Source: Blastomonas sp. AAP53 (lineage in GTDB: Bacteria > Pseudomonadota > Alphaproteobacteria > Sphingomonadales > Sphingomonadaceae). Taken from it: a stretch of DNA of 64,000 bases. The notes under the pieces were generated by a model. That model searched no databases. It was not told the DNA's origin and was given only the letters and a program-made list of their open reading frames with translations. The position numbers were made by a program, and so were the translations under genes. Location: NCBI RefSeq assembly GCF_000331245.1, contig NZ_ANFZ01000002.1, positions 72,001 to 136,000 on the forward strand, written 5' to 3'. Positions within the stretch are counted from its first letter, which is position 1. The number at the start of each line of letters is the position of its first letter. Positions 1-64,000 of the stretch are shown here, in pieces.

Positions 1-24
1 GGCGACCGGAATGGCGATGCTCAT
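1..24 (-). CDS. Start of an unidentified gene, cut by the window edge
   Basis: Only the first eight codons are present (Met-Ser-Ile-Ala-Ile-Pro-Val-Ala). The ATG at 24-22 overlaps the TGA of the upstream acyl-CoA dehydrogenase gene in an ATGA arrangement, the same coupling seen between that gene and the P450 before it, so this is probably the next gene of the same leftward operon. Too little is visible to name a product. A partner acyl-CoA dehydrogenase subunit or another beta-oxidation enzyme is a guess from context only. Confidence 0.5.
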
Positions 25-1112
25 GCCGCCACCTTCGCCAGATTGGCCGCATAGGCATCCAGCCCTGACGCCGGATCGCCCAGCCATTGCGAGAGCAGCA
101 GGACGCGCTTGTGCGCATGGCCGATCTCGAGCTCATCGGTGGTGCCCATGCCGCCGTGCAGCTGAACCGCCTCGCGTCCGATGCCGAGCGCGCATTCCGC
201 GACGATCGCCTTCATGCCCGCGATGTCGTGCGGCGCGCCCGAGGTGACCGCCGCGATCAGCGCGCTCCTGGCCTGATCGACAAGCGCATAGGCTTCGACC
301 ATCCGGTGCTGGATCGCCTGGAAGCGCCCGATCGGTTGGCCGAACTGCTCGCGCTGGCGCACATAGGCGAGCGTATCGTCGAACAGCCGCTGCGCGAGCC
401 CCGTCATCTCGGCCGCGGCGATCAGTCGTGTGGTCGCAATCGCCTGCTCGACCGCGTCCCAGTCGAGTTTCAGCCGCGCCTCGGCGGGCACCGCACACTG
501 ACGCAAGGCAATTTCGGCGGCCTCGTTGCCATCGATCACGCGATAGCCCTTGCGCATTACGCCCGGTGCATCGGCGGCAATCACAAACACCGCAGGGCCG
601 CTGTCGCTGAGCGCACTCACCAGCAGCCAGTCCGCGGCCATCCCGCCCAGCACGAAGGTCTTGTCGCCGCTCAGTATAATGCCATTCGAGCTTGGCTTGG
701 CCGTCGTGCCGTGCGGCATCGTGACGTGCCGCCCCTCGGGCTCGAACAATGCCAGTGCGGCGATTGCCTCGCCCGCTGCCAAAGCCTCGATCACCGGATG
801 ATCTGCGGCGAGTCCCGCCCCCGCCAGCAGTATCGGCAGCACCGCGTTTTCCAGCCAGTTGTCCGACGATATGCGCTGGCCAAAGCTCTCGCCCACCGCG
901 ACCAGATCGAGCAGGCTGCTGCCAAGCCCGCCCTTGTCCTCAGCGAGCGCCATCGCGGTCAGCCCGAGCTCGGCCATCGCCTGCCAACGCGCACGATCGA
1001 TCCCGCCGGGTTGCGCGCGCTGGCCCTTGCGTGCGGCAATGTCGCGGCCCTCCAGAAACCGCTCGACCGAGGCGCGGAACAGCAGCTGGCTCTCATCATA
1101 ATCGAAGTTCAT
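21..1112 (-). CDS. Acyl-CoA dehydrogenase family protein
   Basis: This 363-residue protein is a flavin-dependent acyl-CoA dehydrogenase, which would introduce an alpha-beta double bond into an acyl-CoA thioester in the cytoplasm. It opens with the usual MNFDYDESQ-type helix. It carries the C-terminal family signatures RQREQFGQPIGRFQAIQHR and QLHGGMGTTDE. The length matches the short subunits of heteromeric dehydrogenases used for steroid-like or branched acyl chains, so a partner subunit may follow. The start at 1112 is chosen because it overlaps the P450 stop by four bases (ATGA); a longer in-frame reading would run far into the P450 gene. The substrate is not predictable from sequence. Confidence 0.9.
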   Translation of the reverse strand: MNFDYDESQLLFRASVERFLEGRDIAARKGQRAQPGGIDRARWQAMAELGLTAMALAEDKGGLGSSLLDLVAVGESFGQRISSDNWLENAVLPILLAGAGLAADHPVIEALAAGEAIAALALFEPEGRHVTMPHGTTAKPSSNGIILSGDKTFVLGGMAADWLLVSALSDSGPAVFVIAADAPGVMRKGYRVIDGNEAAEIALRQCAVPAEARLKLDWDAVEQAIATTRLIAAAEMTGLAQRLFDDTLAYVRQREQFGQPIGRFQAIQHRMVEAYALVDQARSALIAAVTSGAPHDIAGMKAIVAECALGIGREAVQLHGGMGTTDELEIGHAHKRVLLLSQWLGDPASGLDAYAANLAKVAA

Positions 1113-2347
1113 GGCGTCTGCTCGAAACGCACCGGCACGCAGGACGGACCCCGCAGCATCATGTTGGGGTGATAGGCGATCGCGGTTTCGTCGGTCAGCG
1201 TGATACCGGTAATGCGCGGCAGCAGCTCCTCGAACGCCACGGTCATCTCCTTGCGGCTGAGCATGTTGCCGACGCACATGTGAATGCCCCTCCCGAATGC
1301 CAGATGGGTGCGCGCATTGGCGCGGTCAGCCAGGAAACGGTCAGGCTCCTCATAGCGTTCCGGATCGCGGTTGGCGGCGGCATAGCGCATCATCACCATG
1401 GAGCCCGCGGGCAGGGTGACTCCGCCGAGTTCTGCGTCCTGCTTCATCACGCGCCAGATGCCCGACGAGGCGCTGGCCAGCCGCAGCATTTCCTCGACCA
1501 TATTGGGGATGATCTTGGGGTCGGCCTTGGCCTTGGCAAGCTCGGACGGGTTGCGTGCCAGCAGGATGATGCCCTCGGCGAGCGTCGCGGTGGTGGTTTC
1601 ATTGCCCGCAACGAGCAATTGCTGCACGATCGAGAGCAGTTCGCCGTCGTCCAATGGCCGCTCGCCGTCGATCTGGGCGTGGACCAGGTCGGACAGCAGA
1701 TCGTCAGTGGGGTTGGCACGCCGCAGGTCCATCTGCGCCTTGATCGCGTGCTGGAACTCGACCACCTCGCGCGCGCATTGCAGCTCGCGCTCTAGTGGCA
1801 CCATGCCGCCCAGCCGGTCGACGAACGCATCGGTCCAGCGCTTGATCGTGCCGGGCTCCTCGTGCGTGAGCCCCAGCTGCTCGGAGATCATCCGGATCGG
1901 CAGCGGCATCGCAAAATCGCGGACGAAATCGATGTCGTCTTTGACAAGCATCTGATCGATGAGGTCACGCGCAATCTCGCGGATATGCGCTTCGAGCTTG
2001 TTCACGCGCGGCGCGGAGAACGCCAGGTTCACCAGCTTGCGAAAGCGGGTGTGCACCGGCGGATCGGCGGTCAGCAGCGTATCGACCTGCGGCCAGCCGT
2101 CCTCCAGGATCGCCTTGACCTCGGGGTCTTCGGACCGCGCGCCCGAAAGCACCGCCTGGAAGTTGTTCGAGAATTCATCCGTGCGCGCGGTCGCCTCGCT
2201 GACGAGCTTGTGGCTGAGCACCAGATACAGGCCGCTCGCCGCATCGTGATACACGGGCTGGCTGGGGATGTGCTGCTGGTAGAAGGCAAACGGGTCGGAC
2301 AGCACGTCCGGATGGAAAAAGCTTGTCTGCTCTGCCGCCACCGTCAC
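1109..2347 (-). CDS. Cytochrome P450 monooxygenase
   Basis: This 412-residue soluble bacterial P450 inserts one oxygen atom from O2 into an organic substrate. Visible hallmarks are the I-helix AGNETTT (Ala-Gly, acid-Thr pair for oxygen activation), an EEMLR ExxR motif, and the heme-binding loop FGRGIHMCVG with Cys358 as thiolate ligand. There is no membrane anchor, so it should need a ferredoxin and reductase; the Rieske-type ferredoxin downstream is not the usual 2Fe-2S partner. It leads an operon with the overlapping acyl-CoA dehydrogenase gene, which suggests hydroxylation before or during degradation of a hydrophobic acid or terpenoid. The substrate remains unknown. Confidence 0.93.
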   Translation of the reverse strand: MTVAAEQTSFFHPDVLSDPFAFYQQHIPSQPVYHDAASGLYLVLSHKLVSEATARTDEFSNNFQAVLSGARSEDPEVKAILEDGWPQVDTLLTADPPVHTRFRKLVNLAFSAPRVNKLEAHIREIARDLIDQMLVKDDIDFVRDFAMPLPIRMISEQLGLTHEEPGTIKRWTDAFVDRLGGMVPLERELQCAREVVEFQHAIKAQMDLRRANPTDDLLSDLVHAQIDGERPLDDGELLSIVQQLLVAGNETTTATLAEGIILLARNPSELAKAKADPKIIPNMVEEMLRLASASSGIWRVMKQDAELGGVTLPAGSMVMMRYAAANRDPERYEEPDRFLADRANARTHLAFGRGIHMCVGNMLSRKEMTVAFEELLPRITGITLTDETAIAYHPNMMLRGPSCVPVRFEQTP

Positions 2348-2516
2348 CGCCCGCTCCTGCCATCGTCTTGTGTCATTCCATTGTCATAGCCTTGCGACGT
2401 GGCGAGCGGCGATAGTCGAAAATGCTAGGGCGGGATGAACCGAGCGGATAACGAAAATTGCGTAATTTGTGTTACTGGGCTAATATCAGGCGGAAATATC
2501 GAGAAGGACCAAGACC

Positions 2517-2762
2517 GTGAACGTATCGATTGGCGAACGCTGGGAAGACTATGTCGCCGCGCTGCTCAAGACCGGGCGCTATGGCTCGGCGAGCGAGATC
2601 ATTCGCGAAGGGCTGCGGCTGGTAGAGGAGCGTGAGGCGAAGCTGGCGGCGCTGCGTGAGACGATTGAGGCTTCTCTTGCACGCGGCGGCGAAAACAATG
2701 ATGATGATGTTGATCAGCGTCTCGAAAAAGCAGCTGAGGAACTCATGTCGCAGGGATATTAG
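2517..2762 (+). CDS. parD: ParD-type antitoxin
   Basis: This 81-residue protein has a short ribbon-helix-helix N-terminus (MNVSIGERWEDYVAALLKTG, then a SASEIIREGLRLVEE helix) and an acidic, Asn/Asp-rich C-terminal tail. That is the layout of ParD/CopG antitoxins, which bind their own promoter and wrap the toxin. Start is GTG at 2517, eight bases after a GAGAAGGA ribosome-binding site. The gene abuts the toxin gene with no spacer. The preceding 170 bp are markedly AT-richer than the surrounding cluster, which fits a recently acquired toxin-antitoxin module. Confidence 0.88.
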   Translation: MNVSIGERWEDYVAALLKTGRYGSASEIIREGLRLVEEREAKLAALRETIEASLARGGENNDDDVDQRLEKAAEELMSQGY

Positions 2763-3068
2763 GTGAGGAAGCTCGTTTATCTCGACTCGGCAACTGATGA
2801 TCTCATCGAAATTCTGAGATATGTTACGACTGAAAGTGCCAATCTTTCGGTGGGAACAGCGTTTGTCTCGAAACTGCGCGCCAGATGCGCGCACCTTGCT
2901 TCGCTTCCCGGAACACTCGGCTCTGATCGTGGGGAGTGCGTCCCCAGGCTCAGAAGCGTATCCTCATATGGCTACATCATCTTCTTCAGATACGCGGAAG
3001 AACGGTTGGAAGTCGTCAATATCCTCCACGCCAGCCGCGATGTGCAGGCGCATTTCGACAACGATTGA
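2763..3068 (+). CDS. parE: ParE/RelE-family toxin
   Basis: This 101-residue protein belongs to the RelE/ParE toxin superfamily: an N-terminal beta strand (KLVYLDSATDDLIEI), two helices, and the C-terminal strand pair ending in a VVNILHASRDV motif typical of ParE. ParE toxins inhibit DNA gyrase, whereas RelE relatives cleave mRNA; the fit here is closer to ParE because the antitoxin is ParD-like. GTG start at 2763 directly follows the antitoxin TAG, so translation is coupled. The pair is oriented against the flanking catabolic genes and ends eight bases before the convergent SDR stop. Confidence 0.87.
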   Translation: MRKLVYLDSATDDLIEILRYVTTESANLSVGTAFVSKLRARCAHLASLPGTLGSDRGECVPRLRSVSSYGYIIFFRYAEERLEVVNILHASRDVQAHFDND

Positions 3069-3076
3069 CCGCCCGC

Positions 3077-3799
3077 TCAGCTGTGCGTCATCACCCCTCC
3101 ATCGGCGATAATGCCCTGGCCGGTGATGAAGCGCGCATCGTCGCTCGCCAGAAACGCGATGACATCAGCAATGTCTTCGGGCTGGCCCAGCCGCTTGAGC
3201 GCGGACTTGTCGCGATAATAATCCGCCGCCTCGCCATTCTCGAGCATGCCGCGTGTCATGCCGGTGACGATGCAACCGGGCTGCACGCAGTTGACCGTCA
3301 CGCCATAGGGGCCCAGTTCCATCGCCAGCGAGCGGGTGAAGCCCAGGATCGCGTGCTTGGATGCGGCATAGGCGCCCAGCCCCGCATCGCCGTAGCGCGA
3401 CAGGATCGACCCGGTGTTGATCACGCGTCCCGCCTTGGACGCCTTGAGCAGCGCCAGGCACGCCTTGGACAGCCGCGCAGGCGCGAGCAGGTTGACGTCG
3501 AGCCCGAACTGCCACTGCTCGTCGGTCAGGTCCTCGAGCGTGCCCACCGGACACACGCCAGCGTTGTTGATCAGGATATCGAGCCCGCCCAGCTGGCCTT
3601 GAGCAGCGGCGGCCAGCGTGACGATCGCCTGCGGGTCGGCGAGGTTCGCGACATGGTTGAACGTGCCCGCCAAACCCTCGCTGCTGATGTCGCAGGCCAG
3701 CACCATTGCGCCATCGGCGAGCAATCGCCGGACCGTGGCCTGGCCTATTCCCGATGCTGCCCCGGTGACGAGGGCCTTGCGTCCGTTGAGTCTGCTCAT
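3077..3799 (-). CDS. Short-chain dehydrogenase/reductase (SDR)
   Basis: This 240-residue classical SDR is an NAD(P)-dependent oxidoreductase of alcohols or ketones. The Rossmann motif TGAASGIG lies near residues 12-19, the NNAG motif near 78, and the catalytic Tyr-Lys pair is in YAASK. The C-terminal GQGIIADGG is the usual SDR closing strand. It is one of three SDRs in this leftward cluster, so it probably handles a hydroxyl/keto step of the same unknown pathway. The start at 3799 gives the standard KALVTGAASG N-terminus with no excess residues. Confidence 0.93.
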   Translation of the reverse strand: MSRLNGRKALVTGAASGIGQATVRRLLADGAMVLACDISSEGLAGTFNHVANLADPQAIVTLAAAAQGQLGGLDILINNAGVCPVGTLEDLTDEQWQFGLDVNLLAPARLSKACLALLKASKAGRVINTGSILSRYGDAGLGAYAASKHAILGFTRSLAMELGPYGVTVNCVQPGCIVTGMTRGMLENGEAADYYRDKSALKRLGQPEDIADVIAFLASDDARFITGQGIIADGGVMTHS

Positions 3800-3878
3800 G
3801 CTCGTTCCTTTGCGGGTGGGGAATGGATCATCTGCGCACCATCCATGGTGCGTGTCCAGCCCATCAGATCTTGGGTGC

Positions 3879-4892
3879 TCAGGCGATCTTGAGGATCATC
3901 TTGCCCTGGTTCGATCCTTCGAACAGCCGCAGGAACGCTGGCAACGCATTGTCCAGCCCCTCGTCGACATGCTCGTCGACCACCAGCCGGCCCGATGCCG
4001 CCCATTCGCCCATCTTCGCAGCCCCCTCGGCAAAGCGCCCGACATAATCGGCGACCAGCAGCCCGCGGATCGAGGCGCGGTGGACGATCAGTTGCCAGAT
4101 GTTGCGCGCGCCCACCGGCTGGGGTGCATTGTATTCGCTGATCAGCCCGCACAGCCCGATGCGCGCGCCATGCCGCAGGTTCATCAGGCCCGCATCGAGG
4201 ATATCGCCGCCGACATTCTCGAAAATGACATCGACGCCGTCGGGGGCGACCGCCTTGATCGCGGCATCGAGCGCGGCGGCATCCTTGCCGCGATAGTCGA
4301 TCGCGTGGTCGAACCCGTAGCGATCCTTCAGCTGCGCGCATTTCTCCGCGCCGCCCGCGATGCCGATGGTGGTGCAGCCCATGATCTTGGCGATCTGGCC
4401 GACCAGCGAGCCCACGGCCCCTGCAGCGCCGGTCACCAGCACGACGTCGCCGACCATGGGTTCGCACACGTCGATAAACCCGAAATAGGCGGTCATCCCC
4501 ACCGCACCGAACAACGAGAGATAGTTGGTGACCGAGGGCACCGCGGCAGGGTCGATCGGCTGGGTAAAGCCGCCCTGAACGCCGATCGAATAATCCTCGA
4601 TGGCATTGAGCCCCAGCACCCATTGGCCCTTGGCAAAGCCCTCGGCGCGGCTTTCCTCGACCACGCCGATGGTGCTGGCGCGCACCGGGGCGCCGAGCGG
4701 GATCGGCGGCATGTAGCTTTCCGCATCGGACATCCAGCCGCGCATCGCCGGATCGAGCGAGGCGTAATGGTTCCGGATCAGGAACTGGCCGTCCGCCAGC
4801 GCGGGCAGCGCCGAGGTTTCCAGCGCGAAATCGTCGGCGACCGGCGCGCCATCGGGGCGGCGCTTGAGGATGAACTGGCGGTTGCTGGTCAT
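3879..4892 (-). CDS. Zinc-free MDR family NADP-dependent oxidoreductase (CurA/prostaglandin reductase-like)
   Basis: The 337-residue protein matches the leukotriene B4 12-hydroxydehydrogenase/CurA branch of medium-chain reductases, which use NADPH to reduce the double bond of alpha,beta-unsaturated ketones. Evidence is the N-terminus with DPAMRGWMSD, the cofactor motif TGAAGAVGSLVGQIAK, the IFENVGG strand and lack of the zinc-binding cysteines of alcohol dehydrogenases. The start at 4892 begins MTSNRQFILK, as expected; upstream in-frame sequence overlaps the neighbouring SDR and is not family-like. A second member of the same family lies at 14840, on the opposite strand. Confidence 0.92.
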   Translation of the reverse strand: MTSNRQFILKRRPDGAPVADDFALETSALPALADGQFLIRNHYASLDPAMRGWMSDAESYMPPIPLGAPVRASTIGVVEESRAEGFAKGQWVLGLNAIEDYSIGVQGGFTQPIDPAAVPSVTNYLSLFGAVGMTAYFGFIDVCEPMVGDVVLVTGAAGAVGSLVGQIAKIMGCTTIGIAGGAEKCAQLKDRYGFDHAIDYRGKDAAALDAAIKAVAPDGVDVIFENVGGDILDAGLMNLRHGARIGLCGLISEYNAPQPVGARNIWQLIVHRASIRGLLVADYVGRFAEGAAKMGEWAASGRLVVDEHVDEGLDNALPAFLRLFEGSNQGKMILKIA

Positions 4893-4923
4893 GAGGATGC
4901 GTCTCCGGGAAAAAAGGGAAAGA

Positions 4924-5676
4924 TCAGTCTGCGCCGCGCCCGCCATCGACCAGCATCGCGGTGCCGGTGACCATGCGCGCAGCGGGGCTGGCAAGGAAGG
5001 TGGCGGCGCTGGCGATATCCTCGGCCGTGCCGACTCGCTGGAGGGCATTGCCGTCCATCACGAAGGCCTTGACCGCGTCGTTGTCGCCATAGGCTCCGGT
5101 GATCATCTCGGTATAGATCACGCCGGGGTTGAGCGAGTTGACGCGCACCTTGGGGTCCATCTGCGCACCTTCCAATGCGGCGACCCGGCTGAAATGCGTC
5201 ACCGCCGCCTTGGCCGCGCAATAGGCCGCGCAGTCGTCGAGCCCGATCAGCCCGGCGAGCGAGGAGATGTTGACGATCGAGCCCGCGCTTTGCGTGTCGC
5301 GCATCATCCGCAGCCCGTATTTGGTGCCCAGCACCACGCTTTCGACATCTGCGGTCCAAAGCTCGCGGAACTCTGCCAGCGTGGTATCGGGCAGCGGCTT
5401 CGAGAAGAACGAGCCTGCCGAGTTGATCAGCGCATCGACCGAAGTGTGCGCGGAGGTGACGGTGTTGGCAAAAGCGGCCCAGTCGGATTCGCTTGTGACG
5501 TCAAAGCTGTGGAACTCGGCTGTCCCCCCGGCGGCCTGCACCTGCCGCACGGTTTCCGCGCCGCGGTCCGGATTGCGTCCGGTCGCGATGATGTGGAAGC
5601 CCGCGCGTGCGAGGCGCAGCGCGGTGGCACGGCCGATGCCCGAGGTCGCTCCGGTGACGATGGCTGTCTGCGTCAT
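4924..5676 (-). CDS. Short-chain dehydrogenase/reductase (SDR)
   Basis: This 250-residue classical SDR has the TGATSGIG cofactor loop at residues 8-15, NSAG instead of the usual NNAG, a serine in NISSLAG, and the catalytic Tyr/Lys in YCAAK. It ends with the GTAMLVDGG strand. The start at 5676 gives MTQTAIVTGA, typical of the family; in-frame codons further upstream run into a palindromic intergenic repeat and are not coding. It sits 31 bp before the MDR reductase gene and is probably cotranscribed with it. Substrate unknown. Confidence 0.92.
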   Translation of the reverse strand: MTQTAIVTGATSGIGRATALRLARAGFHIIATGRNPDRGAETVRQVQAAGGTAEFHSFDVTSESDWAAFANTVTSAHTSVDALINSAGSFFSKPLPDTTLAEFRELWTADVESVVLGTKYGLRMMRDTQSAGSIVNISSLAGLIGLDDCAAYCAAKAAVTHFSRVAALEGAQMDPKVRVNSLNPGVIYTEMITGAYGDNDAVKAFVMDGNALQRVGTAEDIASAATFLASPAARMVTGTAMLVDGGRGAD

Positions 5677-5693
5677 ACTGCCCCCACCCGTTT

Positions 5694-5760
5694 TTCCCGA
5701 GCGAAGTCGAGGGACGCAACCACTGCCCTTGCGCATACGTCCCTCGACTTCGCTCGGGAA
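5694..5760. repeat. Perfect 23-bp inverted repeat between two SDR genes
   Basis: Arms at 5694-5716 and 5738-5760 are exact reverse complements with a 21-bp spacer, containing the core TCCCGAGCGAAGTCGAGGGA. The same core recurs in the palindrome at 14703-14807. The element lies in the 112-bp gap between two leftward genes and could form a strong RNA hairpin, splitting or stabilising the transcript. It resembles dispersed REP-like palindromes rather than a classical terminator, since no T-tract follows. Confidence 0.85.
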
Positions 5761-5788
5761 CACGGAGGGGTTTTAGACCGGGCCGTCA

Positions 5789-6553
5789 TCACGTCAAACT
5801 CCATCCGCCATCGACCACCATCTGCGTGGCGGTCATGAACGAGGATTCCTCGCTGATCAGGAACAGGATGCTCTCGGCGATGTCCTCGGGCTCCTGCGGG
5901 ACGCCCAGCGGAACGTCGGTCCAGTGCGCGGGGTCGTTCATCGCGCCCGGTGGCATTGCGCCTTCGAGCAGGGGGGTGCGGGTGGGGCCGGGGCAGACGG
6001 CGTTGACGCGGATCATGTCGCCCTTGCGACCGACCTCGACCCCGACCGCGCGGGCCATGTTGGCCATCGCCGCCTTTGCGACCGCATAGGCCGAAATCGT
6101 GGGCGCGGCGCAATTGGCCATCACCGATGCAGTCAGCACGATGCTGCCTGTAGCAGGCTTTCCGTCCGCCTGGGCGCGCATCTGCGCCACCGCACGTTGC
6201 AGGCCGATGAAGCTGCCCTCGACATGCACCTGGTTGAGACTGCGGAACCGCGCCATGTCGAGATCGATGATCGGCTCGTAGTTGACGATCCCGGCGTTCG
6301 AAACGAGCGCATCAAGTCGGCCATAATGATGCACGGCCGCGGTGATGGCATTGTCCCAGTCATCCTCGCTGGTGACATCATGCTTCAGACCGATGCAGTG
6401 GCAATCGGCGGCAACACCCTGGATCCGCTCCCCATCGAGGTCGGTGGCAATCACATGCGCGCCGCGTTCCGCCGCCAGCCGCGCGGTGGCCGCACCAATG
6501 CCCGATGCCGCGCCGGTGATCAGCACCACCTTGTCCTTCACATCAAATGTCAT
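5789..6553 (-). CDS. Short-chain dehydrogenase/reductase (SDR)
   Basis: This is a 254-residue classical SDR. Seen: TGAASGIG cofactor loop near residue 14, Asp in IATDLDGE suggesting NAD(H) preference, SNAG motif, a TASV serine, and the Tyr-Lys pair in YAVAK. The C-terminus MVVDGGWSLT is typical. Its ATG overlaps the stop of the upstream Rieske? No: the Rieske stop (6550-6552) and this ATG (6553-6551) form an ATGA overlap, so the Rieske gene is upstream and translation is coupled. This ties the SDR to the Rieske-molybdoenzyme pair. Confidence 0.92.
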   Translation of the reverse strand: MTFDVKDKVVLITGAASGIGAATARLAAERGAHVIATDLDGERIQGVAADCHCIGLKHDVTSEDDWDNAITAAVHHYGRLDALVSNAGIVNYEPIIDLDMARFRSLNQVHVEGSFIGLQRAVAQMRAQADGKPATGSIVLTASVMANCAAPTISAYAVAKAAMANMARAVGVEVGRKGDMIRVNAVCPGPTRTPLLEGAMPPGAMNDPAHWTDVPLGVPQEPEDIAESILFLISEESSFMTATQMVVDGGWSLT

Positions 6554-6861
6554 GCATCCATATCCAGTTCGATCAGACCGTCATTCTCCCGCACCGGCCA
6601 GGTCCTGATGCCGCAATGCGCGGGCGGGCCCTTGGCAGCGCCGGTGCCGATATCGAATCGCGCGCCATGGTGCGGACAGATCACATGCCCGCGCCGCAAT
6701 CGTGCGCCGGCCAGCGGAAGCATGGCATGGCTGCACAAGCCGTCCACGGCAAAAAGCCTGCCCTCGCCATCGCGCGCGATCAGAAATGCTGCACCTGAAT
6801 GCTGCACAAACCGGGTGGTGCCCGGTGAAATATCGGACGGGGTGACGGGCGTGAATGCCAT
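6550..6861 (-). CDS. Rieske [2Fe-2S] ferredoxin
   Basis: This 103-residue protein is a small soluble Rieske protein that would carry single electrons. Ligands are clear: CSH (Cys43, His45) and CPHH (Cys62, His65), the C-x-H...C-x2-H pattern, with the cluster loop GARFDIGTGAAKGPPA. The start is uncertain: ATG at 6861 gives the family-like N-terminus MAFTPVTPSD, whereas ATG at 6921 would add 20 residues and lie 11 bases after the molybdoenzyme stop. It sits directly downstream of the molybdopterin oxidoreductase, so it is a plausible electron donor or acceptor for that enzyme, or for an oxygenase elsewhere. Confidence 0.88.
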   Translation of the reverse strand: MAFTPVTPSDISPGTTRFVQHSGAAFLIARDGEGRLFAVDGLCSHAMLPLAGARLRRGHVICPHHGARFDIGTGAAKGPPAHCGIRTWPVRENDGLIELDMDA

Positions 6862-6931
6862 GGGATATGTGATGGCCGAGATTGGATCGGCCTGCAATCC
6901 TGCCAGGAGGGAGGGGCGCATTTGCGCTGGT

Positions 6932-9052
6932 TCAAGCACGCAGCACCCTGACCGGAATTGCGCTTTGCAGCGCCTGGCCGGTGATCGGATCGAAGCCGGT
7001 GGTTTCCGATACCAGCCGGTTGGTCGATCCGCCGCGTGTCGGCACCGCGTCCGGCCCATAGTCCGGGTCGCCATAGCCATGCGCCATCGAGATCACGCCA
7101 GGGCGCAGGTCGCGAGACGCCTTGGCGAGCGCGTGAACCTCACCATGCGGTGAGGCGATGCGGATCAACTCGCCATCGGTCACCCCCAGGCCTGCAAGAT
7201 CATCGGGATGGATATGCGCCGGGTTGGTGGTGCGCTTGGCCGCGAGCGCGGACAGGTGACCGCCGGTCGAATTGAACCGATGGCGGCTGCGGCGCGAAAT
7301 CAGCCGGAAGGGATAGCCCTGCGTCGCCGGGTCGTTGTCGCCATAGGCGATCAGTTGCGCGGGCATCGCGCCGCCTGCCAGATCGAACCGCGCCTCGTGT
7401 CCGGGCTCGGCCGGTTCGACGATCGGGTGCAGGTCATCATAGATCACCGCCTGGCCATCCACGCTGTCGGCGCGCACCTGACTGGGCGGCACGACGCAGC
7501 CCGCCACCGCCATGTCGAGAAAGGCCTCCTTGTCCGGGCAGGCGTCCATCGGGCAGGGTCCACCCGCCAGTGGCAGCCCGGTGCCGATCCGCTTTGCCAG
7601 CCCCCAGAGCATCTCGTATTCGTCGAGCAGGTCGCCGGGGCGCGCGATCAACGCCTCGGTGTAGCGGGCATAAGGGATTTCGTACCACCATTCGGACAGC
7701 GACGAGATGTCGTCGCGCTCAAGGCACATCAACGGCGCGAGGATATAGTCCGAGCGGCGCGCGGACACGCCCTGGCTGCGGATATCGACGCTGACGAACA
7801 GCTCGAGCGCATCAATCGCGCGCGCCATCTTGTCCTGATCGGGGAAGGCGAGCATCGGGTTGCCGCCGATCGAGATCAGCGCCTTGATCTGGCCCTCGCC
7901 CGGGGTGAGAATTTCGTCGGCCAGCACGTTGCACGGCATTTCGCTCATCAGGTGCGTGAGGCCCCGGAAGCGCGAGGCGGGGAAACCCTCTCCCCACAGT
8001 TTCATCGGCGGTGAAACCTGCGCGCGGCGCGGCGTGACCGGCGTGAAGATCCGCGGGATCGAGCTCTTCTCGCCCTCGCGGCAGAAGCGCCCGCACAGGA
8101 TGTTGAGGCTGCTCACCAGATATTGCGTCAGCGTGCCGTTGCCCGCCATTTCGGGGCCGGTGCCGGTGCTGGCAGAGCCCTTGGTGCCGCCTGCAAACAT
8201 GCGCGCTGCGGCCACAAGGTCCGCCTCGCTCACGCCAGCGCGCGCCGCCGCGACAGCGGGAGGAAAGCCTGCGACCGCTTGCTTCAGCTCGGCCAGCCCA
8301 TCGACATGCGCCTGCACGAACGCCTCGTCGTACAGTCGTTCCTCCAGGATCACGTGGATCATGCCTGCGAGCAGTGCAGGGTCCTCGCCCGGCTTCACGG
8401 GCAGATGGATATGCGCCAGCGCCGCGACATCGCTCTCCCTCGGATCCGCAACGATCAGCTTGAGCCCGCCCTCGATGGCATCGCGCAGCCGACGCGAGGG
8501 CGAGAACGGCGGCAGGCCCCCCGGCGGGCCGTAATGCGACACGATGGGATTGTTGCCGATGAAGAACGCGACATCCGCCTCGCCAAAGACATGCCCGCCG
8601 CCCGACCACTGGCCGTATTGGAAAGCGGTATAGACCTTTGCGGGCTGGTCTAATGTCACGCTGGTATAGAAATGGCGTGTGCCCAGTCCTTGCGCAAACG
8701 CCATCGCAGAGGCGACGCCGGCGGAGTTCTGGAACGAATAGGTGCCCGCATAGACCGCGACGCTGTCTGGCCCGTGCTCCTCGATCAGCGCCTTGAGCCT
8801 GTCGCCGATCTCGTCGAGCGCGGTCTGCGTAGCGATCGGTACAAAGCCGTTAGCGCCCTTCTTCTGCGATGCGAGCAGCCGTTCGGGGTGGTGGTGCGCC
8901 TCTGGCAGCTGGCGGCCCTTGATACAGGTATAGCCGCCGAACACCGGATCATCCGGATCGCCCGACACGCGCAACACCGTATCGCCCTCGGTCTCCACCA
9001 GGATCGCGCAATTGGCATGACAGAAACGGCAGAAGCTGCGCTGCACCGGCAT
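6932..9052 (-). CDS. Molybdopterin-dependent oxidoreductase (DMSO reductase superfamily)
   Basis: The 706-residue protein has the domain order of bis-MGD enzymes: an N-terminal [4Fe-4S] domain (Cys8, Cys11, Cys15 and Cys43), a large Mo-binding core with an FFIGNNP loop, and a C-terminal molydopterin dinucleotide-binding domain (AHIHPDDLAGLGVTDGELI). No Tat signal precedes the cluster, so it should be cytoplasmic. The family includes formate dehydrogenases, assimilatory nitrate reductases and hydratases/hydroxylases; this copy has no diagnostic feature for any of these. Pairing with a Rieske protein and SDR/P450/acyl-CoA genes points to a catabolic oxidation or reduction rather than respiration. 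Divergent from the TonB receptor gene. Confidence 0.88.
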   Translation of the reverse strand: MPVQRSFCRFCHANCAILVETEGDTVLRVSGDPDDPVFGGYTCIKGRQLPEAHHHPERLLASQKKGANGFVPIATQTALDEIGDRLKALIEEHGPDSVAVYAGTYSFQNSAGVASAMAFAQGLGTRHFYTSVTLDQPAKVYTAFQYGQWSGGGHVFGEADVAFFIGNNPIVSHYGPPGGLPPFSPSRRLRDAIEGGLKLIVADPRESDVAALAHIHLPVKPGEDPALLAGMIHVILEERLYDEAFVQAHVDGLAELKQAVAGFPPAVAAARAGVSEADLVAAARMFAGGTKGSASTGTGPEMAGNGTLTQYLVSSLNILCGRFCREGEKSSIPRIFTPVTPRRAQVSPPMKLWGEGFPASRFRGLTHLMSEMPCNVLADEILTPGEGQIKALISIGGNPMLAFPDQDKMARAIDALELFVSVDIRSQGVSARRSDYILAPLMCLERDDISSLSEWWYEIPYARYTEALIARPGDLLDEYEMLWGLAKRIGTGLPLAGGPCPMDACPDKEAFLDMAVAGCVVPPSQVRADSVDGQAVIYDDLHPIVEPAEPGHEARFDLAGGAMPAQLIAYGDNDPATQGYPFRLISRRSRHRFNSTGGHLSALAAKRTTNPAHIHPDDLAGLGVTDGELIRIASPHGEVHALAKASRDLRPGVISMAHGYGDPDYGPDAVPTRGGSTNRLVSETTGFDPITGQALQSAIPVRVLRA

Positions 9053-9268
9053 GGTCTTGACCCTCCCCTGGGCGCGATCTGCCGCGCCGCGCGTGGGCGC
9101 GCAGCATCACGGCCGGATCATGGCCTTGTGCAGCTCAGCCTAGCGGATGCCGTAGGGTCCGCGACTGTCATTTTTGACACTTGAGGCATTGGGGTCCGCC
9201 AGTCATTTTCGCGCAGCATGAGAAAAGGTGCGGGCAAAAAAGGCCGCAGCATTGAGGGGAGGGTTACG

Positions 9269-11581
9269 ATGAAGGGTTCGACCTATCTGTCGGCGTCGGC
9301 TTACGCACTGGGCTTGGGGCTGCTTGCGCTGCCGACGACGGCCTTTGCGCAGGACCAGGCCGCGAACGATGGTGCGCAGGTCGCGCAGGAAACCGGACTT
9401 CGTACCATCGTCGTTACCGCCCAGCGGCGCGAGGAATCGCTTCAGGCCGTCCCCGTCGCCGTCTCCGCCATCGATGCACAGGCGCTCGCCACCGGCGCGG
9501 TCGATGACCTTCGCGATTTTGCCGGCCGCGTGCCCGGCCTGGTGGTCGATCCGGTGAACGCCGGGCCTTCGGCCGCCGCCATCGCCATTCGCGGCATCAG
9601 CTTCGAGGATATCGAAAAGTCGTTCGATCCGGCGGTCGGCGTGGTGGTCGACGATGTGTTCATCGGCACCAACACCGGCCAGCTGCTCGATGCCTTCGAT
9701 CTGGAATCGATCGAGATCCTGCGCGGGCCGCAGGGCACCTTGTTCGGCCGCAACACCATCGGCGGCGTCATCAACGTGCGGCGCAGCAAGCCGACCGGCG
9801 AATGGGGCGTGCGCGCCTCACTGGGCTATGCCGAATACAATACCGTGCGCGGCCGGCTGGTCGTCAACACGCCGATGATCGGCGACTTTCTCGCGTTCAA
9901 GGGCTTCTTCTTCTACGACAATACCGATGGCTATCTGCGCAACGTGACGCAGGGCAACCGCCGCACCAACGAATATGAGGTCTGGACCGCAGGCGTCACC
10001 GCCCTGATCACGCCGACCGACGATATCGAGGCGGTGATCACCTATGAGCATCAGGAGGAAGATGGCGAAGTCGCCACCGCCAGCGTGTCGTCGGACAGCG
10101 ACCTGATCTGCCTGCAGGTGCCGGTGCCCGGTGTCGGCCTGGTGCGCGCGTTCCAGATCCCGGGCAACCAGTGCAATCGCCTGCCCACCAACAGCAAGCT
10201 GCTCTACGATGTGTTCGGCAATATCCAGACGCCGGTGCGCAACAAGACCGATGCGATCAGCGGCACGATCAACATCGAACTGGGCGATTTCACGCTCACC
10301 TCGGTCACCGGCTGGCGCAAGAACAACGAAAGCGTGCGGCAGGATTTCGACTCGGCCTCGATCAACTTCTTCGATACGCTGCGCATTCAGCAGTACGAAC
10401 AGTTCAGCCAGGAAATCCGCTTTGCCGGCGACGTGACCGACTGGATGGACATCGTGCTGGGTGCCTATTATTTCGACAGCACCTACACGCTGCGCCAGAC
10501 CTCGTTCTTCGGCTTCCTCGGCCCAGGCGCCAGCGCCTTCCAGCTTTCGGTCGGTGATTCCAAATCCTATGCAGGATTCGCCGATGCGCGCTTCAAGCTA
10601 TCGGACAAGCTGACCTTCGGGGTCGGCGGGCGTTACACGCGCGATGAAAAGGCGCTGACGACCAACTTCGCGCTGAGCCCCGATGGCTCCTGCCCCGTCG
10701 GCTTTGCCGGGATCACGGCTGCAAATTGCAGCGCATCGGACAGTTTCGGCGAGTTCACCTATCGCGCCAGCCTTGACTATCAGTTCGACGGGGGGCAGCT
10801 GGTCTATGCGTCCTATTCGCGCGGTTTCCGCTCGGGTGGTTTCAATGGCCGCGCGGCCACGCCGTCGGCCATCGGACCCTATCAGCCGGAAATCGTCGAC
10901 GCGTATGAAATCGGGCTGAAGGCCGACTGGCTCGACCGCCGTCTGCGCACCAATATCGCGATCTTCCAGACCGACTATTCGGACAAGCAGGAAGAGCTGG
11001 TGCGGCCTACCGTCGCGCCGTTCAACGCCATCCAGGCGCAGGAAACCATCGTGGAAAACGCGGCATCGGCGCGGATCAAGGGCATCGAGCTGGAAATCGT
11101 CGCGCTGCCGACCGATGATCTGTCGTTCAATTTCTCCGCCACGTATCTGGACGCCAATTACCAGAACTTCGTGCGCGGCGGCATCGATGTCTCTGATCTC
11201 GACCTGCGGCGGGCGCCCAAATATGCCTGGTCCGCCGGGTTCGACTATACGCGGCCCGTCGGCGATGGCGAGTTCCGCTGGAGCACCATCTTCCGCTATG
11301 TCGACAGCTACACCACCTGCATCGTGACCGATCCCACGTTGCAGGCGCAGGGCATCATCACCAACGACCGCCGCTGCGAAGCGTCCAAGCGCGAGATCCT
11401 CGATACCACCTTGTCATACAAGCACGACTTTGGCGGCGCAGCGGCGACCTTCAGCGTCTTCGGGCGCAACCTGTTTGACAATCGCGGCCTCTCCAGCACG
11501 CTGCCGGTGGCGGGTCTGTTCACCTTTGCCGGCGTCCGTCCGCCCCGCCAGCTCGGCGCGGAAGTGATGCTCGAATTCTGA
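9269..11581 (+). CDS. TonB-dependent outer-membrane receptor
   Basis: The 770-residue protein has a signal peptide (cleavage after AFA near residue 28), a TonB-box-like TIVVTAQRR segment, a plug domain with LRGPQGTLFGRNTIGGVINV, and a C-terminal beta-barrel ending in Phe (VMLEF). It imports a ligand across the outer membrane using TonB energy. The start at 9269 follows a GAGGGGAGGG ribosome-binding site and removes 17 non-signal residues. It leads a rightward run with a cleavage oxygenase and CoA ligase, so its ligand is probably the hydrophobic growth substrate rather than iron-siderophore. Confidence 0.94.
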   Translation: MKGSTYLSASAYALGLGLLALPTTAFAQDQAANDGAQVAQETGLRTIVVTAQRREESLQAVPVAVSAIDAQALATGAVDDLRDFAGRVPGLVVDPVNAGPSAAAIAIRGISFEDIEKSFDPAVGVVVDDVFIGTNTGQLLDAFDLESIEILRGPQGTLFGRNTIGGVINVRRSKPTGEWGVRASLGYAEYNTVRGRLVVNTPMIGDFLAFKGFFFYDNTDGYLRNVTQGNRRTNEYEVWTAGVTALITPTDDIEAVITYEHQEEDGEVATASVSSDSDLICLQVPVPGVGLVRAFQIPGNQCNRLPTNSKLLYDVFGNIQTPVRNKTDAISGTINIELGDFTLTSVTGWRKNNESVRQDFDSASINFFDTLRIQQYEQFSQEIRFAGDVTDWMDIVLGAYYFDSTYTLRQTSFFGFLGPGASAFQLSVGDSKSYAGFADARFKLSDKLTFGVGGRYTRDEKALTTNFALSPDGSCPVGFAGITAANCSASDSFGEFTYRASLDYQFDGGQLVYASYSRGFRSGGFNGRAATPSAIGPYQPEIVDAYEIGLKADWLDRRLRTNIAIFQTDYSDKQEELVRPTVAPFNAIQAQETIVENAASARIKGIELEIVALPTDDLSFNFSATYLDANYQNFVRGGIDVSDLDLRRAPKYAWSAGFDYTRPVGDGEFRWSTIFRYVDSYTTCIVTDPTLQAQGIITNDRRCEASKREILDTTLSYKHDFGGAAATFSVFGRNLFDNRGLSSTLPVAGLFTFAGVRPPRQLGAEVMLEF

Positions 11582-11665
11582 TCCACTTCAAGGCCCGCGC
11601 TCCGGTTGCACCCGGCGGGCGGGCCTTGATCCCCACCGACAACATGGGATCGCAAACGCTCCGCC

Positions 11666-13126
11666 ATGGCCAAGCCCTTTCCGCCGCATCCGTATCTGCA
11701 CGGCCACCACGCGCCGAACCGGTTCGAGGCCGATGCGCCGGATCTGGTAATCGAGGGCGAGATCCCGCCCGATCTGGCGGGCGTGTTCTACCGCAACGGG
11801 CCAGAGCCCTTGCACCCGACGCGCGGCGACGAATATCACTGGTTCGATGGCGACGGCATGGTCTACGGTTTCTTCATCGAGAACGGCCGCGTCTCGATGC
11901 GCAACCGATGGGTGCGCACCGAGAAGTTCGAGCTGGAAAAGGCCGCAGGTGAGCGCCTGTTCGGGGTGTTCGGCAACCCGATGACCGCCGATCCCTCGGT
12001 CCAGGGCAAGCGCTACAACACCGCCAACACCAACATCATCATTCATGGCGGCAAGCTGCTCGCATTGATGGAGGGTGCGCCGCCGGTGGTGCTGGACCCG
12101 CGCGACCTTTCGACCATCGGCGAGGATCATTACGGTGGAACCATCTCCACCACCTTCTCGGCGCATCCCAAGATCGATTATGCCACCGGCGAAATGATCA
12201 ACATTGGCGCGATGATCAACGGGCCGATGGGGGCTGCGGAGATCCGCTATGACGTGATCGACCGCTCCGGCGCGCTCACCTGCAGCCAGGTGATCCCCGT
12301 GCCGCACATGAGCCTGATGCACACGTTTTTCGTCACCGAAAACTGGGTGGTCTTCCCGGTGCTGCCGATCGACACAGACCTTGGCCGGTTTATGCGCGGC
12401 GGGCCGATGACCGCCTGGGTCAACGATCGGCCTTCCAAGCTTGCCCTCATGCCGCGCAACGGCAGCGCCGATGACCTGCGCTGGTTCGAATACGAGCCGC
12501 GCCACATGTTCGATGAGCTGAACGTCTGGGAAGAGGGCGGCAAGATCATCGCCGATGTCGCCGCCGCCAATGGCACCGCGCTATTCCCCGACGAGACCGG
12601 GGTGCGCGCGACGCATTCGGGCACGCGCCAGAGCCTGCGCCGCTGGACGATCGATCTGAATGCCAACACCAATGTGATCCGCGAGGAGGTGCTCAACGAG
12701 CGCGACCTGCAGTTCCCGCGCCCCGACGACCGGTTGATGACACGACGAACGCGGCACGCCTTTGCCAATATCAACCTCGAATCGCGCGATGCCCGGGTCG
12801 AGGGACTGGACGCCGCCTTGCGCTTCGACACCGTGACCGGCGCGGAGGACATCTACCATTTCGGCAAGGGGGCGGCGGCCGGCGAACTGGTGTTTGCACC
12901 GCGTCTGGGGGCGAAAACCGGGCCGGAGGGCGAGGCGGATGGTTATGCGATGACCTTGGTGCACCGCGCCAACGCGCCGGGCAGCGAGCTCGCGATCTTC
13001 AATGCGCTCGATATCGCGGCAGGGCCGATCGCGCGCGTGCTGGTGCCGTTCCGCGTGCCCAGCGGTTTCCACTGCAATTTCTATCCCGCAGACGGCGATC
13101 TCTATGCCCGCGCGATGGCGCACTGA
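11666..13126 (+). CDS. Carotenoid/stilbene cleavage oxygenase family protein
   Basis: This 486-residue seven-bladed beta-propeller oxygenase uses a non-heme Fe(II) held by four histidines to cleave a C=C bond with O2. The four ligands are visible at His167 (AHPKID), His219 (HTFF), His280 (PRHMFDELN) and His469 (GFHCNFYP), spaced as in the sphingomonad lignostilbene dioxygenases NOV1/NOV2. The N-terminal EIPPDLAGVFYRNGPEP motif is family-typical. Substrate could be a stilbenoid, a carotenoid or an apocarotenoid. Seven bases separate it from the CoA ligase gene, implying the cleavage product is activated to a CoA thioester. Confidence 0.93.
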   Translation: MAKPFPPHPYLHGHHAPNRFEADAPDLVIEGEIPPDLAGVFYRNGPEPLHPTRGDEYHWFDGDGMVYGFFIENGRVSMRNRWVRTEKFELEKAAGERLFGVFGNPMTADPSVQGKRYNTANTNIIIHGGKLLALMEGAPPVVLDPRDLSTIGEDHYGGTISTTFSAHPKIDYATGEMINIGAMINGPMGAAEIRYDVIDRSGALTCSQVIPVPHMSLMHTFFVTENWVVFPVLPIDTDLGRFMRGGPMTAWVNDRPSKLALMPRNGSADDLRWFEYEPRHMFDELNVWEEGGKIIADVAAANGTALFPDETGVRATHSGTRQSLRRWTIDLNANTNVIREEVLNERDLQFPRPDDRLMTRRTRHAFANINLESRDARVEGLDAALRFDTVTGAEDIYHFGKGAAAGELVFAPRLGAKTGPEGEADGYAMTLVHRANAPGSELAIFNALDIAAGPIARVLVPFRVPSGFHCNFYPADGDLYARAMAH

Positions 13127-13132
13127 GGGCCC

Positions 13133-14692
13133 ATGAGCATGATCGCCGACATGGTGGCGCGCGGGGCCGCTGCCACGCCCGACAAGCCCGCTTTGATCCA
13201 GGACGACGAGGCGGTGAGCTATGCGCAGCTTGACGACCTGGTGTGCCGCTGCGTCTGCGCGCTCAAGGCCAGCGGCATCGGCAAGGGCGACCGGGTCGCG
13301 TTTCTCGGGCTCAACACGATCGACTATGTGATCCTGCTGATGGCAAGCTTGCGCATCGGTGCGGTGACGGTGGCGGTCAACTGGCGGCTGGTGCCGCGCG
13401 AGATCGCCTATATCATCCAGGACGCCGGCGCGCGTTTCCTGCTGACCGAGGCAGCTGTGCTCGACAACGCGCTGGCGGTGCGTGCCGAGGCGGGGCTGGA
13501 AACGATCCTGCTCGGCGATGGGGAATTCGAGAGGCGGCCCGCGTTTCGCGCCTGGGTGCAGGGCTTCGCGCCCGACCGCACGCTCCCTGTGCTGACGCCG
13601 AGCGATGTCGCGGTGCAGCTCTACACCTCGGGCACCACCGGCCACCCCAAGGGGGCATTGCTCACCCATGGCAGCCTTGCCGCGTCCTTGAGCCAGGGCA
13701 GGAAGATCGGCGAGGACTGGGCGGCATGGCTCCCCAGCGATGTCTCGCTCGTGGCGATGCCCTTGTTCCATATCGGCGGTACCGCCTGGGTGATGCAGAC
13801 GCTGAACGGCGGCGGCACCGGCGTGATCCTGGCGCAGCCCGACGTCGCTGTGATCATCGCGGCGGTGCAACGCCATGGCATCACCAAGATGTTCGCGGTG
13901 CCTGCGGTGCTCAACATGATCCTGAACCACCCGGACGCGCAGGGTGCGGATTTTTCCTCGATGCGGGTGCTGCCCTATGGCGCCTCGCCGATCCCGCTCG
14001 ATGTGCTCAGCCGGTCGATGCAGATGTTCCCCAACGCGCAGTTCGTGCAGATGTACGGCGCGACCGAAACCAGCGGCACGATCGTGTACCTTCCGCCCGA
14101 GGATCACGATATTGCGGGCACCCCGCGCATGGCAGGCTGCGGCAAGCCCTTCCCCGATGTCGAGCTTCGTATCGTCGGTGAGGACGGGCAGGACCGCGCC
14201 GTTGGCGATGTTGGTGAGGTCTGGGTGCGCGCGCCGCTGCTCATGGCGGGCTATCACAACCTGCCCGACGCCAATGCTAGCGCGTTTGTCGAGGGCTGGT
14301 ACCGTACCGGTGATGCGGCCTATGTCGATGCCGATGGCTATCTGTACCTTTTCGACCGGGTGAAGGACATGATCGTCTCGGGCGGAGAGAATATCTACCC
14401 CGCCGAGGTCGAGAACGCGCTGCACCATCATCCTGCGGTGCGCGACTGCGCGGTGATCGGCGTTCCCGATGCGCGCTGGGGCGAGGCGGTGAAGGCGATC
14501 GTCGTGCTGAAGGATGGGGAAGGCGAGGATGAGGCGGCGCTGATCGCCTTTGCCCGCACGCATATTGCGGGGTTCAAATGCCCCAAGAGCGTGGATTTCG
14601 TGACCGAACTGCCGCGCAACCCCTCGGGCAAGGTGCTCAAGAAGGAATTGCGCAAGCTCTACTGGCAGGAGGGTGAGCGGCAGATCGGGTAG
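13133..14692 (+). CDS. AMP-dependent acyl/aryl-CoA synthetase
   Basis: The 519-residue adenylate-forming enzyme activates a carboxylic acid with ATP to an acyl-AMP and then an acyl-CoA. Seen: phosphate loop YTSGTTGHPKG near residue 164, the YGATETSG A5 motif, YRTGD, the hinge region DRVKDMIVSGGENIYP, and the catalytic lysine in NPSGKVLKK near the C-terminus. It starts seven bases after the cleavage oxygenase stop and is surely cotranscribed. Its substrate is probably the acid made from the aldehyde released by that oxygenase; this is inference. Confidence 0.93.
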   Translation: MSMIADMVARGAAATPDKPALIQDDEAVSYAQLDDLVCRCVCALKASGIGKGDRVAFLGLNTIDYVILLMASLRIGAVTVAVNWRLVPREIAYIIQDAGARFLLTEAAVLDNALAVRAEAGLETILLGDGEFERRPAFRAWVQGFAPDRTLPVLTPSDVAVQLYTSGTTGHPKGALLTHGSLAASLSQGRKIGEDWAAWLPSDVSLVAMPLFHIGGTAWVMQTLNGGGTGVILAQPDVAVIIAAVQRHGITKMFAVPAVLNMILNHPDAQGADFSSMRVLPYGASPIPLDVLSRSMQMFPNAQFVQMYGATETSGTIVYLPPEDHDIAGTPRMAGCGKPFPDVELRIVGEDGQDRAVGDVGEVWVRAPLLMAGYHNLPDANASAFVEGWYRTGDAAYVDADGYLYLFDRVKDMIVSGGENIYPAEVENALHHHPAVRDCAVIGVPDARWGEAVKAIVVLKDGEGEDEAALIAFARTHIAGFKCPKSVDFVTELPRNPSGKVLKKELRKLYWQEGERQIG

Positions 14693-14702
14693 CGCGCCCC
14701 CG

Positions 14703-14807
14703 CCGCCTGTCCCGAGCCCTTCGGCTGGCTGGTAAGCCATCCGCTCAGGGTAAACTAAAGTCGAGGGACCTGCGCGTACGTCCCTCGACTTCGCTCGGGA
14801 CAGGCGG
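14703..14807. repeat. Nested palindromic repeat, related to the one at 5694
   Basis: Outer arms at 14703-14716 and 14794-14807 are exact 14-bp reverse complements. A second, inner palindrome has 12-bp arms at 14758-14769 and 14780-14791 with the AAGTCGAGGGAC core shared with the 5694-5760 repeat. The whole fills the gap between the CoA ligase and MDR genes and could fold into a two-stem RNA. The segment CCGCTCAGGG inside it also recalls the repeat at 28841-28963. Confidence 0.8.
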
Positions 14808-14839
14808 ATTTTGATTGTTCAATCACAGGAGCCAGACAT

Positions 14840-15838
14840 ATGACCACCACCCGCCAATGGCTGATCGCAGGCCGCCCGCGCGGCCGCCCCGTGGAAGACA
14901 GCGATTTCGAACTGGTCACCAAAGAGCTGCCCGCACCTGGGCCCGGCCAGATGCTGCTCAAGACGCACTATCTGGGCTTCGACCCTGCGCAGAAGGGCTG
15001 GATGGAGAACATCGCCGATTATGTCGCGCCAACCGAGATCGGCGAGGTGATGCGCGGATCGGGCATTTCGGAAGTCATCGAATCGCACGGCGGCAAATTC
15101 CCCGTCGGAACGATGGTGATCGGATCGACCGGCTGGACCGAATTTCATCTCTCCGACGGCGAGGGGCTGGTACCGTGCGATCCTTCGCTGCCGCCAACCG
15201 CGATGATGTCGGTGCTCGGCACCACGGGCCTGACCGCCTATTGCGGGCTGTTCAAGATCGGCAAGCCGGTGGCGGGCGATACGGTGCTCGTCTCTGGCGC
15301 CGCCGGTGCGACCGGATCGATCGTCGGCCAGCTCGCCAAGCTCGCCGGGTGCCGCGTGATCGGCATCGCGGGCGGGCCGGACAAATGCGCGTGGCTGGTC
15401 GACGAGGCCGGCTATGACGCCGCGATCGACTACAAGGCGGGCGGATTGAAGGCGGCGATCAAGCAGCATTGCCCGAATGGCGTCGATGTCATCTTCGACA
15501 ATGTCGGCGGCGCGATCCTCGACGATATGCTCAGCCAGATTGCCACCGGCGCGCGCGTCGTCATCTGCGGCGGCATCAGCCGCTACGAGACCGGGCAGAT
15601 GCCCGCCGGCCCGCAGAACTATTTCAACCTGATCTTCCGCCGCGCGACGATGACCGGGTTCATCGTGCTCGACTGGGCGGCGGAGTTTCCGCTGATCCGC
15701 AAACGGCTGGCGGCGTTCGTCCAGGAGGGGCGGCTGACCTATCGCGAGGATATCCAGCACGGGTTCGAGAACGCACCGCAGGCGATGCAGCGATTGTTCT
15801 CGGGCGCCAACCGCGGCAAGCAGATGCTGAAGCTGTAG
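14840..15838 (+). CDS. Zinc-free MDR family NADP-dependent oxidoreductase
   Basis: This 332-residue reductase is in the same family as the gene at 3879. It has FDPAQKGWME in the N-terminal part, SGAAGATGSIVGQLAK as cofactor loop, and an IFDNVGG strand, with no zinc ligands. It would reduce an enone or alkenal double bond with NADPH. ATG at 14840 follows a CAGGAG ribosome-binding site. It lies downstream of the cleavage oxygenase and ligase genes but is separated from them by a palindromic repeat, so co-regulation is likely but not certain. Confidence 0.92.
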   Translation: MTTTRQWLIAGRPRGRPVEDSDFELVTKELPAPGPGQMLLKTHYLGFDPAQKGWMENIADYVAPTEIGEVMRGSGISEVIESHGGKFPVGTMVIGSTGWTEFHLSDGEGLVPCDPSLPPTAMMSVLGTTGLTAYCGLFKIGKPVAGDTVLVSGAAGATGSIVGQLAKLAGCRVIGIAGGPDKCAWLVDEAGYDAAIDYKAGGLKAAIKQHCPNGVDVIFDNVGGAILDDMLSQIATGARVVICGGISRYETGQMPAGPQNYFNLIFRRATMTGFIVLDWAAEFPLIRKRLAAFVQEGRLTYREDIQHGFENAPQAMQRLFSGANRGKQMLKL

Positions 15839-16193
15839 GGCGGCGTTCCGATCCCGGCGTGATTCCCGGTCCAAGCCAAAGGCAGCGACCCCAAAATCAG
15901 CAAACCCTTGGCGTTCCGTCGCATGTCTGGCGGACGGCTGGGCGCGCCCGATGCCAGAATGTGCAACTCTGTTGCGTTGCAATATTTTTGCACTCTCTGT
16001 AACTTACGGAAACAATGAGAGAAATTATAAATATGCAAAATATGCAACTGAGTCTGCAAAAAATTCATTCGCAAATGCAGCATTTCGGTTTGCAACCTAT
16101 CAATCGCGCACTTAAATGCAGGGGTGTAAGAATATGGACCCTGTCGAAGAGGGTCGGTCCGCCCCCCATCTCGTGATTGAAAGGAATGATCCC
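15839..16193. promoter_or_regulatory. AT-rich intergenic region with clustered TGCAA boxes
   Basis: No gene is supported in these 355 bp. The right half is strikingly AT-rich for this genome and holds seven copies of TGCAA: six on the plus strand (starting 15962, 15978, 16034, 16043, 16055 and 16091) and one on the minus strand (15988-15992). It precedes a small exported protein gene, so it may be a binding array for a regulator of that gene. Function is inferred only from the clustering. Confidence 0.45.
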
Positions 16194-16469
16194 ATGACCA
16201 TTCGTGCTTCCGCCCTGATTGGCGCCGTTCTCCTCGCCGCCACCGCCGCTCCCGCCTTCGCGCAGGACGACGCCCTGATCTCCAAGAACCAGACCATCTA
16301 CGACGCCGAAGGCAAGCGCGTCGGCAAGGTGACCCGCGTTCTGGAAGATGGCTCGGCTCTGGTCATCTACAAGGGCAAGGTCGTCCGCATCGGCGCCTCG
16401 ACCCTGACCGCCGGCGAAGGCAAGGTCTCGACCTCGCTTTCGAAGAAGGAACTTGCCCGTCTGGATTGA
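16194..16469 (+). CDS. Small exported protein of unknown function
   Basis: This 91-residue protein has a clean Sec signal peptide (MTIRASALIGAVLLAATA, cleavage after AFA near residue 23). The mature part of about 68 residues has short beta-strand-like segments (AEGKRVGKVTRVLEDGSALVIYKGKVVRI), recalling a PRC-barrel-like or SH3-like fold, but no family can be assigned with certainty. Start at 16194 is set by the signal peptide and an AAAGGA ribosome-binding site. It is monocistronic: an AT-rich TGCAA-box region precedes it and a strong terminator follows 24 bases after its stop. Probably periplasmic and well expressed. Confidence 0.8.
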   Translation: MTIRASALIGAVLLAATAAPAFAQDDALISKNQTIYDAEGKRVGKVTRVLEDGSALVIYKGKVVRIGASTLTAGEGKVSTSLSKKELARLD

Positions 16470-16493
16470 TCCTCTCGATCCATCGACGCCCTG

Positions 16494-16530
16494 AAAGGCC
16501 GGGAGAGCTTTGCGCTTTCCCGGCCTTTTT
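16494..16530 (+). terminator. Rho-independent terminator
   Basis: The stem pairs AAAGGCCGGGA (16494-16504) with TCCCGGCCTTT (16518-16528), followed by a T-run. It lies just after the small exported protein gene and should end its transcript. Confidence 0.88.
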
Positions 16531-16655
16531 CGTGGGCGGCGCTGCCGAAGCGATGAACGTGCATCTGCGGCTGCCGTAGCGTCGCGGCGTACTGGCCTGA
16601 AACCGCCCGCCAAAGCGTCTTTTCTTTTGGGTTCAAAGCCGCTTAAGGTTCGGTC

Positions 16656-17525
16656 ATGAAACTGACTGGACCTGCTTCGCACACCTATTTCTCGCAGCGG
16701 CTGCGGCTGCATTATGCCGATTGGGGCAATACGGATGCGCCGCCGCTGATCCTGCTGCACGGCGGCGAGGACCATTGCCGGTCGTGGGACTGGGTGGCGG
16801 GCGAGCTGATGGCCGACTGGCACGTGATCGCGCCAGATCTGCGCGGCCATGGCGATTCGCAATGGACCGCCGACGGCAACTACCCGATCATGAACTTCGT
16901 CTACGATCTGGCGCAGCTGGTCGAGCAGTCGGGCTATGAGCAGGTGACCATCGTCGCGCACTCGCTCGGCGGCAACACTGCGCTGCGCTATGCCGGGCTG
17001 TACCCGGAAAAGGTGCGCAAGATCGTCGCGATCGAGGGGCTGGGCCCAAGCCCCAAGATGGTCGATGAGCGGAACGCAACCCCGTTCCACGAACACTGGC
17101 TCAAATGGTTTGCCGACAAGCGCACCCGGGGCCCCCGCAAGCACCGCGAATACGACAGCTTCGAGCAGGCGCTGCAGCGGATGCATGCGGAAAACAGCTA
17201 TCTCACCGCCGATCAGGCACGCCATCTGTGCGAGCATGCCGTGATCCGCAACGAGAACGGGACGTACAGCTGGAAGTTCGATCCGCATGTGCGCATCTGG
17301 CCGATGCTCGATATCACCCCTGATCAGATGCACGGCCTGTGGCAGCGCATCTCCAGCCCCACGTTGCTGTGCTGGGGTGAGAAGAGCTGGGCGTCCGATC
17401 CCGAAGCGGATGGGCGGATGGAGCTGTTCAGCAATGCGCGGCTCGCCAAGTTCGCCGATGCCGGGCACTGGCTGCACCATGACCAGTTCGACCGGTTCAT
17501 GGCCGAACTGAAGGGCTTTCTGTGA
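16656..17525 (+). CDS. Alpha/beta hydrolase
   Basis: This 289-residue alpha/beta-hydrolase fold enzyme has an oxyanion HGGEDH loop, the nucleophile elbow AHSLGGN (Ser103) and a C-terminal catalytic His in AGHWLHH (His271). It would hydrolyse an ester, epoxide or C-C bond; the DLRGHGDS motif is typical of the general family and not diagnostic. No signal peptide, so cytoplasmic. Its stop overlaps the ATG of the following DinB-like gene (TGATG), so the two are translationally coupled. Confidence 0.9.
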   Translation: MKLTGPASHTYFSQRLRLHYADWGNTDAPPLILLHGGEDHCRSWDWVAGELMADWHVIAPDLRGHGDSQWTADGNYPIMNFVYDLAQLVEQSGYEQVTIVAHSLGGNTALRYAGLYPEKVRKIVAIEGLGPSPKMVDERNATPFHEHWLKWFADKRTRGPRKHREYDSFEQALQRMHAENSYLTADQARHLCEHAVIRNENGTYSWKFDPHVRIWPMLDITPDQMHGLWQRISSPTLLCWGEKSWASDPEADGRMELFSNARLAKFADAGHWLHHDQFDRFMAELKGFL

Positions 17526-18325
17526 TGCAGCAGGCCACCGACTTCCTCACCGAATGCGACCGCATCCACGCGCTGGTCGCGCCGCTTGACGAGGCCCAGC
17601 TGGCAACGCCCACCGCGTTCAAGGGCTGGACCATTGCCGACATCATCGGCCATCTGCACGTCTGGAACCAGGCGGCGCAGCTGTCGCTGAACGATGAGGC
17701 CGCGTTCAAGGCGTTCATGGCGCAAGTCGGCGGCATCATCGCCAAGGGCGGCGACCTCAACAGCTTCGAGCGCGTCTGGCTGGATGGCCTGACCGGGCAG
17801 GCTCTGGTCGCGGCCTGGGCCGAGACCTGCCGCGCCACCACCGCCGATTTTGCCACCGCTGACCCTGCGCAGCGCGTGCCATGGGCCGGGCCGAGCATGA
17901 GTGCACGCTCGTCGATCACGGCGCGGCTGATGGAAAGCTGGGCGCACGCGCAGGCGATCTTCGATGTGCTGGGCACCGAACGCACGAACGGCGATGGCTT
18001 GAAGAATATCTGCGTGCTGGGCCTCAACACGTACGGCTGGACCTTCAAGAACCGCCGGATGGAGGCGCCGCAGCCGGCGCCGTACCTGGTGCTGACCGCG
18101 CCATCGGGCGAGATCTGGACGTTCGGCGAGCCGGCGGATGGCGAACTGATCGAGGGCGATGCGGCGGAATTCTGCCAGGTGGTCACGCAGACCCGCAACA
18201 TCGCCGATACCGCGCTGAAGGTCACAGGCCCCAATGCCACCGCCTGGATGGCCATCGCCCAATGCTTTGCCGGTGCCCCGGTCGATCCGCCAGCACCGGG
18301 CGTGCGGCGCAAGCTTTCTGCCTGA
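17525..18325 (+). CDS. TIGR03084-like / DinB-superfamily protein
   Basis: The 266-residue protein resembles the TIGR03084 and mycothiol-dependent maleylpyruvate isomerase-like branch of the DinB four-helix superfamily. Seen: FKGWTIADIIGHLHVWNQ in the first helix pair, ARLMESWAHAQAIFDVLG with the third putative metal His, and a C-terminal domain resembling the SCP2-like/MDMPI C-terminal fold. Members are metal-dependent thiol transferases or uncharacterised. ATG at 17525 overlaps the hydrolase stop and is preferred to the GTG three bases earlier. Exact reaction unknown. Confidence 0.8.
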   Translation: MQQATDFLTECDRIHALVAPLDEAQLATPTAFKGWTIADIIGHLHVWNQAAQLSLNDEAAFKAFMAQVGGIIAKGGDLNSFERVWLDGLTGQALVAAWAETCRATTADFATADPAQRVPWAGPSMSARSSITARLMESWAHAQAIFDVLGTERTNGDGLKNICVLGLNTYGWTFKNRRMEAPQPAPYLVLTAPSGEIWTFGEPADGELIEGDAAEFCQVVTQTRNIADTALKVTGPNATAWMAIAQCFAGAPVDPPAPGVRRKLSA

Positions 18326-18330
18326 CTTGC

Positions 18331-18870
18331 CTATCCGATCTCCAGCACCATCCCTGGTCGCAGCATCGGCAGCAGCGCCTGCATGTCCGCGCGAGCGATG
18401 GCGACGCAGCCTTCGGTGGTGCGTTGCTCGGGCGGCTTGGCCTCGTTCCACAGGTGGAAGAAGATGGCGCTGCCGGCGCCCGGCACCGGCGGCGCGTCAT
18501 TTTGACCGAGTACCAGCACCACGTCGTAGAGGATGTCCTCGCGCTGCAGCGTCTCGGCGCTGAAGGCGTGGGGCAGGCGGACGGGGCGGTTGTAGGCAGG
18601 GTCAGTGGGTGCGTCGGACCAGCCGTCGTGCGCGCTTGTCCAGCGCCAGGGGAGCGTGAAGCCCGGCGGCGGGGCGCTGCGGCCGGGGCGGAAGAGCGCG
18701 GCGCGGATCGGCCAGGTACCCAGCGGGGTGCAGCCATCGCCCTCGCGCTTGGCATTGGCGGAGCACGCACCGCTGCGACCGATGGTGCAGGGGACGGTCC
18801 AGTCGCCCAGCGTCACGGTCAGCGCGCCCGTATCCACCAAAATCGTGTCTACGGACACCGTGCCGCTCAC
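18331..18870 (-). CDS. L,D-transpeptidase-like (YkuD) protein
   Basis: The 179-residue protein matches the YkuD/L,D-transpeptidase catalytic domain in the variant in which the active site reads FFHLW followed by TEGCVAIAR, giving the His and the nucleophilic Cys. Such enzymes cross-link or anchor peptidoglycan stem peptides. No signal peptide is seen in this start, which is unusual for a periplasmic enzyme; an alternative in-frame start further upstream would lie inside ribA. Its ATG overlaps the ribA stop by four bases (ATGA), so it is the last gene of an xthA-ribA-ldt operon. Confidence 0.85.
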   Translation of the reverse strand: MSGTVSVDTILVDTGALTVTLGDWTVPCTIGRSGACSANAKREGDGCTPLGTWPIRAALFRPGRSAPPPGFTLPWRWTSAHDGWSDAPTDPAYNRPVRLPHAFSAETLQREDILYDVVLVLGQNDAPPVPGAGSAIFFHLWNEAKPPEQRTTEGCVAIARADMQALLPMLRPGMVLEIG

Positions 18871-19916
18871 AGCTGGTGGCCGGTGCGGTCGCGCTTGGTG
18901 ACCAGATAGCGCGCGTTGTGCGGGTTGGCCTCGATCTGCAGCGGCAGCCGTTCGGCAATCTCGACACCCAGGCTGGCGAGCACCGCCTGTTTTTCGGGAT
19001 TGTTGGTCATCAGCCGGATGCTGCTAACGTGCAGGGCCTTGAGCATCTGCGCCGCCACCGCGAAATCACGTGCGTCGGTGGGGAAGCCCAGCCGGTTGTT
19101 GGCATCGACCGTGTCATGCCCCTGGTCCTGCAGCTGATAGGCGCGCAGCTTGTTGATCAGGCCGATGCCGCGCCCTTCCTGGCGCAGGTACAGCAATATG
19201 CCCCATTGCGCATGCGCCATCGCGTGCAGCGCACCATGCAGCTGGGGCCCGCAATCGCATTTCAGGCTGCCGAAGACGTCGCCGGTCAGGCACTCGGAGT
19301 GCAGCCGCACCACCGGGATGCTCGCATCGGGCGTGCCGACGATGAGGGCGACATGCTCATGGAAATCGGCGTCCGAGCGGAAGGCGACGATCTCGGCGCT
19401 CTCGCTCGCGCTCACCGGCAGCCGCGCGCGCGCTGCGATGCGCAGGGCAGAGGGGTCTGCGTAAGCTGCGACATCGCCAGGCGTGATGCGCGGTGCATCG
19501 GCGTCGATATCGGCGTCGCTCAGCAGATAATAGGCCGGCAGCAGGCCTGCCAGCCGCGCCAGTTGCATTGCAGCTTCAGCAGCCTCTGGCGCAGGCAGCG
19601 GCAACGCGGCAAACGGTCCCTTCATCGGCCAGGCCAGATCGAGCGACGGATCGGCGATGGCGATCGCGCGCGCCGCATCGAGCGTGCCGGGCACCGCAAT
19701 GCACACCGGCGCATCGGGTCTTGCCGCCTCTTTCTGGTTGGCGAGTTTCAGTGTGATCGCGCGTGCGGCAGAGATCAGCAGGCGTTGGCTTTCGCCTTGC
19801 GGAGCGCTTCCCGTCTCAATCGGGCGCAGCAGCAACCGTTCCGATGGGGCCTCGACGATGATATCCCAGCCCCGGGCCAGCGCATCGAGCGCCCGGGCCG
19901 CAGCGCGCGCGTTCAT
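18867..19916 (-). CDS. ribA: GTP cyclohydrolase II
   Basis: The 349-residue enzyme opens GTP to the pyrimidine precursor of riboflavin. The C-terminal ~200 residues hold the whole catalytic domain: zinc ligands in SECLTGDVFGSLKCDC, and the RQEGRGIGL loop. The N-terminal ~150 residues look like a degenerate DHBP synthase-type extension without its acidic catalytic motifs, so only the RibA activity is expected. It lies 16 bp after xthA and overlaps the next gene. Confidence 0.94.
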   Translation of the reverse strand: MNARAAARALDALARGWDIIVEAPSERLLLRPIETGSAPQGESQRLLISAARAITLKLANQKEAARPDAPVCIAVPGTLDAARAIAIADPSLDLAWPMKGPFAALPLPAPEAAEAAMQLARLAGLLPAYYLLSDADIDADAPRITPGDVAAYADPSALRIAARARLPVSASESAEIVAFRSDADFHEHVALIVGTPDASIPVVRLHSECLTGDVFGSLKCDCGPQLHGALHAMAHAQWGILLYLRQEGRGIGLINKLRAYQLQDQGHDTVDANNRLGFPTDARDFAVAAQMLKALHVSSIRLMTNNPEKQAVLASLGVEIAERLPLQIEANPHNARYLVTKRDRTGHQL

Positions 19917-19932
19917 GATGCGGCGGGCTCCA

Positions 19933-20739
19933 TCAGAACAGGAACTCGCTCATCAGCGGCGCATGGTCCGAAGGCTGCGGCCAGCCGCGGCACGGTTCGA
20001 CCACCCGGTGGCTCTTCACGGTGTCGACGATGTCGGGCGAGACCCAGATATGGTCGAGCCTGCGCCCCTTGTCGGACACCGACCAGTCGCGCGCGCGATA
20101 GCTCCACCAGGTGTAGAGCCGTTCGGGCGCGGGATAGAATTTGCGGCCGATATCGACCCAGCCATGCGCATCCTGCATCGCCTTCAGCCGCGCGATCTCG
20201 ATCGGCGTATGGCTGACGGTGTTGATCAGCTGCTTGTGGTTCCACACATCGGATTCCAGCGGCGCGACGTTGAAATCACCCATGATGATGGTGCGTCCGC
20301 CAAGGCCGCTCGACCACTGGGTCATGCGGTCGAGGAAATCGAGCTTCTGGCCGAACTTGGGGCTGACCTCGCGGTCGGGAATCTCGCCGCCGGCGGGAAC
20401 GTAGACATTTTCCAGCCGCACGGTACCGCCCAATGGGCCGGTGACGTTGACGCCGATGTGCCGCGCCTCGCCATTTGCTTGCCAGTCGAGCCGCGCATCG
20501 TCGCTCAACCGCACCTTGCTGACGATCGCCACGCCATGGTGCATCGGCTGGCCGTTCAGCTTCTGGAAGTTGTAGCCGAGCTGCCGGAACGGGCCTTCGG
20601 GGAAATCGCCGTTGATGACCTTGGTTTCCTGAAGGCACAGGATGTCGGGCTGCTCTTCGGCAAGGAACCGCTGGACCGATGCCAGCCGGAAGCGGACCGA
20701 GTTGATATTCCACGAAGCGATCTTGAGGGGGGCAGCCAT
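19933..20739 (-). CDS. xthA: Exodeoxyribonuclease III
   Basis: This 268-residue enzyme is a Mg-dependent AP endonuclease and 3'-5' exonuclease in base excision repair. Family motifs: IASWNINSVR at the N-terminus, LCLQETK (metal-binding Glu), GDFNVAPLESDVWN, and the C-terminal SDHAPL with the catalytic Asp-His pair. Length matches XthA. It is the first gene of the leftward xthA-ribA-ldt unit and is preceded by a terminator that isolates it from lolA. Confidence 0.95.
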   Translation of the reverse strand: MAAPLKIASWNINSVRFRLASVQRFLAEEQPDILCLQETKVINGDFPEGPFRQLGYNFQKLNGQPMHHGVAIVSKVRLSDDARLDWQANGEARHIGVNVTGPLGGTVRLENVYVPAGGEIPDREVSPKFGQKLDFLDRMTQWSSGLGGRTIIMGDFNVAPLESDVWNHKQLINTVSHTPIEIARLKAMQDAHGWVDIGRKFYPAPERLYTWWSYRARDWSVSDKGRRLDHIWVSPDIVDTVKSHRVVEPCRGWPQPSDHAPLMSEFLF

Positions 20740-20797
20740 GGCAAGGCTCTAGCCAGCGATCCCGTCAAACCCAAGCCCTAAACTGAGCTTCGGGCGC

Positions 20798-20842
20798 AAA
20801 AAACCCTCGTCCCGGGGGCATTGGAACGAGGGTTCTTTTTTG
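20798..20842. terminator. Intrinsic terminator downstream of lolA
   Basis: A 9-bp perfect stem AACCCTCGT (20802-20810) / ACGAGGGTT (20825-20833) is flanked by an A-run on the left and a T-run on the right, so it can work in both directions. Since both flanking genes run leftward, it should stop lolA transcription before xthA. Confidence 0.85.
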
Positions 20843-21025
20843 CGTTCGTCACGCTTGGATGAAGCCGGTGGTTCGATCAGGTAACAGGGGGAAACCTCAT
20901 CGCCGTCTTCGAGAACTGTTCTAGCGCAGCAACCCTGTCTGCCATGTGAACGAAATTGAGAACTCTTCGCATTTCGTCGATGGCGGGCGTCGGTTCGTCA
21001 CTGGCAGCGACGCAAAACCGTCGTT

Positions 21026-21679
21026 TCAGCGGCGCGGGCCCTTGCCGCGCGGGTCGGTCCAGGCAAAGGCGCTGTCGGCGATGGCCGTGTTATACTGCTG
21101 GCCGGACAGGCGGATGGTGGTGCGCTTGTTCTGCGAATCGAGCGCGACCCATCCCACCAGGCTGAGGCCACCCGGCGCAGACGGGGTGCGGGTCAGGATC
21201 AGGGTGATGACGCCATATTCGGGCCGCTTGGGATCACGCACCTCGACACTGACGACATTGGGGTCGCCGGTCGGCACGATCTTGCCATAGCGGGTAAGGT
21301 CGCGGTTCGGGTCGAGCAGCGCGCCGAGCGGCGAATTGCGAATCGGCCAGCGCTGTACCTGGCGGACCTGATAATCGATCATGGTGAGCGCGCGGCCATC
21401 GCTGACGATGAGCAGCTGCGCATCCTTCTGATATTCGAAGCGGATCTTGCCGGGCTGCTTGAGCGTCAGCGTACCGGTGAGCGTCTGGCCGTTGCGGTCG
21501 GTCTGGGTGAATCCGGCGCGCAGCGACTGCATCGCCTTGAGGTGCCGCGAAACCTGCGCCAGATCGCCGCCCTGCACGGCCTGTTGGCCGATCGCGGCGG
21601 ACGGCAAGGCGACAGGCACCACAATCGCCGCGCTGGCAACCAGCGCGGTGGCGACGAATGGAAGGGAGAATTTCAGCAT
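21026..21679 (-). CDS. lolA: LolA-like outer-membrane lipoprotein carrier
   Basis: The 217-residue exported protein belongs to the LolA family, periplasmic chaperones that carry lipoproteins from the inner membrane to LolB. It has an N-terminal signal peptide ending near residue 31, and then the family pattern MQSLRAGFTQTDRNGQTLTG with LKQPGKIRFEYQ, YQVRQVQRWPI and the DSQNKRTTIRLSG strand. It stands alone, with a terminator following. Confidence 0.88.
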   Translation of the reverse strand: MLKFSLPFVATALVASAAIVVPVALPSAAIGQQAVQGGDLAQVSRHLKAMQSLRAGFTQTDRNGQTLTGTLTLKQPGKIRFEYQKDAQLLIVSDGRALTMIDYQVRQVQRWPIRNSPLGALLDPNRDLTRYGKIVPTGDPNVVSVEVRDPKRPEYGVITLILTRTPSAPGGLSLVGWVALDSQNKRTTIRLSGQQYNTAIADSAFAWTDPRGKGPRR

Positions 21680-21793
21680 CGGTTCAGGCTTTCATTGGCG
21701 TAAAATACGCTGAAATCCCTGACCGCAGGCGATTGAACCGGCGCTGAATCACCGGTTCATCGCAGCGTGCAATCTTTGGGCGCAGCCCCAAGA

Positions 21794-21961
21794 TTACTTG
21801 ATCTTGGCTTCCTTGAACTCGACGTGCTTGCGCGCGACGGGATCGTACTTGCGGAAGCTCATCTTCTCGGTCGTGTTGCGCGGGTTCTTCTTGGTGACAT
21901 AGAAGAAGCCGGTGCCTTCGGTGCTGACCAGGCGAATCTTGACAGTGGCTGGCTTGGCCAT
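21794..21961 (-). CDS. rpmG: 50S ribosomal protein L33
   Basis: This 55-residue basic protein is L33: [42 protein letters not shown]. All four zinc-binding cysteines of the C+ form are absent, so it is the zinc-independent type. The start at 21961 follows an AAAGGAACAGG ribosome-binding site; in-frame sequence upstream is leader, not coding. Confidence 0.96.
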
Positions 21962-22224
21962 GACCTGTTCCTTTGGGTTAAAAATTCGGGCACGGATCGG
22001 GGCGTTCCGCCCGGCACCGTAGAGAATCACAAACACAAAGAGCGGCAACGAGGCCGCCCTTCAAACGCGAGCGCGGCCCTTGCCCCAAATGGCCCGGTCT
22101 TGTCAAGCGACCGATAGGCGCTGGCGCCGGGTCGAAGGTGTCATGACACGGTCATGCCCTTGCCCAATAATTAACCTGATTGTGCCAGGGTACCCTTGTC
22201 ACCAGCATCACGCAGGAGGGTCCA

Positions 22225-22566
22225 GTGCATACCCCATCAGCTTCCGAACCGGCCCACGACCGGCTGACGCTGGCAAGGCAGCAACTGCGCATGCAGGCAG
22301 GGCACGTCCGCTCGCTCGCTCGCCGGGTCGCGCGCGATGACCTGAAGCGTGAAATCGCCAAGATGCGGCACATGGCGGCGAGCAACGCCTTGCCTTGCGT
22401 CAGCGATCTGGCTCATGGCCTTGAACATCTGCTGACGCATGGCTGGAGCCGCACGATGGCGGTGCAGTATCTGGACGCGATGGACGAAGCGATTGCCTGC
22501 GACTGCGGTGACGGCGACATGCGCGCCGCGATGCTCGCGTCGATCGCGGTTCGTGGAGTGCGCTGA
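22225..22566 (+). CDS. Hypothetical cytoplasmic protein
   Basis: A 113-residue protein with no recognised family. It is mostly helical and rich in Arg, His, Ala and Met, with a Cys pair near the C-terminus (ACDCGDGDM). GTG at 22225 is preferred because it has a strong AGGAGGG ribosome-binding site five bases before; an ATG 45 bases upstream lacks one. It lies 21 bp before the GDT1-like membrane protein gene and may be cotranscribed with it. Confidence 0.6.
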   Translation: MHTPSASEPAHDRLTLARQQLRMQAGHVRSLARRVARDDLKREIAKMRHMAASNALPCVSDLAHGLEHLLTHGWSRTMAVQYLDAMDEAIACDCGDGDMRAAMLASIAVRGVR

Positions 22567-22587
22567 GCTGCGCTATCGTTCCGGCTG

Positions 22588-23151
22588 ATGGAAGCCTTTG
22601 TCACCACATTGCTGCTGACCGCGATCGTCCAGACGGGCGACCGCGCACAGTTGCTGTCCGCAGCCCTGGGCCAGCGGTTCGACCGGCCTGTGCCCCTGTT
22701 GCTTGCAGCGTTTCTGGCGAGCGGGCTGCTCGCGGCGGTGGGCGCGCTGGGCGGGGTCGTTGTCGGCGACTGGATCAGCATCGACGCGCTGCGGTTGTTT
22801 TATGCGCTTTCGCTGCTGTTTGCCGGGCTGGGCATGCTGGCGTGGCGACGCCCGGTTGGCGTGCTGCAGCGCTGGCGCACCGGACCGTTCCTCACCGGTC
22901 TGCTGGGCATCGCCATCGTGCAGTTTGGCGACAAGGGCCAGTTCATCATCGCCGCCACCGCCGCACGGAGCCATGACTGGGTCTGGCCGCTGCTGGGCGG
23001 ATGGAGCGGCACGATGCTGGGGCTGGCGCCTGCGGTCATCTGGCAAGGCGAACTGGCACGACTGCCGTTGCGCGCGGTGCGCATCGCGGCAGGCGCGATC
23101 ATCACGCTGATCGGCACCGCGCTCGCGCTGGCAGCCTTCGGGCTGATCTGA
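22588..23151 (+). CDS. TMEM165/GDT1 family membrane protein
   Basis: The 187-residue protein has six predicted membrane segments in two inverted halves, each opening with the family's acidic helix motif. Members of UPF0016/GDT1 are manganese or calcium cation/proton exchangers. The consensus E-x-G-D-K-T is altered here to QTGDRA in the first half and QFGDKG in the second, so both conserved glutamates are replaced by glutamine. Fold assignment is firm; transport of the usual divalent cation is doubtful. Confidence 0.82.
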   Translation: MEAFVTTLLLTAIVQTGDRAQLLSAALGQRFDRPVPLLLAAFLASGLLAAVGALGGVVVGDWISIDALRLFYALSLLFAGLGMLAWRRPVGVLQRWRTGPFLTGLLGIAIVQFGDKGQFIIAATAARSHDWVWPLLGGWSGTMLGLAPAVIWQGELARLPLRAVRIAAGAIITLIGTALALAAFGLI

Positions 23152-23253
23152 CCGGAGTTCTTTCAGATCGGCGCGGGTGCATAAAGGATCATGCCATTTG
23201 GGCTTTTCCAACCTATGTTAACGTCAACGACCCACCACACAGGAGTAAATGCC

Positions 23254-23721
23254 ATGGGAAACAAGAAGGGCGACAATGCCAGCAAGGCGCTGGCCGAAGC
23301 GATGAATGGCCTGCTGGCCGACAGCTTCGCACTGTACCTCAAGACAAAGAATTTTCACTGGCATGTCGCAGGTCCGCACTTTCGCGAATATCATCTGCTG
23401 CTGGATGATCATGCCACCCAGATCCTGGCGATTACCGACGCGATCGCCGAGCGGGTCCGCAAGAACGGCCATCGCACGCTGACCTCGATCGGCGACATCA
23501 CGCGTCACCAGTCGATCGCAGACAATGACAAGTCCAGCGTCTCGGCGGAAGCAATGCTGAAGGAATTGCGCGACGACAACATCGCCTTCGTTGGCCGGCT
23601 GCGTGCGGTCAAGGAACTGGCGGGCCAGGCTGGCGACAACGCCACCGATGGCATGGTCGACGACTGGACCGACCAGGCGCAGGAGCGCGCGTGGTTCCTC
23701 ACAGAGACGCTTGGCAAGTAA
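23254..23721 (+). CDS. dps: Dps-family ferritin-like DNA-protecting protein
   Basis: The 155-residue protein is a Dps: it oxidises and stores iron and can coat DNA under stress. The dimer-interface ferroxidase motif is KNFHWHVAGPHFREYHLLLDDHA followed by the DAIAERVR helix. The Lys-rich N-terminus (MGNKKGDNASKA) may bind DNA. Start at 23254 follows AGGAG eight bases upstream. It stands alone in its orientation; no clear operator could be recognised. Confidence 0.93.
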   Translation: MGNKKGDNASKALAEAMNGLLADSFALYLKTKNFHWHVAGPHFREYHLLLDDHATQILAITDAIAERVRKNGHRTLTSIGDITRHQSIADNDKSSVSAEAMLKELRDDNIAFVGRLRAVKELAGQAGDNATDGMVDDWTDQAQERAWFLTETLGK

Positions 23722-23941
23722 CCGAGCAATGCCGTCCAGAGCCGCCTATCCCCCTGTTTCATGGGGTTTTCATGCGGATTTCGGGCTGCTGCACGTCTGA
23801 GGGCGGCTGGCTGGCGCAAGAATATGTGTCCAGCCAGCAACACTGGCCTTTAATCGTAATCGCCCATGCGCGGACGCGTTGCGTTTAATGTCGCGTCCGG
23901 TAACTTCCCCGATCAACAAAGTCGTCAAGCAGGGGATAATC

Positions 23942-26900
23942 ATGGTCAAGAACAATAGAGGTCTACACAGGGCTATCAGCGGCGGCGTCGCCGCCTCCGC
24001 GATGGCAGTGGCGCTGGCTGCCGCTCCGGCTCTTGCAATCGAGGCCAATGCCAGTTCAGCCTCCGATATCCGCAATTTGCTGACCGCCGATGGCCTGTCA
24101 CCGCATTTCGATTCCAGCCTGAACCTCATGGATGCCAAGCCGGAGCCGCATTCGATGCGTCTCGACATTCAGGATGTCGAGCTGGATCCGCAGATCCTGA
24201 TCGCCAACCCCGGCACCCCCACCACCGCGCGTGATCCCGTCAACATCACCGGCGTCGCCCAGATGGTGGTCGATAACGGCAATGGCGGTGTCGGTCTGTG
24301 CACCGGTTCGCTGATCAATCCGCGCACCGTGCTGTTTGCCGCACACTGCGTGAACAGCCGTGCCGCAACGGCCTATGGCGCCAATTCGGGCGGCGTCGCC
24401 ATCGCCTTCGGGTTCGAAACCAACACCCGCGCCAACGCACCGGGCCAGGTCGACGAACTGGTTCGCTGGCTGCTTGGCACCAATGGTCAGGGTCGCTTCC
24501 AGACCAACACCGCACAGGCTTTGTACAACGTGAATGCGGTGGCCTATCACCCGCGTTCGGTCGAGCCGGGCAACGGCTTCCTCTATGCCGATATCGCGGT
24601 CGCCTCGCTCGACACACCCGCCGTCGGCATTCCGACCTGGTCGCTGCTGCTGTCGCAGCTGCCCCAGCCGACCGCGATCACCGCTGCCAGCGGCACCGGT
24701 TATCACGTGAACCTGGCCGGCTATGGCGGCAACGGTACCGGAACCTCTGGCACGCTGCCGATCGACTTCCGCCGCCGTACCGCCGAAAACTGGCTGGGCG
24801 CGCTGACCTCGCTCGATGATTTCCAGGCGTTTCTGTTCGGCGCGCCTCCCGAAGGTCTGCCGCAGAACCTGTACTGGATCGACTTCGACGATCCGCGTCG
24901 TGGCACAGCTGCGGCCAGCCCGTTCGATTTCAACGCCTTTCGCGATAACGCACTGCCCCGTGAAGGGACCACCGCAGGTGGCGATTCGGGCGGCCCGCTG
25001 ATCCTCGACCGCACTTTCACGCGCGAAGTGATCATCGGCGTGCTGTCGGGTGGCTATACGCGCTTCTTCAACGGCCAGCCCGCCAACGGCTTCGGCACCG
25101 CCTCGTTCTATCAGCCGCTCTACCTGTATTGGGACTGGATCGCAGAGAACAACCCGTATCGCTACGTGTCGGCCAATGCCGGCAGCCGCAACTGGAACGA
25201 CCCGACGCACTGGATCACGACCCAGGATCCCAATTACTTCATCATCGGTCCCGACGGCCAGCTCATCAACGGCACCCCATCTTCGGCTGGCGGCACCACG
25301 GTGGATACCAGCGGCAAGTTCGGCCAGGCCTGCTTCCAGTCAGGCGGCCTCAGCGAGTGCGTCGACTTCAGCACCGGCACCACCACGGTCGAGCGCAAGC
25401 CGATCGGCACGGGTAGCGAAAGCGACAATGCAGGAACCGCAACCATTGCCAGCGGCATTGGCGAAGCGGTGGTCGAAAGCGCCGCAGCAACAGCGCAGAT
25501 CGCGGCGACCGACCCTGTCGGCCAGGCCACCATCGCGCTGCCGCCGGCATCCATCGCCAACGGTCTGCCAGGGGCGACCAACTTCGTTCCCAACAACACC
25601 GCCGGCAACCGTACCGCAGGCATCCTGCCGCGCTATTTCGACGTGACCCTGTCGGCTGCCGGCACGACCACGCTCGACAGCACGGTGACCATCGACCGCT
25701 TCCGCCTGAACGGCGCAGCGGCCGCACTCAACATCACCTCGACCGGTTCGCTGACCAGCCTGATCGATGTCACGCAGACCATCGGTTCGATGCAGGTCAA
25801 TGGCCGGCTGACGTCGGTGGGTGACTATTTCATGATGACCGGCGGCCTGAGCGGCACCGGCACCGTGAAGGCGCCGTTCTTCACCAGCGTTGCAGGCACC
25901 ATCTCTCCGGGTGCCACAGGCAATGCCGGCAACATCGGCACGCTGACCATCGACGGCAACGTCATCCTTTCATCGGCGACGCAGTTCAATGTCGATGTTG
26001 GCAACGGCGTGTCGGATCGACTTGCCATCACCGGCAACGCCAGCCTGGGTGGCCGCGTGGTCGTCTCGCCGGTGCCCGGCTATACAATCAAGAACGGCGA
26101 CACCTATCGCATCGTCACCACGGGCGGCACGATCTCGGCAGGGTTCAACTCCGCCGCCCCGATCAGCGCCATCCTGACGCCGGTGCTCACCACCAGCGCC
26201 AATGCCGTCGACATGCGCATCACCGCAGGCCAGTATCGCAACGTTATTGTGGCGGGATCGCGCGTCCAGTCGTCCTATGCGAGCATTCTGGACAGCAATC
26301 GCGCGGCAGCCGGCACCTATTCGGACGTCTTCCTGCGCACTGACCTCATGTCGGCCGCGCAGATCCAGGCGACGTTCGAATCGCTGGCACCGTTCGCAGA
26401 ATCGACCCGGCTCAGCATGAGCGAGTCGATGCTGTCGAGCACATCACGCTTCCACCGCACCCGCATGCAGTCGGCCTTGTCCGGCGATATGGGCGGTACG
26501 GTCGCGATGATCGGCCAGCCGCTCAACCTTGCTGCCACTGCCACCAGCGGCGCGGTACTGCCGGGTGCGATGGCGGCGGCTGCAGCGGGTCAGGACGCGC
26601 AGGAAACCGTGATGGAATCGCCGTCGCTGGGCAGCGATTATGCGATCTATCTGGGTGGCGGCTATCTCAACGGCAAGTCCACGCCGATGCCGACCTCGCT
26701 GACCAATGGCCGGCAGGATAATTTCGACGGTTATTTCGTTGTCGGCGGCTTTGAATATCTGCCGCGCGATGGTGTCGTGCTGGGTATCTCGGCGAGCTAC
26801 TCGGATGTCGACGCCAACGTCGTCCGCGGCCAGCAGGCATCGGGCAGGTTGCTGGAAGGCAGCGTCTATGGTGCGGTGACCACGCCGGGCGGCATGATCG

Positions 26901-27466
26901 TCGACGGCCGTGTCAGCGCAGGCAGCTTCAAGGTCGATACCGCGCGCAGCGTGGCAGTCGGCACTGGACTGTTCAACCTGGCAACCCAGGACGATAGCCT
27001 GGCGATCACCGCGGAACTGGGCCTTTCGGCTCCGATCGAAGGCAAGTCTGTCGTCGTCACTCCGCGTGTTGCCGCCCAGTATCAGTATATCGGCTTTGAC
27101 GATGTGCGTGAAACCGGGGGCGGTCCGGCTCTGGATATCGATCGCAACAAGTTCGATAGCCTGCAGATCCGCACCGGCCTGTCGGCCAGCGCCAAGAAGA
27201 CCGCCGTGTTCCGGCCCTATATCTACGCCGATTTCGTCTATGACGTGCTGGAAGGCGACCGGTTCTTCGGTGCCAACTTCGCAGGCAGCACCACGGGCCG
27301 CTTCCCGTTTGCCTATCGCGCGGATGACCGCACCTGGGCAGAAACGGGCGTGGGCCTGACGATCTCGCAGCCGACCTTCGACTTCACCGCGTCGATCGAC
27401 ACCACGGTGGGTCGCCAGGACTTCCAGGCACAACAATACTCGCTCTCGGCGCTGGTCCGCTTCTAA
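23942..27466 (+). CDS. Autotransporter with trypsin-like serine protease passenger
   Basis: The 1174-residue protein has a long signal peptide (ending ALA near residue 33). A trypsin-fold protease at about residues 80-400 has the complete triad: His135 in LFAAHC, Asp217 in ADIAVASLD, Ser349 in GGDSGGP. A Gly/Thr/Ala-rich beta-helical passenger of about 450 residues follows. A C-terminal autotransporter barrel from about residue 880 ends in the aromatic SALVRF. It would be exported by Sec, inserted in the outer membrane, and expose or release a protease. The start at 23942 fits the signal peptide. A strong terminator follows, so it is monocistronic. Substrate unknown. Confidence 0.92.
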   Translation: MVKNNRGLHRAISGGVAASAMAVALAAAPALAIEANASSASDIRNLLTADGLSPHFDSSLNLMDAKPEPHSMRLDIQDVELDPQILIANPGTPTTARDPVNITGVAQMVVDNGNGGVGLCTGSLINPRTVLFAAHCVNSRAATAYGANSGGVAIAFGFETNTRANAPGQVDELVRWLLGTNGQGRFQTNTAQALYNVNAVAYHPRSVEPGNGFLYADIAVASLDTPAVGIPTWSLLLSQLPQPTAITAASGTGYHVNLAGYGGNGTGTSGTLPIDFRRRTAENWLGALTSLDDFQAFLFGAPPEGLPQNLYWIDFDDPRRGTAAASPFDFNAFRDNALPREGTTAGGDSGGPLILDRTFTREVIIGVLSGGYTRFFNGQPANGFGTASFYQPLYLYWDWIAENNPYRYVSANAGSRNWNDPTHWITTQDPNYFIIGPDGQLINGTPSSAGGTTVDTSGKFGQACFQSGGLSECVDFSTGTTTVERKPIGTGSESDNAGTATIASGIGEAVVESAAATAQIAATDPVGQATIALPPASIANGLPGATNFVPNNTAGNRTAGILPRYFDVTLSAAGTTTLDSTVTIDRFRLNGAAAALNITSTGSLTSLIDVTQTIGSMQVNGRLTSVGDYFMMTGGLSGTGTVKAPFFTSVAGTISPGATGNAGNIGTLTIDGNVILSSATQFNVDVGNGVSDRLAITGNASLGGRVVVSPVPGYTIKNGDTYRIVTTGGTISAGFNSAAPISAILTPVLTTSANAVDMRITAGQYRNVIVAGSRVQSSYASILDSNRAAAGTYSDVFLRTDLMSAAQIQATFESLAPFAESTRLSMSESMLSSTSRFHRTRMQSALSGDMGGTVAMIGQPLNLAATATSGAVLPGAMAAAAAGQDAQETVMESPSLGSDYAIYLGGGYLNGKSTPMPTSLTNGRQDNFDGYFVVGGFEYLPRDGVVLGISASYSDVDANVVRGQQASGRLLEGSVYGAVTTPGGMIVDGRVSAGSFKVDTARSVAVGTGLFNLATQDDSLAITAELGLSAPIEGKSVVVTPRVAAQYQYIGFDDVRETGGGPALDIDRNKFDSLQIRTGLSASAKKTAVFRPYIYADFVYDVLEGDRFFGANFAGSTTGRFPFAYRADDRTWAETGVGLTISQPTFDFTASIDTTVGRQDFQAQQYSLSALVRF

Positions 27467-27489
27467 GCACCAGCCCGGGCGGCAAGCCT

Positions 27490-27532
27490 AAAGAAAAGCC
27501 CGTCAGCCGAGAGGCTGGCGGGCTTTTTCTTT
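27490..27532 (+). terminator. Rho-independent terminator after the autotransporter gene
   Basis: The stem AAAGCCCGTCAGCC (27495-27508) pairs with GGCTGGCGGGCTTT (27513-27526; one G-T pair), with a short GAGA loop and a T-rich tail. A-rich sequence on the left would also let it act on leftward transcripts. Confidence 0.9.
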
Positions 27533-27714
27533 GGGGGTGGGGAAGGTTCAGGCGGTGGGAACTGAACTGCCGCTGGATTGTCCCGCATCGCATGTCTTGC
27601 ATCCGGTACGGCCGCTTTCAGTGCATTGTGGCTACAGTCGTGGCGGCCGTAATGGGTGGGCACCTGTGCAGGCTTCAGCTTTTTGGCGGCAATCGCAGTT
27701 CTGCGGCTATTCGC

Positions 27715-28713
27715 CTAAGCTCCACTCTCTCGCGCGCCGGCCTTCCTTGTCCACGCTGGCCCGACCTGCTCTATCGCGTCGGTCCAGATCAACCCGTTGA
27801 AGCCGGGCGGAACGGCATCGAGATCATCGGGGTCGGTTATGCCGGGTGCGCCATTTTCGTTTTCAATGTTGCCGAGGAATATCACGGTCGTATTGGATTG
27901 GCGCATCCGCTCGAGAAAGCGGTTGGGCCATCCCCACACCAGATGCCTGTAGTTGATAGGCACCCCGATAACGCCGTCGACGCAGGAGTGCGGCGACTTT
28001 GTGCTCCATCCGACCTTCAGGTAATCGAGGGTACACTCTTTCATCCCGCGCTTGGAAAAGGCAAAGCCTGTCGGATTGATCGCTTTCCAGCGCCCGACAG
28101 GCCTTTCATGGCCGTAGACCATGATCCTGTCATCGATCGTGATGCCCTGCCCCTTGAGATAGGCGTGCAACAGATCGGCTTCCTCGATCCATCGACTTTT
28201 GAAGTTGATCAGAAAGCGTTGCTGGGGAAAGGCCTTCAGGACTTCGGCCAAAGAGGGCATCATTCCCTCGCCCTTTCCGCGAAACGGGAATGTCTTGCCG
28301 CCGTCGGCCGTGTATCCATGGCCTATGTCGAGCGACTTGAGATATGTCAGTGAATGCTCACGCGTGACACCGCTCCCTTCGGTTCGGCAATCGATCGTCC
28401 AATCGTGAAAGACCACGAACTCGTTGTCGCTCGTGGGGTGAATATCGATTTCCAGGATGTCCGCGCCAGCCCGAAAGCTCGCGGCTATCGATGGCAAGGT
28501 GTTCTCAATATAGGCGTTTGTCGGGGGCAGCATGCGACTGGCTGTGCACGTGTCCTTGTCGATCCCATCCCGGTCGTAAAGCTGATGGATCCCTCTGTGG
28601 GCCATCAGCCGCGCTTTGCCGTCAGGCTCAGGTGCAAGCCACGATGCATTCATCAAATAGACTGCGCCGACCACCATGAGCGCAGCAACACAAAATGCGC
28701 GACGTCGATTCAT
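27715..28713 (-). CDS. Glycerophosphodiester phosphodiesterase-like protein
   Basis: The 332-residue protein has an N-terminal membrane helix or signal (residues 6-22), then a GDPD TIM-barrel: AHRG (catalytic His-Arg), ENTLPS, the metal-binding EIDIHPT, and a second catalytic His in VFHDW. It would hydrolyse glycerophosphodiesters in the periplasm or membrane surface. GC content appears lower than in neighbouring genes, and it is flanked by repeat-rich non-coding DNA, which hints at acquisition. Start at 28713 gives a basic MNRRR signal start. Function inferred from family motifs. Confidence 0.86.
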   Translation of the reverse strand: MNRRRAFCVAALMVVGAVYLMNASWLAPEPDGKARLMAHRGIHQLYDRDGIDKDTCTASRMLPPTNAYIENTLPSIAASFRAGADILEIDIHPTSDNEFVVFHDWTIDCRTEGSGVTREHSLTYLKSLDIGHGYTADGGKTFPFRGKGEGMMPSLAEVLKAFPQQRFLINFKSRWIEEADLLHAYLKGQGITIDDRIMVYGHERPVGRWKAINPTGFAFSKRGMKECTLDYLKVGWSTKSPHSCVDGVIGVPINYRHLVWGWPNRFLERMRQSNTTVIFLGNIENENGAPGITDPDDLDAVPPGFNGLIWTDAIEQVGPAWTRKAGARESGA

Positions 28714-29022
28714 ATGCCGATGCCCAGCCTGTAGTGAGGTGACCGTTCTTAGGCTGATATTGGCCGTGAAGGAATGACTGAATTGGCGTCGTTTGCAGCA
28801 GGCTAGATTTTGCCCAAACAAGCGAAAAATCCGCCCCCCTTCCGCTCAGCCTGAGCCTGTCGAAGGCCCCGCTATACGGCTGGCCTGGGCGAGGGTCATT
28901 TGACTTCGCGGGCTACGCCCGCTGCTCAGAGCCTGTCCTGAACCTGATTCAGGAATGAGCGGAGGTGGTTAGTCTTTGGCAATAAGCGGGGCTGTATGCT
29001 GCCACGCGCTCGGCCTGTCACC
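28714..29022. other. Non-coding, repeat-rich interval
   Basis: No gene is supported in these 309 bp. From 28841 onward it is filled with short palindromes: GCTCAG/CTGAGC at 28844-28856, GCGGGC/GCCCGC at 28908-28922, and TCCTGAA/TTCAGGA at 28936-28954. The outer 8-bp arms TCCGCTCA (28841-28848) and TGAGCGGA (28956-28963) enclose them. GCCTGTC occurs twice inside. This looks like a REP/BIME-like composite element. Confidence 0.7.
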
Positions 29023-29643
29023 CTACTGAAAGCTCGCCCGCAATCCATCGATCACGAACTGCGCTGCGAGCGCTGCCAGCAGCACACCCAACAGCCGGGT
29101 GATCACCGCTTCGGCCTTGGAGCCCAGCAGCTTCATCAGCGGGCCTGCGGTGACCAGGGCGAGCAATGTCAGCAGCAGCACCGCCAGCAGCGCCGCGAGA
29201 ATCGTCAGTGCGCGGTCGAGGCCGCTGTTCTGTGAGACCAGCAGCATGACCGATGCGATCGATCCCGGCCCCGCGATCATCGGCATGGCCATCGGGAAGA
29301 TCGAGACATCCTCGATCTCGGGCGTCTCGATCACCTTCTGCGCGCGCTGTTCGCGGCGTTCGGTGCGCTTTTCGAACACCATGTCGAGCGCGATCAGGAA
29401 CAGCATGATTCCGCCGGCGATGCGGAAGCTGTCAAGCTCGATGTGCAGCGCCGAGAGCAGCACCTCGCCGAACAAGGCAAACACCAGCAGGATGCCGCCC
29501 GCTACGATCACCGCGCGGATCGCCATGCTGCGCCGCTGCTGGGCATTGGCCTCGGTGGTCATGCTGGCATAGATCGGCGCGCAGCCGGGTGGGTCGATGA
29601 CCACGAACAGCGTCACGAAAGCGGAGATAAACAGTTCGATCAT
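29023..29643 (-). CDS. MarC family integral membrane protein
   Basis: The 206-residue protein has six predicted transmembrane segments and the MarC signatures FVVIDPPGCAPIY in helix 1 and the IFPMAMPMIAGPGSI stretch in the middle. MarC proteins are inner-membrane proteins of uncertain function, earlier linked to antibiotic resistance but not proven. Its start overlaps the upstream exported-protein stop (ATGA), so it is the last gene of a folD-exported protein-marC unit. Confidence 0.9.
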   Translation of the reverse strand: MIELFISAFVTLFVVIDPPGCAPIYASMTTEANAQQRRSMAIRAVIVAGGILLVFALFGEVLLSALHIELDSFRIAGGIMLFLIALDMVFEKRTERREQRAQKVIETPEIEDVSIFPMAMPMIAGPGSIASVMLLVSQNSGLDRALTILAALLAVLLLTLLALVTAGPLMKLLGSKAEAVITRLLGVLLAALAAQFVIDGLRASFQ

Positions 29644-30383
29644 GCCGCACCTGCCGGGACATCGTCGCGCACGACGGTTTCGAATTCGGTGCCGTTCCAC
29701 AGGTCGATGCTGACCGTGCGGCTGCCATCAGCGCGGACGTTCCAGCGCCAGACCATCGTGCCATCGGTCGATGCGCGCGCACCGCTCGAGGCGGGGGCAG
29801 CAATCCTGGCATCCTTGGCCAGCGGCCCCATCTGCACGCCCTCGAGCAGCGCCTTGGGGTCACCGGTGCACACCGCCGTGCGCGAGCTGATCATGTCGCC
29901 ATCGCCTTCGGTGGCAGCGATCAATGCGCCGTGGTTGAACACCCAACGCCACTTGGGCTTCTTGGCGCGCGGCTTTTCCAGGTTCTGCCACACGCTGGTG
30001 TAGCTGCCGACCTGGCCATCGGGGAAATTGAGGACGCCGCTGGCAGCGCCAGTGCGGCCGTCGCACGCCATGAAAAGGCGTTTGGCCTGCCATCGGGCGG
30101 CCTGGGGCGGATCGGCGCGGTCTTTCAGCCAGCTTTGTGCCAGCACCGGCCCCTCGGTCAGCGTCACGGCATCCGGGGCAGCGGTCTCGCGCGAAGCGGT
30201 CCACTGGCCCTTTTCCTGCGCCAGACGCGCAAAGGCGATGTCGGCAACCAGAACGGCGCTCGAATTGGCATAGGATTGCCCCGGCGGGCCGCGATGTTCG
30301 CCCGGTGGCGGGCCGGGTTGAGCACTCGCCGCGATGGGCAGCAGAGCGGCCCACATGGCGAGCCAGCGGTGATGCAGGCGCAT
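29640..30383 (-). CDS. Exported protein of unknown function
   Basis: The 247-residue protein has a signal peptide ([18 protein letters not shown], cleavage after ASA near residue 24) followed by a Pro/Gly-rich linker and a globular domain. The domain recalls uncharacterised sphingomonad proteins (ADIAFARLAQEKGQWTASRE), but no function is assigned. Its start shares one base with the folD stop (TGATG) and its own stop overlaps the marC ATG, so three genes are tightly coupled. Probably periplasmic. Confidence 0.78.
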   Translation of the reverse strand: MRLHHRWLAMWAALLPIAASAQPGPPPGEHRGPPGQSYANSSAVLVADIAFARLAQEKGQWTASRETAAPDAVTLTEGPVLAQSWLKDRADPPQAARWQAKRLFMACDGRTGAASGVLNFPDGQVGSYTSVWQNLEKPRAKKPKWRWVFNHGALIAATEGDGDMISSRTAVCTGDPKALLEGVQMGPLAKDARIAAPASSGARASTDGTMVWRWNVRADGSRTVSIDLWNGTEFETVVRDDVPAGAA

Positions 30384-31273
30384 CACAATCCCTCCGGCGC
30401 GCGCAGACCGGCGCGGCGGTGCGCGGCAACGAGCGTGTTGCGCAGGAGGCAAGCGATGGTCATCGGGCCGACACCGCCAGGTACCGGCGTGATCGCACCA
30501 GCAACAGCGACGCATTCGTCATAGGCGACGTCACCGACCAGTCTGGTCTTGCCGGGCTCGGCGCCGGGGACGCGGTTGATGCCGACATCGATCACGCAAG
30601 CGCCGGGTTTGATCCAGTCGCCGCGTACCATCTCTGCGCGGCCCACGGCGGCAACGACAATATCGGCCAGGCCGACGATGGCGGGAAGGTCTTTCGTGCG
30701 GCTGTGCGCGATCGTGACGGTGCAGCTTTGCTGCAGCAACAGCTGCGCCATCGGCTTGCCGACAATATTCGATCGGCCAATCACCACCGCGTGCAGCCCG
30801 GACAGGTCGCCCAGCGTGTCCTGCAACAGCATCAGCGAGCCCAGCGGGGTGCAGGGCACCAGAGCCTCTTCGCCGACCGCCAATTTGCCCGCGTTGACGA
30901 CATGGAAGCCGTCGACATCCTTGGCCGGATCGATCGCGGCGAGCACCGCCTTGTCGTCGATATGCGCAGGCAGCGGCAGCTGGACCAGAATTCCGTCCAC
31001 CGCATCATCGGCGTTGAGCGTGGCGACCAGTTCGAGCAGCGCCTGCTCGCTGGTGTCGGCGGGCAACCGGTGCTCGAAGCTGAGCATCCCGGCTTCGACG
31101 GTCGCCTTGTGCTTGGAGCGGACATAGACCTGGCTGGCCGGGTCTTCACCCACCAGAACGACGGCAAGACCGGGCGCGCGGCCGGCGGCCTGCACGAAAC
31201 CGGGGACAAGCGCTGCGAGGCGCGCACGCAAACCGGCCGCGAAGGCCTTTCCATCTATGATACGGGCTGTCAT
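30383..31273 (-). CDS. folD: Bifunctional methylenetetrahydrofolate dehydrogenase/cyclohydrolase
   Basis: The 296-residue FolD interconverts 5,10-methylene-THF and 10-formyl-THF with NADP. Seen: the [14 protein letters not shown] motif with the catalytic Lys, [20 protein letters not shown], the Rossmann [14 protein letters not shown], and the closing [10 protein letters not shown]. Length is normal. It leads a three-gene leftward unit with an exported protein and marC. Confidence 0.96.
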
Positions 31274-31333
31274 GCCCGCCGCTCTAACGTCAAATGCGCG
31301 TCATTGCCACAGCAGAGCGCGGATTTACGCTGC

Positions 31334-31624
31334 TCAGGCGAACTGCACCCACAAACGCGGGATGATCGAACGCTGGACGATCATGATCAGCAGCAGCACT
31401 ACCATCGGCGCCAGATCGATCATGCCGAGGTCCGGCATGATCTTGCGAACGGGACGATAGATCGGCTCGGTGATCCGGTGCAGCGATTCGACCAGCTGGC
31501 GAACCAGGTCGTTCTGCATGCTGACGACGTTGAATGAGATCAGCCAGGACAGGACGATCTGGATGATGATGAACCACGTCACCACCGTCAGCAATATGTC
31601 CAGGATTTCGAGCAGGATCTGCAT
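31334..31624 (-). CDS. YggT family membrane protein
   Basis: A 96-residue protein with two transmembrane helices of the YggT family (TWFIIIQIVLSWLISFN, later PIYRPVRKIMPDLGMIDLAPM). Members are small inner-membrane proteins of unclear function, linked in some bacteria to osmotic shock tolerance or cell division. It sits between folD and argB, on the same strand as both, with 60 and 89 bp spacing. Confidence 0.92.
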   Translation of the reverse strand: MQILLEILDILLTVVTWFIIIQIVLSWLISFNVVSMQNDLVRQLVESLHRITEPIYRPVRKIMPDLGMIDLAPMVVLLLIMIVQRSIIPRLWVQFA

Positions 31625-31713
31625 AAGTCTCTCAATATGGCCTGGCCCGATATCTAGGGCGAGATTGGGTGTATTACAAGACTAAAACGGCTGGGCGCGC
31701 AAGCTCCAGACCC

Positions 31714-32610
31714 TCAGGCGCGGATGAGCGTGCCTGCACCGCGCGAGGTGAAGATTTCCAGCAGCATTGCATGCGGCACCCGTCCATCAAGGACAACCGC
31801 CGCATCAACGCCCTGTTCCACGGCATGGACGCAGGTTTCCAGCTTGGGTATCATGCCCCCGCTGATCGTGCCATCGGCGCGCAGCGCGGCGATATCGGCT
31901 GGCGTCAGATCGGACAGCAGCTTCTTAGCCTTGTCGAGCACACCTGCCACATCGGTCAGCAGGAACAGCCGCGATGCGCCCAGAGCGGCTGCGACAGCGC
32001 CGGCCATGGTATCGGCGTTGATGTTGTAGGTCTGCCCATCCGCGCCCACGCCGATCGGCGAGACGACGGGGATCATGCCTGCGTCCGAAATGGTCTTGAG
32101 CACCGTGCAATCGATCGATTCGGGCTCGCCGACAAAGCCGAGGTCGATCGCGCGTTCGATATTGCTGTCGGGGTCGCGCATCGTGCGCTCGACCTTGCTC
32201 GCGCGGACGAAGCCTGCGTCCTTGCCGCTGATGCCGATCGCCTTGCCGCCGGCAGCCGCGATCCAGGTCACAAGCTCCTTGTTGATCGCGCCCAGCACCA
32301 TTTCGGCGACGTTCGCGGTCTCGCTGTCGGTAACGCGCAGGCCGTCGATGAATTCGGACTGCACGCCCAGCCTTTTCAGCATCGCGCCGATCTGTGGGCC
32401 GCCGCCGTGCACGACGACGGGGTTGATGCCCACGGCTTTGAGCAGCACGACATCTTCGGCAAAGTCGCGCGCCAGCTCGGGGTCGCCCATCGCATGGCCG
32501 CCGTATTTGACGACGAAGCTCTTGCCCGCATAGCGCTGCATGAAGGGCAGGGCTTCGGTGAGGGTCTCTGCCTTGGCCAGCAGCGCGGGGTCGTGGATAT
32601 GGTCGCTCAT
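31714..32610 (-). CDS. argB: Acetylglutamate kinase
   Basis: The 298-residue enzyme phosphorylates N-acetylglutamate in arginine synthesis. Visible motifs are [11 protein letters not shown] (phosphate-binding loop), [24 protein letters not shown], the NADTMAG segment binding the adenine and the GGMIPKLE stretch. ATG at 32610 overlaps the upstream YhhQ-like stop (ATGA), fixing the start; in-frame sequence further upstream is antisense-like noise within that gene. PII proteins regulate this enzyme in some bacteria, and the arginine-sensitive N-terminal helix looks present, but this is inference. Confidence 0.96.
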
Positions 32611-33251
32611 GCGTCGAGCCTTTTGCCCAGACGGACGAAGAACACAATCAGGAACGGCACCAGGGCCACCGACAACGCCACCTTGGCGACCATCTGCCCG
32701 ACGAGCAGCTGGCCGATCGGGAACACGCCATAAAAGGCGATGGTGACGAAGATCAAGGTGTCGACGATCTGCGAGAGCGCCGAGGCGATCACCCCGCGCA
32801 CCGCCAGCAAGCGGCCCGGCATGTTCTGCAGCTTGGAGAAAATATAGACGTTGAGGAACTGCGAGACGCCATAGGCACACACGCCTGCTGCCCAGATGCG
32901 ACCCGTCGCGCCCAGGATCAGCTGGATCGCCGCTGCGTTCTCGGGTGCCATATCGGGCGAGGCGGGCAGCGCGAAGACCACCCACGAGAGCGCCATGGCA
33001 AACAGCAGCGGCACAAAGCCGAACTTCACCAGGCTGTTGGCGGTGTCGCGGCCGTGCAGCTCTGCAATCGCGCTGGAGACCACCACCAGCAGCAGGAAGG
33101 CAAAGATGCCCGCCTCCACCGCCAGCGGGCCGATCGAGACCTGCTTGTTGCCCAGCACACCGGCCAGGCACACCATGCCGCCGTAGAACACGGACAGCAC
33201 ATAAAGCGATCGGGGAATGCCGGGGGTGCCGGCAGCAGGGGCGGTCGTCAT
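32607..33251 (-). CDS. Queuosine precursor transporter (YhhQ/VUT family)
   Basis: The 214-residue inner-membrane protein has about six helices and the family pattern LANKQ-like [17 protein letters not shown]-like [14 protein letters not shown], and [22 protein letters not shown]/YhhQ proteins take up the 7-deazaguanine precursors used to make queuosine in tRNA. It overlaps argB by four bases. The pairing seems to be a matter of operon packing rather than pathway. Confidence 0.88.
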
Positions 33252-33334
33252 GGCCGACGCGGTAACGGCTTTTTGCGACGGGGGGAAGGGGGGACGCTCT
33301 TGCGCCGCCCGCCCCCTTCCAGCACTATGGGCGC

Positions 33335-33898
33335 ATGTCGGAATTCACCACCAGCCTGACCGAGAAGCACCGCGCGTTCATCGCGCGCCAGCCGGTCTTC
33401 TTCGTCGCCACCGCCGCAGCCGATGCGCGCATCAATCTCAGCCCCAAGGGCTATGATGCGTTCCGCGTGCTGGAGGACAACCGCGTCGCCTATCTCGACC
33501 TGGGTGGGTCGGGCAACGAGACGCACGCGCATCTGTTGGCCGATGGGCGCATCACGATCATGTTCTGCGCGTTCGAAAATCCGGCATTGATCCTGCGCAT
33601 CTATGGCCGGGGTCGGCCGGTGCTGCCGCAGGATTCCGAATGGGACGGCCTGGCATCGCACTTCGAGATGCTGCCCGGCACGCGGCAGATCTTCGATATC
33701 ACGGTCGACAGCGTGCAGACGAGCTGTGGCTGGGGCGTGCCGGTGATGGAGTTCGAGCGCGAGCGCGAGACGCTGAAAAAAGCGCACCGGCAAAGCGAGC
33801 CTGACAAATGGCTGGCCAAGACCGCCGGGCGCACCCGTTCGATCGACGGACTTCCGACCACGCCGACCACGCGCTATTTCACCGATGCGCAGGGCTAA
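33335..33898 (+). CDS. Pyridoxamine 5'-phosphate oxidase family (FMN-binding) protein
   Basis: This 187-residue split-barrel protein has the family pattern VFFVATAAADARINLSPKG, then LDLGGSGNETHAHL and MFCAFENPALILRIYGRG. Members bind FMN or F420 and include uncharacterised oxidoreductases, not true PdxH. It starts the rightward run with two small genes that follow. The 84-bp gap to the divergent YhhQ gene should hold both promoters. Confidence 0.88.
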   Translation: MSEFTTSLTEKHRAFIARQPVFFVATAAADARINLSPKGYDAFRVLEDNRVAYLDLGGSGNETHAHLLADGRITIMFCAFENPALILRIYGRGRPVLPQDSEWDGLASHFEMLPGTRQIFDITVDSVQTSCGWGVPVMEFERERETLKKAHRQSEPDKWLAKTAGRTRSIDGLPTTPTTRYFTDAQG

Positions 33899-33904
33899 GC
33901 GCGC

Positions 33905-34114
33905 ATGAGCCTGAAAGCGATTGCCGAATATGCAGACCGGATCGAGGCGGAGATGGCGCGGCTGACGCTGGGGGCTGAAGGCATCGAGGCGCACATTTTC
34001 GATGGCGGCATGGCAGGCCTCGGCCTGGGCTTCATGACCCCGGCGCGGTTGATGGTGATTCCTGAGGATGCGGCGCGAGCGCGCAGCGTGCTCGAAAAAC
34101 TGGGTGAGGCCTGA
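33905..34114 (+). CDS. DUF2007-like small protein
   Basis: A 69-residue protein resembling the DUF2007 family: a helical N-terminus, the [16 protein letters not shown] central segment and [19 protein letters not shown] at the end. These proteins have a short ferredoxin-like/GlnB-like half-fold and are called putative signal-transducing proteins without proof. It lies six bases after the FMN-binding protein gene and is likely translated from the same transcript. Confidence 0.75.
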
Positions 34115-34172
34115 CCGCAAGGGCGCAAAGCCCGATTGCGCAGGCGCGGCAGTTTTGATAATCGCCTTGTCC

Positions 34173-34373
34173 ATGATCACGCCTCCTGAAACCGTTCGCA
34201 CCACCACTCCCCGCGTCGCCTGCGATGGCGCCAGCGAAGTTCGGGGCGGTGCGGCTTTGGGCCATCCGCGCGTCTGGCTGCAGATCGACGAGAAGGGCTA
34301 TGTCGAATGCGGCTATTGCGACCGCCGGTTCGTGCTGGTCGGCGGCCCAGCGGACGTCCAGGAAGCCGCCTGA
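34173..34373 (+). CDS. Zinc-finger CHCC domain protein (NDUFS6-like)
   Basis: The 66-residue protein carries the CHCC zinc-binding pattern: [24 protein letters not shown] (Cys, His, Cys, Cys). It corresponds to the bacterial relatives of the complex I accessory subunit NDUFS6. ATG at 34173 is the first start that leaves the complete domain with a short N-terminal tail. It lies 58 bp after the DUF2007-like gene and before a long leader region. Confidence 0.88.
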
Positions 34374-34706
34374 TCCGGGTACGGATCGGCTCCGTCAGCG
34401 AATCTCCTTGCATTTGAGACGCATCGCGGCCATATGCCGCTCCAAGCAGCGCGCCTCGGCACGGGAATCCTTCCCAATGCCCCTTATGAACCGGCAGCGT
34501 GAACATCGTTCTGGCCTCGCCCTCCCGGGCACAGGCTGACACGATTGGCCGGGTCCTGAAACCCCGCTGCTGACTTTCCGAACATCCCAATTCACGCGGG
34601 GCGTTTTCCTGAAGCATCTGGAAGAACTCCGGGCGCTTCTGAACCCCGCAATGCGCGCGCCGCCCCCATCGGGCCGGGACGCGCGTTGCTCTGTAAAGAG
34701 TATATT
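34374..34706 (+). promoter_or_regulatory. Long leader region upstream of the RNA helicase gene
   Basis: No gene is supported in these 333 bp. A GC-rich stem-loop pairs GCAATGCGCG (34648-34657) with CGCGCGTTGC (34680-34689; one G-T pair). Immediately after come AAAGAG and an AT-rich stretch leading to the helicase ATG at 34707. Long structured leaders are common on cold-induced helicase mRNAs, so this may be a regulated 5' UTR; that is inference. Confidence 0.4.
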
Positions 34707-36122
34707 ATGTCTTATTTTCATGAACTTGGCCTGGCTGATCCGATTCTGCGCGCGCTCGATGCCAAGGGTTACGACACCCCCACGCCGATCCAGAAGGATG
34801 CCATCCCCGCACTGATGGAAGGTCGCGACCTTCTGGGCATCGCGCAGACCGGCACCGGCAAGACCGCTGCGTTTTCGCTGCCTTCGCTGCATCACCTCGC
34901 CAAGGAAGCCAAGGGCCGCACCCACAAGGGCTGCCGGATGCTCATCCTGTCGCCGACGCGCGAACTGGCCGCACAGATCGCCGAGAACATCCGCGAATAT
35001 GCGCGCTATCTCAACCTGTCGGTTAACTGCATCTTCGGCGGCGTGCCGATCAACCAGCAGAAGCGCAAGCTGCAGGCGGGCACCGATGTGCTCGTGGCAA
35101 CGCCGGGCCGTCTGCTTGACCTGATCGAACAGCGCGCACTGACGCTCGAAAATGTCGAGATCTTCGTGCTCGACGAAGCCGACCAGATGATGGACCTGGG
35201 CTTTATCGTTCCCTTGAAGCGCATCGCATCGATGCTGCCCAAGCAGCGCCAGAGCCTGTTCTTCTCGGCCACCATGCCCAAGGCGATTGCCGAACTGGGC
35301 GCGCGGTTCCTGAACAATCCGGTCCGCGTCGAAGTGGCGCCGCAGTCGACCACAGCTGAGCGCGTCGAACAATATGTCACCTTTGTCAGCCAGGGCGAAA
35401 AGCAGGCATTGCTCACGCTGAAGATCCAGGAAATCAAGCCTGAGCGCACGCTCGTCTTCACCCGCACCAAGCATGGCGCGGACAAGGTGGTGCGCGCGCT
35501 GGCAGGTGCCGGAATCCGCTCTGCCGCGATCCATGGCAACAAGAGCCAGGGCCAGCGCACTGCGGCACTTGCAGCGTTCAAGGATGGCGACATCAAGGTT
35601 CTGATCGCCACCGATATCGCTGCGCGCGGCATCGACATCAACGGTGTCAGCCATGTGTTCAACTATGACCTGCCGCATGTGCCCGAACAATATGTTCACC
35701 GCATCGGACGCACCGCGCGCAACGGCGCGGATGGCATCGCGATCGCCTTTGTAAGCAATGACGAGCGGCCTTTGCTCAAGGACATCGAGAAGCTGACCAA
35801 GGTCAAGCCGACCCCGATGCCGCTGCCCAAGGGCTTTACCGAAGCCGCAGCGCAGCTTCCCCCGCCGGTCAAGGCGCCTGCCAACACGGGCGGCGGTCGC
35901 GGTGGCGAACGCAGCGGTGGTGATCGCAACGGCCCCGGCGGCCGCAACTACGGCCCCAAGCGTGACGGTGATCGTCGTCGCTCGGGCGGTGGTGGTCGTC
36001 CCGGCGGCGGTGGTGGTCGCTCGGGCGGCGGCGGTCGTCCCGGTGGCGGCGGTGGCGGTGGCGGCGGTTCGCGCGTCGGCGGCGTCGGTGCCCACAAGGA
36101 CAGCGTCAAGCGCGTCGGCTGA
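34707..36122 (+). CDS. DEAD-box ATP-dependent RNA helicase, RhlE-like
   Basis: The 471-residue helicase has the Q motif and all DEAD-box motifs: AQTGTGKT (Walker A), PTRELAAQI, TPGRLLDL, DEAD in VLDEADQMMDLGF, SAT, and HRIGRTAR. The C-terminal ~80 residues are low-complexity Arg/Gly repeats (RSGGGGRPGGGGG-type) that would bind RNA or drive condensation. It unwinds structured RNA in ribosome assembly or cold adaptation. Start at 34707 has an AAAGAG ribosome-binding site and follows a 333-bp leader. Bidirectional terminator at its end. Confidence 0.94.
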   Translation: MSYFHELGLADPILRALDAKGYDTPTPIQKDAIPALMEGRDLLGIAQTGTGKTAAFSLPSLHHLAKEAKGRTHKGCRMLILSPTRELAAQIAENIREYARYLNLSVNCIFGGVPINQQKRKLQAGTDVLVATPGRLLDLIEQRALTLENVEIFVLDEADQMMDLGFIVPLKRIASMLPKQRQSLFFSATMPKAIAELGARFLNNPVRVEVAPQSTTAERVEQYVTFVSQGEKQALLTLKIQEIKPERTLVFTRTKHGADKVVRALAGAGIRSAAIHGNKSQGQRTAALAAFKDGDIKVLIATDIAARGIDINGVSHVFNYDLPHVPEQYVHRIGRTARNGADGIAIAFVSNDERPLLKDIEKLTKVKPTPMPLPKGFTEAAAQLPPPVKAPANTGGGRGGERSGGDRNGPGGRNYGPKRDGDRRRSGGGGRPGGGGGRSGGGGRPGGGGGGGGGSRVGGVGAHKDSVKRVG

Positions 36123-36127
36123 TTTTT

Positions 36128-36158
36128 AAATCCTCCCCCAGCAAGTTGGGGGAGGATT
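36128..36158. terminator. Bidirectional terminator
   Basis: A 13-bp perfect stem AAATCCTCCCCCA (36128-36140) / TGGGGGAGGATTT (36146-36158) with a 5-base loop, flanked by T-runs on both strands. It separates the convergent helicase and msrB genes. The sequence TCCTCCCCCAGCAAG recurs at 56176-56190. Confidence 0.92.
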
Positions 36159-36159
36159 T

Positions 36160-36663
36160 TTATGCTTTTGCGGGGCGGAACAGCATCGCATCGCCGTTCA
36201 TGCAATAGCGCTTGCCGGTGGGTTCGGGGCCGTCATCGAAGACATGGCCCAGATGGCCGCCGCAGCGCCGGCAGTGCACTTCGGTGCGCGCATAGCCGAG
36301 CAGCCGGTCGGTGCTGGTGCCCACCGCCTTGGGCAGAGGCGCGTAGAAGCTGGGCCAGCCGGTGCCGCTGTTGAACTTCGTCTTCGATGAGAACAGCGGG
36401 AGCTGGCAGCCAGCGCAGATGAAGGTGCCGGCGCGCTTTTCCTTGTCGAGCGGGCTGGAATAGGGCCGCTCTGTGCCCTCCTGGCGCAGCACATAATATT
36501 GATCGGGCGAAAGCTGCTTCTTCCAGGCCGCATCGGTCTTGGTGATTTCGAAGCTGCCCTTGGCCTTGGCGCTCGCGCCGCCGAAGGAAAAGCCGGCCAG
36601 GCTGATTGCGCCCAGCCCGGCGACGCCCAGAATGCCCGTATGCAGAAAATTGCGTCGATTCAT
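36160..36663 (-). CDS. msrB: Peptide-methionine (R)-S-oxide reductase, exported
   Basis: The 167-residue MsrB repairs methionine-R-sulfoxide. Zinc ligands are Cys83/Cys86 (CAGC) and Cys131/Cys134 (CRRC); the catalytic Cys154 lies in RYCMNGDAM; the NSGTGWPSF motif is present. An N-terminal RRNFL followed by a hydrophobic stretch is a twin-arginine (Tat) signal, so this copy should act in the periplasm. ATG at 36663 gives the classic MNRRNFLH signal; an ATG 18 bases upstream is possible. Confidence 0.92.
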   Translation of the reverse strand: MNRRNFLHTGILGVAGLGAISLAGFSFGGASAKAKGSFEITKTDAAWKKQLSPDQYYVLRQEGTERPYSSPLDKEKRAGTFICAGCQLPLFSSKTKFNSGTGWPSFYAPLPKAVGTSTDRLLGYARTEVHCRRCGGHLGHVFDDGPEPTGKRYCMNGDAMLFRPAKA

Positions 36664-36740
36664 GATCAGCTCCCGTGTCATCGCCCCGGCCTGTTCGACC
36701 GGAACGATGCCACAGTTACGCATGCGCCGCCATGTCGGCT

Positions 36741-37985
36741 TCAATATTTGCTCAACGACACCTGCATTGCGCGATAGCCGTGGACGAAGCAGGCGCGAAC
36801 GCGCTCGGGCTCGGCGAGCACGTTGACCCGCATCCGGCGCTTGGCCATTTCTTCCAGCAGGATCGCGATCTGCAGTTCGGCGAGGCGCGCGCCGACGCAG
36901 CGGTGGATGCCGTAGCCGAAGGCGAGGTGCCGCCGCGCATTCTCGCGATCGACGATGATCTTGTCGGCATCTTCGAAGACGGTTTCGTCGCGATTGCCCG
37001 AAATGTACCACAAGGCGAGCTTGTCGCCCTTCTTGATGGTCTTGCCGAACAGGTCGTAATCTTCCAGCGCGGTGCGGCGCATGTGCGCCAGCGGCGTCTG
37101 CCAGCGGATGATTTCCTGCACCGCATTGGGGATCAGCGCGGGGTTCTGCTCCAGCTTCTCGCGCTGCTCGGGGAACTGGTGCAGCCCGTACGCGAGGCCC
37201 GACATCGAGTTGCGCGTCGTATCATTGCCGCCGACGATCAGCAGGATCAGGTTGCCCATGAATTCCAGCTCGTCCATCTCGGCCATTGCGTCGGAATGGA
37301 TCATCATCGAAATGAGGTCGGGCGTCGGCTCGGCGTCGATCTTGGCATCCCACAGCTTCTTGAAATAGGCGCCCATCTCGTAGAGGTGCTTGAGCCGTTC
37401 GGCGCGCATCTCCTCGCTGTGCACCAGTTCGATATCGCCCGCCCAGTCTGACCATTCGGTGAGCTTGCGACGGTCGGCCCAGGGAAAATCGAACAGGATC
37501 GCCAGCATCTGCGTGGTCAGCTCGATCGAGACGGTATCGACCCAGTCGAACGGCTGGTCCCAGGGCAGGGTGTCGAGCAGCTCTGCGGTGCGCATGCGGA
37601 TGTCGTCGGACATGCGCTTCATTTCGGAGGGCGTGAAGGCGGGTGCGACGGTGCGGCGCTGGCCGGTGTGCTTGGGCCGGTCCATCGCGATGAACATCGG
37701 CATCACCAGCTCGGTGGCGTCGTTTTCGTCCATGCGGTCGGCCAAAGTGATGCCGCCATGTTCGTAGGACGAGGAGAAGATCTCGGGCAGCGCTTCGACA
37801 TGCTGGATCGCCTTGTGGCTGGTGACGTTCCAGAAATCGCCAAACATGCCGCCCTGCGTCCAGTGGATCGGGTCCTGCGCACGCATATGGGCGAACGGAG
37901 CCTGCCAGCGATCTTCGACATACCAGTCCGAATGGCTCATGTCGTAGTTCAGGTCGGTACCGGGTTCTTTCAAAACGGTGGCCAT
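36741..37985 (-). CDS. Cytochrome P450, CYP153-like
   Basis: The 414-residue P450 has the I-helix GGNDTTRNSM and the heme loop FGYGIHRCVG (ligand Cys363) with ARLAELQIAILLEE, a combination characteristic of CYP153 alkane/fatty-acid omega-hydroxylases. It would hydroxylate medium-chain alkanes or terminal methyl groups. No ferredoxin or ferredoxin reductase gene is adjacent, whereas CYP153 operons usually carry them, so the redox partners must be encoded elsewhere. It is a single leftward gene between msrB and the amtB terminator. Confidence 0.9.
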   Translation of the reverse strand: MATVLKEPGTDLNYDMSHSDWYVEDRWQAPFAHMRAQDPIHWTQGGMFGDFWNVTSHKAIQHVEALPEIFSSSYEHGGITLADRMDENDATELVMPMFIAMDRPKHTGQRRTVAPAFTPSEMKRMSDDIRMRTAELLDTLPWDQPFDWVDTVSIELTTQMLAILFDFPWADRRKLTEWSDWAGDIELVHSEEMRAERLKHLYEMGAYFKKLWDAKIDAEPTPDLISMMIHSDAMAEMDELEFMGNLILLIVGGNDTTRNSMSGLAYGLHQFPEQREKLEQNPALIPNAVQEIIRWQTPLAHMRRTALEDYDLFGKTIKKGDKLALWYISGNRDETVFEDADKIIVDRENARRHLAFGYGIHRCVGARLAELQIAILLEEMAKRRMRVNVLAEPERVRACFVHGYRAMQVSLSKY

Positions 37986-38171
37986 GGCTCTCTCCTTGAT
38001 GCGTGTCCGCTATTCCCGGGTGCGATGGCCCGGCGGGTGCCGCCTGTGCAGCGGTCGTTGGGCGGATCGTCTCATCTTACTGACAGCTTTGTCAATACAG
38101 TTTCGATGTGAAACCGATGTCGCGCGCCGAGCATGGCTCCGGGGAGGATCGGGTACGCGCGGAACGGACAC

Positions 38172-38202
38172 AAAAAATGGCCGGGATGTTGCCACCCCGG
38201 CC
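38172..38202 (-). terminator. Terminator of the glnK-amtB operon
   Basis: On the minus strand the stem GGCCGGG/CCCGGCC (38179-38185 and 38196-38202) is followed by a run of T (A at 38172-38177). It lies about 80 bp after the amtB stop. Confidence 0.85.
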
Positions 38203-38235
38203 TTGAGTTGTCAGTTCGCAGGAGGAACCTCTGGA

Positions 38236-38271
38236 GGTCTGTGGCGGGGCTAGCGGTTCCCGCCACAGACC
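38236..38271. repeat. Perfect 13-bp hairpin after amtB
   Basis: Arms GGTCTGTGGCGGG (38236-38248) and CCCGCCACAGACC (38259-38271) with a 10-base loop, just 13 bases after the amtB stop. No T-tract follows, so it more likely protects the 3' end of the transcript or reinforces the terminator beyond it. Confidence 0.8.
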
Positions 38272-38283
38272 AAACTTTAAAAC

Positions 38284-39681
38284 TCAGTAATTGTAAGCCC
38301 GTTCGCCATGCTCGCCGAGGTCGAGGCCTTCGCGCTCCACTTCAGGGGAGACACGCAGTCCGGTCACCAGCTTGGCGATGTAGAAGGCGATGGCAGAGCC
38401 GACGGCAGCCCAGACAATGGCAACACCGACAGCCATGATCTGGATGACCAGCTGTCCGCCGAGGTCGTAATCTTCGGCGCCGGGACCACCCAGAGCGGGC
38501 AGCATGGTGACAGCCGTTCCGATTGAGCCGACGATGCCGCCCAGACCGTGGATGCCGAAGGCGTCCAGCGAGTCGTCAAAGCCGAGCTTGGGCTTGATCT
38601 TCATGACGAAGATGCAGCAGATGACCGCAGTGACCGCGCCGAGCAGAATGGCACCGAACGGGCCGGAGTTGCCTGCAGCGGGGGTCACGGCGACGAGGCC
38701 TGCGATGGCACCCGAGCATGCGCCCAGCAGCGAGCCCTGGTGGCCGATCGCCTTTTCGGTCAGCATCCAGAACAGCACGCCTGCAGCCGTGGCGACGAAG
38801 GTGTTGATCAGGGCAAGGCCTGCCGAACCGTTTGCTTCCAGCGCGGAGCCGGCGTTGAAGCCGAACCAGCCCACCCACAGCAGACCGGTACCGATCAGGG
38901 TCATGGTCAGCGAGTGCGGTGCCATCACGTCCTTCTGATAGCCCAGACGCTTGCCCAGGATGATCGCGCCGACCAGTGCCGAGATGCCCGCGTTGATGTG
39001 CACCACGGTGCCGCCAGCGAAGTCCAGAGCGCCCCAGTCGAAGAGCAGGCCGGTGGTTTCAGGCGTTGCGCCCGCATACCAGACCATGTGCGCGATCGGG
39101 AAATAGACGATGGTCAGCCACACCGTGGCGAAAACCATCAGCGCGGAGAACTTCATCCGTTCCACCAGACCGCCGATGACCAGCGCCACGGTGATGGCGG
39201 CAAAGGTCATCTGGAAGGCGATGAACACGAATTCGGGGATCTGGAAGCCTTCCGAGAAGGTCGCAGCGGTCGAATCCGCGGTTACACCGGCGAGGAAGAA
39301 CTTGCCGGTGGAGATGAACTGGTTGGCATCGCCACCAAAGGCCAGGCCATAGCCGTAGACGACCCAGATGATCATCGCGAGGCTGGCCACGGCGATGACC
39401 TGGGTCAGCACCGAGAGCATGTTCTTGGTGCGGACAAGGCCGCCATAGAAAAGGGCGAGGCCGGGTACGATCATCGCCATGACCAGCACGGTGGCCATGA
39501 TCATCCAGGCGGTATCGCCCTTGTCGACAACCGGAACGACTTCAGCGGCGGCTTCGGCAACCGCCGGGGCGGCCTCGGCAACCTCTTCGGCCACTTCCTG
39601 CGCCCAGGCCTGGGCCGATACGAAAAACGAAAGCGCGGCCGTCCCGACAGCGGCGCCAATCTTGTGCAAAGGTTTCATCAT
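38284..39681 (-). CDS. amtB: Ammonium transporter
   Basis: The 465-residue AmtB conducts ammonium across the inner membrane. It has a cleavable signal (ending AWA), a Glu/Ala-rich N-terminal linker, then 11 transmembrane helices with the family motifs MIVPGLALFYGGLVR, DFAGGTVVHINAG (first pore His) and the FDDSLDAFGIHGLGG stretch (second pore His). The 12-base spacing from glnK and the shared sigma-54 promoter show co-expression. Start is one of two adjacent ATGs. Confidence 0.96.
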   Translation of the reverse strand: MMKPLHKIGAAVGTAALSFFVSAQAWAQEVAEEVAEAAPAVAEAAAEVVPVVDKGDTAWMIMATVLVMAMIVPGLALFYGGLVRTKNMLSVLTQVIAVASLAMIIWVVYGYGLAFGGDANQFISTGKFFLAGVTADSTAATFSEGFQIPEFVFIAFQMTFAAITVALVIGGLVERMKFSALMVFATVWLTIVYFPIAHMVWYAGATPETTGLLFDWGALDFAGGTVVHINAGISALVGAIILGKRLGYQKDVMAPHSLTMTLIGTGLLWVGWFGFNAGSALEANGSAGLALINTFVATAAGVLFWMLTEKAIGHQGSLLGACSGAIAGLVAVTPAAGNSGPFGAILLGAVTAVICCIFVMKIKPKLGFDDSLDAFGIHGLGGIVGSIGTAVTMLPALGGPGAEDYDLGGQLVIQIMAVGVAIVWAAVGSAIAFYIAKLVTGLRVSPEVEREGLDLGEHGERAYNY

Positions 39682-39693
39682 TCCCCTTTCCCC

Positions 39694-40032
39694 TTACAGT
39701 GCCGTGTCGCCGGTTTCGCCGGTGCGGATGCGCGTGGCAGCCGCCAGGTCGAAAACGAAGATCTTGCCGTCACCGATGGAATCCGTGTTTGCAGCTGCCT
39801 GGATGGTTTCCACCACCTGCGGCGCCATGTCGTCGCTGACCGCGATCTCAAGCTTGAGCTTGGGGACCATGTTGGTGGTGTATTCAGCGCCGCGATAGAT
39901 TTCGGTCTGGCCCTTCTGGCGGCCAAAGCCTTTCACCTCGGTCACGGTCATGCCCGCGACGCCCAGGCTGGTCAGGGCTTCGCGCACCTCGTCCAGCCGG
40001 AACGGTTTGATTATGGCAATGATGAATTTCAT
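39694..40032 (-). CDS. glnK: PII nitrogen regulatory protein
   Basis: The 112-residue PII protein senses 2-oxoglutarate/ATP and gates AmtB. Tyr51 in RGAEYTTNMVPK is the uridylylation site, and the T-loop, KPFRLDEV N-terminus and the B-loop GDGKIFVFDL are intact. It is paired with amtB, hence GlnK rather than the glnA-linked GlnB. GlnD, encoded at the right end of the window, would modify Tyr51. Its ribosome-binding site is AAAGGGGG. Confidence 0.96.
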   Translation of the reverse strand: MKFIIAIIKPFRLDEVREALTSLGVAGMTVTEVKGFGRQKGQTEIYRGAEYTTNMVPKLKLEIAVSDDMAPQVVETIQAAANTDSIGDGKIFVFDLAAATRIRTGETGDTAL

Positions 40033-40332
40033 TACGCCCCCTTTGGTAATTTTATTGCAAGGCTGTGCCTCGTCACCGCTGGAAAGCTACGCAAACCACG
40101 TGCCAAGTCCGGCATTCCCGCGATTCCTAACGAATTATGAATTCGCAGGGCGGACAGAAGTTCAAAATTTGTGCAGATGCGAAGGAGTGCGTAAAATTTA
40201 GGCAGCATCCATGCTGCAGGTGCACACAATCAGGCCATCGATGCAGGCAAGGCCGCAAAGGCGGCGCGTGGTGGCACGAGCGCGCCACCTTTCCCTTTGC
40301 GCTCCCCTGATCATCCCGCTAATCGGCATGCC
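40033..40332. other. Intergenic region with glnK regulatory sites
   Basis: No gene is supported in these 300 bp between divergent glnK and the ABC ATPase gene. It contains the sigma-54 promoter of glnK (40091-40105) and a perfect inverted repeat GCAGCAT/ATGCTGC (40202-40208 and 40211-40217) about 100 bp upstream of it, at a distance where an NtrC-like activator could bind. A classical NtrC consensus could not be recognised with confidence. Confidence 0.6.
40091..40105 (-). promoter_or_regulatory. Sigma-54 (-24/-12) promoter of glnK-amtB
   Basis: Read on the minus strand the element is TTGGCACGTGGTTTGCG, an almost exact match to the sigma-54 consensus TGGCACG-N4-TTGCW (the final base is G). 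The -12 GC is about 60 bases upstream of the glnK ATG, leaving a leader of roughly 47 bases. It predicts nitrogen-limitation control through NtrC. Confidence 0.92.
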
Positions 40333-41268
40333 GTGACTGAGGCTGCCATATCCATCGACAATCTGCGCAAGCTGTACAAAGGCGCAGGCAAGGCTCCCGA
40401 CAAGCTGGCGCTGGACGGCGTGAGCTTCGACGTTCCGCGCGGGCAGATCTTCGGGCTGCTCGGGCCGAACGGCGCGGGCAAGTCGACGCTGATCAATATC
40501 CTGTCGGGGATGGTCCGCAAGACGTCGGGCACGGCGAGCATCTGGGGCTTCGACATCGACGCCAATCCGCGCAATGCCAAGGCGTCGATCGGTATCGTGC
40601 CGCAGGAGATCGTGTTCGATCCGTTCTTCACCCCTGCCGAGGCGCTCGAGCTTCAGGCAGGTCTCTTCGGCGTGCCCAAGGCGCACCGGCGCACAGCAGA
40701 GCTGCTGCGCGCGGTGCGGCTGGAAGACAAGGCCAACGCCTATGCGCGCACCTTGTCGGGCGGCATGAAGCGGCGGCTGCTGGTCGCCAAGGCGATGGTG
40801 CATTCGCCACCGATCCTGGTGCTCGACGAGCCGACCGCCGGCGTCGACATCGATCTGCGCCAGCAACTGTGGGATTATGTGCGCGAACTGAACCGCGCCG
40901 GGGTCACCATCGTGCTGACCACGCATTATCTCGAGGAAGCCGAGGAGCTGTGCGATCGTATCGCGATCATCAACCACGGCAGGCTGATCGCCAACAAGCC
41001 GACCGCAGAGATGGTCGGCATGGCGCGCGACAAGCTGATCGTGCTGACGCTGGATCAGGATATCGCCGCTCTGCCGTCCGATCCGGCGTTCGACAAGGTC
41101 CGCAAGGTCACCGACCGGGTGGTCGAGATCGGCTACAGCAAGGACAAGCTGAACGCGGGCCAGGTGATGAGTCGCGTGCGCGCCGCCGGATACGACATCG
41201 TCGACGTCTCGACGCGCGAGCCCGATCTGGAGGATGTGTTCCTCAACCTCACCAAGGCGGTGGCGTGA
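40333..41268 (+). CDS. ABC transporter ATP-binding protein (YadG/NodI-like)
   Basis: The 311-residue ATPase has Walker A GPNGAGKST, the signature LSGGMKRRLLVAKA, Walker B ILVLDEPTAGVD and the H-loop TTHYLEEAEELC, as in ABC-2 type exporter ATPases. No permease gene follows; nadB starts three bases after its stop. Start is taken as GTG 40333, which begins directly at the conserved N-terminus (TEAAISIDNL). A TTG further upstream would add 12 residues; both lack a strong ribosome-binding site. Confidence 0.88.
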   Translation: MTEAAISIDNLRKLYKGAGKAPDKLALDGVSFDVPRGQIFGLLGPNGAGKSTLINILSGMVRKTSGTASIWGFDIDANPRNAKASIGIVPQEIVFDPFFTPAEALELQAGLFGVPKAHRRTAELLRAVRLEDKANAYARTLSGGMKRRLLVAKAMVHSPPILVLDEPTAGVDIDLRQQLWDYVRELNRAGVTIVLTTHYLEEAEELCDRIAIINHGRLIANKPTAEMVGMARDKLIVLTLDQDIAALPSDPAFDKVRKVTDRVVEIGYSKDKLNAGQVMSRVRAAGYDIVDVSTREPDLEDVFLNLTKAVA

Positions 41269-41271
41269 AGC

Positions 41272-42876
41272 ATGGCGGCGCGCAAGGACCACGACGTTCT
41301 GATCATCGGTTCAGGGGCGGCAGGGCTGACCGCAGCGCTCAGCCTTGCGCGGCATTGCCGGGTGCTGGTGCTCGCCAAGGGCGATATTTCGGGCGGATCG
41401 ACTGCCTGGGCACAGGGCGGCATCGCAGCGGTGCTCGAAGAGGGCGATTCGTTCGACAACCACATCGACGATACGATGGTTGCAGGCGCGGGGCTCAACA
41501 GCCGCGAGACGGTGGAGTTCGTCGTCGAGAACGCGCCGGCGGCGATCCAGCATCTGGTCGATCTGGGCGTACCGTTCAACCGCAACGGCGGCGGCGGCGA
41601 CCATGCCGATGACCTGCACCTGACTCGCGAGGGCGGGCACAGTCACCGGCGGATCGTGCACGTCGATGATGCCACGGGTTGGGCGGTGCAGCAGGCGCTC
41701 GAGCGCGCGGCGCTGGCCAACCCCAACATCACTTTGCTGCCCGATATGGTGGCGATCGACCTGATCGCCGACCGGCATCGCGCCGCGCCTGCGGGCGACA
41801 AGCGGATCTGGGGCTGTTATGCGCTCAACCGCGCGACCGGGCATGTCGAAGCGCTGACCGCACGCGCGACACTGCTGGCGAGCGGCGGCGCGGGGCGAAC
41901 GTACCTGTTCTCGACTGCGCCCAGAGGCGCGACCGGAGACGGCATCGCGATGGCGTGGCGCGCCGGCGCGCGTGTCTCCAACATGGAATTCATGCAGTTC
42001 CACCCGACCTGTCTGTATAACCTTGAGGTCAAGAACTTCCTGATCACCGAAGCGGTACGCGGCGAGGGCGGTCATCTGCTGATCCCCGAGACCGGTTATC
42101 GCTTCATGGGCGATTTCGACGAGCGGATGGAACTGGCCCCGCGCGATGTCGTCGCGCGCGCGATCGACCACGAGATCAAGCGGCTGGGCCTGGATTACGT
42201 GCATCTCGACATCAGCCACCAGCCGGCAGAGTTCGTGAAGGGCCACTTCCCCACGATCTACGAAAAGCTGCTGGGACTGGGGATCGACATCACCCGCGAT
42301 CCGATTCCCGTGGTTCCGGCGCAGCATTATACCTGCGGCGGCGTGCTGGTCGATCTGAACGGTCGCACCGATCTGCCAGGCCTGTATGCAGCGGGAGAAG
42401 TGACACAGTCAGGCCTGCATGGCGCGAACCGGCTGGCGTCCAACAGCCTGCTCGAATGCTTCGTTTTCGGCGATGCGGCTGCCACCGACATTATCGAGCA
42501 TTGGGACGAACTGGGCCCTCCGCCTGCGATCCTGCCCTGGGATGAAAGCCGCGTCACCGATTCGGACGAAGAGGTCGTCGTCCAGCACAACTGGCGCGAG
42601 ATCCGCCGGTTCATGTGGGACTATGTCGGCATCGTGCGCACCACGAAGCGGTTGGAACGCGCGCGTCACCGCATCGAACTGCTGCGCAGCGAGGTCGAGG
42701 AATATTACGGCAATTTCCGCGTGACCCCCGATCTGGTCGAGCTGCGCAACCTGATCGAGGTCGCCGACCTGATCGTTCGCTCGGCACTGGAGCGCAAGGA
42801 AAGCCGTGGGCTGCATTATAACAGCGACTATCCCGATACCCTGATGGTGGCCGATGATACGGTGCTGGTTCCGTAA
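41272..42876 (+). CDS. nadB: L-aspartate oxidase
   Basis: The 534-residue flavoenzyme oxidises L-aspartate to iminoaspartate for de novo NAD synthesis. Seen: FAD loop VLIIGSGAAGLTAALSLA, the SGGSTAWAQGGIAA and HSHRRIVHV motifs, FHPTCLYN, and APAQHYTCGG-like PVVPAQHYTCGGV with SNSLLECFVFGDAAA. It starts three bases after the ABC ATPase stop, so the two are co-transcribed. No nadA or nadC is next to it in the window. Confidence 0.95.
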   Translation: MAARKDHDVLIIGSGAAGLTAALSLARHCRVLVLAKGDISGGSTAWAQGGIAAVLEEGDSFDNHIDDTMVAGAGLNSRETVEFVVENAPAAIQHLVDLGVPFNRNGGGGDHADDLHLTREGGHSHRRIVHVDDATGWAVQQALERAALANPNITLLPDMVAIDLIADRHRAAPAGDKRIWGCYALNRATGHVEALTARATLLASGGAGRTYLFSTAPRGATGDGIAMAWRAGARVSNMEFMQFHPTCLYNLEVKNFLITEAVRGEGGHLLIPETGYRFMGDFDERMELAPRDVVARAIDHEIKRLGLDYVHLDISHQPAEFVKGHFPTIYEKLLGLGIDITRDPIPVVPAQHYTCGGVLVDLNGRTDLPGLYAAGEVTQSGLHGANRLASNSLLECFVFGDAAATDIIEHWDELGPPPAILPWDESRVTDSDEEVVVQHNWREIRRFMWDYVGIVRTTKRLERARHRIELLRSEVEEYYGNFRVTPDLVELRNLIEVADLIVRSALERKESRGLHYNSDYPDTLMVADDTVLVP

Positions 42877-43054
42877 TCTTCCCCCTTCCCGCAGGCGGGA
42901 GGGAAGAAATATGCAGCCATTCACCGCGCGCAGCGACTCATTCGCCGCAAAATCTGCGCCCGCGATGGAACTGGCGGCTAGATCGCTTAACAGTGCGTAC
43001 ACATGCCCTGTGTCAGCACGAAGCCATCCTAAAACCCGACCAGAAAGCCGCCGC

Positions 43055-44137
43055 ATGTTCGCCCGCAAGCTGATTCTTTTCCTGGCCACGGCCTCGCTTG
43101 CCGCCTGTGTCTCGGCTCCGCGAGAGGTCGCGCAGCCGCGTCCGGCTCCGCCGCCGCCCGCCCGTGTCCAGCCGGTGCCGCCACCGCTGGCTCCACGCGC
43201 GACCAATGTCGTGCCGCAGGGGCTGCGCGACGAGCTGGCGCAGCTGTGGCGCACCTTTCCCGGCAAGACCGGCATCGCCGTGCGGCGGATCGATGGCGAC
43301 TGGGTGGTCGGCCAGCGCGGTGGAGAGTTGTTCCCGCAGCAGAGCGTCTCCAAGCTGTGGGTGACCATGGCGGTGCTGGAAAAGGTCGATCGGGGCGAGC
43401 TGGCGCTCGATACCGAGGTGACGATCACGCGCGATGACCTGACCTTGTTCCACCAGCCGCTCGCTGCCCGCGTCGCGCGCGAGGGCACGGTACGCGCGAC
43501 GGTGCGGACACTGATCAACGAGGCGCTGACCGCAAGCGACAACAGCGCCAACGACGCACTGCTGCGCACCGCAGGCGGCCCGGCGGTGGTCAACGATTTC
43601 CTGCGGCGCAAGGGCCTGTCGAACATCCGCTTCGGCCCCGGCGAACGGCTGCTGCAAAGCGGCATCGCGGGCGTCGAATGGCGTCAGGAACTGTCGGCGG
43701 GTCGTGCCTTTCAGGCGGCGCGCGAGCGGGTGCCGCTCGATCGGCGGCGCAACCTGCTCTCGGCCTATGTCGCCGACCCCATCGACGGGGCGAGTCCGGA
43801 AGGCATTGTCGATGCGCTGGCACGGCTGGCGCGCGGCGAATTGCTGTCGCAATCCTCAACCCAGCTGATGCTGGACACGCTTGGGCGCACCCGGAGCGGT
43901 CCGCAGCGGCTGAAGGCGGGCGTTCCGGCGGGCTGGCAGTTCCTTCACAAGACCGGAACAGGCCAGGATCTGCCGCCGGTTTCGACCGGTTATAATGATG
44001 TCGGCATCATGACCGCGCCCGATGGAACCCGCTATGCCGTAGCGGTCATGCTCGGCGAGACGACGGCAAGCATCCCGGCACGCATGCAGCTGATGCAGGC
44101 AGTGTCGCGCGCCGTCGGGCGCTGGCACCAGCGGTAA
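43055..44137 (+). CDS. Class A beta-lactamase-like lipoprotein
   Basis: This 360-residue serine hydrolase has a lipoprotein signal (LAAC near residue 19) and a Pro-rich linker (residues 28-50). The class A core follows: Ser97-x-x-Lys100 (QSVSKLW), Ser161-Asp-Asn (SDN), Lys299-Thr-Gly (KTG). Glu197 in GERLLQ sits 36 residues after SDN, exactly where the deacylating Glu166 belongs, but the usual following Asn170 is Gln. The segment between the omega loop and KTG is longer than usual. It may be a beta-lactamase or a related DD-peptidase-like enzyme; the former is more likely. Start at 43055 fits the signal. Confidence 0.85.
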   Translation: MFARKLILFLATASLAACVSAPREVAQPRPAPPPPARVQPVPPPLAPRATNVVPQGLRDELAQLWRTFPGKTGIAVRRIDGDWVVGQRGGELFPQQSVSKLWVTMAVLEKVDRGELALDTEVTITRDDLTLFHQPLAARVAREGTVRATVRTLINEALTASDNSANDALLRTAGGPAVVNDFLRRKGLSNIRFGPGERLLQSGIAGVEWRQELSAGRAFQAARERVPLDRRRNLLSAYVADPIDGASPEGIVDALARLARGELLSQSSTQLMLDTLGRTRSGPQRLKAGVPAGWQFLHKTGTGQDLPPVSTGYNDVGIMTAPDGTRYAVAVMLGETTASIPARMQLMQAVSRAVGRWHQR

Positions 44138-44338
44138 GCGCTGCTGCCCACGCGGCCCCTACCGCTGGCGGAAGCATTATGATATTCAAACGGCGGGAGA
44201 CATTTGTTTCGTTTGCCGGAACCGGGCTTTGCGATTTGGGAATCGTGATGGATCGGGACGGCAGGAGAGCTGCGAACTCATGCCTTCATTTCCCCTATTC
44301 CGCCCTTTCAGGCCCGTCCGCTGACGGCGCTGGTTCCG

Positions 44339-47300
44339 GTGGCAGCCCCCGCCATTTCACCCCGCAGCAACCCGCTGACCGACTCGGCCAGCTGGACCGC
44401 GATGCGCAATGCCTGTGTCGCCGATCCGGGCGCTTTCCACGGACTGCAGGCGCGCTCCGCGATCTGCTGGTACCTGCCTGATCACAACGCCTGGGCTCAT
44501 TTCGACCAGGACGCAGGATGCTGGACCGGCTGGGATGCGGATACAGGTGCGGCGCGACAGCTCGATCTGGCGCACGATTACATGCCCTGGGCGCGCGGCC
44601 TCAACGCCGATGATGCACCCAATTGGCGTTGGTTCGAAGGCGCGTTCACCAACAGCGGCTTCAACGAGGTCGATCGGCATGTCGTCGCGGGCCATGGCGC
44701 TGAAACTGCGCTGATCTTCGAGGGCGACCGCTGGAATATGTCGAGCGACAACGGTCGCGGCGGCCCGGTCGATTGCTATCCGGTATCGCGCAAACAGCTG
44801 ATGCTCGAGGCGGCGAAATGCTCGCTGGCACTGACGGCTCTCGGCCTCAAGGCGGGTGACCGCATCGCGCTCAACATGCCCTCGATCCCGGCGCAGATCT
44901 ACTGGACCGAAGGCGCCAAGCGCGCGGGCATCATCTATACACCGGTGTTCGGCGGGTTCAGCGACAAGACGCTGTCCGATCGCATCGCCGACGCCGGCGC
45001 CAAGATCGTGATTACCGCCGATGGCAGCTATCGCAACGCGCAGATGGTGCCGTTCAAGACCAGCTACACCGATCCGGCGCTCGACAATTTCATCGGCGTC
45101 GGCACCGCGATGGGTCTGCTCGCGGTCGCGCTCGACGACCCCGCGCTCGAGGTCAGCGATGCTGCGCGCGCGCGGATCACCGAGGCGGTCACCGAATTGC
45201 TCGACGGCGAGGTCACCGTCGAACGCTCCGACGTCATGCGCGGCGTCGGCCGGGCGCTCGACGATCTGGCGCAAGGCTCAGCGATGACTGCAGCGCAGGC
45301 CGCGAACCTGCGGATGGCGATCGCGTCTGCCTTGGTCGATTCGCCACCGCGCGTCGACGCGGTGGTGGTGGTCCGCCACACCGCGCAGCCCGACCTCGTC
45401 TGGAATTCGAATCGCGATCACTGGAGCCATGACCTCACGGGCCACGCGAGCGCGCAGATCCTGGAGGCGGCGCGCGGACTCGGGATCGCTGTGGCGGATG
45501 AAGCGGCGCTGCTGGCGCTGCCCGACGCGGACTTTGTCCGCGCGATCTGGGCGGCGTCGAAGCCGCTGCCGGTGGATTCGGAATATCCCAATTTCATCAT
45601 CTATACCTCGGGCTCGACCGGAAAGCCCAAGGGCGTGGTGCACGTCCACGGTGGCTATTGCGCGGGCGTTGCCGCGACGATGCCGGTGGCATTCGATGCT
45701 GCGCCCGGCGATGTCATGTTCGTCGTCGCCGATCCGGGCTGGATCACCGGCCAGAGCTATCTGATCGCAGGCTCGCTGCTGTGCCGGGTGACGACGATCA
45801 TCACCGAAGGATCGCCGGTCTTCCCGCATGCAGGCCGCTTTGCCTCGATCATCGAGCGGCACAAGGTGCAGATCTTCAAGGCGGGCGTCACCTTCTTGAA
45901 AAGCGTGATGCAGGATCCGGAGAACCTCAAGGACATCCAGAATTACGACATGTCGTCGCTCAAGGTCGCAACCTTCTGCGCCGAGCCGACCTCGCCTTCG
46001 GTGCAGGCGTTTGGCATGGAGCATGTCACGCCCTGGTATATCAACAGCTATTGGGCGACCGAGCATGGCGGCATCGCCTGGACGCACTTCTACGGCAACA
46101 CCGATTTCCCGCTGAGGGCTGACGCGCACACCTATCCGCTGCCGTGGATCGTCGGCGATGTCTGGGTCGAGGACCCGGACGCGCCGCCGCTCGAATTCGG
46201 GCTGGAGCGCGATGGGTCCGGGGGCGTACCATGGCGACGCGCGAAAAATGGCGAGAAGGGCGAGATCGTCATCGCTCTGCCCTATCCGTATCTCACCCGC
46301 ACCATCTGGGGCGATACCGACCATTTCACGCTGGAGCAGCACGCGGGCGGGTTGCGGATCAATCCGGAATGGCGCGGCGACTCGGACCGGTATTCTTCGA
46401 CCTATTGGGAACGCTGGCGCGGCACCTGGGCCTATACCCAGGGTGATTTCGCCATCCGGCACGAGGACGGATCGTTCTCGCTGCACGGCCGCTCGGACGA
46501 CGTGATCAATGTCTCGGGTCATCGCATCGGCACCGAAGAAATCGAAGGCGCGATCCTGCGCGACAAGACGCTCGATCCCAATTCTCCGGTGGGCAACGTG
46601 CTCGTCGTCGGCGCGCCGCACCGCGAGAAGGGCGCAACGCCGATCGCGTTCGTCACCGCTGTTGCCGGACGCAGGCTGACGCAGGACGACCGCCGCCGCC
46701 TGACCGATCTGGTCCGCACCGAAAAGGGCGCGGTTGCGGTGCCGTCCGATTTCCTCGAGGTGTCCGAATTTCCGGAAACCCGCTCGGGCAAGTACATGCG
46801 CCGCATGGTCCGCGCGATTGTAGAGGGCGGCGAGATCGGCGACACCTCGACGCTGCGCAATCCCGGCAGCATCGAGGCGCTGCAGACAGCGGTGGCCGCC
46901 TGGCGGCGCAAGCAGACGCTGGCCGAGGAACAGGCGCTGTTCGAGCGCTACCGCTATTTCCTGATCCAGTACAATCACCTGGGTGACGGCAAGCGCGTCG
47001 CGACAGTCACCGTCACCAACGCGCCGGTCAACGCGCTCAACGAACGGGCGATCGACGAGCTGGTGATCGTGGTCGAGCATCTCGCGCGCAAGGACGACGT
47101 GATTGCGGTGGTGTTCACAGGCCAGGGCACCGCCTCGTTCGTCGCGGGCGCGGATATCCGCCAGATGCTCGAAGAGGTGAACAGCGTCGAGGAAGCAGGC
47201 GTCCTGCCCAGCAATGCGCAGCTCGCATTCTCCAAGATCGAGAACATGGGAAAGCCGTGCATCGCGGCGATCCAGGGCGTGGCTTTGGGCGGTGGCATGG

Positions 47301-49831
47301 AGTTCGCGCTCGCCTGCCATTACCGCATCGCCGAACCCGTCGCGCGCTTCGGCCAGCCCGAGATCAACCTGCGGTTGCTCCCCGGCTATGGTGGCACGCA
47401 GCGGCTGCCGCGGCTGCTCGCCGAACGGCGCGCGGGCGAGGGGCTGCGCGATGCGCTCGACCTGATCCTGGGTGGCCGCGCGATCAGCGCCGACGAGGCG
47501 CTGGAGATCGGCGCGATCGAACAGGTCGCAGATGCCTCGAACGATGTGCTCAGCCTCGCGCATGGCATGGTGCGCGAGTTCGCGCGGCATGGCGCGGAAA
47601 GCCCGCTGGGCAAGGCGTTTGCCGACCGCAAGGCGATGACCAAGCGCTGGGCCAATCCGGCGCATATCGATCTCGATGCGGTGCTAGAGGACCCGTTCCT
47701 CCAGCGCATCCTGCGCCAACTCGACTGGGCTGGGCGTGGGCCGGCGGGTAGGCGGGCGCTCGATGCCGTCCGCACCGGCTGGACCGAGGGCATGGCCGCG
47801 GGGCTCAAGCGCGAGGGCGAGCATTTCGCCGAGGCGATCATCGATCCCGAAGGCGGCAAGACCGGCATCCGCCAGTTCATGGACAAGCAGTCGCCGCCGC
47901 TACCGGTGCGCCGCAACGGTGTGTGGATCGATGCCGAGCATGAGGACAACAAGGCCGAGATGATCGCATCGGGCCAGTTGCTGCCCGTCGGCGCGCCTTT
48001 CTATCCCGGCGTGACCGCGATTCCCGCCAAGCAGCTCGCCTTCGGCATCAGTCGCGATCCCGACACCGGCGCACCGCGTTTCGGGCCTCCGGCGTCCCAC
48101 GAGCGCGAGCATATCGTGCCCGTCGTGGCACCAGAGCCCAACGAGGCCCTGGTCTACATGCTGACCAGCGAGGTCAACTTCAACGATATCTGGGCGCTCA
48201 CCGGCATTCCGGTGTCACCGTTCGATGCCCATGACGAGGACGTCCAGATCACCGGTTCGGGCGGCCTGGCCTTGGTCGCGGCGCTGGGCAGCGAGGTCAA
48301 GGGCGAAGGCCGGTTGCGTGTGGGTGACATGGTGGTGGTGTATTCAGGGACCAGCGATCTGCTCTCTCCGCAGGCTGGCGACGACCCGATGTTCGCAGGC
48401 TTCGCGATCCAGGGCTATGAGACCAAGACCGGCAGCCACGCGCAGTTCCTCAACGTCCAGGGGCCGCAGCTGCACCGCGTGCCCCCCGATCTGACGCTCG
48501 AACAGGCAGGCAGCTATGTGCTCAACCTGGGCACCATCACCCGCGCCTTGTTCACCACGCTGCAGATCGTGCCGGGCAGGACGATCTTCGTCGAAGGCTC
48601 GGCCACCGGCACCGGGCTCGATGCGCTGAAAAGCAGCATCAAGTCGGGCCTCAAGGCGACCGGACTCGTCTCCAGCGCGGACCGCGCGGCCTTCGTCAAG
48701 GAACAGGGCGCGGTTGGCGCGCTGAACCGCAAGGACCCGCAGCTTTCGGCGCTGTTCACCGCCGTTCCCGATGATCCTGACGAAGCCCGGGCATGGGAGG
48801 CCGATGGCACGCCACTGCTCGACGAATACCGGCGGATCAACAATGGATCGCTGGCAGATTTCGTCGTCAGCCATGCCGGCGAAACCGCCTTCCCGCGCAG
48901 TTTCCAGCTGCTCGAGGAGAACGGGACGCTGGCCTTCTACGGCGCATCATCGGGCTATCACTTCGCCTTCATGGGCAAGACCGGCAGCGCCTCGCCCTCT
49001 GACATGCTGGCGCGTGCGCAGTTGCGCGGCGGCGAATCGGTGCTGTTGTACTACGGCCCCGGCAGCCGCGATCTGGCCGATCCATTGGGGCTCGAGATGA
49101 TCGAGGCGGCGCGGCTGTACAAGGCGCGCACCGTGATCGTCACCACCACCGATGGCCAGCGCGAGTTCCTGCAGTCTTTGGGGCTGGAGGAATCGGTCGA
49201 GGGGATCATCAGCCTGGAAGGCCTGAAGCGCCGCGACAGCGAATTCCTCTGGCCCGACAGCCTGCCGCGCCTGCCCGATGCCCGCACCGATATCGAACGG
49301 TTCAAGGAGGGCGTGCGCAGCTATCAGCAGCGGACGATGAAACCTTTCGGTACCGCGGTGGGCCGCATCCTGGGTTCGCCCGGCAATCCGCGCGGGGTGC
49401 CCGATCTGGTGATCGAGCGCGCCGGGCAGGACTCGCTCGGCGTCTCGACATCGCTGGTGAAGCCCTTCGGCGGGCGCGTGGTCTATGCCGAGGAGATGGC
49501 GGGCCGTCGTTACACCTTCTACGCGCCGCAGGTCTGGACCCGGCAGCGCCGGATCATCATGCCCACCGCCAACATCTTCGGCACGCACCTGTGCAATGCG
49601 CATGAGGTGACGATGATGAACAACATGATCGCAGGCGGGCTGCTCAGCGTCACCGAACCACAGGTGGTCGACTGGGACGGGCTGCCGGAGGCGCATCAGG
49701 CGATGTGGGACAACCGCCACACCGGCGCGACCTATGTCGTCAACCACGCGCTGCCCGCGATGGGCCTGCGCAGCCGCGACGAGCTGCTCGAATACTGGGC
49801 CGCATCTCAGGGCATCATGGGCAACACTTGA
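44339..49831 (+). CDS. pcs: Trifunctional propionyl-CoA synthase (3-hydroxypropionate pathway)
   Basis: The 1830-residue protein fuses three enzymes that together reduce 3-hydroxypropionate to propionyl-CoA using ATP, CoA and NADPH. Residues 1-870: acyl-CoA synthetase with ATP loop YTSGSTGKPKG (from Tyr422) and catalytic Lys818 in TRSGKYMRR. Residues about 885-1130: enoyl-CoA hydratase with VAGADIRQML and IQGVALGGGMEFA. Residues about 1230-1830: MDR enoyl-CoA reductase with VEGSATGTG. Length and order match the Chloroflexus enzyme (about 1822 residues). Start is GTG 44339: no in-frame ATG exists after the stop at 44246, and the PRSNP motif near the start is part of the known family N-terminus, which excludes the ATG at 44402. 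Malonyl-CoA reductase follows 42 bp later. Confidence 0.95.
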   Translation: MAAPAISPRSNPLTDSASWTAMRNACVADPGAFHGLQARSAICWYLPDHNAWAHFDQDAGCWTGWDADTGAARQLDLAHDYMPWARGLNADDAPNWRWFEGAFTNSGFNEVDRHVVAGHGAETALIFEGDRWNMSSDNGRGGPVDCYPVSRKQLMLEAAKCSLALTALGLKAGDRIALNMPSIPAQIYWTEGAKRAGIIYTPVFGGFSDKTLSDRIADAGAKIVITADGSYRNAQMVPFKTSYTDPALDNFIGVGTAMGLLAVALDDPALEVSDAARARITEAVTELLDGEVTVERSDVMRGVGRALDDLAQGSAMTAAQAANLRMAIASALVDSPPRVDAVVVVRHTAQPDLVWNSNRDHWSHDLTGHASAQILEAARGLGIAVADEAALLALPDADFVRAIWAASKPLPVDSEYPNFIIYTSGSTGKPKGVVHVHGGYCAGVAATMPVAFDAAPGDVMFVVADPGWITGQSYLIAGSLLCRVTTIITEGSPVFPHAGRFASIIERHKVQIFKAGVTFLKSVMQDPENLKDIQNYDMSSLKVATFCAEPTSPSVQAFGMEHVTPWYINSYWATEHGGIAWTHFYGNTDFPLRADAHTYPLPWIVGDVWVEDPDAPPLEFGLERDGSGGVPWRRAKNGEKGEIVIALPYPYLTRTIWGDTDHFTLEQHAGGLRINPEWRGDSDRYSSTYWERWRGTWAYTQGDFAIRHEDGSFSLHGRSDDVINVSGHRIGTEEIEGAILRDKTLDPNSPVGNVLVVGAPHREKGATPIAFVTAVAGRRLTQDDRRRLTDLVRTEKGAVAVPSDFLEVSEFPETRSGKYMRRMVRAIVEGGEIGDTSTLRNPGSIEALQTAVAAWRRKQTLAEEQALFERYRYFLIQYNHLGDGKRVATVTVTNAPVNALNERAIDELVIVVEHLARKDDVIAVVFTGQGTASFVAGADIRQMLEEVNSVEEAGVLPSNAQLAFSKIENMGKPCIAAIQGVALGGGMEFALACHYRIAEPVARFGQPEINLRLLPGYGGTQRLPRLLAERRAGEGLRDALDLILGGRAISADEALEIGAIEQVADASNDVLSLAHGMVREFARHGAESPLGKAFADRKAMTKRWANPAHIDLDAVLEDPFLQRILRQLDWAGRGPAGRRALDAVRTGWTEGMAAGLKREGEHFAEAIIDPEGGKTGIRQFMDKQSPPLPVRRNGVWIDAEHEDNKAEMIASGQLLPVGAPFYPGVTAIPAKQLAFGISRDPDTGAPRFGPPASHEREHIVPVVAPEPNEALVYMLTSEVNFNDIWALTGIPVSPFDAHDEDVQITGSGGLALVAALGSEVKGEGRLRVGDMVVVYSGTSDLLSPQAGDDPMFAGFAIQGYETKTGSHAQFLNVQGPQLHRVPPDLTLEQAGSYVLNLGTITRALFTTLQIVPGRTIFVEGSATGTGLDALKSSIKSGLKATGLVSSADRAAFVKEQGAVGALNRKDPQLSALFTAVPDDPDEARAWEADGTPLLDEYRRINNGSLADFVVSHAGETAFPRSFQLLEENGTLAFYGASSGYHFAFMGKTGSASPSDMLARAQLRGGESVLLYYGPGSRDLADPLGLEMIEAARLYKARTVIVTTTDGQREFLQSLGLEESVEGIISLEGLKRRDSEFLWPDSLPRLPDARTDIERFKEGVRSYQQRTMKPFGTAVGRILGSPGNPRGVPDLVIERAGQDSLGVSTSLVKPFGGRVVYAEEMAGRRYTFYAPQVWTRQRRIIMPTANIFGTHLCNAHEVTMMNNMIAGGLLSVTEPQVVDWDGLPEAHQAMWDNRHTGATYVVNHALPAMGLRSRDELLEYWAASQGIMGNT

Positions 49832-49873
49832 AAACATCAGCCGCCGGGAACGGCGCGGCAGGGGATTACCGAC

Positions 49874-52800
49874 ATGACGAGCAGCAAGACCAAGGCGACC
49901 AAGACGGGCGCAACCGCCGATACCGGGACCGGGGGACGGCTTTCGGGCAAGGTGGCTCTGGTCACCGGCGCTGCGGGCAATCTGGGCGGCGCGATCATTC
50001 GCCGCTTCATCGGCGAAGGCGCGACCCTGGTGATGACCGGACGCACTGCGGAGCGGCTCGATGCAGCCAAGGTGGCGCTGCTCGCCGAGACCGGGGTGGA
50101 CGAGGCGCGCGTCTTCACCGTGATCCTCGATGGGGCAGACCCTGAGTCGGTGCGCGCAGGCATCGAGACCGTAAAGGCCGCGCTCGGCCGGATCGACATA
50201 TTGGTCAACAACGCAGGCTCGGCAGGACCCCGCCAGACGCTCGAGAATGTGCCGCTCACCCGCGCCGAGATGGAAGCGAACGGCGATAGCGAGACGGTCG
50301 CCGATGCGATGCGCAACCTGCTGGGCGTCAGCTGGAACCTGACGCGCGCCGCCGCCCCGATCATGCCGGTGGGCGGATCAGTGGTGAACATCTCGACGAT
50401 CTTTTCGCACACCCGCTATTATGGCCGCACCGCCTATGTCGTCCCCAAGGCGGCGCTGAATGCGCTGAGCCAGGAGCTCGCCAAGGAGCTGGGCGCCAAC
50501 GGAATCCGCGTGAACACCGTGTTCCCCGGCCCGATCGAAAGCGAGCGCATCCGCACCGTGTTCGCGGCGATGGACGCGCTGCAGGGCGAGGCGGAGAACA
50601 CCACCGCCAACCACTTCATGGGTCGCATGACATTGGAGCGCGCCGTCGGCAGCGCACCCAAGCAGAAGACTTTGCCCGTTCCTGGCGACATTGCCGATGC
50701 CTGCCTGTTCCTCGCCAGCGATGAATCCGCCGCGCTCAATGGTAACGAGATCGACGTCACCCATGGCATGCAGGTGCGCAAGGATTCGCGCTCGACCTAT
50801 ATGACGCGGCCATCGATGCGGTCATTGGATGGCGCGGGGCTGACTGTGCTGATCGCCGCGGGCGAGGCGTGGGAAGACGCGCTCGAAATGGCCAAGATCC
50901 AGGCGGCGTGCGGTGCGCGCGTGCTGCTGGGCATGACCCGCCAGGTCGATGTGGCCCAAGCCGAAGCGCGGGTGAAGGCGCAATCGGCGGAGGAAGGCCT
51001 CACCATCATGCGCTTCAACCGCGCCGAGCCCGAAGGCATGGAAGCGGCGATCCGCGCCTATTCGGACGCGCATGGCGCGATCCACAGCGCAATCGTGCTG
51101 CCGGTCAAGCCCGCCGACCATTTCGGCGACAGTCTTGTGGCGGCATCCGATGCCGAGGTCGATGCGCTGATCGATGTCGAACTGACCGGGGCGATTGCGG
51201 TCGCGCGCACGCTGCGGCGCTATTGGAAAACGCGCACCGACCTGATGCAGGATCCGCGCTTCGTGTTCATGTCGAGCCCCAGCGACGGCAAGGGCAACAA
51301 GGCGGCGAAAATCCTGACGGCCGCGATCGCGCAGCTGATCACCATCTGGCGCGACGAATCGCGGGTCGATTTCGCGCAAGGCCGCCAGAAGCGCGCCGCC
51401 TGGGGCAACCAGATCGTGCGCTACACCAATGCCGAGGACGAGAACACGCGCTTTGCTGCAGGGCACGCGACGCGGATCGTGTTCAAGGAGCAGAAGATCG
51501 CCGAAACCTCGCTGTACCTTCCCGCCAACATCGGCGAGGAAACCGGCGCGCGGCGGGCAATGCTGGGCTTTGCCGAGAACATCACCGGCCTGCACCTGGG
51601 CAAGGTCGCTTTGATCACCGGGGGCTCGGCCGGGATCGGCGGACAGGTGGCGCGGTTGCTCGCGCTCGCCGGCGCCAAGGTGATGATGGTCGCGCGCCGC
51701 GAGAGCGAGCTCGAGGCCGCGCGCGAACGCATCGTCGGCGAACTGCAGGATGTCGGCTTTTCGGGCGTCGAACGCCGGATCAAGTTCATCGCCAATGTCG
51801 ATGTCAGCGATTTCGATTCGCTGCGCAAGGCGGCAGACGCGACGATGGAAGAGTTCGGGCGGATCGATTACCTGATCAACAACGCCGGTGTCGCAGGCGC
51901 CGAAGACATGGTCATCGACATGCCGCTCGACACCTGGCGCTGGACGCTCGATGCCAACCTCATCAGCAACTATCTGCTGATGCATTATGTCGTGCCGATC
52001 ATGAAACGCCAGGGGTCGGGCTATATCCTCAATGTTTCCAGCTATTTCGGCGGTGAAAAGTTCCTCGCGGTCGCCTATCCCAACCGCGCCGATTATGCGG
52101 TGTCCAAGGCGGGGCAGCGCGCGATGGTGGAGAGCTTCTCGCGCTTCCTGGGCCCCGAAATCCAGGTCAACGCCATCGCGCCCGGCCCGGTCGACGGCGA
52201 CCGCTTGTCGGGCACCGGCGGCAAGCCTGGCCTCTTCCTGCGCCGCGCCCGCCTGATCCTCGAGAACAAGCGGCTGAATGCGATCTATGCCGCCGTCATC
52301 GAATCGATCCGCGAGGGCGCGGAGGTCACGCATGTGCTGGGCCGTCTTGCGCGTAACGACACCGGCTATCTCAGCCACGACCGTTCGACGCCCGATCCGC
52401 TGCGGCTGCTGTGCCTCGAGCTGGCGCGCGAAGGCGACGGCATCTGCACCTGGGACCGCTATCTGCTCACCCCCGAGATCGCCGGGCGGCTGCTCGCGCG
52501 GCTGCGCTCTGCGGGCTATCTGCTGCAGCATGCCGATTGGCAGGAGCGCAGCGGCACCAACGACGGCCTCACCGGCTGGCTGATGGTTACCCCGCCCGAT
52601 GACATGCCGTATCTGCCGCAGGACCGGATCGGCAAGGAGGCCGACAAGGTCGGGAGTGGCGTATTATCGCAGCTGCATCTGGGCGCGATGCCCAAGGAAA
52701 GCGAAGTCGCCCAAGCCACGGTGTTCTACCTCGCCGACCGTGCGGTGAGCGGCGAGACGTTCAAGCCATCGGGGGGCTTGAGCGTCGAACGATCGTACAC

Positions 52801-53563
52801 CGAGCGCGAGATGTTCGGCAGCCCCAAGCAGGAACGGCTCGACCAGATGGCGGACAAGACCGTGTGGGTGTTCGGCGAGCATCTGGCCGATTACATTGCC
52901 GAAACCGCAGGCCATCTCATCGGTGATCTCGATGTCGCGCATGTCGTGCTGCTCACCCGCAGCTCCGATGGCGGCGCGAGCGTGATGGCGCTGCTCGACC
53001 CGGCCATTGCGGCCAAGGTGACCGTGCGCGTGTGCGGCGCGGATGTCGAAGCCGCGATGGACCAGGCGCTCACCGACTTCGGGCGCCCGACGACAGTGGT
53101 GTCCACCCCGATGGCGGCGCTGCCCGACCGTCTGTTCGACGAGGGCGCGATGCTGGCTCCGGAAGAATTCCGCGAGCTGTGCGAGGAGAACCTCACCCAC
53201 CATTTCCGCGTGGCGCGCAAGGCATCGCTGTATGACGGCTGCCAGCTGGTGCTGGTCTCGCCCGACGTGCCCTTCGGCCAGAGCGGACCCGCGTTTGCGC
53301 TCGCCAATTTCGTCAAGACGACGCTGCATGCGTTCACGGCGACGCTGGCGGTGGAAAACGAGCGGCTGGTGCACGATGTGCCCACCAACCAGATCAACCT
53401 GACGCGCCGTGTACGCTCCGAAGAACCGCGCAATGCCATCGAGCACCAGGAGGAGCTGAAACGCTTCGCCCGCGCGGTGCTGCTGGTCGGCGCTCCGCTG
53501 CCCGACGCGCAGGATTCGCGGTACAGGGCGCGGATCTACAGGGGTACGTCGATGACGGTGTGA
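49874..53563 (+). CDS. mcr: Bifunctional malonyl-CoA reductase
   Basis: The 1229-residue enzyme consists of two tandem SDR halves. It reduces malonyl-CoA to malonate semialdehyde and then to 3-hydroxypropionate with NADPH. N-terminal half: TGAAGNLGG (residues 31-39) and Tyr188/Lys192 in TAYVVPK; in the Chloroflexus enzyme this half reduces the semialdehyde. C-terminal half: GGSAGIGG (583-590), NVSSYFGGEK, and Tyr741/Lys745 in DYAVSK; this half reduces the CoA ester. All catalytic residues are intact in both halves, and LSGETF-like VSGETFKPSGGL and NFVKTTLHAFTATL are family-specific. It lies 42 bp after propionyl-CoA synthase. No Rossmann degeneration was seen, so full bifunctionality is likely. 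Confidence 0.95.
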   Translation: MTSSKTKATKTGATADTGTGGRLSGKVALVTGAAGNLGGAIIRRFIGEGATLVMTGRTAERLDAAKVALLAETGVDEARVFTVILDGADPESVRAGIETVKAALGRIDILVNNAGSAGPRQTLENVPLTRAEMEANGDSETVADAMRNLLGVSWNLTRAAAPIMPVGGSVVNISTIFSHTRYYGRTAYVVPKAALNALSQELAKELGANGIRVNTVFPGPIESERIRTVFAAMDALQGEAENTTANHFMGRMTLERAVGSAPKQKTLPVPGDIADACLFLASDESAALNGNEIDVTHGMQVRKDSRSTYMTRPSMRSLDGAGLTVLIAAGEAWEDALEMAKIQAACGARVLLGMTRQVDVAQAEARVKAQSAEEGLTIMRFNRAEPEGMEAAIRAYSDAHGAIHSAIVLPVKPADHFGDSLVAASDAEVDALIDVELTGAIAVARTLRRYWKTRTDLMQDPRFVFMSSPSDGKGNKAAKILTAAIAQLITIWRDESRVDFAQGRQKRAAWGNQIVRYTNAEDENTRFAAGHATRIVFKEQKIAETSLYLPANIGEETGARRAMLGFAENITGLHLGKVALITGGSAGIGGQVARLLALAGAKVMMVARRESELEAARERIVGELQDVGFSGVERRIKFIANVDVSDFDSLRKAADATMEEFGRIDYLINNAGVAGAEDMVIDMPLDTWRWTLDANLISNYLLMHYVVPIMKRQGSGYILNVSSYFGGEKFLAVAYPNRADYAVSKAGQRAMVESFSRFLGPEIQVNAIAPGPVDGDRLSGTGGKPGLFLRRARLILENKRLNAIYAAVIESIREGAEVTHVLGRLARNDTGYLSHDRSTPDPLRLLCLELAREGDGICTWDRYLLTPEIAGRLLARLRSAGYLLQHADWQERSGTNDGLTGWLMVTPPDDMPYLPQDRIGKEADKVGSGVLSQLHLGAMPKESEVAQATVFYLADRAVSGETFKPSGGLSVERSYTEREMFGSPKQERLDQMADKTVWVFGEHLADYIAETAGHLIGDLDVAHVVLLTRSSDGGASVMALLDPAIAAKVTVRVCGADVEAAMDQALTDFGRPTTVVSTPMAALPDRLFDEGAMLAPEEFRELCEENLTHHFRVARKASLYDGCQLVLVSPDVPFGQSGPAFALANFVKTTLHAFTATLAVENERLVHDVPTNQINLTRRVRSEEPRNAIEHQEELKRFARAVLLVGAPLPDAQDSRYRARIYRGTSMTV

Positions 53564-53626
53564 TTGTGACGGGGGGGCGCTGGAGGCTTTCATGCGCGGC
53601 ATAGGCGGAGGAAGTAGGGCAACGTC

Positions 53627-54397
53627 CTACACGGCCCCGCCGACCAGATACAGGCCGCGCCCATGGGCCTTCAGCCAGCGGTCGGCGCTCTGGCGGTCGC
53701 CTTCGAACAACGCGTCGAGCCAGGCATAGAAGTCTGCGCTGTGGTTCATGTGTTTGAGGTGTGCGACCTCGTGCGCGACGACTGATCGGCGCACCGTGTC
53801 GGGGGCCATCACCAGCCGCCAGTTGATGCGGATGGTGCCGTTGGCCGAGCAACTGCCCCAGCGGCGCGCGGCGTTGCTGATCGCCAGGGCAGGCACGGGC
53901 GTTCCGGCGCGGGCACAATAATCGGCAAGGTCTGCGGCGCACAGCCGCTTGGCCTCGGCCTTGAGCCAGCGGGTGAGGCGGGTGTCGAGCGAAGTGCGCG
54001 CACCCCCCAGCGCGATCACGCCGTCGGCGGCGATCACCCTGCGTCCATGGCCTTCATTCCAATCGATGCGATGCGGTATGCCGCGCAAGGGGATCGTCGC
54101 GCCCGGCTCCAGCGCGACATGCGCCCCCGCCTTGGCAAAGCTCGCCTCGATCCAGTCCGCCTGCGCGCGGGCAAAGGCGATCGCCTCACCCAACCTTGCA
54201 TGGCCGGGCAGGGTGAGCAGCAGCGCGCCCTTGGCCGGATCGGTGCGCAGCCGGATGTTGCGCGCGCGCGCATGGCGGCGGATGACCAGCGCATAATCGC
54301 GCTCGCCGATCGTGATCCTCTGCGGCGTTTCAGCGGGTGCAGCCGCAGGGTGCGGGGCGAACTTGCGGGCAAACAGGCGGGCGATCGGCGAGGCCAT
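53627..54397 (-). CDS. YgjP-like metallopeptidase-fold protein
   Basis: The 256-residue protein matches the YgjP/DUF45 family, with the zincin motif VAHEVAHLKHMNHS and the preceding WGSCSANGTIRINWRL signature. Members resemble SprT/M48 metallopeptidases; one has been reported as a UTP pyrophosphatase, so the reaction is unsure. It is the last gene of a sco-ycgN-ygjP unit: its start overlaps the ycgN stop by one base. Convergent with mcr. Confidence 0.88.
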   Translation of the reverse strand: MASPIARLFARKFAPHPAAAPAETPQRITIGERDYALVIRRHARARNIRLRTDPAKGALLLTLPGHARLGEAIAFARAQADWIEASFAKAGAHVALEPGATIPLRGIPHRIDWNEGHGRRVIAADGVIALGGARTSLDTRLTRWLKAEAKRLCAADLADYCARAGTPVPALAISNAARRWGSCSANGTIRINWRLVMAPDTVRRSVVAHEVAHLKHMNHSADFYAWLDALFEGDRQSADRWLKAHGRGLYLVGGAV

Positions 54398-54834
54398 TAC
54401 AGCTCTGCGTCAACGATATGGTTCTCGATGGGGCCGGCGTGGACTTCCGATATCACCCGGCCCACCACCGAATGGCCGCCTGCATGCATCGCATCGCTGC
54501 TGCCGGTGCGCAGATGGTGCCACTCGGGCAGCGGCAGGCCTTGCGCGCGCAGATTATAGGCGCAGGTCGAGGGCAGCCAGCTGATCTCCTCGACATTGCC
54601 GCGCGTCAGCCGCAGACAATCGGGCACGATGGCGCGGCGGTGGCGATAGTCCGAGCACTGCGCAGTACGGGTGTCGAGCAGGCGGCAGGACACGTTGGTG
54701 GGGTAGATGTGCCCGGTGTCCTCGTCTTCGACCTTGTGCAGGCAGCATTTGCCGCAGCCATCGCACAACGCCTCCCATTGTGCACGGTCGAGGCTGGCCA
54801 GCGGCTTTTCCCAAAAGGGCGTCACGCTGTCCAT
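54397..54834 (-). CDS. YcgN-type cysteine cluster protein
   Basis: The 145-residue protein belongs to the UPF0260/YcgN family with a conserved Cys pattern: CDGCGKCC near residue 24, a Cys in TNVSCRLLD, CSDY, VPDC and the SWLPSTCAYN motif. It probably binds a metal or Fe-S cluster, with unknown role. It overlaps the 3' end of the SCO1-like gene by 13 bases and the ygjP gene by one. Confidence 0.92.
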   Translation of the reverse strand: MDSVTPFWEKPLASLDRAQWEALCDGCGKCCLHKVEDEDTGHIYPTNVSCRLLDTRTAQCSDYRHRRAIVPDCLRLTRGNVEEISWLPSTCAYNLRAQGLPLPEWHHLRTGSSDAMHAGGHSVVGRVISEVHAGPIENHIVDAEL

Positions 54835-55421
54835 TTGTCGATTTCGGCGGCAATCTGTTCAGGCGTCCCGTCATACGGCAGCAGCGCGATCGGTTCGCCC
54901 TTGGAGCCCATCAGATAGGCCTGGCGGCTGTGATCGACCAGATAGCCTTTCGCGTCTGCACCCACTGGCTTTTGCGCCTTGTACATCACGAGATAGGCAT
55001 CGGCGACCGCCTTGATCTGCGCAGGCGTGCCGGTGAGGCCGATCAGGCGCGGATGGAATGCACCGACATATTGCTTGAGGACGGCCGGCGTATCGCGTGT
55101 CGGATCGATGGTGATGAAGATCGGCTGGATCCTGGCCGCGCGCTCGGGCTGCTGCTTTTCGAACAGCGCAAAGCCCGCTGCGATCTTCTGCAGATCGACC
55201 GGGCAGACATCGGGGCAATAGCTGTAGCCGAAATAGACGATGCGATGCTGGCCGGCAAAATCCGTATCCTTCACCGTCTTGCCGTTCTGATCGGTCAGCG
55301 CGAAGGCGCCGCCAATGCGCGCGCCTTCCAGCGGGGCTTCGGGCTTGGTCGCGGCGCCTGAGCAGGCGGTGAAGGCCAGCGACAGGGCAAGGGCGATGAG
55401 GGCAAGGGGGGTTTTGTTCAT
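54822..55421 (-). CDS. SCO1/SenC-like copper chaperone lipoprotein
   Basis: The 199-residue protein has a lipobox (LAFTAC, Cys20) and a thioredoxin-like domain with Cys69/Cys73 in YCPDVCP and a C-terminal His in VDHSRQAYL. These are the three copper ligands of SCO proteins that load Cu into cytochrome oxidase subunit II. TIDPTRDTP is also family-typical. It should be a membrane-attached periplasmic lipoprotein. Leads a three-gene unit with overlapping genes. Confidence 0.93.
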   Translation of the reverse strand: MNKTPLALIALALSLAFTACSGAATKPEAPLEGARIGGAFALTDQNGKTVKDTDFAGQHRIVYFGYSYCPDVCPVDLQKIAAGFALFEKQQPERAARIQPIFITIDPTRDTPAVLKQYVGAFHPRLIGLTGTPAQIKAVADAYLVMYKAQKPVGADAKGYLVDHSRQAYLMGSKGEPIALLPYDGTPEQIAAEIDKWTA

Positions 55422-55520
55422 GACAGGTTTGTCTCTGCTCTGCTATGGCACCGCTTTCAAGGGGGATTGGTGGTCGGCACGCCCGGCCCACCGCATCCCC
55501 GGTGCAAGTTTTCAAGGACG

Positions 55521-56162
55521 ATGCAGCCCGTGACCACCCGTTTCAACAGTTTTGCTCGCCTGTGGATCGCCGCAATGGCAGCCCTGGCGTTGCTGATCCC
55601 TGCTGCCGCCAGCGCCCAGTTTTCTGATAGCTACACCTTCCTCAAGGCGGTGCGCGAGCGCGATGGCGACAAGGCGACGCAGATGCTCAACGAACCGGGC
55701 AGCACCATCGTCAACACCAAGGACATCACGTCGGGCGAGACCGCGCTGCACATTGTTACCGCGCGCCGCGACCTTACATGGATGGGCTTTCTGCTGCAGA
55801 AGGGGTCCAACCCCAATGCACGCGACAAGAACGGCGTTACTCCGCTGATGATGGCGATCAATCTGCGCTTTGTTGATGGCGCCGAAACGTTGCTGAAGCA
55901 AAAGGCGCAGGTGGACGCGACCAACAACTCGGGCGAAACCGCGCTGATCCGTGCTGTCCAGCTGCGCGACCTGGCGATGGTCCGCCTGCTGCTGAAGAAC
56001 GGAGCGAATCCGGACAAGCAGGACACCATCGCCGGCCAGTCGGCGCGCGACTATGCCAGCGGCGATTTCCGCAATCCGCAGATCCTGGATGCGATCACCG
56101 CGAACGACAAGGAACGCAAGGGCGGAACGGGCAATGCCAAGGTCTTCGGCCCGACGCAGTGA
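55521..56162 (+). CDS. Exported ankyrin-repeat protein
   Basis: The 213-residue protein has a Sec signal (cleavage after ASA near residue 33) and three to four ankyrin repeats, seen as TALHIVTARRDLTWMGFLLQKGSNPNARD, TPLMMAINLRF and TALIRAVQLRD with the KNGANPDKQD loop. It should be a periplasmic protein-binding scaffold. ATG 55521 has an AAGGA site and fits the signal. It is transcribed divergently from the SCO1-like gene. Confidence 0.88.
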   Translation: MQPVTTRFNSFARLWIAAMAALALLIPAAASAQFSDSYTFLKAVRERDGDKATQMLNEPGSTIVNTKDITSGETALHIVTARRDLTWMGFLLQKGSNPNARDKNGVTPLMMAINLRFVDGAETLLKQKAQVDATNNSGETALIRAVQLRDLAMVRLLLKNGANPDKQDTIAGQSARDYASGDFRNPQILDAITANDKERKGGTGNAKVFGPTQ

Positions 56163-56175
56163 TGCGATCATAAAG

Positions 56176-56201
56176 TCCTCCCCCAGCAAGCTGTGGGAGG
56201 A
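56176..56201. terminator. Terminator-like hairpin between ankyrin and GFA genes
   Basis: The stem TCCTCCCCCAG (56176-56186) / CTGTGGGAGGA (56191-56201) has a single mismatch and a short loop. It shares the 15-base sequence TCCTCCCCCAGCAAG with the terminator at 36131-36145 but lacks that one's long T-runs. Confidence 0.75.
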
Positions 56202-56209
56202 TCTGAGTT

Positions 56210-56629
56210 TCAGAATTCCGGAAACCGCTCGAACTTCGGCAGCTCGTGCGCGGTTTTCATCCAGCCGATTTCCTCGGCGGCCTGGATATGCGCCATCGCC
56301 GGGAAGGCATCAGGATCATCGAACGTGGCGGTCTGGATATCGACCAGGCCCGGCAGCACGGTTTCGTTGATGTAGAACAGTCCGGTACCGCAGCGCCCGC
56401 AGAAACTGCGCTCTGCCAGTTCGGACGATTGATAGACCGCAGGGCTGCCCTGAAGCACGCGGAAGGTCGAGCTGGCCACTGCGGTCCAGCCCATGACCGG
56501 AGCGCCCGCGCAACGACGGCAGTCGGCGCAGTGGCACAAGGCGGTACGTGGAGCCTCTTCGGGCTTGTCGGTGGTTTCGACTGCAAAGCGCACTGCGCCG
56601 CAATGGCATCCGCCTTCGTGGCTGCTCAT
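56210..56629 (-). CDS. GFA-family (glutathione-dependent formaldehyde-activating-like) protein
   Basis: The 139-residue protein has the GFA/Mss4-like zinc fold: GGCHCGAVRF, CHCADCRRCAG and SFCGRCGTGLFY provide the Cys zinc ligands. Members were named for formaldehyde-glutathione condensation, but many have unknown roles. It is the second gene after a glutathione S-transferase (ATGA overlap), which supports a glutathione-linked function. Confidence 0.9.
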   Translation of the reverse strand: MSSHEGGCHCGAVRFAVETTDKPEEAPRTALCHCADCRRCAGAPVMGWTAVASSTFRVLQGSPAVYQSSELAERSFCGRCGTGLFYINETVLPGLVDIQTATFDDPDAFPAMAHIQAAEEIGWMKTAHELPKFERFPEF

Positions 56630-57267
56630 GCGTTTGCTCCTTCGGCTTGGGCCCTTGTGGCTGCGATCAGTTCATTGTCGATTGCCTTGGCGCGGACATA
56701 AGCGGGGCGCGCACGCAGTCGTTCGGCATAAGCGGTGAATTCGGGCCGCACAGGCAGCGTGTCGAAGGCCTGGCCCCAATCGACCTGCGCGCCGACATAG
56801 ACATCTGCCGCCGTGAACCTGTCTCCGCAGATGAATTCGCGGTCCTTCAGCCAACCGGCCAGCGTATCGACGACCAGATCATAGCTGCCATAACCCAGCA
56901 TCGCCTGCTTATCCTTGGGACTTTCCCAGCCCATCGACCGGTTGGTGATCGCCTGTTCGAGCGGGCCGGCACCAAAGGCCAGCCAGCGATAATAATCGGC
57001 GCGCTCATCGGGACGCGGCGCCAGCCCGGCATCGGGAAAAGCATCCGCCAGATAGGCGCAGATTGCAGCGCATTCGGTGACGACCCGGCCATCGTGGACG
57101 ATCGCCGGCACCTTGCCCATCGGGTTGATCGCGCGATACGCCTCGCCCTTCATTTCGGGGCCGTATTCGACGATGCGCTGCTCGTAGGTCGCGCCCGCCT
57201 CTTCAAGTGCCCATCGCGCGATCTGCCCGCGCGACATGGGATTGGTATAGAAAATCAGGCTGCTCAT
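56626..57267 (-). CDS. Glutathione S-transferase family protein
   Basis: The 213-residue protein has an N-terminal thioredoxin-like domain with NPMSRGQIARWALEE and the NPMGKVPAIV and ECAAICAYLAD motifs, and a C-terminal helical domain with the TAADVYVGAQVDW motif. It conjugates or uses glutathione in detoxification. It precedes the GFA gene with a four-base overlap. Confidence 0.93.
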   Translation of the reverse strand: MSSLIFYTNPMSRGQIARWALEEAGATYEQRIVEYGPEMKGEAYRAINPMGKVPAIVHDGRVVTECAAICAYLADAFPDAGLAPRPDERADYYRWLAFGAGPLEQAITNRSMGWESPKDKQAMLGYGSYDLVVDTLAGWLKDREFICGDRFTAADVYVGAQVDWGQAFDTLPVRPEFTAYAERLRARPAYVRAKAIDNELIAATRAQAEGANA

Positions 57268-57336
57268 GCATCTTCCCCTCGATCCGACTCAGGCGCTGGC
57301 CGGAACATAACACGAACAATTACCCGCGCCAATCGT

Positions 57337-58587
57337 TCAGCAGCCCTCACCCGTCACGACAGCGCCCAGCAGACCGCCCAGTCCGCCCTTGCACTTTTTC
57401 TTTTTCTTGCGCGGTTCGGCCTCGCCCCCGCCGTTCATCATGGCGCCCATGTCGGGCCCGCCCAGCAGCCAGGTGGAGTTGGAACGATAGCGCACGCGCG
57501 CCGTCCATTCGGGCTTCCATGGTGTCCTGGCGTTGGCGGGACGCGGCGGATAGGCAAAGTTCGCCTCGGGTCCGTACGCATAGAGGTTGCCCAGCGCGAA
57601 CTCGCCGCCCGCTGCCGTCACTTCGGCAGGCACGGTGCAGCTCGTCTGCGATGGCGGCATGACGACCTGCTGCTGGATCAGCCTGGCGACCTGCGCCGGC
57701 GCGATCCAGTCCCACAGCGCCCCGCCGAACTGGCGCGAGGCAGAGGACGACCACCAGACCATGTCCTGGAACTCGCCCTTGGCATTGGCCTTTGCGGTCA
57801 TCACCCAGGCATAATAGCCGGTGGCGTTGGCAACGGTGTTCCAGCTGATCTGCGTCGCGCCGCCCGGCGCAGGCGCGGACTTGCCGGTGATTGCGGGCAT
57901 GAAGTCCTGCGCCAGCGCGAACTTGATCTCGGGCGCATAATTGCCCGCAACGCGGTGCTCGCCCAGCAGCGAGCTGTCTGCGCTCAGCAGCTTGCGCGTT
58001 TCGGCATTGGGCCATTCGCCATAGGTCCTGGAGTTGCCGGTGCTGACCGACCGATCGACAGGCATCGATCCTGCGAACAGGTCGGGCGGCACCTGGCCTG
58101 CGGTCAGCTTGGCGAAATCGATCACCACCGGCTGGCCCGGCGCCGCCTTGGCGCCGCAGCCCCAATAGATCAGCAGCCGGCCCTTGGGACGCTGAAAATC
58201 CTTGGGCAGGTCTTCGGGCACGGCATCGGTCCGGGTGCCGGGCTTGGGGCTGAGCAGCGGCACCGATGCGCCGAGCTTTGTGACCGGTGGCATGAAATGA
58301 TCGGCCTTGGGCGCACCTGCCGCAGGGGCACGCGACGATCCCAGCCGCAGCACCAGCTCATGCGCCTGCTTGTTGCTGCCGCCACCGAACATCATCGACA
58401 GGCCAGCCCCCATGCCGCTGCTCGCACCACCGCCTAGCGCAGCAAGGCCGGTCACGGTGCCGACATCCATGTCGTAGCGCGCAATGGGACTGGCGGCCTG
58501 CTGGCTGCTGACGGGGCTGGCGAGAAGGACTGCCATCGAGACGGCGGAAATGCACAAGGCAGTTTTGCGTGGGATGAGCAATGGCAT
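57337..58587 (-). CDS. Exported protein of unknown function
   Basis: The 416-residue protein has a signal peptide (MPLLIPRKTALCISAVSM, ending near residue 28) followed by a mature part with a Gly-rich segment near the N-terminus, a large beta-rich region and a Lys/Cys-rich C-terminus (PRKKKKKCKGG). No family is recognised. ATG 58587 is chosen for its GGGAG site eight bases upstream and the signal; an ATG 30 bases earlier adds ten residues. It stands alone. Probably periplasmic. Confidence 0.72.
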   Translation of the reverse strand: MPLLIPRKTALCISAVSMAVLLASPVSSQQAASPIARYDMDVGTVTGLAALGGGASSGMGAGLSMMFGGGSNKQAHELVLRLGSSRAPAAGAPKADHFMPPVTKLGASVPLLSPKPGTRTDAVPEDLPKDFQRPKGRLLIYWGCGAKAAPGQPVVIDFAKLTAGQVPPDLFAGSMPVDRSVSTGNSRTYGEWPNAETRKLLSADSSLLGEHRVAGNYAPEIKFALAQDFMPAITGKSAPAPGGATQISWNTVANATGYYAWVMTAKANAKGEFQDMVWWSSSASRQFGGALWDWIAPAQVARLIQQQVVMPPSQTSCTVPAEVTAAGGEFALGNLYAYGPEANFAYPPRPANARTPWKPEWTARVRYRSNSTWLLGGPDMGAMMNGGGEAEPRKKKKKCKGGLGGLLGAVVTGEGC

Positions 58588-58681
58588 GGACAGACTCCCG
58601 AAGACTACGAGCGGCATGCAGGCGAGTCGCCTGATAGCACATATGTCTATTCCGCGGGAGCGATGGCCGCAGTGCGTCAGG

Positions 58682-59877
58682 TCATATGGTCGGGTTGCCG
58701 CCTCCGCTGCCAGAAGCTGTCAGCGAAGCCCCTTCCGGGGTCTGTTTGCCCAGCTTGTTGATGATATCCGGGACAAAGCGCTCGGCAAATCCGGCGATGA
58801 ATGCCGTCGCGATCATTTTGTAGAAATCGATCCGTGCGGTCAGGCCCAGGGCATCCTTGACCTCGTCCACCCACAGGCTCGGCGCTTCGGGACGCTTCTG
58901 GGGCATGTCGCCGGTGCTCCGCGGCTCGACAGGAGGGGCTGTGGGGGCGCTTGGACTGGCCCGGCAACCTCCGTGTCGGTGACTTTGGTCAGATCCGTCA
59001 GGCGTGCGTCAGGCGGACGATCTTCCTGATCGTCTGCCAGTGCCAGACCGTCGATGCCGCCCCCTCCAGCGCCGCCTGCCGGATCTTCGGGCGAGGGAAC
59101 GTGCGGCACCAGCTGGTCCAGCAGGTTGCCGGACACCAGAACATAGATGAACAAGGCAAAAACCCCGCCGATGCCAATCGACATGAGCACACTTACCCAA
59201 CCGACGCGCAGGCCGATCAACTCGTAGATACCGTCCTCGACCATCGCGTCGCGCGAGGTGGCTTTCTGCAGGCGCTGGATCAGTGAGATCATTGCGCCAA
59301 ACATGCCAGCGACCATGATCGCCACCAGCCCATGGGCCGCTATGACGCTCGACATGGATATGAACCCCAGGCTGCCGGAGACGATCACGAACGCGGTAAA
59401 TGCCAATATGGTCATCATGCGCTTGATCGAGTTTTCGCGCGCCAGATTGATCAGATAGTTGGCATGGATCACATCAAGCAGATTGCGTGCGCGCTGGCGC
59501 AAAACCTCTTCGGTCACCTCGTCGACCGACTGCGCCGAAAAACTGCTCTGATAGGACCGCGCCACGCTGGTCGGGACCACGCGGTGGAAGCGGTCTTCGA
59601 TGGTCCAGAAGCGGGCTCGCAGCGCAGCCTCCGGGATCAACCAGACCAGGGCGAGCTCTATCTTGAACAGCTGGCCCAGAGTGGGGCTGTTCCCGCTCAG
59701 CGGATCGAGGTCTTCGAATTCCTTCCGGAGCGCATTGAGCTGCGCCGTCTTCTGTTCGTTGCTGGCCTGTTCAGCCTTGCTGTCAGGGTGCAGATCCCAG
59801 GCATAGCCTTCAAAATTGTCGCGCATCGATTCAAAATAGATACGCGATATATAAGCTTCTTCCTTGAACAGATGCAT
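58682..59877 (-). pseudogene. Membrane protein gene with an apparent frameshift near its 3' end
   Basis: Reading from 59877 gives about 290 residues with four predicted membrane helices (ILAFTAFVIVSGSLGF; VAIMVAGMFGAMISL; WVSVLMSIGIGGVFALFIYVLV). Then, in frame, comes an unlikely Arg/Pro-rich tail stopping at 58840. In another frame the sequence continues through PEAPSLWVDEVKDALG and an FIAGFAERFVPDIINKLG helix to a stop at 58682. This second frame is open from 59008, so the shift lies between 58842 and 59008; a G-run at 58942-58946 is a candidate. It needs a -1 adjustment. It may be a broken gene, a sequencing error or a true frameshift. Function unknown; a TM-rich membrane protein. Confidence 0.7.
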
Positions 59878-59986
59878 GGCATCGCTCCCTGACCGTTCAG
59901 GGCATTAGGCCTCCAATCGTTCTGCGCTTGCCACAGGGACTGGCGCCAAAATCGAGACGAAGCGGCTGAACCACCTCCATTTCCGA

Positions 59987-61165
59987 TCATTTCCCCCCGA
60001 ACAATTGCCGTCCCGCCAGATCGAGCATGATCTCTTCCGAACCGCCGCCGATCGCATTGACGCGGACCTCGCGGTAGATGCGTTCCACCTTCGATCCGGT
60101 GATATAGCTCGCCCCGCCCAGGATCTGTGCGGCTTCGCGCGCGACGATCTCGAGCATCTGCGTCGCCTGCACCTTGAGCATCGCGAAATCCGCCGGCTGG
60201 TCGCGGCCGTGCTCGACCGCCCAGGCGCATTGATCGACCCAGGCTTGCGTTGCGGCGATGCGCCGCGCCATGTCGGCCAGCTTGATGCGGATCGACTGGT
60301 GCTTGACCAGCGCCTTGCCGAAGGTCTCGCGGGACTGAGCCCACTCCACCGCCTCTTTCAGGCACACCCGCGCATAGGCGCAGCAGCCCATTGCCATGCC
60401 CAGCCGCTCGGAATTGAAATTGCGCATGATGCCGATGAAGCCTCCATTCTCCGGGCCGATCAGGTTCTCGGCGGGCACCTTCACGTCCTGCAGATAGATC
60501 GCCGCAGTATCCGAACAGCGCCAGCCCATCTTGTCGAGCCGGGTGCGGGTGACGCCGGGCGCGGTCATGTCGATCAGCAGCAGTGATATTCCGGCAGCGC
60601 CTGCGCCCCCGGTGCGCACCGCGCAGGTCAGCCAGTCTGCGCGCATGCCCGATGTGATGAACATCTTCGACCCGTTGACTATGTAATGGTCGCCCATGCG
60701 CTCGGCGCGCGTCTTGAGGTTGGCGACATCCGACCCGCCCGATGGCTCGGTGATGCCCAAAGCGATGATCTTCTCGCCCGCCAGCACCGGTGGCGCGACC
60801 CGCTGCTTCATCTCGTCGCTGCCCAAGGCCAGCACCGGCGGCAGGCCGATGCCGTGCGTCATCAGCGATGCCGTCAAGCCGCCCGCGCCCACCGCAGCCA
60901 GCTCTTCGGTCTGGGTCATGCCGTGGAAGATGTCGAACCCATCCGAATGGCCGCCATATTGCTCGGGATAACGCAGACCCAGGATTCCGGCTTCCGCCGC
61001 CTTGCGGTGCAATTCGCGCGGCAGTTCGCCGTCTGCCTCCCATCGGTCGATGAACGGTGCGATCTCGCGTTCGACAAAGCGGCGCACCGATTGTGCCAGC
61101 GCCTCGTGGCTGTCGTCATAGAACGGCGAACGCGCGCGCCAATCGTCGAAATCGGTCAAGGTCAT
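59987..61165 (-). CDS. Acyl-CoA dehydrogenase, isovaleryl-CoA dehydrogenase-like
   Basis: The 392-residue flavoprotein oxidises an acyl-CoA at C2-C3. Seen: GITEPSGGSD, DKMGWRCSDT, SRETFGKALVKHQ. The canonical catalytic Glu in YEGT near the C-terminus is missing (AIGGGSEEIM), but Glu253 in NSERLGM occupies the place used instead in isovaleryl- and long-chain-acyl-CoA dehydrogenases. It is a single leftward gene. Substrate may be branched or long; not predictable. Confidence 0.9.
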   Translation of the reverse strand: MTLTDFDDWRARSPFYDDSHEALAQSVRRFVEREIAPFIDRWEADGELPRELHRKAAEAGILGLRYPEQYGGHSDGFDIFHGMTQTEELAAVGAGGLTASLMTHGIGLPPVLALGSDEMKQRVAPPVLAGEKIIALGITEPSGGSDVANLKTRAERMGDHYIVNGSKMFITSGMRADWLTCAVRTGGAGAAGISLLLIDMTAPGVTRTRLDKMGWRCSDTAAIYLQDVKVPAENLIGPENGGFIGIMRNFNSERLGMAMGCCAYARVCLKEAVEWAQSRETFGKALVKHQSIRIKLADMARRIAATQAWVDQCAWAVEHGRDQPADFAMLKVQATQMLEIVAREAAQILGGASYITGSKVERIYREVRVNAIGGGSEEIMLDLAGRQLFGGK

Positions 61166-61287
61166 TCTCTCCTGTCATGCGGCTTTGTGCCCTGGATACA
61201 GGCTTCCGGCGGCGTTACCGCTTTGTCAATCCATCGCTGCTATGCCCTGACCGAATGGCCGGGCCGCCATCAGGCAGGGGGCAGACG

Positions 61288-62592
61288 ATGCAGCAGGACG
61301 ACACGCCGAAACAGAGCGCGCAGACGACCAGCGGACGCTTTGTCGACTCTGCACTGGAAGAGCGTTTCGTCACCGGCGAGCGCCAGGCGCGCGTGGTGCA
61401 CATGCGGCTGTTTGCCGCTTTCCTCGCGGCCATGCTGATCGGCTATGCTCTGGTCAATCCGCTCTATTTTTCGCGCGAGGATGAGCTGCGGTTCTCGCTG
61501 CTGCTGGTGCCGACGCTTGCAATCCTCGCCGCATTTGCAGGCGCGACCTTCTGGCGCGGCTATGCTGGCAAGCCGATGATCGATTTTGCCAGCCTGCTGG
61601 GCATCGCCTTCCTGATCATGGCGGAAAATGCGCTGCTGTTCGAAGAGATGCACCGCGCGCAGGTGCAGCTGCACGCCTCGATCGCGATCAACGGCCTCAT
61701 CGTCATGGCCTTTGCCGCGATCGCCTTTGCCGGGCAGGTGCGCTGGTTCGCCGCCTGGCTGACATGCCATGCTGCCGTCTATTTTGGCGTGATGGTGGCG
61801 ACCGAGGCCGATCTCGTGCCCTTCATCTACGCAACGCTGGCGTACCTGACGAGCGCGGCGGTGATGGTGCTGCTCAACTGGTCGGTCGGCCAGGCGCACC
61901 GGCAGAGCTTCCTGCTGTCCGATGCGCTGGAGGCCGAGCGCGCCAAGACCGAGGAGCTGCTGTTCAACGTGCTGCCGCCAGCGGTCGCAGAGCGGCTGAA
62001 GGCAGGCCAGGTGGTGGCAGACAGCTATCCCGATGTCTCGGTGGTGTTCATCGACATCTGCGGCTTTTCGGATCTGTCACGGCGGATTTCGCCCGGGCAT
62101 CTGGTCGATCTGCTCAATGGCTTCTTCCTGCTGGCCGACAAGTGCGCGGCCCAGACCGGCGTCGAAAAGGTCAAGACCATCGGGGACGCGTATCTCGCGA
62201 TCAGCGGCGGCAACAACCCGTCGCACAACAGCGCCGATGCCGCGATCCGCTTTGGCGAGGCGGTGATCGCAGGGCTGCCTGACCTTCGCGCTTCCACCGG
62301 CATCGACCTGCACATCCGCGTCGGCATCCACACCGGCCCGGTCGTCGGCGGGGTGATCGGCGAGACGCGGATGGCCTATGACTATTGGGGCGAGACGATG
62401 AACATCGCCAGCCGCATCGAGGGCGCGGCCAGGCCCGATTGTATCGCCGTGTCCGAATCCACCTGGATGCGCGGCCGGGGCGATCGCCATTTCGAGCTGC
62501 CACAGGTGCTGACCTTGAAGGGCGTGGGCGACATGCCGGTTTACCGACTGGCCGAGAGCCCGAGCGCCGAGATCATCCGGCTGGTGAGTTAA
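61288..62592 (+). CDS. Membrane class III adenylate/guanylate cyclase
   Basis: The 434-residue protein has an N-terminal six-helix membrane domain (residues 37-205) and a cytoplasmic class III cyclase domain (about 245-420). The metal-binding Asp is in VVFIDICGFSDL, the substrate-binding Lys in VKTIGDAYLAISG, and the transition-state residues in YDYWGETMNIASR. It should produce cAMP (or cGMP) from NTP. A signalling helix (AKTEELLFNVLPPAVAERL) joins the parts. ATG 61288 fits; the upstream in-frame sequence overlaps the divergent acyl-CoA dehydrogenase gene. The signal sensed is unknown. Confidence 0.92.
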   Translation: MQQDDTPKQSAQTTSGRFVDSALEERFVTGERQARVVHMRLFAAFLAAMLIGYALVNPLYFSREDELRFSLLLVPTLAILAAFAGATFWRGYAGKPMIDFASLLGIAFLIMAENALLFEEMHRAQVQLHASIAINGLIVMAFAAIAFAGQVRWFAAWLTCHAAVYFGVMVATEADLVPFIYATLAYLTSAAVMVLLNWSVGQAHRQSFLLSDALEAERAKTEELLFNVLPPAVAERLKAGQVVADSYPDVSVVFIDICGFSDLSRRISPGHLVDLLNGFFLLADKCAAQTGVEKVKTIGDAYLAISGGNNPSHNSADAAIRFGEAVIAGLPDLRASTGIDLHIRVGIHTGPVVGGVIGETRMAYDYWGETMNIASRIEGAARPDCIAVSESTWMRGRGDRHFELPQVLTLKGVGDMPVYRLAESPSAEIIRLVS

Positions 62593-62676
62593 CTCAGGCA
62601 CGGCATTCCGTCCCGAAATCGTCCAGCACCATTCGGGGGCTTCCCGTCGCACGCCAAATCGCGTTAGATTAACGCC

Positions 62677-62946
62677 ATGGCAATCATACTCATCTTCCTG
62701 TGCGGCATCATCAATTTCGCACTGCACAAGGCAACCATGGAATCCGACCATCCCATGTCGGTCCAGATGCGCGGGATTTTCCGTCATTTCATGCGCGGCT
62801 GGGGGACCTATTTTCTGGAATATCTGATCCTGCTGTCCGCGCTCAGCTTTGCTGCGCTCGGCTACACGATCGCGCTTCCTGCCTATATCGTCTATACCGG
62901 CATGAATGGCGTTGCCGGCTGGGCGATCCTCACGGGCAGGTTCTAG
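62677..62946 (+). CDS. Small membrane protein of unknown function
   Basis: The 89-residue protein has hydrophobic segments at residues 2-17 and 48-75 and a basic stretch between them (QMRGIFRHFMRGWG). No family is recognised. It follows the nucleotide cyclase gene by 84 bp, in the same direction, and is convergent with glnD 11 bases later. Confidence 0.65.
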   Translation: MAIILIFLCGIINFALHKATMESDHPMSVQMRGIFRHFMRGWGTYFLEYLILLSALSFAALGYTIALPAYIVYTGMNGVAGWAILTGRF

Positions 62947-62957
62947 GCGGGCAAGGT

Positions 62958-64000
62958 CTAGGCCGCCACCGCCTGATCGGTTGGCGGTGATGCCGCCGCG
63001 AGCAGCCGTTTTTCCAGCGTCTTCAGCCGGGCCTTGCTGTCGATCTTGTCGCCCAGCAGATCGGTGACATAAAAGGTATCGACTGCGCGTTCGCCATAGG
63101 TTGCGACATGCGCTGAGTGAACGATGCACTTGAGGTCGAACAGCGCAAAGGCCAGCCGGTTGAGCAGGGCAGGCCGATCGAGCGCATTGACCTCGATCAC
63201 CGTGAAGCGGTTCGACGCCTTGTTGTCGACCAGCACCACCGGCGCGATGCTGAATGCCTCGGTCCGGGGTCGTGCAGTCGGGCGCGCGATCAGCCGCGGG
63301 GTCAGCGCCATGCGGTTGGCCAGCGCGTCGGCGATCGCGGTCTTCAGCCGGGCGATCTGGCTTTCCTCCATGAAGGGCCTGCTCAGCGGGTCCTGCACCA
63401 GGAAGTTGTCGAGCGCCATGCCGTCGCGCCGGGTGTGGATGCGCGCATCGATGATGTTGCCGCCCGCCAGATGGATGCCGCCGGCGATGCGATAGAACAG
63501 TCCGGGATGGTCGGCGGCGCTGACCGTGACCAATGTTGCGCCGCGCGCGGGATAGAATTCCGCTGCGACGGTCAGCGGTTCGGTGTCGTGCGCATCGATC
63601 AGCCGCAGGTTCTGGGCGATGATGTCCTCGGGCTCGGCGATCCAATAGGCGTCGTCGAGCTTGCGCGCGATCTGGACGAAACGGCCCTCGTCGATGCCCA
63701 CCATGGCGCGCACCGCATCCTGCTTGGCCAGCACGCGTTCGCGCCGCCCATGCTGCTTGTGGCCCAGCCGGAGCAGCTCCTCGGTTGATTCGAACAGGTT
63801 GCCCAGCAGCTGGCGCTTCCAGCTGTTCCAGATGCCCGGGCCGACTGCGCGGATATCGACGACCGTCAGCACCAGCAGCAGCTTCAGCCGCTCGGGGCTC
63901 TGCACCATGGCGGCGAAATCGGCGATCGTCTTGTAGTCGGTGAGGTCGCGCTTGAACGCGGTGGCCGACATCAGCAGGTGGTGGCGCACCAGCCAGGCGA
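62958..64000 (-). CDS. glnD: Protein-PII uridylyltransferase, C-terminal part (cut by window edge)
   Basis: The 347 visible residues are the C-terminus of GlnD; the gene continues beyond the window. Seen: the end of the HD domain (WLVRHHLLMSATAFKRD) and two ACT domains beginning LVTVSAADHPGLFYRI and VIEVNALDRPALLNRL. GlnD uridylylates PII proteins such as the GlnK at 39694 when nitrogen is limiting and removes the group when glutamine binds the ACT domains. The nucleotidyltransferase domain is not in the window. Confidence 0.95.
   Translation of the reverse strand, partial: AWLVRHHLLMSATAFKRDLTDYKTIADFAAMVQSPERLKLLLVLTVVDIRAVGPGIWNSWKRQLLGNLFESTEELLRLGHKQHGRRERVLAKQDAVRAMVGIDEGRFVQIARKLDDAYWIAEPEDIIAQNLRLIDAHDTEPLTVAAEFYPARGATLVTVSAADHPGLFYRIAGGIHLAGGNIIDARIHTRRDGMALDNFLVQDPLSRPFMEESQIARLKTAIADALANRMALTPRLIARPTARPRTEAFSIAPVVLVDNKASNRFTVIEVNALDRPALLNRLAFALFDLKCIVHSAHVATYGERAVDTFYVTDLLGDKIDSKARLKTLEKRLLAAASPPTDQAVAA

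What the first reader, a model, noticed from the sequence alone, without database searches (positions are those of the whole stretch)
44339..53563. Adjacent propionyl-CoA synthase and malonyl-CoA reductase genes: the 3-hydroxypropionate module in an alphaproteobacterium
Seen: two giant genes 42 bp apart, encoding PCS (synthetase + hydratase + reductase) and MCR (two SDR halves), with all catalytic residues present. Known: these are the signature enzymes of the 3-hydroxypropionate bi-cycle of Chloroflexus aurantiacus, and homologues were described in Erythrobacter. Inferred: the cell can convert malonyl-CoA to propionyl-CoA, either as part of CO2 fixation or as a NADPH-consuming route feeding propionyl-CoA. 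The other cycle genes are absent from the window. This is the strongest candidate for an unusual metabolic system here.
Basis: partly seen in the sequence, partly recalled or inferred. Interest (0 to 1): 0.88.

Follow-up and report, generated by a model that had tools for sequence, protein, structure and literature searches.

The report
Phototroph's 3-hydroxypropionate half-cycle gene pair
Two adjacent giant enzymes should let a light-harvesting bacterium turn acetyl units plus carbon dioxide into propionyl-CoA; the pair is already known from related bacteria, and among the sampled genomes of its order it occurs only in those with a photosynthetic reaction centre.

Summary
PCS (44339-49831) and MCR (49874-53563) lie 42 bp apart on the + strand, are full length and keep the class motifs. 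PCS matches 6eqo over residues 14-1830; MCR matches 8hi4. The genome is Blastomonas-like, with reaction-centre genes 71 kb downstream. The pair is not unusual: 273 related stretches, and 70 of the best 80 loci have MCR behind PCS; such enzymes are in print for Erythrobacter NAP1 and Porphyrobacter. The genome has a carboxylase/methylmalonyl-CoA mutase cluster and isocitrate lyase, but no RuBisCO, crotonyl-CoA carboxylase/reductase or true malyl-CoA lyase found. I read it as the open first half of the 3-hydroxypropionate bi-cycle (acetyl-CoA + 2 CO2 to succinyl-CoA, 3 NADPH), for photoheterotrophic CO2 co-assimilation or redox balance, not autotrophy. Two additions: in 296 Sphingomonadales genomes all 23 with PCS have a reaction centre, and 0 of 244 without one have PCS; 33 of 80 loci carry an acetyl-CoA carboxylase alpha gene downstream, usually as third gene, absent in this window's clade.

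The parts
44339..49831 (+). Propionyl-CoA synthase (PCS), 1830 aa; start codon GTG uncertain by some codons
   Evidence: (6eqo_A, 3166 bits, residues 14-1830)
45473..46792 (+). PCS 3-hydroxypropionate:CoA ligase (acyl-CoA synthetase) domain, Pfam-matched core (residues 379-818)
   Evidence: PF00501 and PF13193; motif residues invariant in 78 of 78
46994..47725 (+). PCS enoyl-CoA hydratase (3-hydroxypropionyl-CoA dehydratase) domain, residues 886-1129
   Evidence: PF00378/PF16113; E988 and E1008 invariant in 78 of 78
48005..49828 (+). PCS acrylyl-CoA reductase domain (Ccr-like), residues 1223-1830
   Evidence: (4gi2 crotonyl-CoA carboxylase/reductase, residues 1223-1468), PF00107
49874..53563 (+). 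Bifunctional malonyl-CoA reductase (MCR), 1229 aa
   Evidence: (8hi4_A residues 19-1229; 6k8s, 6k8v)
49967..50770 (+). MCR N-terminal SDR module (residues 32-299); malonate-semialdehyde reductase half (assignment recalled)
   Evidence: PF13561; Y188/K192 64 of 64
51602..52201 (+). MCR C-terminal SDR module (residues 577-776); malonyl-CoA reductase half (assignment recalled)
   Evidence: PF00106; Y741/K745 64 of 64
44195..44282 (+). Conserved non-coding blocks upstream of PCS in the Blastomonas clade (44195-44218, 44231-44245, 44265-44282): candidate promoter or regulatory region, function unknown
   Evidence: alignment of 6 upstream regions; no Rfam match, no sigma-70-like match in this stretch

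Best explanation
The two genes encode a known module, the open first half of the 3-hydroxypropionate bi-cycle, in a Blastomonas-like phototroph (probably an aerobic anoxygenic one, inferred from kin and the reaction-centre genes). Acetyl-CoA is carboxylated to malonyl-CoA. MCR reduces it in two NADPH steps to 3-hydroxypropionate. PCS activates, dehydrates and reduces this to propionyl-CoA (ATP to AMP, 1 NADPH). Propionyl-CoA carboxylase and methylmalonyl-CoA mutase take it to succinyl-CoA. Net: acetyl-CoA + 2 HCO3- + 3 NADPH + ATP gives succinyl-CoA. Shown by sequence: the enzymes, their order, carboxylase and mutase genes, the reaction centre. Inferred from the families: the reactions and their direction. 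Inferred: the purpose is co-assimilating CO2 with organic carbon, and sinking electrons, when light supplies ATP.
For: PCS/MCR identity and intact motifs. AccA and AccD over their cut-offs. A PccB-like / enoyl-CoA hydratase / Mcm / PccA-like cluster at C9:368.8-378.1 kb (Mcm NF006944 1219 bits, cut-off 876). Reaction centre in the same genome. In 296 Sphingomonadales genomes PCS (E <= 1e-150) occurs in 23 of 52 with Photo_RC and 0 of 244 without (Fisher p 3e-20 over genomes, 4e-5 over 79 genera). Of 36 PCS genomes reached through loci, 34 have Photo_RC; at least 2 of the 36 (L012, L035) are the same as sample genomes G284 and G105, by identical coordinates. In 5 of the 10 sample genomes with both on one contig they lie more than 1.2 Mb apart, so hitch-hiking does not explain it (positions). 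An AccA relative lies downstream in 33 of 80 loci; of 31 with a measured gap, 29 begin -4 to 60 bp after MCR, which points to acetyl-CoA as input. A Porphyrobacter paper reports 3HP bicycle genes up by day (passages of PMC10674011).
Against: No activity, flux or expression was measured in this organism. The genome also has isocitrate lyase (NF005074, 1060 bits), so the route is not needed to assimilate acetate. 29 of 52 sampled phototrophs do without PCS. Mcm is in 52 of 52 phototrophs, with or without PCS, so it does not discriminate. This window's clade lacks the downstream accA gene. Outside the order 8 of 27 PCS genomes do have a RuBisCO-family match, 4 of them at E < 1e-130, so the module is not always a stand-in for the Calvin cycle. 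Two of 36 PCS genomes have no Photo_RC match. PccB scored under the nearest NCBIfam model's cut-off (762 of 998.8 bits), so its name rests on Pfam and position. Methylmalonyl-CoA epimerase, AccB and AccC were not searched. The phototroph association is not corrected for shared ancestry.
Confidence: 0.66

Rival explanations
1. Complete autotrophic 3-hydroxypropionate bi-cycle, with the glyoxylate-assimilating half elsewhere in the genome.
For: Relatives of the pair sit beside malyl-CoA lyase in 5 of 80 loci, four titled as Burkholderiales-type or beta proteobacteria and one Gemmatimonadetes (the L048 gene matches 4l7z at 662 bits; that 4l7z is the Chloroflexus enzyme is recalled), and a survey reports full bi-cycles in Burkholderiales and Gemmatimonadota (PMC9802188 passages).
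Against: The window genome has three HpcH proteins, all 24-30% identical to those malyl-CoA lyases; they score best with CitE or RipC models and none reaches the malyl-CoA lyase model's cut-off - though the true-looking L048 and L074 lyases do not reach that haloarchaeal model's cut-off either, so identity is the better test. The Porphyrobacter paper says no full fixation pathway in its strain. Mesaconyl-CoA transferase and hydratases were not searched.
Confidence: 0.05
2. Propionyl-CoA supply: the module feeds odd-chain or methyl-branched lipids or 3-hydroxyvalerate polyesters rather than succinyl-CoA.
For: Full-length PCS occurs on 5 haloarchaeal plasmids, while no plasmid in that collection has an MCR match at E 1e-60; in haloarchaea a 3-hydroxypropionate route to polyester precursors has been described (recalled).
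Against: The genome has a carboxylase/mutase cluster that would drain propionyl-CoA; the tie to reaction centres is not expected. PHA synthase was not searched.
Confidence: 0.12
3. NADPH/electron sink in the light is the main role, with carbon gain secondary.
For: Three NADPH are used per turn (family knowledge); PCS phototrophs in the order sample have no RuBisCO match (0 of 23) and no Ccr over cut-off (0 of 23), usual sinks in purple bacteria (recalled; review passages name redox balance as a role of CO2 fixation on acetate).
Against: 26 of 29 PCS-less phototrophs also lack Ccr over cut-off and 27 of 29 lack RuBisCO, so a sink is not obligatory; aerobic cells can use O2.
Confidence: 0.13
4. 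Substitute for the glyoxylate bypass in acetate assimilation.
For: Acetyl-CoA to propionyl-CoA and on to TCA intermediates is a net anaplerotic route (review passages).
Against: Isocitrate lyase (NF005074, a 531-position model) is present in the window genome; 3 of 23 PCS genomes carry the classic AceA.
Confidence: 0.04

Closest known systems
Propionyl-CoA synthase of Erythrobacter sp. NAP1 (6eqo by recall) and its locus (L012)
   Same: 76% identical, MCR directly downstream, no accA in the 25-kb locus, reaction centre in the genome, same clade in the PCS tree
   Different: Within this clade the window is in a separate six-member Blastomonas group
Bifunctional malonyl-CoA reductases with solved structures (8hi4, 8hjw, 6k8s/6k8v; the enzyme name is recalled, depositors call them SDR proteins)
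   Same: Two SDR halves, similar length, near full-length alignment
   Different: Sequence divergence only; kinetics not known
3-hydroxypropionate bi-cycle of Chloroflexus aurantiacus
   Same: The two signature enzymes; PCS 58% identical to Chloroflexus loci L082 and L084
   Different: In Chloroflexus pcs and mcr are apart (Caur_0613 and Caur_2614, passage; no MCR in L082-L085); no malyl-CoA lyase of that type was found here
3HP co-assimilation genes of Porphyrobacter sp. ULC335
   Same: Phototrophic relative with key 3HP enzymes and no full cycle (passages)
   Different: ULC335 itself was not fetched; four other Porphyrobacter loci (L023, L037, L050, L057) carry accA behind MCR, this window does not

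Membership tests
Propionyl-CoA synthase | Single chain of CoA ligase, enoyl-CoA hydratase and acrylyl-CoA reductase in that order | tested here: met
   match to 6eqo over residues 14-1830
Propionyl-CoA synthase | Class catalytic residues of all three domains | tested here: met
   window identical to the motif residues shared by 78 of 78 sequences; variable among those looked at: K1431 (K 43, R 35), H1755 (mostly Y), and gaps at H1750 (2 rows) and E1756 (1 row)
Propionyl-CoA synthase | 3-hydroxypropionate to propionyl-CoA activity | not testable with these tools
   needs purified enzyme
Bifunctional malonyl-CoA reductase | Two SDR halves, each with Gly-rich motif, Ser and YxxxK | tested here: met
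   (64 of 64 at these positions; one NNAG Asn 63 of 64)
3-hydroxypropionate bi-cycle (complete) | Acetyl-CoA and propionyl-CoA carboxylation, methylmalonyl-CoA mutase | tested here: met
   (epimerase, AccB and AccC not searched; PccB named by Pfam and position)
3-hydroxypropionate bi-cycle (complete) | Trifunctional malyl-CoA/citramalyl-CoA lyase | tested here: not met
   three HpcH proteins, 24-30% identical to the bi-cycle-type lyases of L048 and L074
3-hydroxypropionate bi-cycle (complete) | Mesaconyl-C1-CoA hydratase, mesaconyl-CoA C1-C4 transferase, mesaconyl-C4-CoA hydratase | not tested
Ethylmalonyl-CoA pathway | Crotonyl-CoA carboxylase/reductase | tested here: not met
   best genome match, 152 bits, is PCS itself; cut-off 378.55
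Calvin cycle | RuBisCO large subunit | tested here: not met
   no match in G000
Glyoxylate bypass | Isocitrate lyase | tested here: met
   NF005074 1060 bits, 6g1o 881 bits; malate synthase not searched

The most novel reading that the evidence does not exclude
PCS-MCR is a phototrophy accessory module. The pair spreads and is retained almost only in cells with a type II reaction centre, and works as their light-powered CO2 co-assimilation and electron-sink route without a closed cycle. In one large clade it has captured its own copy of acetyl-CoA carboxylase subunit alpha as a third operon gene; in another lineage it joined malyl-CoA lyase and became a full cycle.
Probability: 0.5. Interest if true: 0.58.

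Novelty: new member of a known kind. Interest (0 to 1): 0.4.

Why it matters
Whether aerobic anoxygenic phototrophs fix meaningful CO2 without RuBisCO is an old question. A two-gene module that in the sampled order occurs only where a reaction centre is present, with carboxylases encoded and no closed cycle found, gives a clean genetic handle: delete the pair, label with 13C-bicarbonate, compare light and dark.

Tried and rejected
Rejected: complete bi-cycle (no bi-cycle-type malyl-CoA lyase). Rejected: module as substitute for a missing glyoxylate bypass. My first isocitrate-lyase search (E 1e-60) gave 0 of 296, but only 3 of the 14 controls rang, against 8 of 14 at the default; with looser settings and NCBIfam the gene is there, so the 0 of 296 is a threshold artefact and is not used. 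Rejected: PpsR-type TGTN12ACA boxes upstream of PCS (motif recalled; 3 of 78 upstream regions, shuffled mean 2.8). Led nowhere: promoter/terminator scan (no more than chance), Rfam (none), plasmid search for MCR (none at 1e-60). The conserved-neighbour search showed, among the families it printed, only one outside PCS-MCR that includes the window locus: an ABC-transporter family in 10 loci, six of them the Blastomonas group and four (L022, L030, L058, L063) at other distances. Not shown: that the downstream AccA is a second copy in its genomes. I had a housekeeping AccA only from the window genome; it falls outside the 31 downstream AccAs with support 93/84, just under the program's star, with a very long E. 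coli outgroup branch. In one search a wrong ORF was picked for L051 (PCS) and L027, L053, L087 (MCR); one search replaces it, leaving out 3 loci without a near-full PCS ORF and 17 without a near-full MCR ORF.
Full report
What is there. Two ORFs on the + strand, 44339-49831 (1830 aa) and 49874-53563 (1229 aa), are separated by 42 bases. Pfam gives the first an AMP-binding ligase, an enoyl-CoA hydratase and a zinc-type reductase domain, and the second two short-chain dehydrogenase modules. The first aligns over residues 14-1830 to 6eqo at 3166 bits (that 6eqo is the NAP1 propionyl-CoA synthase is recalled, the deposited name is 'acetyl-coenzyme A synthetase'). The second aligns over residues 19-1229 to 8hi4 (1173 bits) and by halves to 6k8s and 6k8v (that these are malonyl-CoA reductases is recalled, the depositors call them SDR proteins). 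The motif residues that I named for the ligase and hydratase domains and for both SDR modules are invariant in 78 near-full PCS and 64 near-full MCR sequences, bar one C-half NNAG position in one MCR. In the reductase domain a K/R position varies, and so do three tail positions, one of them mostly Y where the window has H.

How common it is. One scan of 84,980 species genomes found 273 stretches encoding a relative; only the best 80 were kept, so the rest were not looked at. 70 of the 80 have MCR sequence directly behind PCS. Of the other ten, five (L031, L038, L040, L049, L070) have contigs that end just after or inside PCS, and five (Aneurinibacillus L080 and Chloroflexota L082-L085) have no MCR in the sequence held. 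The five nearest relatives, 91-95% identical, are titled Blastomonas (three) and Sphingomonas (two), so I call the organism Blastomonas-like; this rests on this one gene.

Which clade. In a quick PCS tree (SH-aLRT support only) the window lies in a six-member group with those five. That group joins Erythrobacter NAP1, Parasphingopyxis, an Azospirillaceae, a Phyllobacteriaceae MAG and others in a 12-row clade. The other titled Erythrobacteraceae in the tree, apart from L010, fall in a separate clade with Novosphingobium and Sphingomonas. Transfer between families is likely.

The genome around it. The window is G000:C2:72001-136000. Two reaction-centre genes lie at C2:193158-194822, 71 kb beyond PCS. 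Acetyl-CoA carboxylase AccD and AccA and a cluster PccB-like / enoyl-CoA hydratase / methylmalonyl-CoA mutase / biotin-synthase-like / PccA-like (C9:368.8-378.1 kb) supply the flanking steps. PccB scores 762 bits with the nearest NCBIfam model, under its cut-off of 998.8; the PccA-like protein has the propionyl-CoA carboxylase BT domain. Isocitrate lyase is present (NF005074 at 1060 bits, cut-off 446). RuBisCO has no match. The best crotonyl-CoA carboxylase/reductase match is PCS itself, far below cut-off. Three HpcH-family proteins exist; they score best with CitE and RipC models and are 24-30% identical to the bi-cycle-type malyl-CoA lyases below.

Contrast. In 5 of 80 loci (L036, L048, L062, L081 of beta-proteobacterial or Burkholderiales title or kin, and L074, Gemmatimonadetes) a malyl-CoA lyase lies upstream of PCS; the L048 one matches 4l7z at 662 bits. 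This fits a published survey that reports full bi-cycles in Burkholderiales and Gemmatimonadota, and that speaks of organic-substrate co-assimilation where the cycle is incomplete (PMC9802188, passages). The window genome lacks this half as far as tested.

Link to phototrophy. In a sample of 296 Sphingomonadales genomes, 273 of them at least 90% complete, PCS is in 23 and Photo_RC in 52. All 23 are among the 52; none of the 244 others has PCS at E 1e-150 (Fisher p 3e-20 by genome, 4e-5 by genus; neither corrects fully for shared ancestry). I also tested 36 of the 80 locus genomes, picked to cover nearly all records not titled as sphingomonads (L079 was left out) plus several sphingomonads: 34 have Photo_RC. 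At least two of the 36 (L012, L035) repeat genomes of the sample (G284, G105). The two without are a 2.0-Mb Steroidobacteraceae MAG (L066) and Aneurinibacillus (L080). The other 44 locus genomes were not tested. Where both lie on one contig (10 of the 23), the distance is 71-122 kb in five genomes and over 1.2 Mb in five (positions), so physical linkage is not the cause. PCS outside phototrophs exists: five haloarchaeal plasmids hold a full-length PCS at 52% identity, and no plasmid record has an MCR match at E 1e-60. RuBisCO: 0 of 23 PCS and 2 of 29 PCS-less phototrophs of the order; in 27 other PCS genomes 8 have a match, 4 at E < 1e-130. Ccr over cut-off: 0 of 23 and 3 of 29. Mcm: 52 of 52.

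Link to acetyl-CoA. In 33 of 80 loci a relative of acetyl-CoA carboxylase subunit alpha is present. In 29 of 31 with a measured gap its ORF begins -4 to 60 bp after MCR; in L021 the called ORF begins 325 bp inside MCR, probably an overlong start; in L035 it is 2 kb away. The two copies tested pass the AccA models' cut-offs. Of 32 such loci in the PCS tree, 29 fall in one clade, including one Rhodospirillaceae member; L030 and L087 branch beside the window's clade with weak support, and L035 elsewhere; the label needs three changes. The window's own 12-row clade has none. For L065 and L036 the sequence held stops too soon after MCR to judge, although I had labelled them as without. The copies are 59-68% identical to the window genome's own AccA and 72% (median; minimum 62%) to each other. 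This suggests, and does not prove, a paralog travelling with the module, and it points to acetyl-CoA as the input.

Function. The parsimonious reading is an open route from acetyl-CoA to succinyl-CoA with two carboxylations and three NADPH. The Porphyrobacter ULC335 paper (passages) says that strain has key 3HP enzymes like NAP1, no full pathway, and 3HP genes up by day; that is the nearest physiological evidence, in a relative. A bloom-microbiome paper (passage, PMC11089705) says that phototrophs of that kind appear to use an incomplete 3HP bicycle, with propionyl-CoA carboxylase not detected, unlike here. I could not read three primary papers on the cycle and the NAP1 enzyme (not held).

What is new. 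The gene pair and its presumed role are in print. I found no paper stating the restriction to reaction-centre genomes or the accA third gene. The searches were and 76 of an open-access library; of their listings I read passages of eight papers and no whole text, and subscription papers are mostly missing, so this is weak evidence of novelty. The window itself is a new member of a known kind.

Noticed in passing
L013, L014, L016, L018-L027, L030, L035, L037, L039, L042-L044, L046, L047, L050, L052, L053, L057, L071, L075-L077, L079 (also L015 and L087 by tblastn only): A gene for acetyl-CoA carboxylase subunit alpha follows MCR, in most within 60 bp (2 kb in L035): a likely three-gene operon, absent from the window's clade.
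   Followed up: partly
L101 (Natrinema zhouii plasmid) 7968-13421, and four other haloarchaeal plasmids: Full-length PCS (52% identity) on haloarchaeal plasmids with no MCR match on any plasmid, here some 5 kb from a methylmalonyl-CoA mutase: PCS alone may serve another purpose.
   Followed up: partly
L080 (Aneurinibacillus danicus): Full-length PCS in a Bacillota genome without a reaction-centre match and with no MCR on its 10.9-kb contig.
   Followed up: no
L059 10001-17105: The PCS match stops at residue 1503 and an MCR match starts 13 bp later at residue 265: deletion or misassembly in an Erythrobacter MAG.
   Followed up: no
genomes G298 (L010) and G308 (L041): Four Photo_RC matches each, on two contigs: apparently two sets of reaction-centre genes in one genome or MAG (or contamination).
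   Followed up: no
L012 and L010 versus L021, L042, L043, L050, L052: Erythrobacter NAP1 PCS clusters with Blastomonas, away from other Erythrobacteraceae: horizontal transfer of the module is likely.
   Followed up: partly
window 44195-44282: Three conserved blocks in the 200-bp intergenic region before PCS in six Blastomonas-clade genomes; no known motif matched.
   Followed up: partly
window 11666-15838: RPE65-type carotenoid oxygenase, acyl-CoA ligase and zinc-type reductase in a row: looks like an aromatic/stilbenoid catabolic cluster.
   Followed up: no
window 38284-40032: Ammonium transporter and P-II regulator pair on the - strand.
   Followed up: no
window 23879-27466: 1195-aa autotransporter with a short trypsin-like match.
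   Followed up: no
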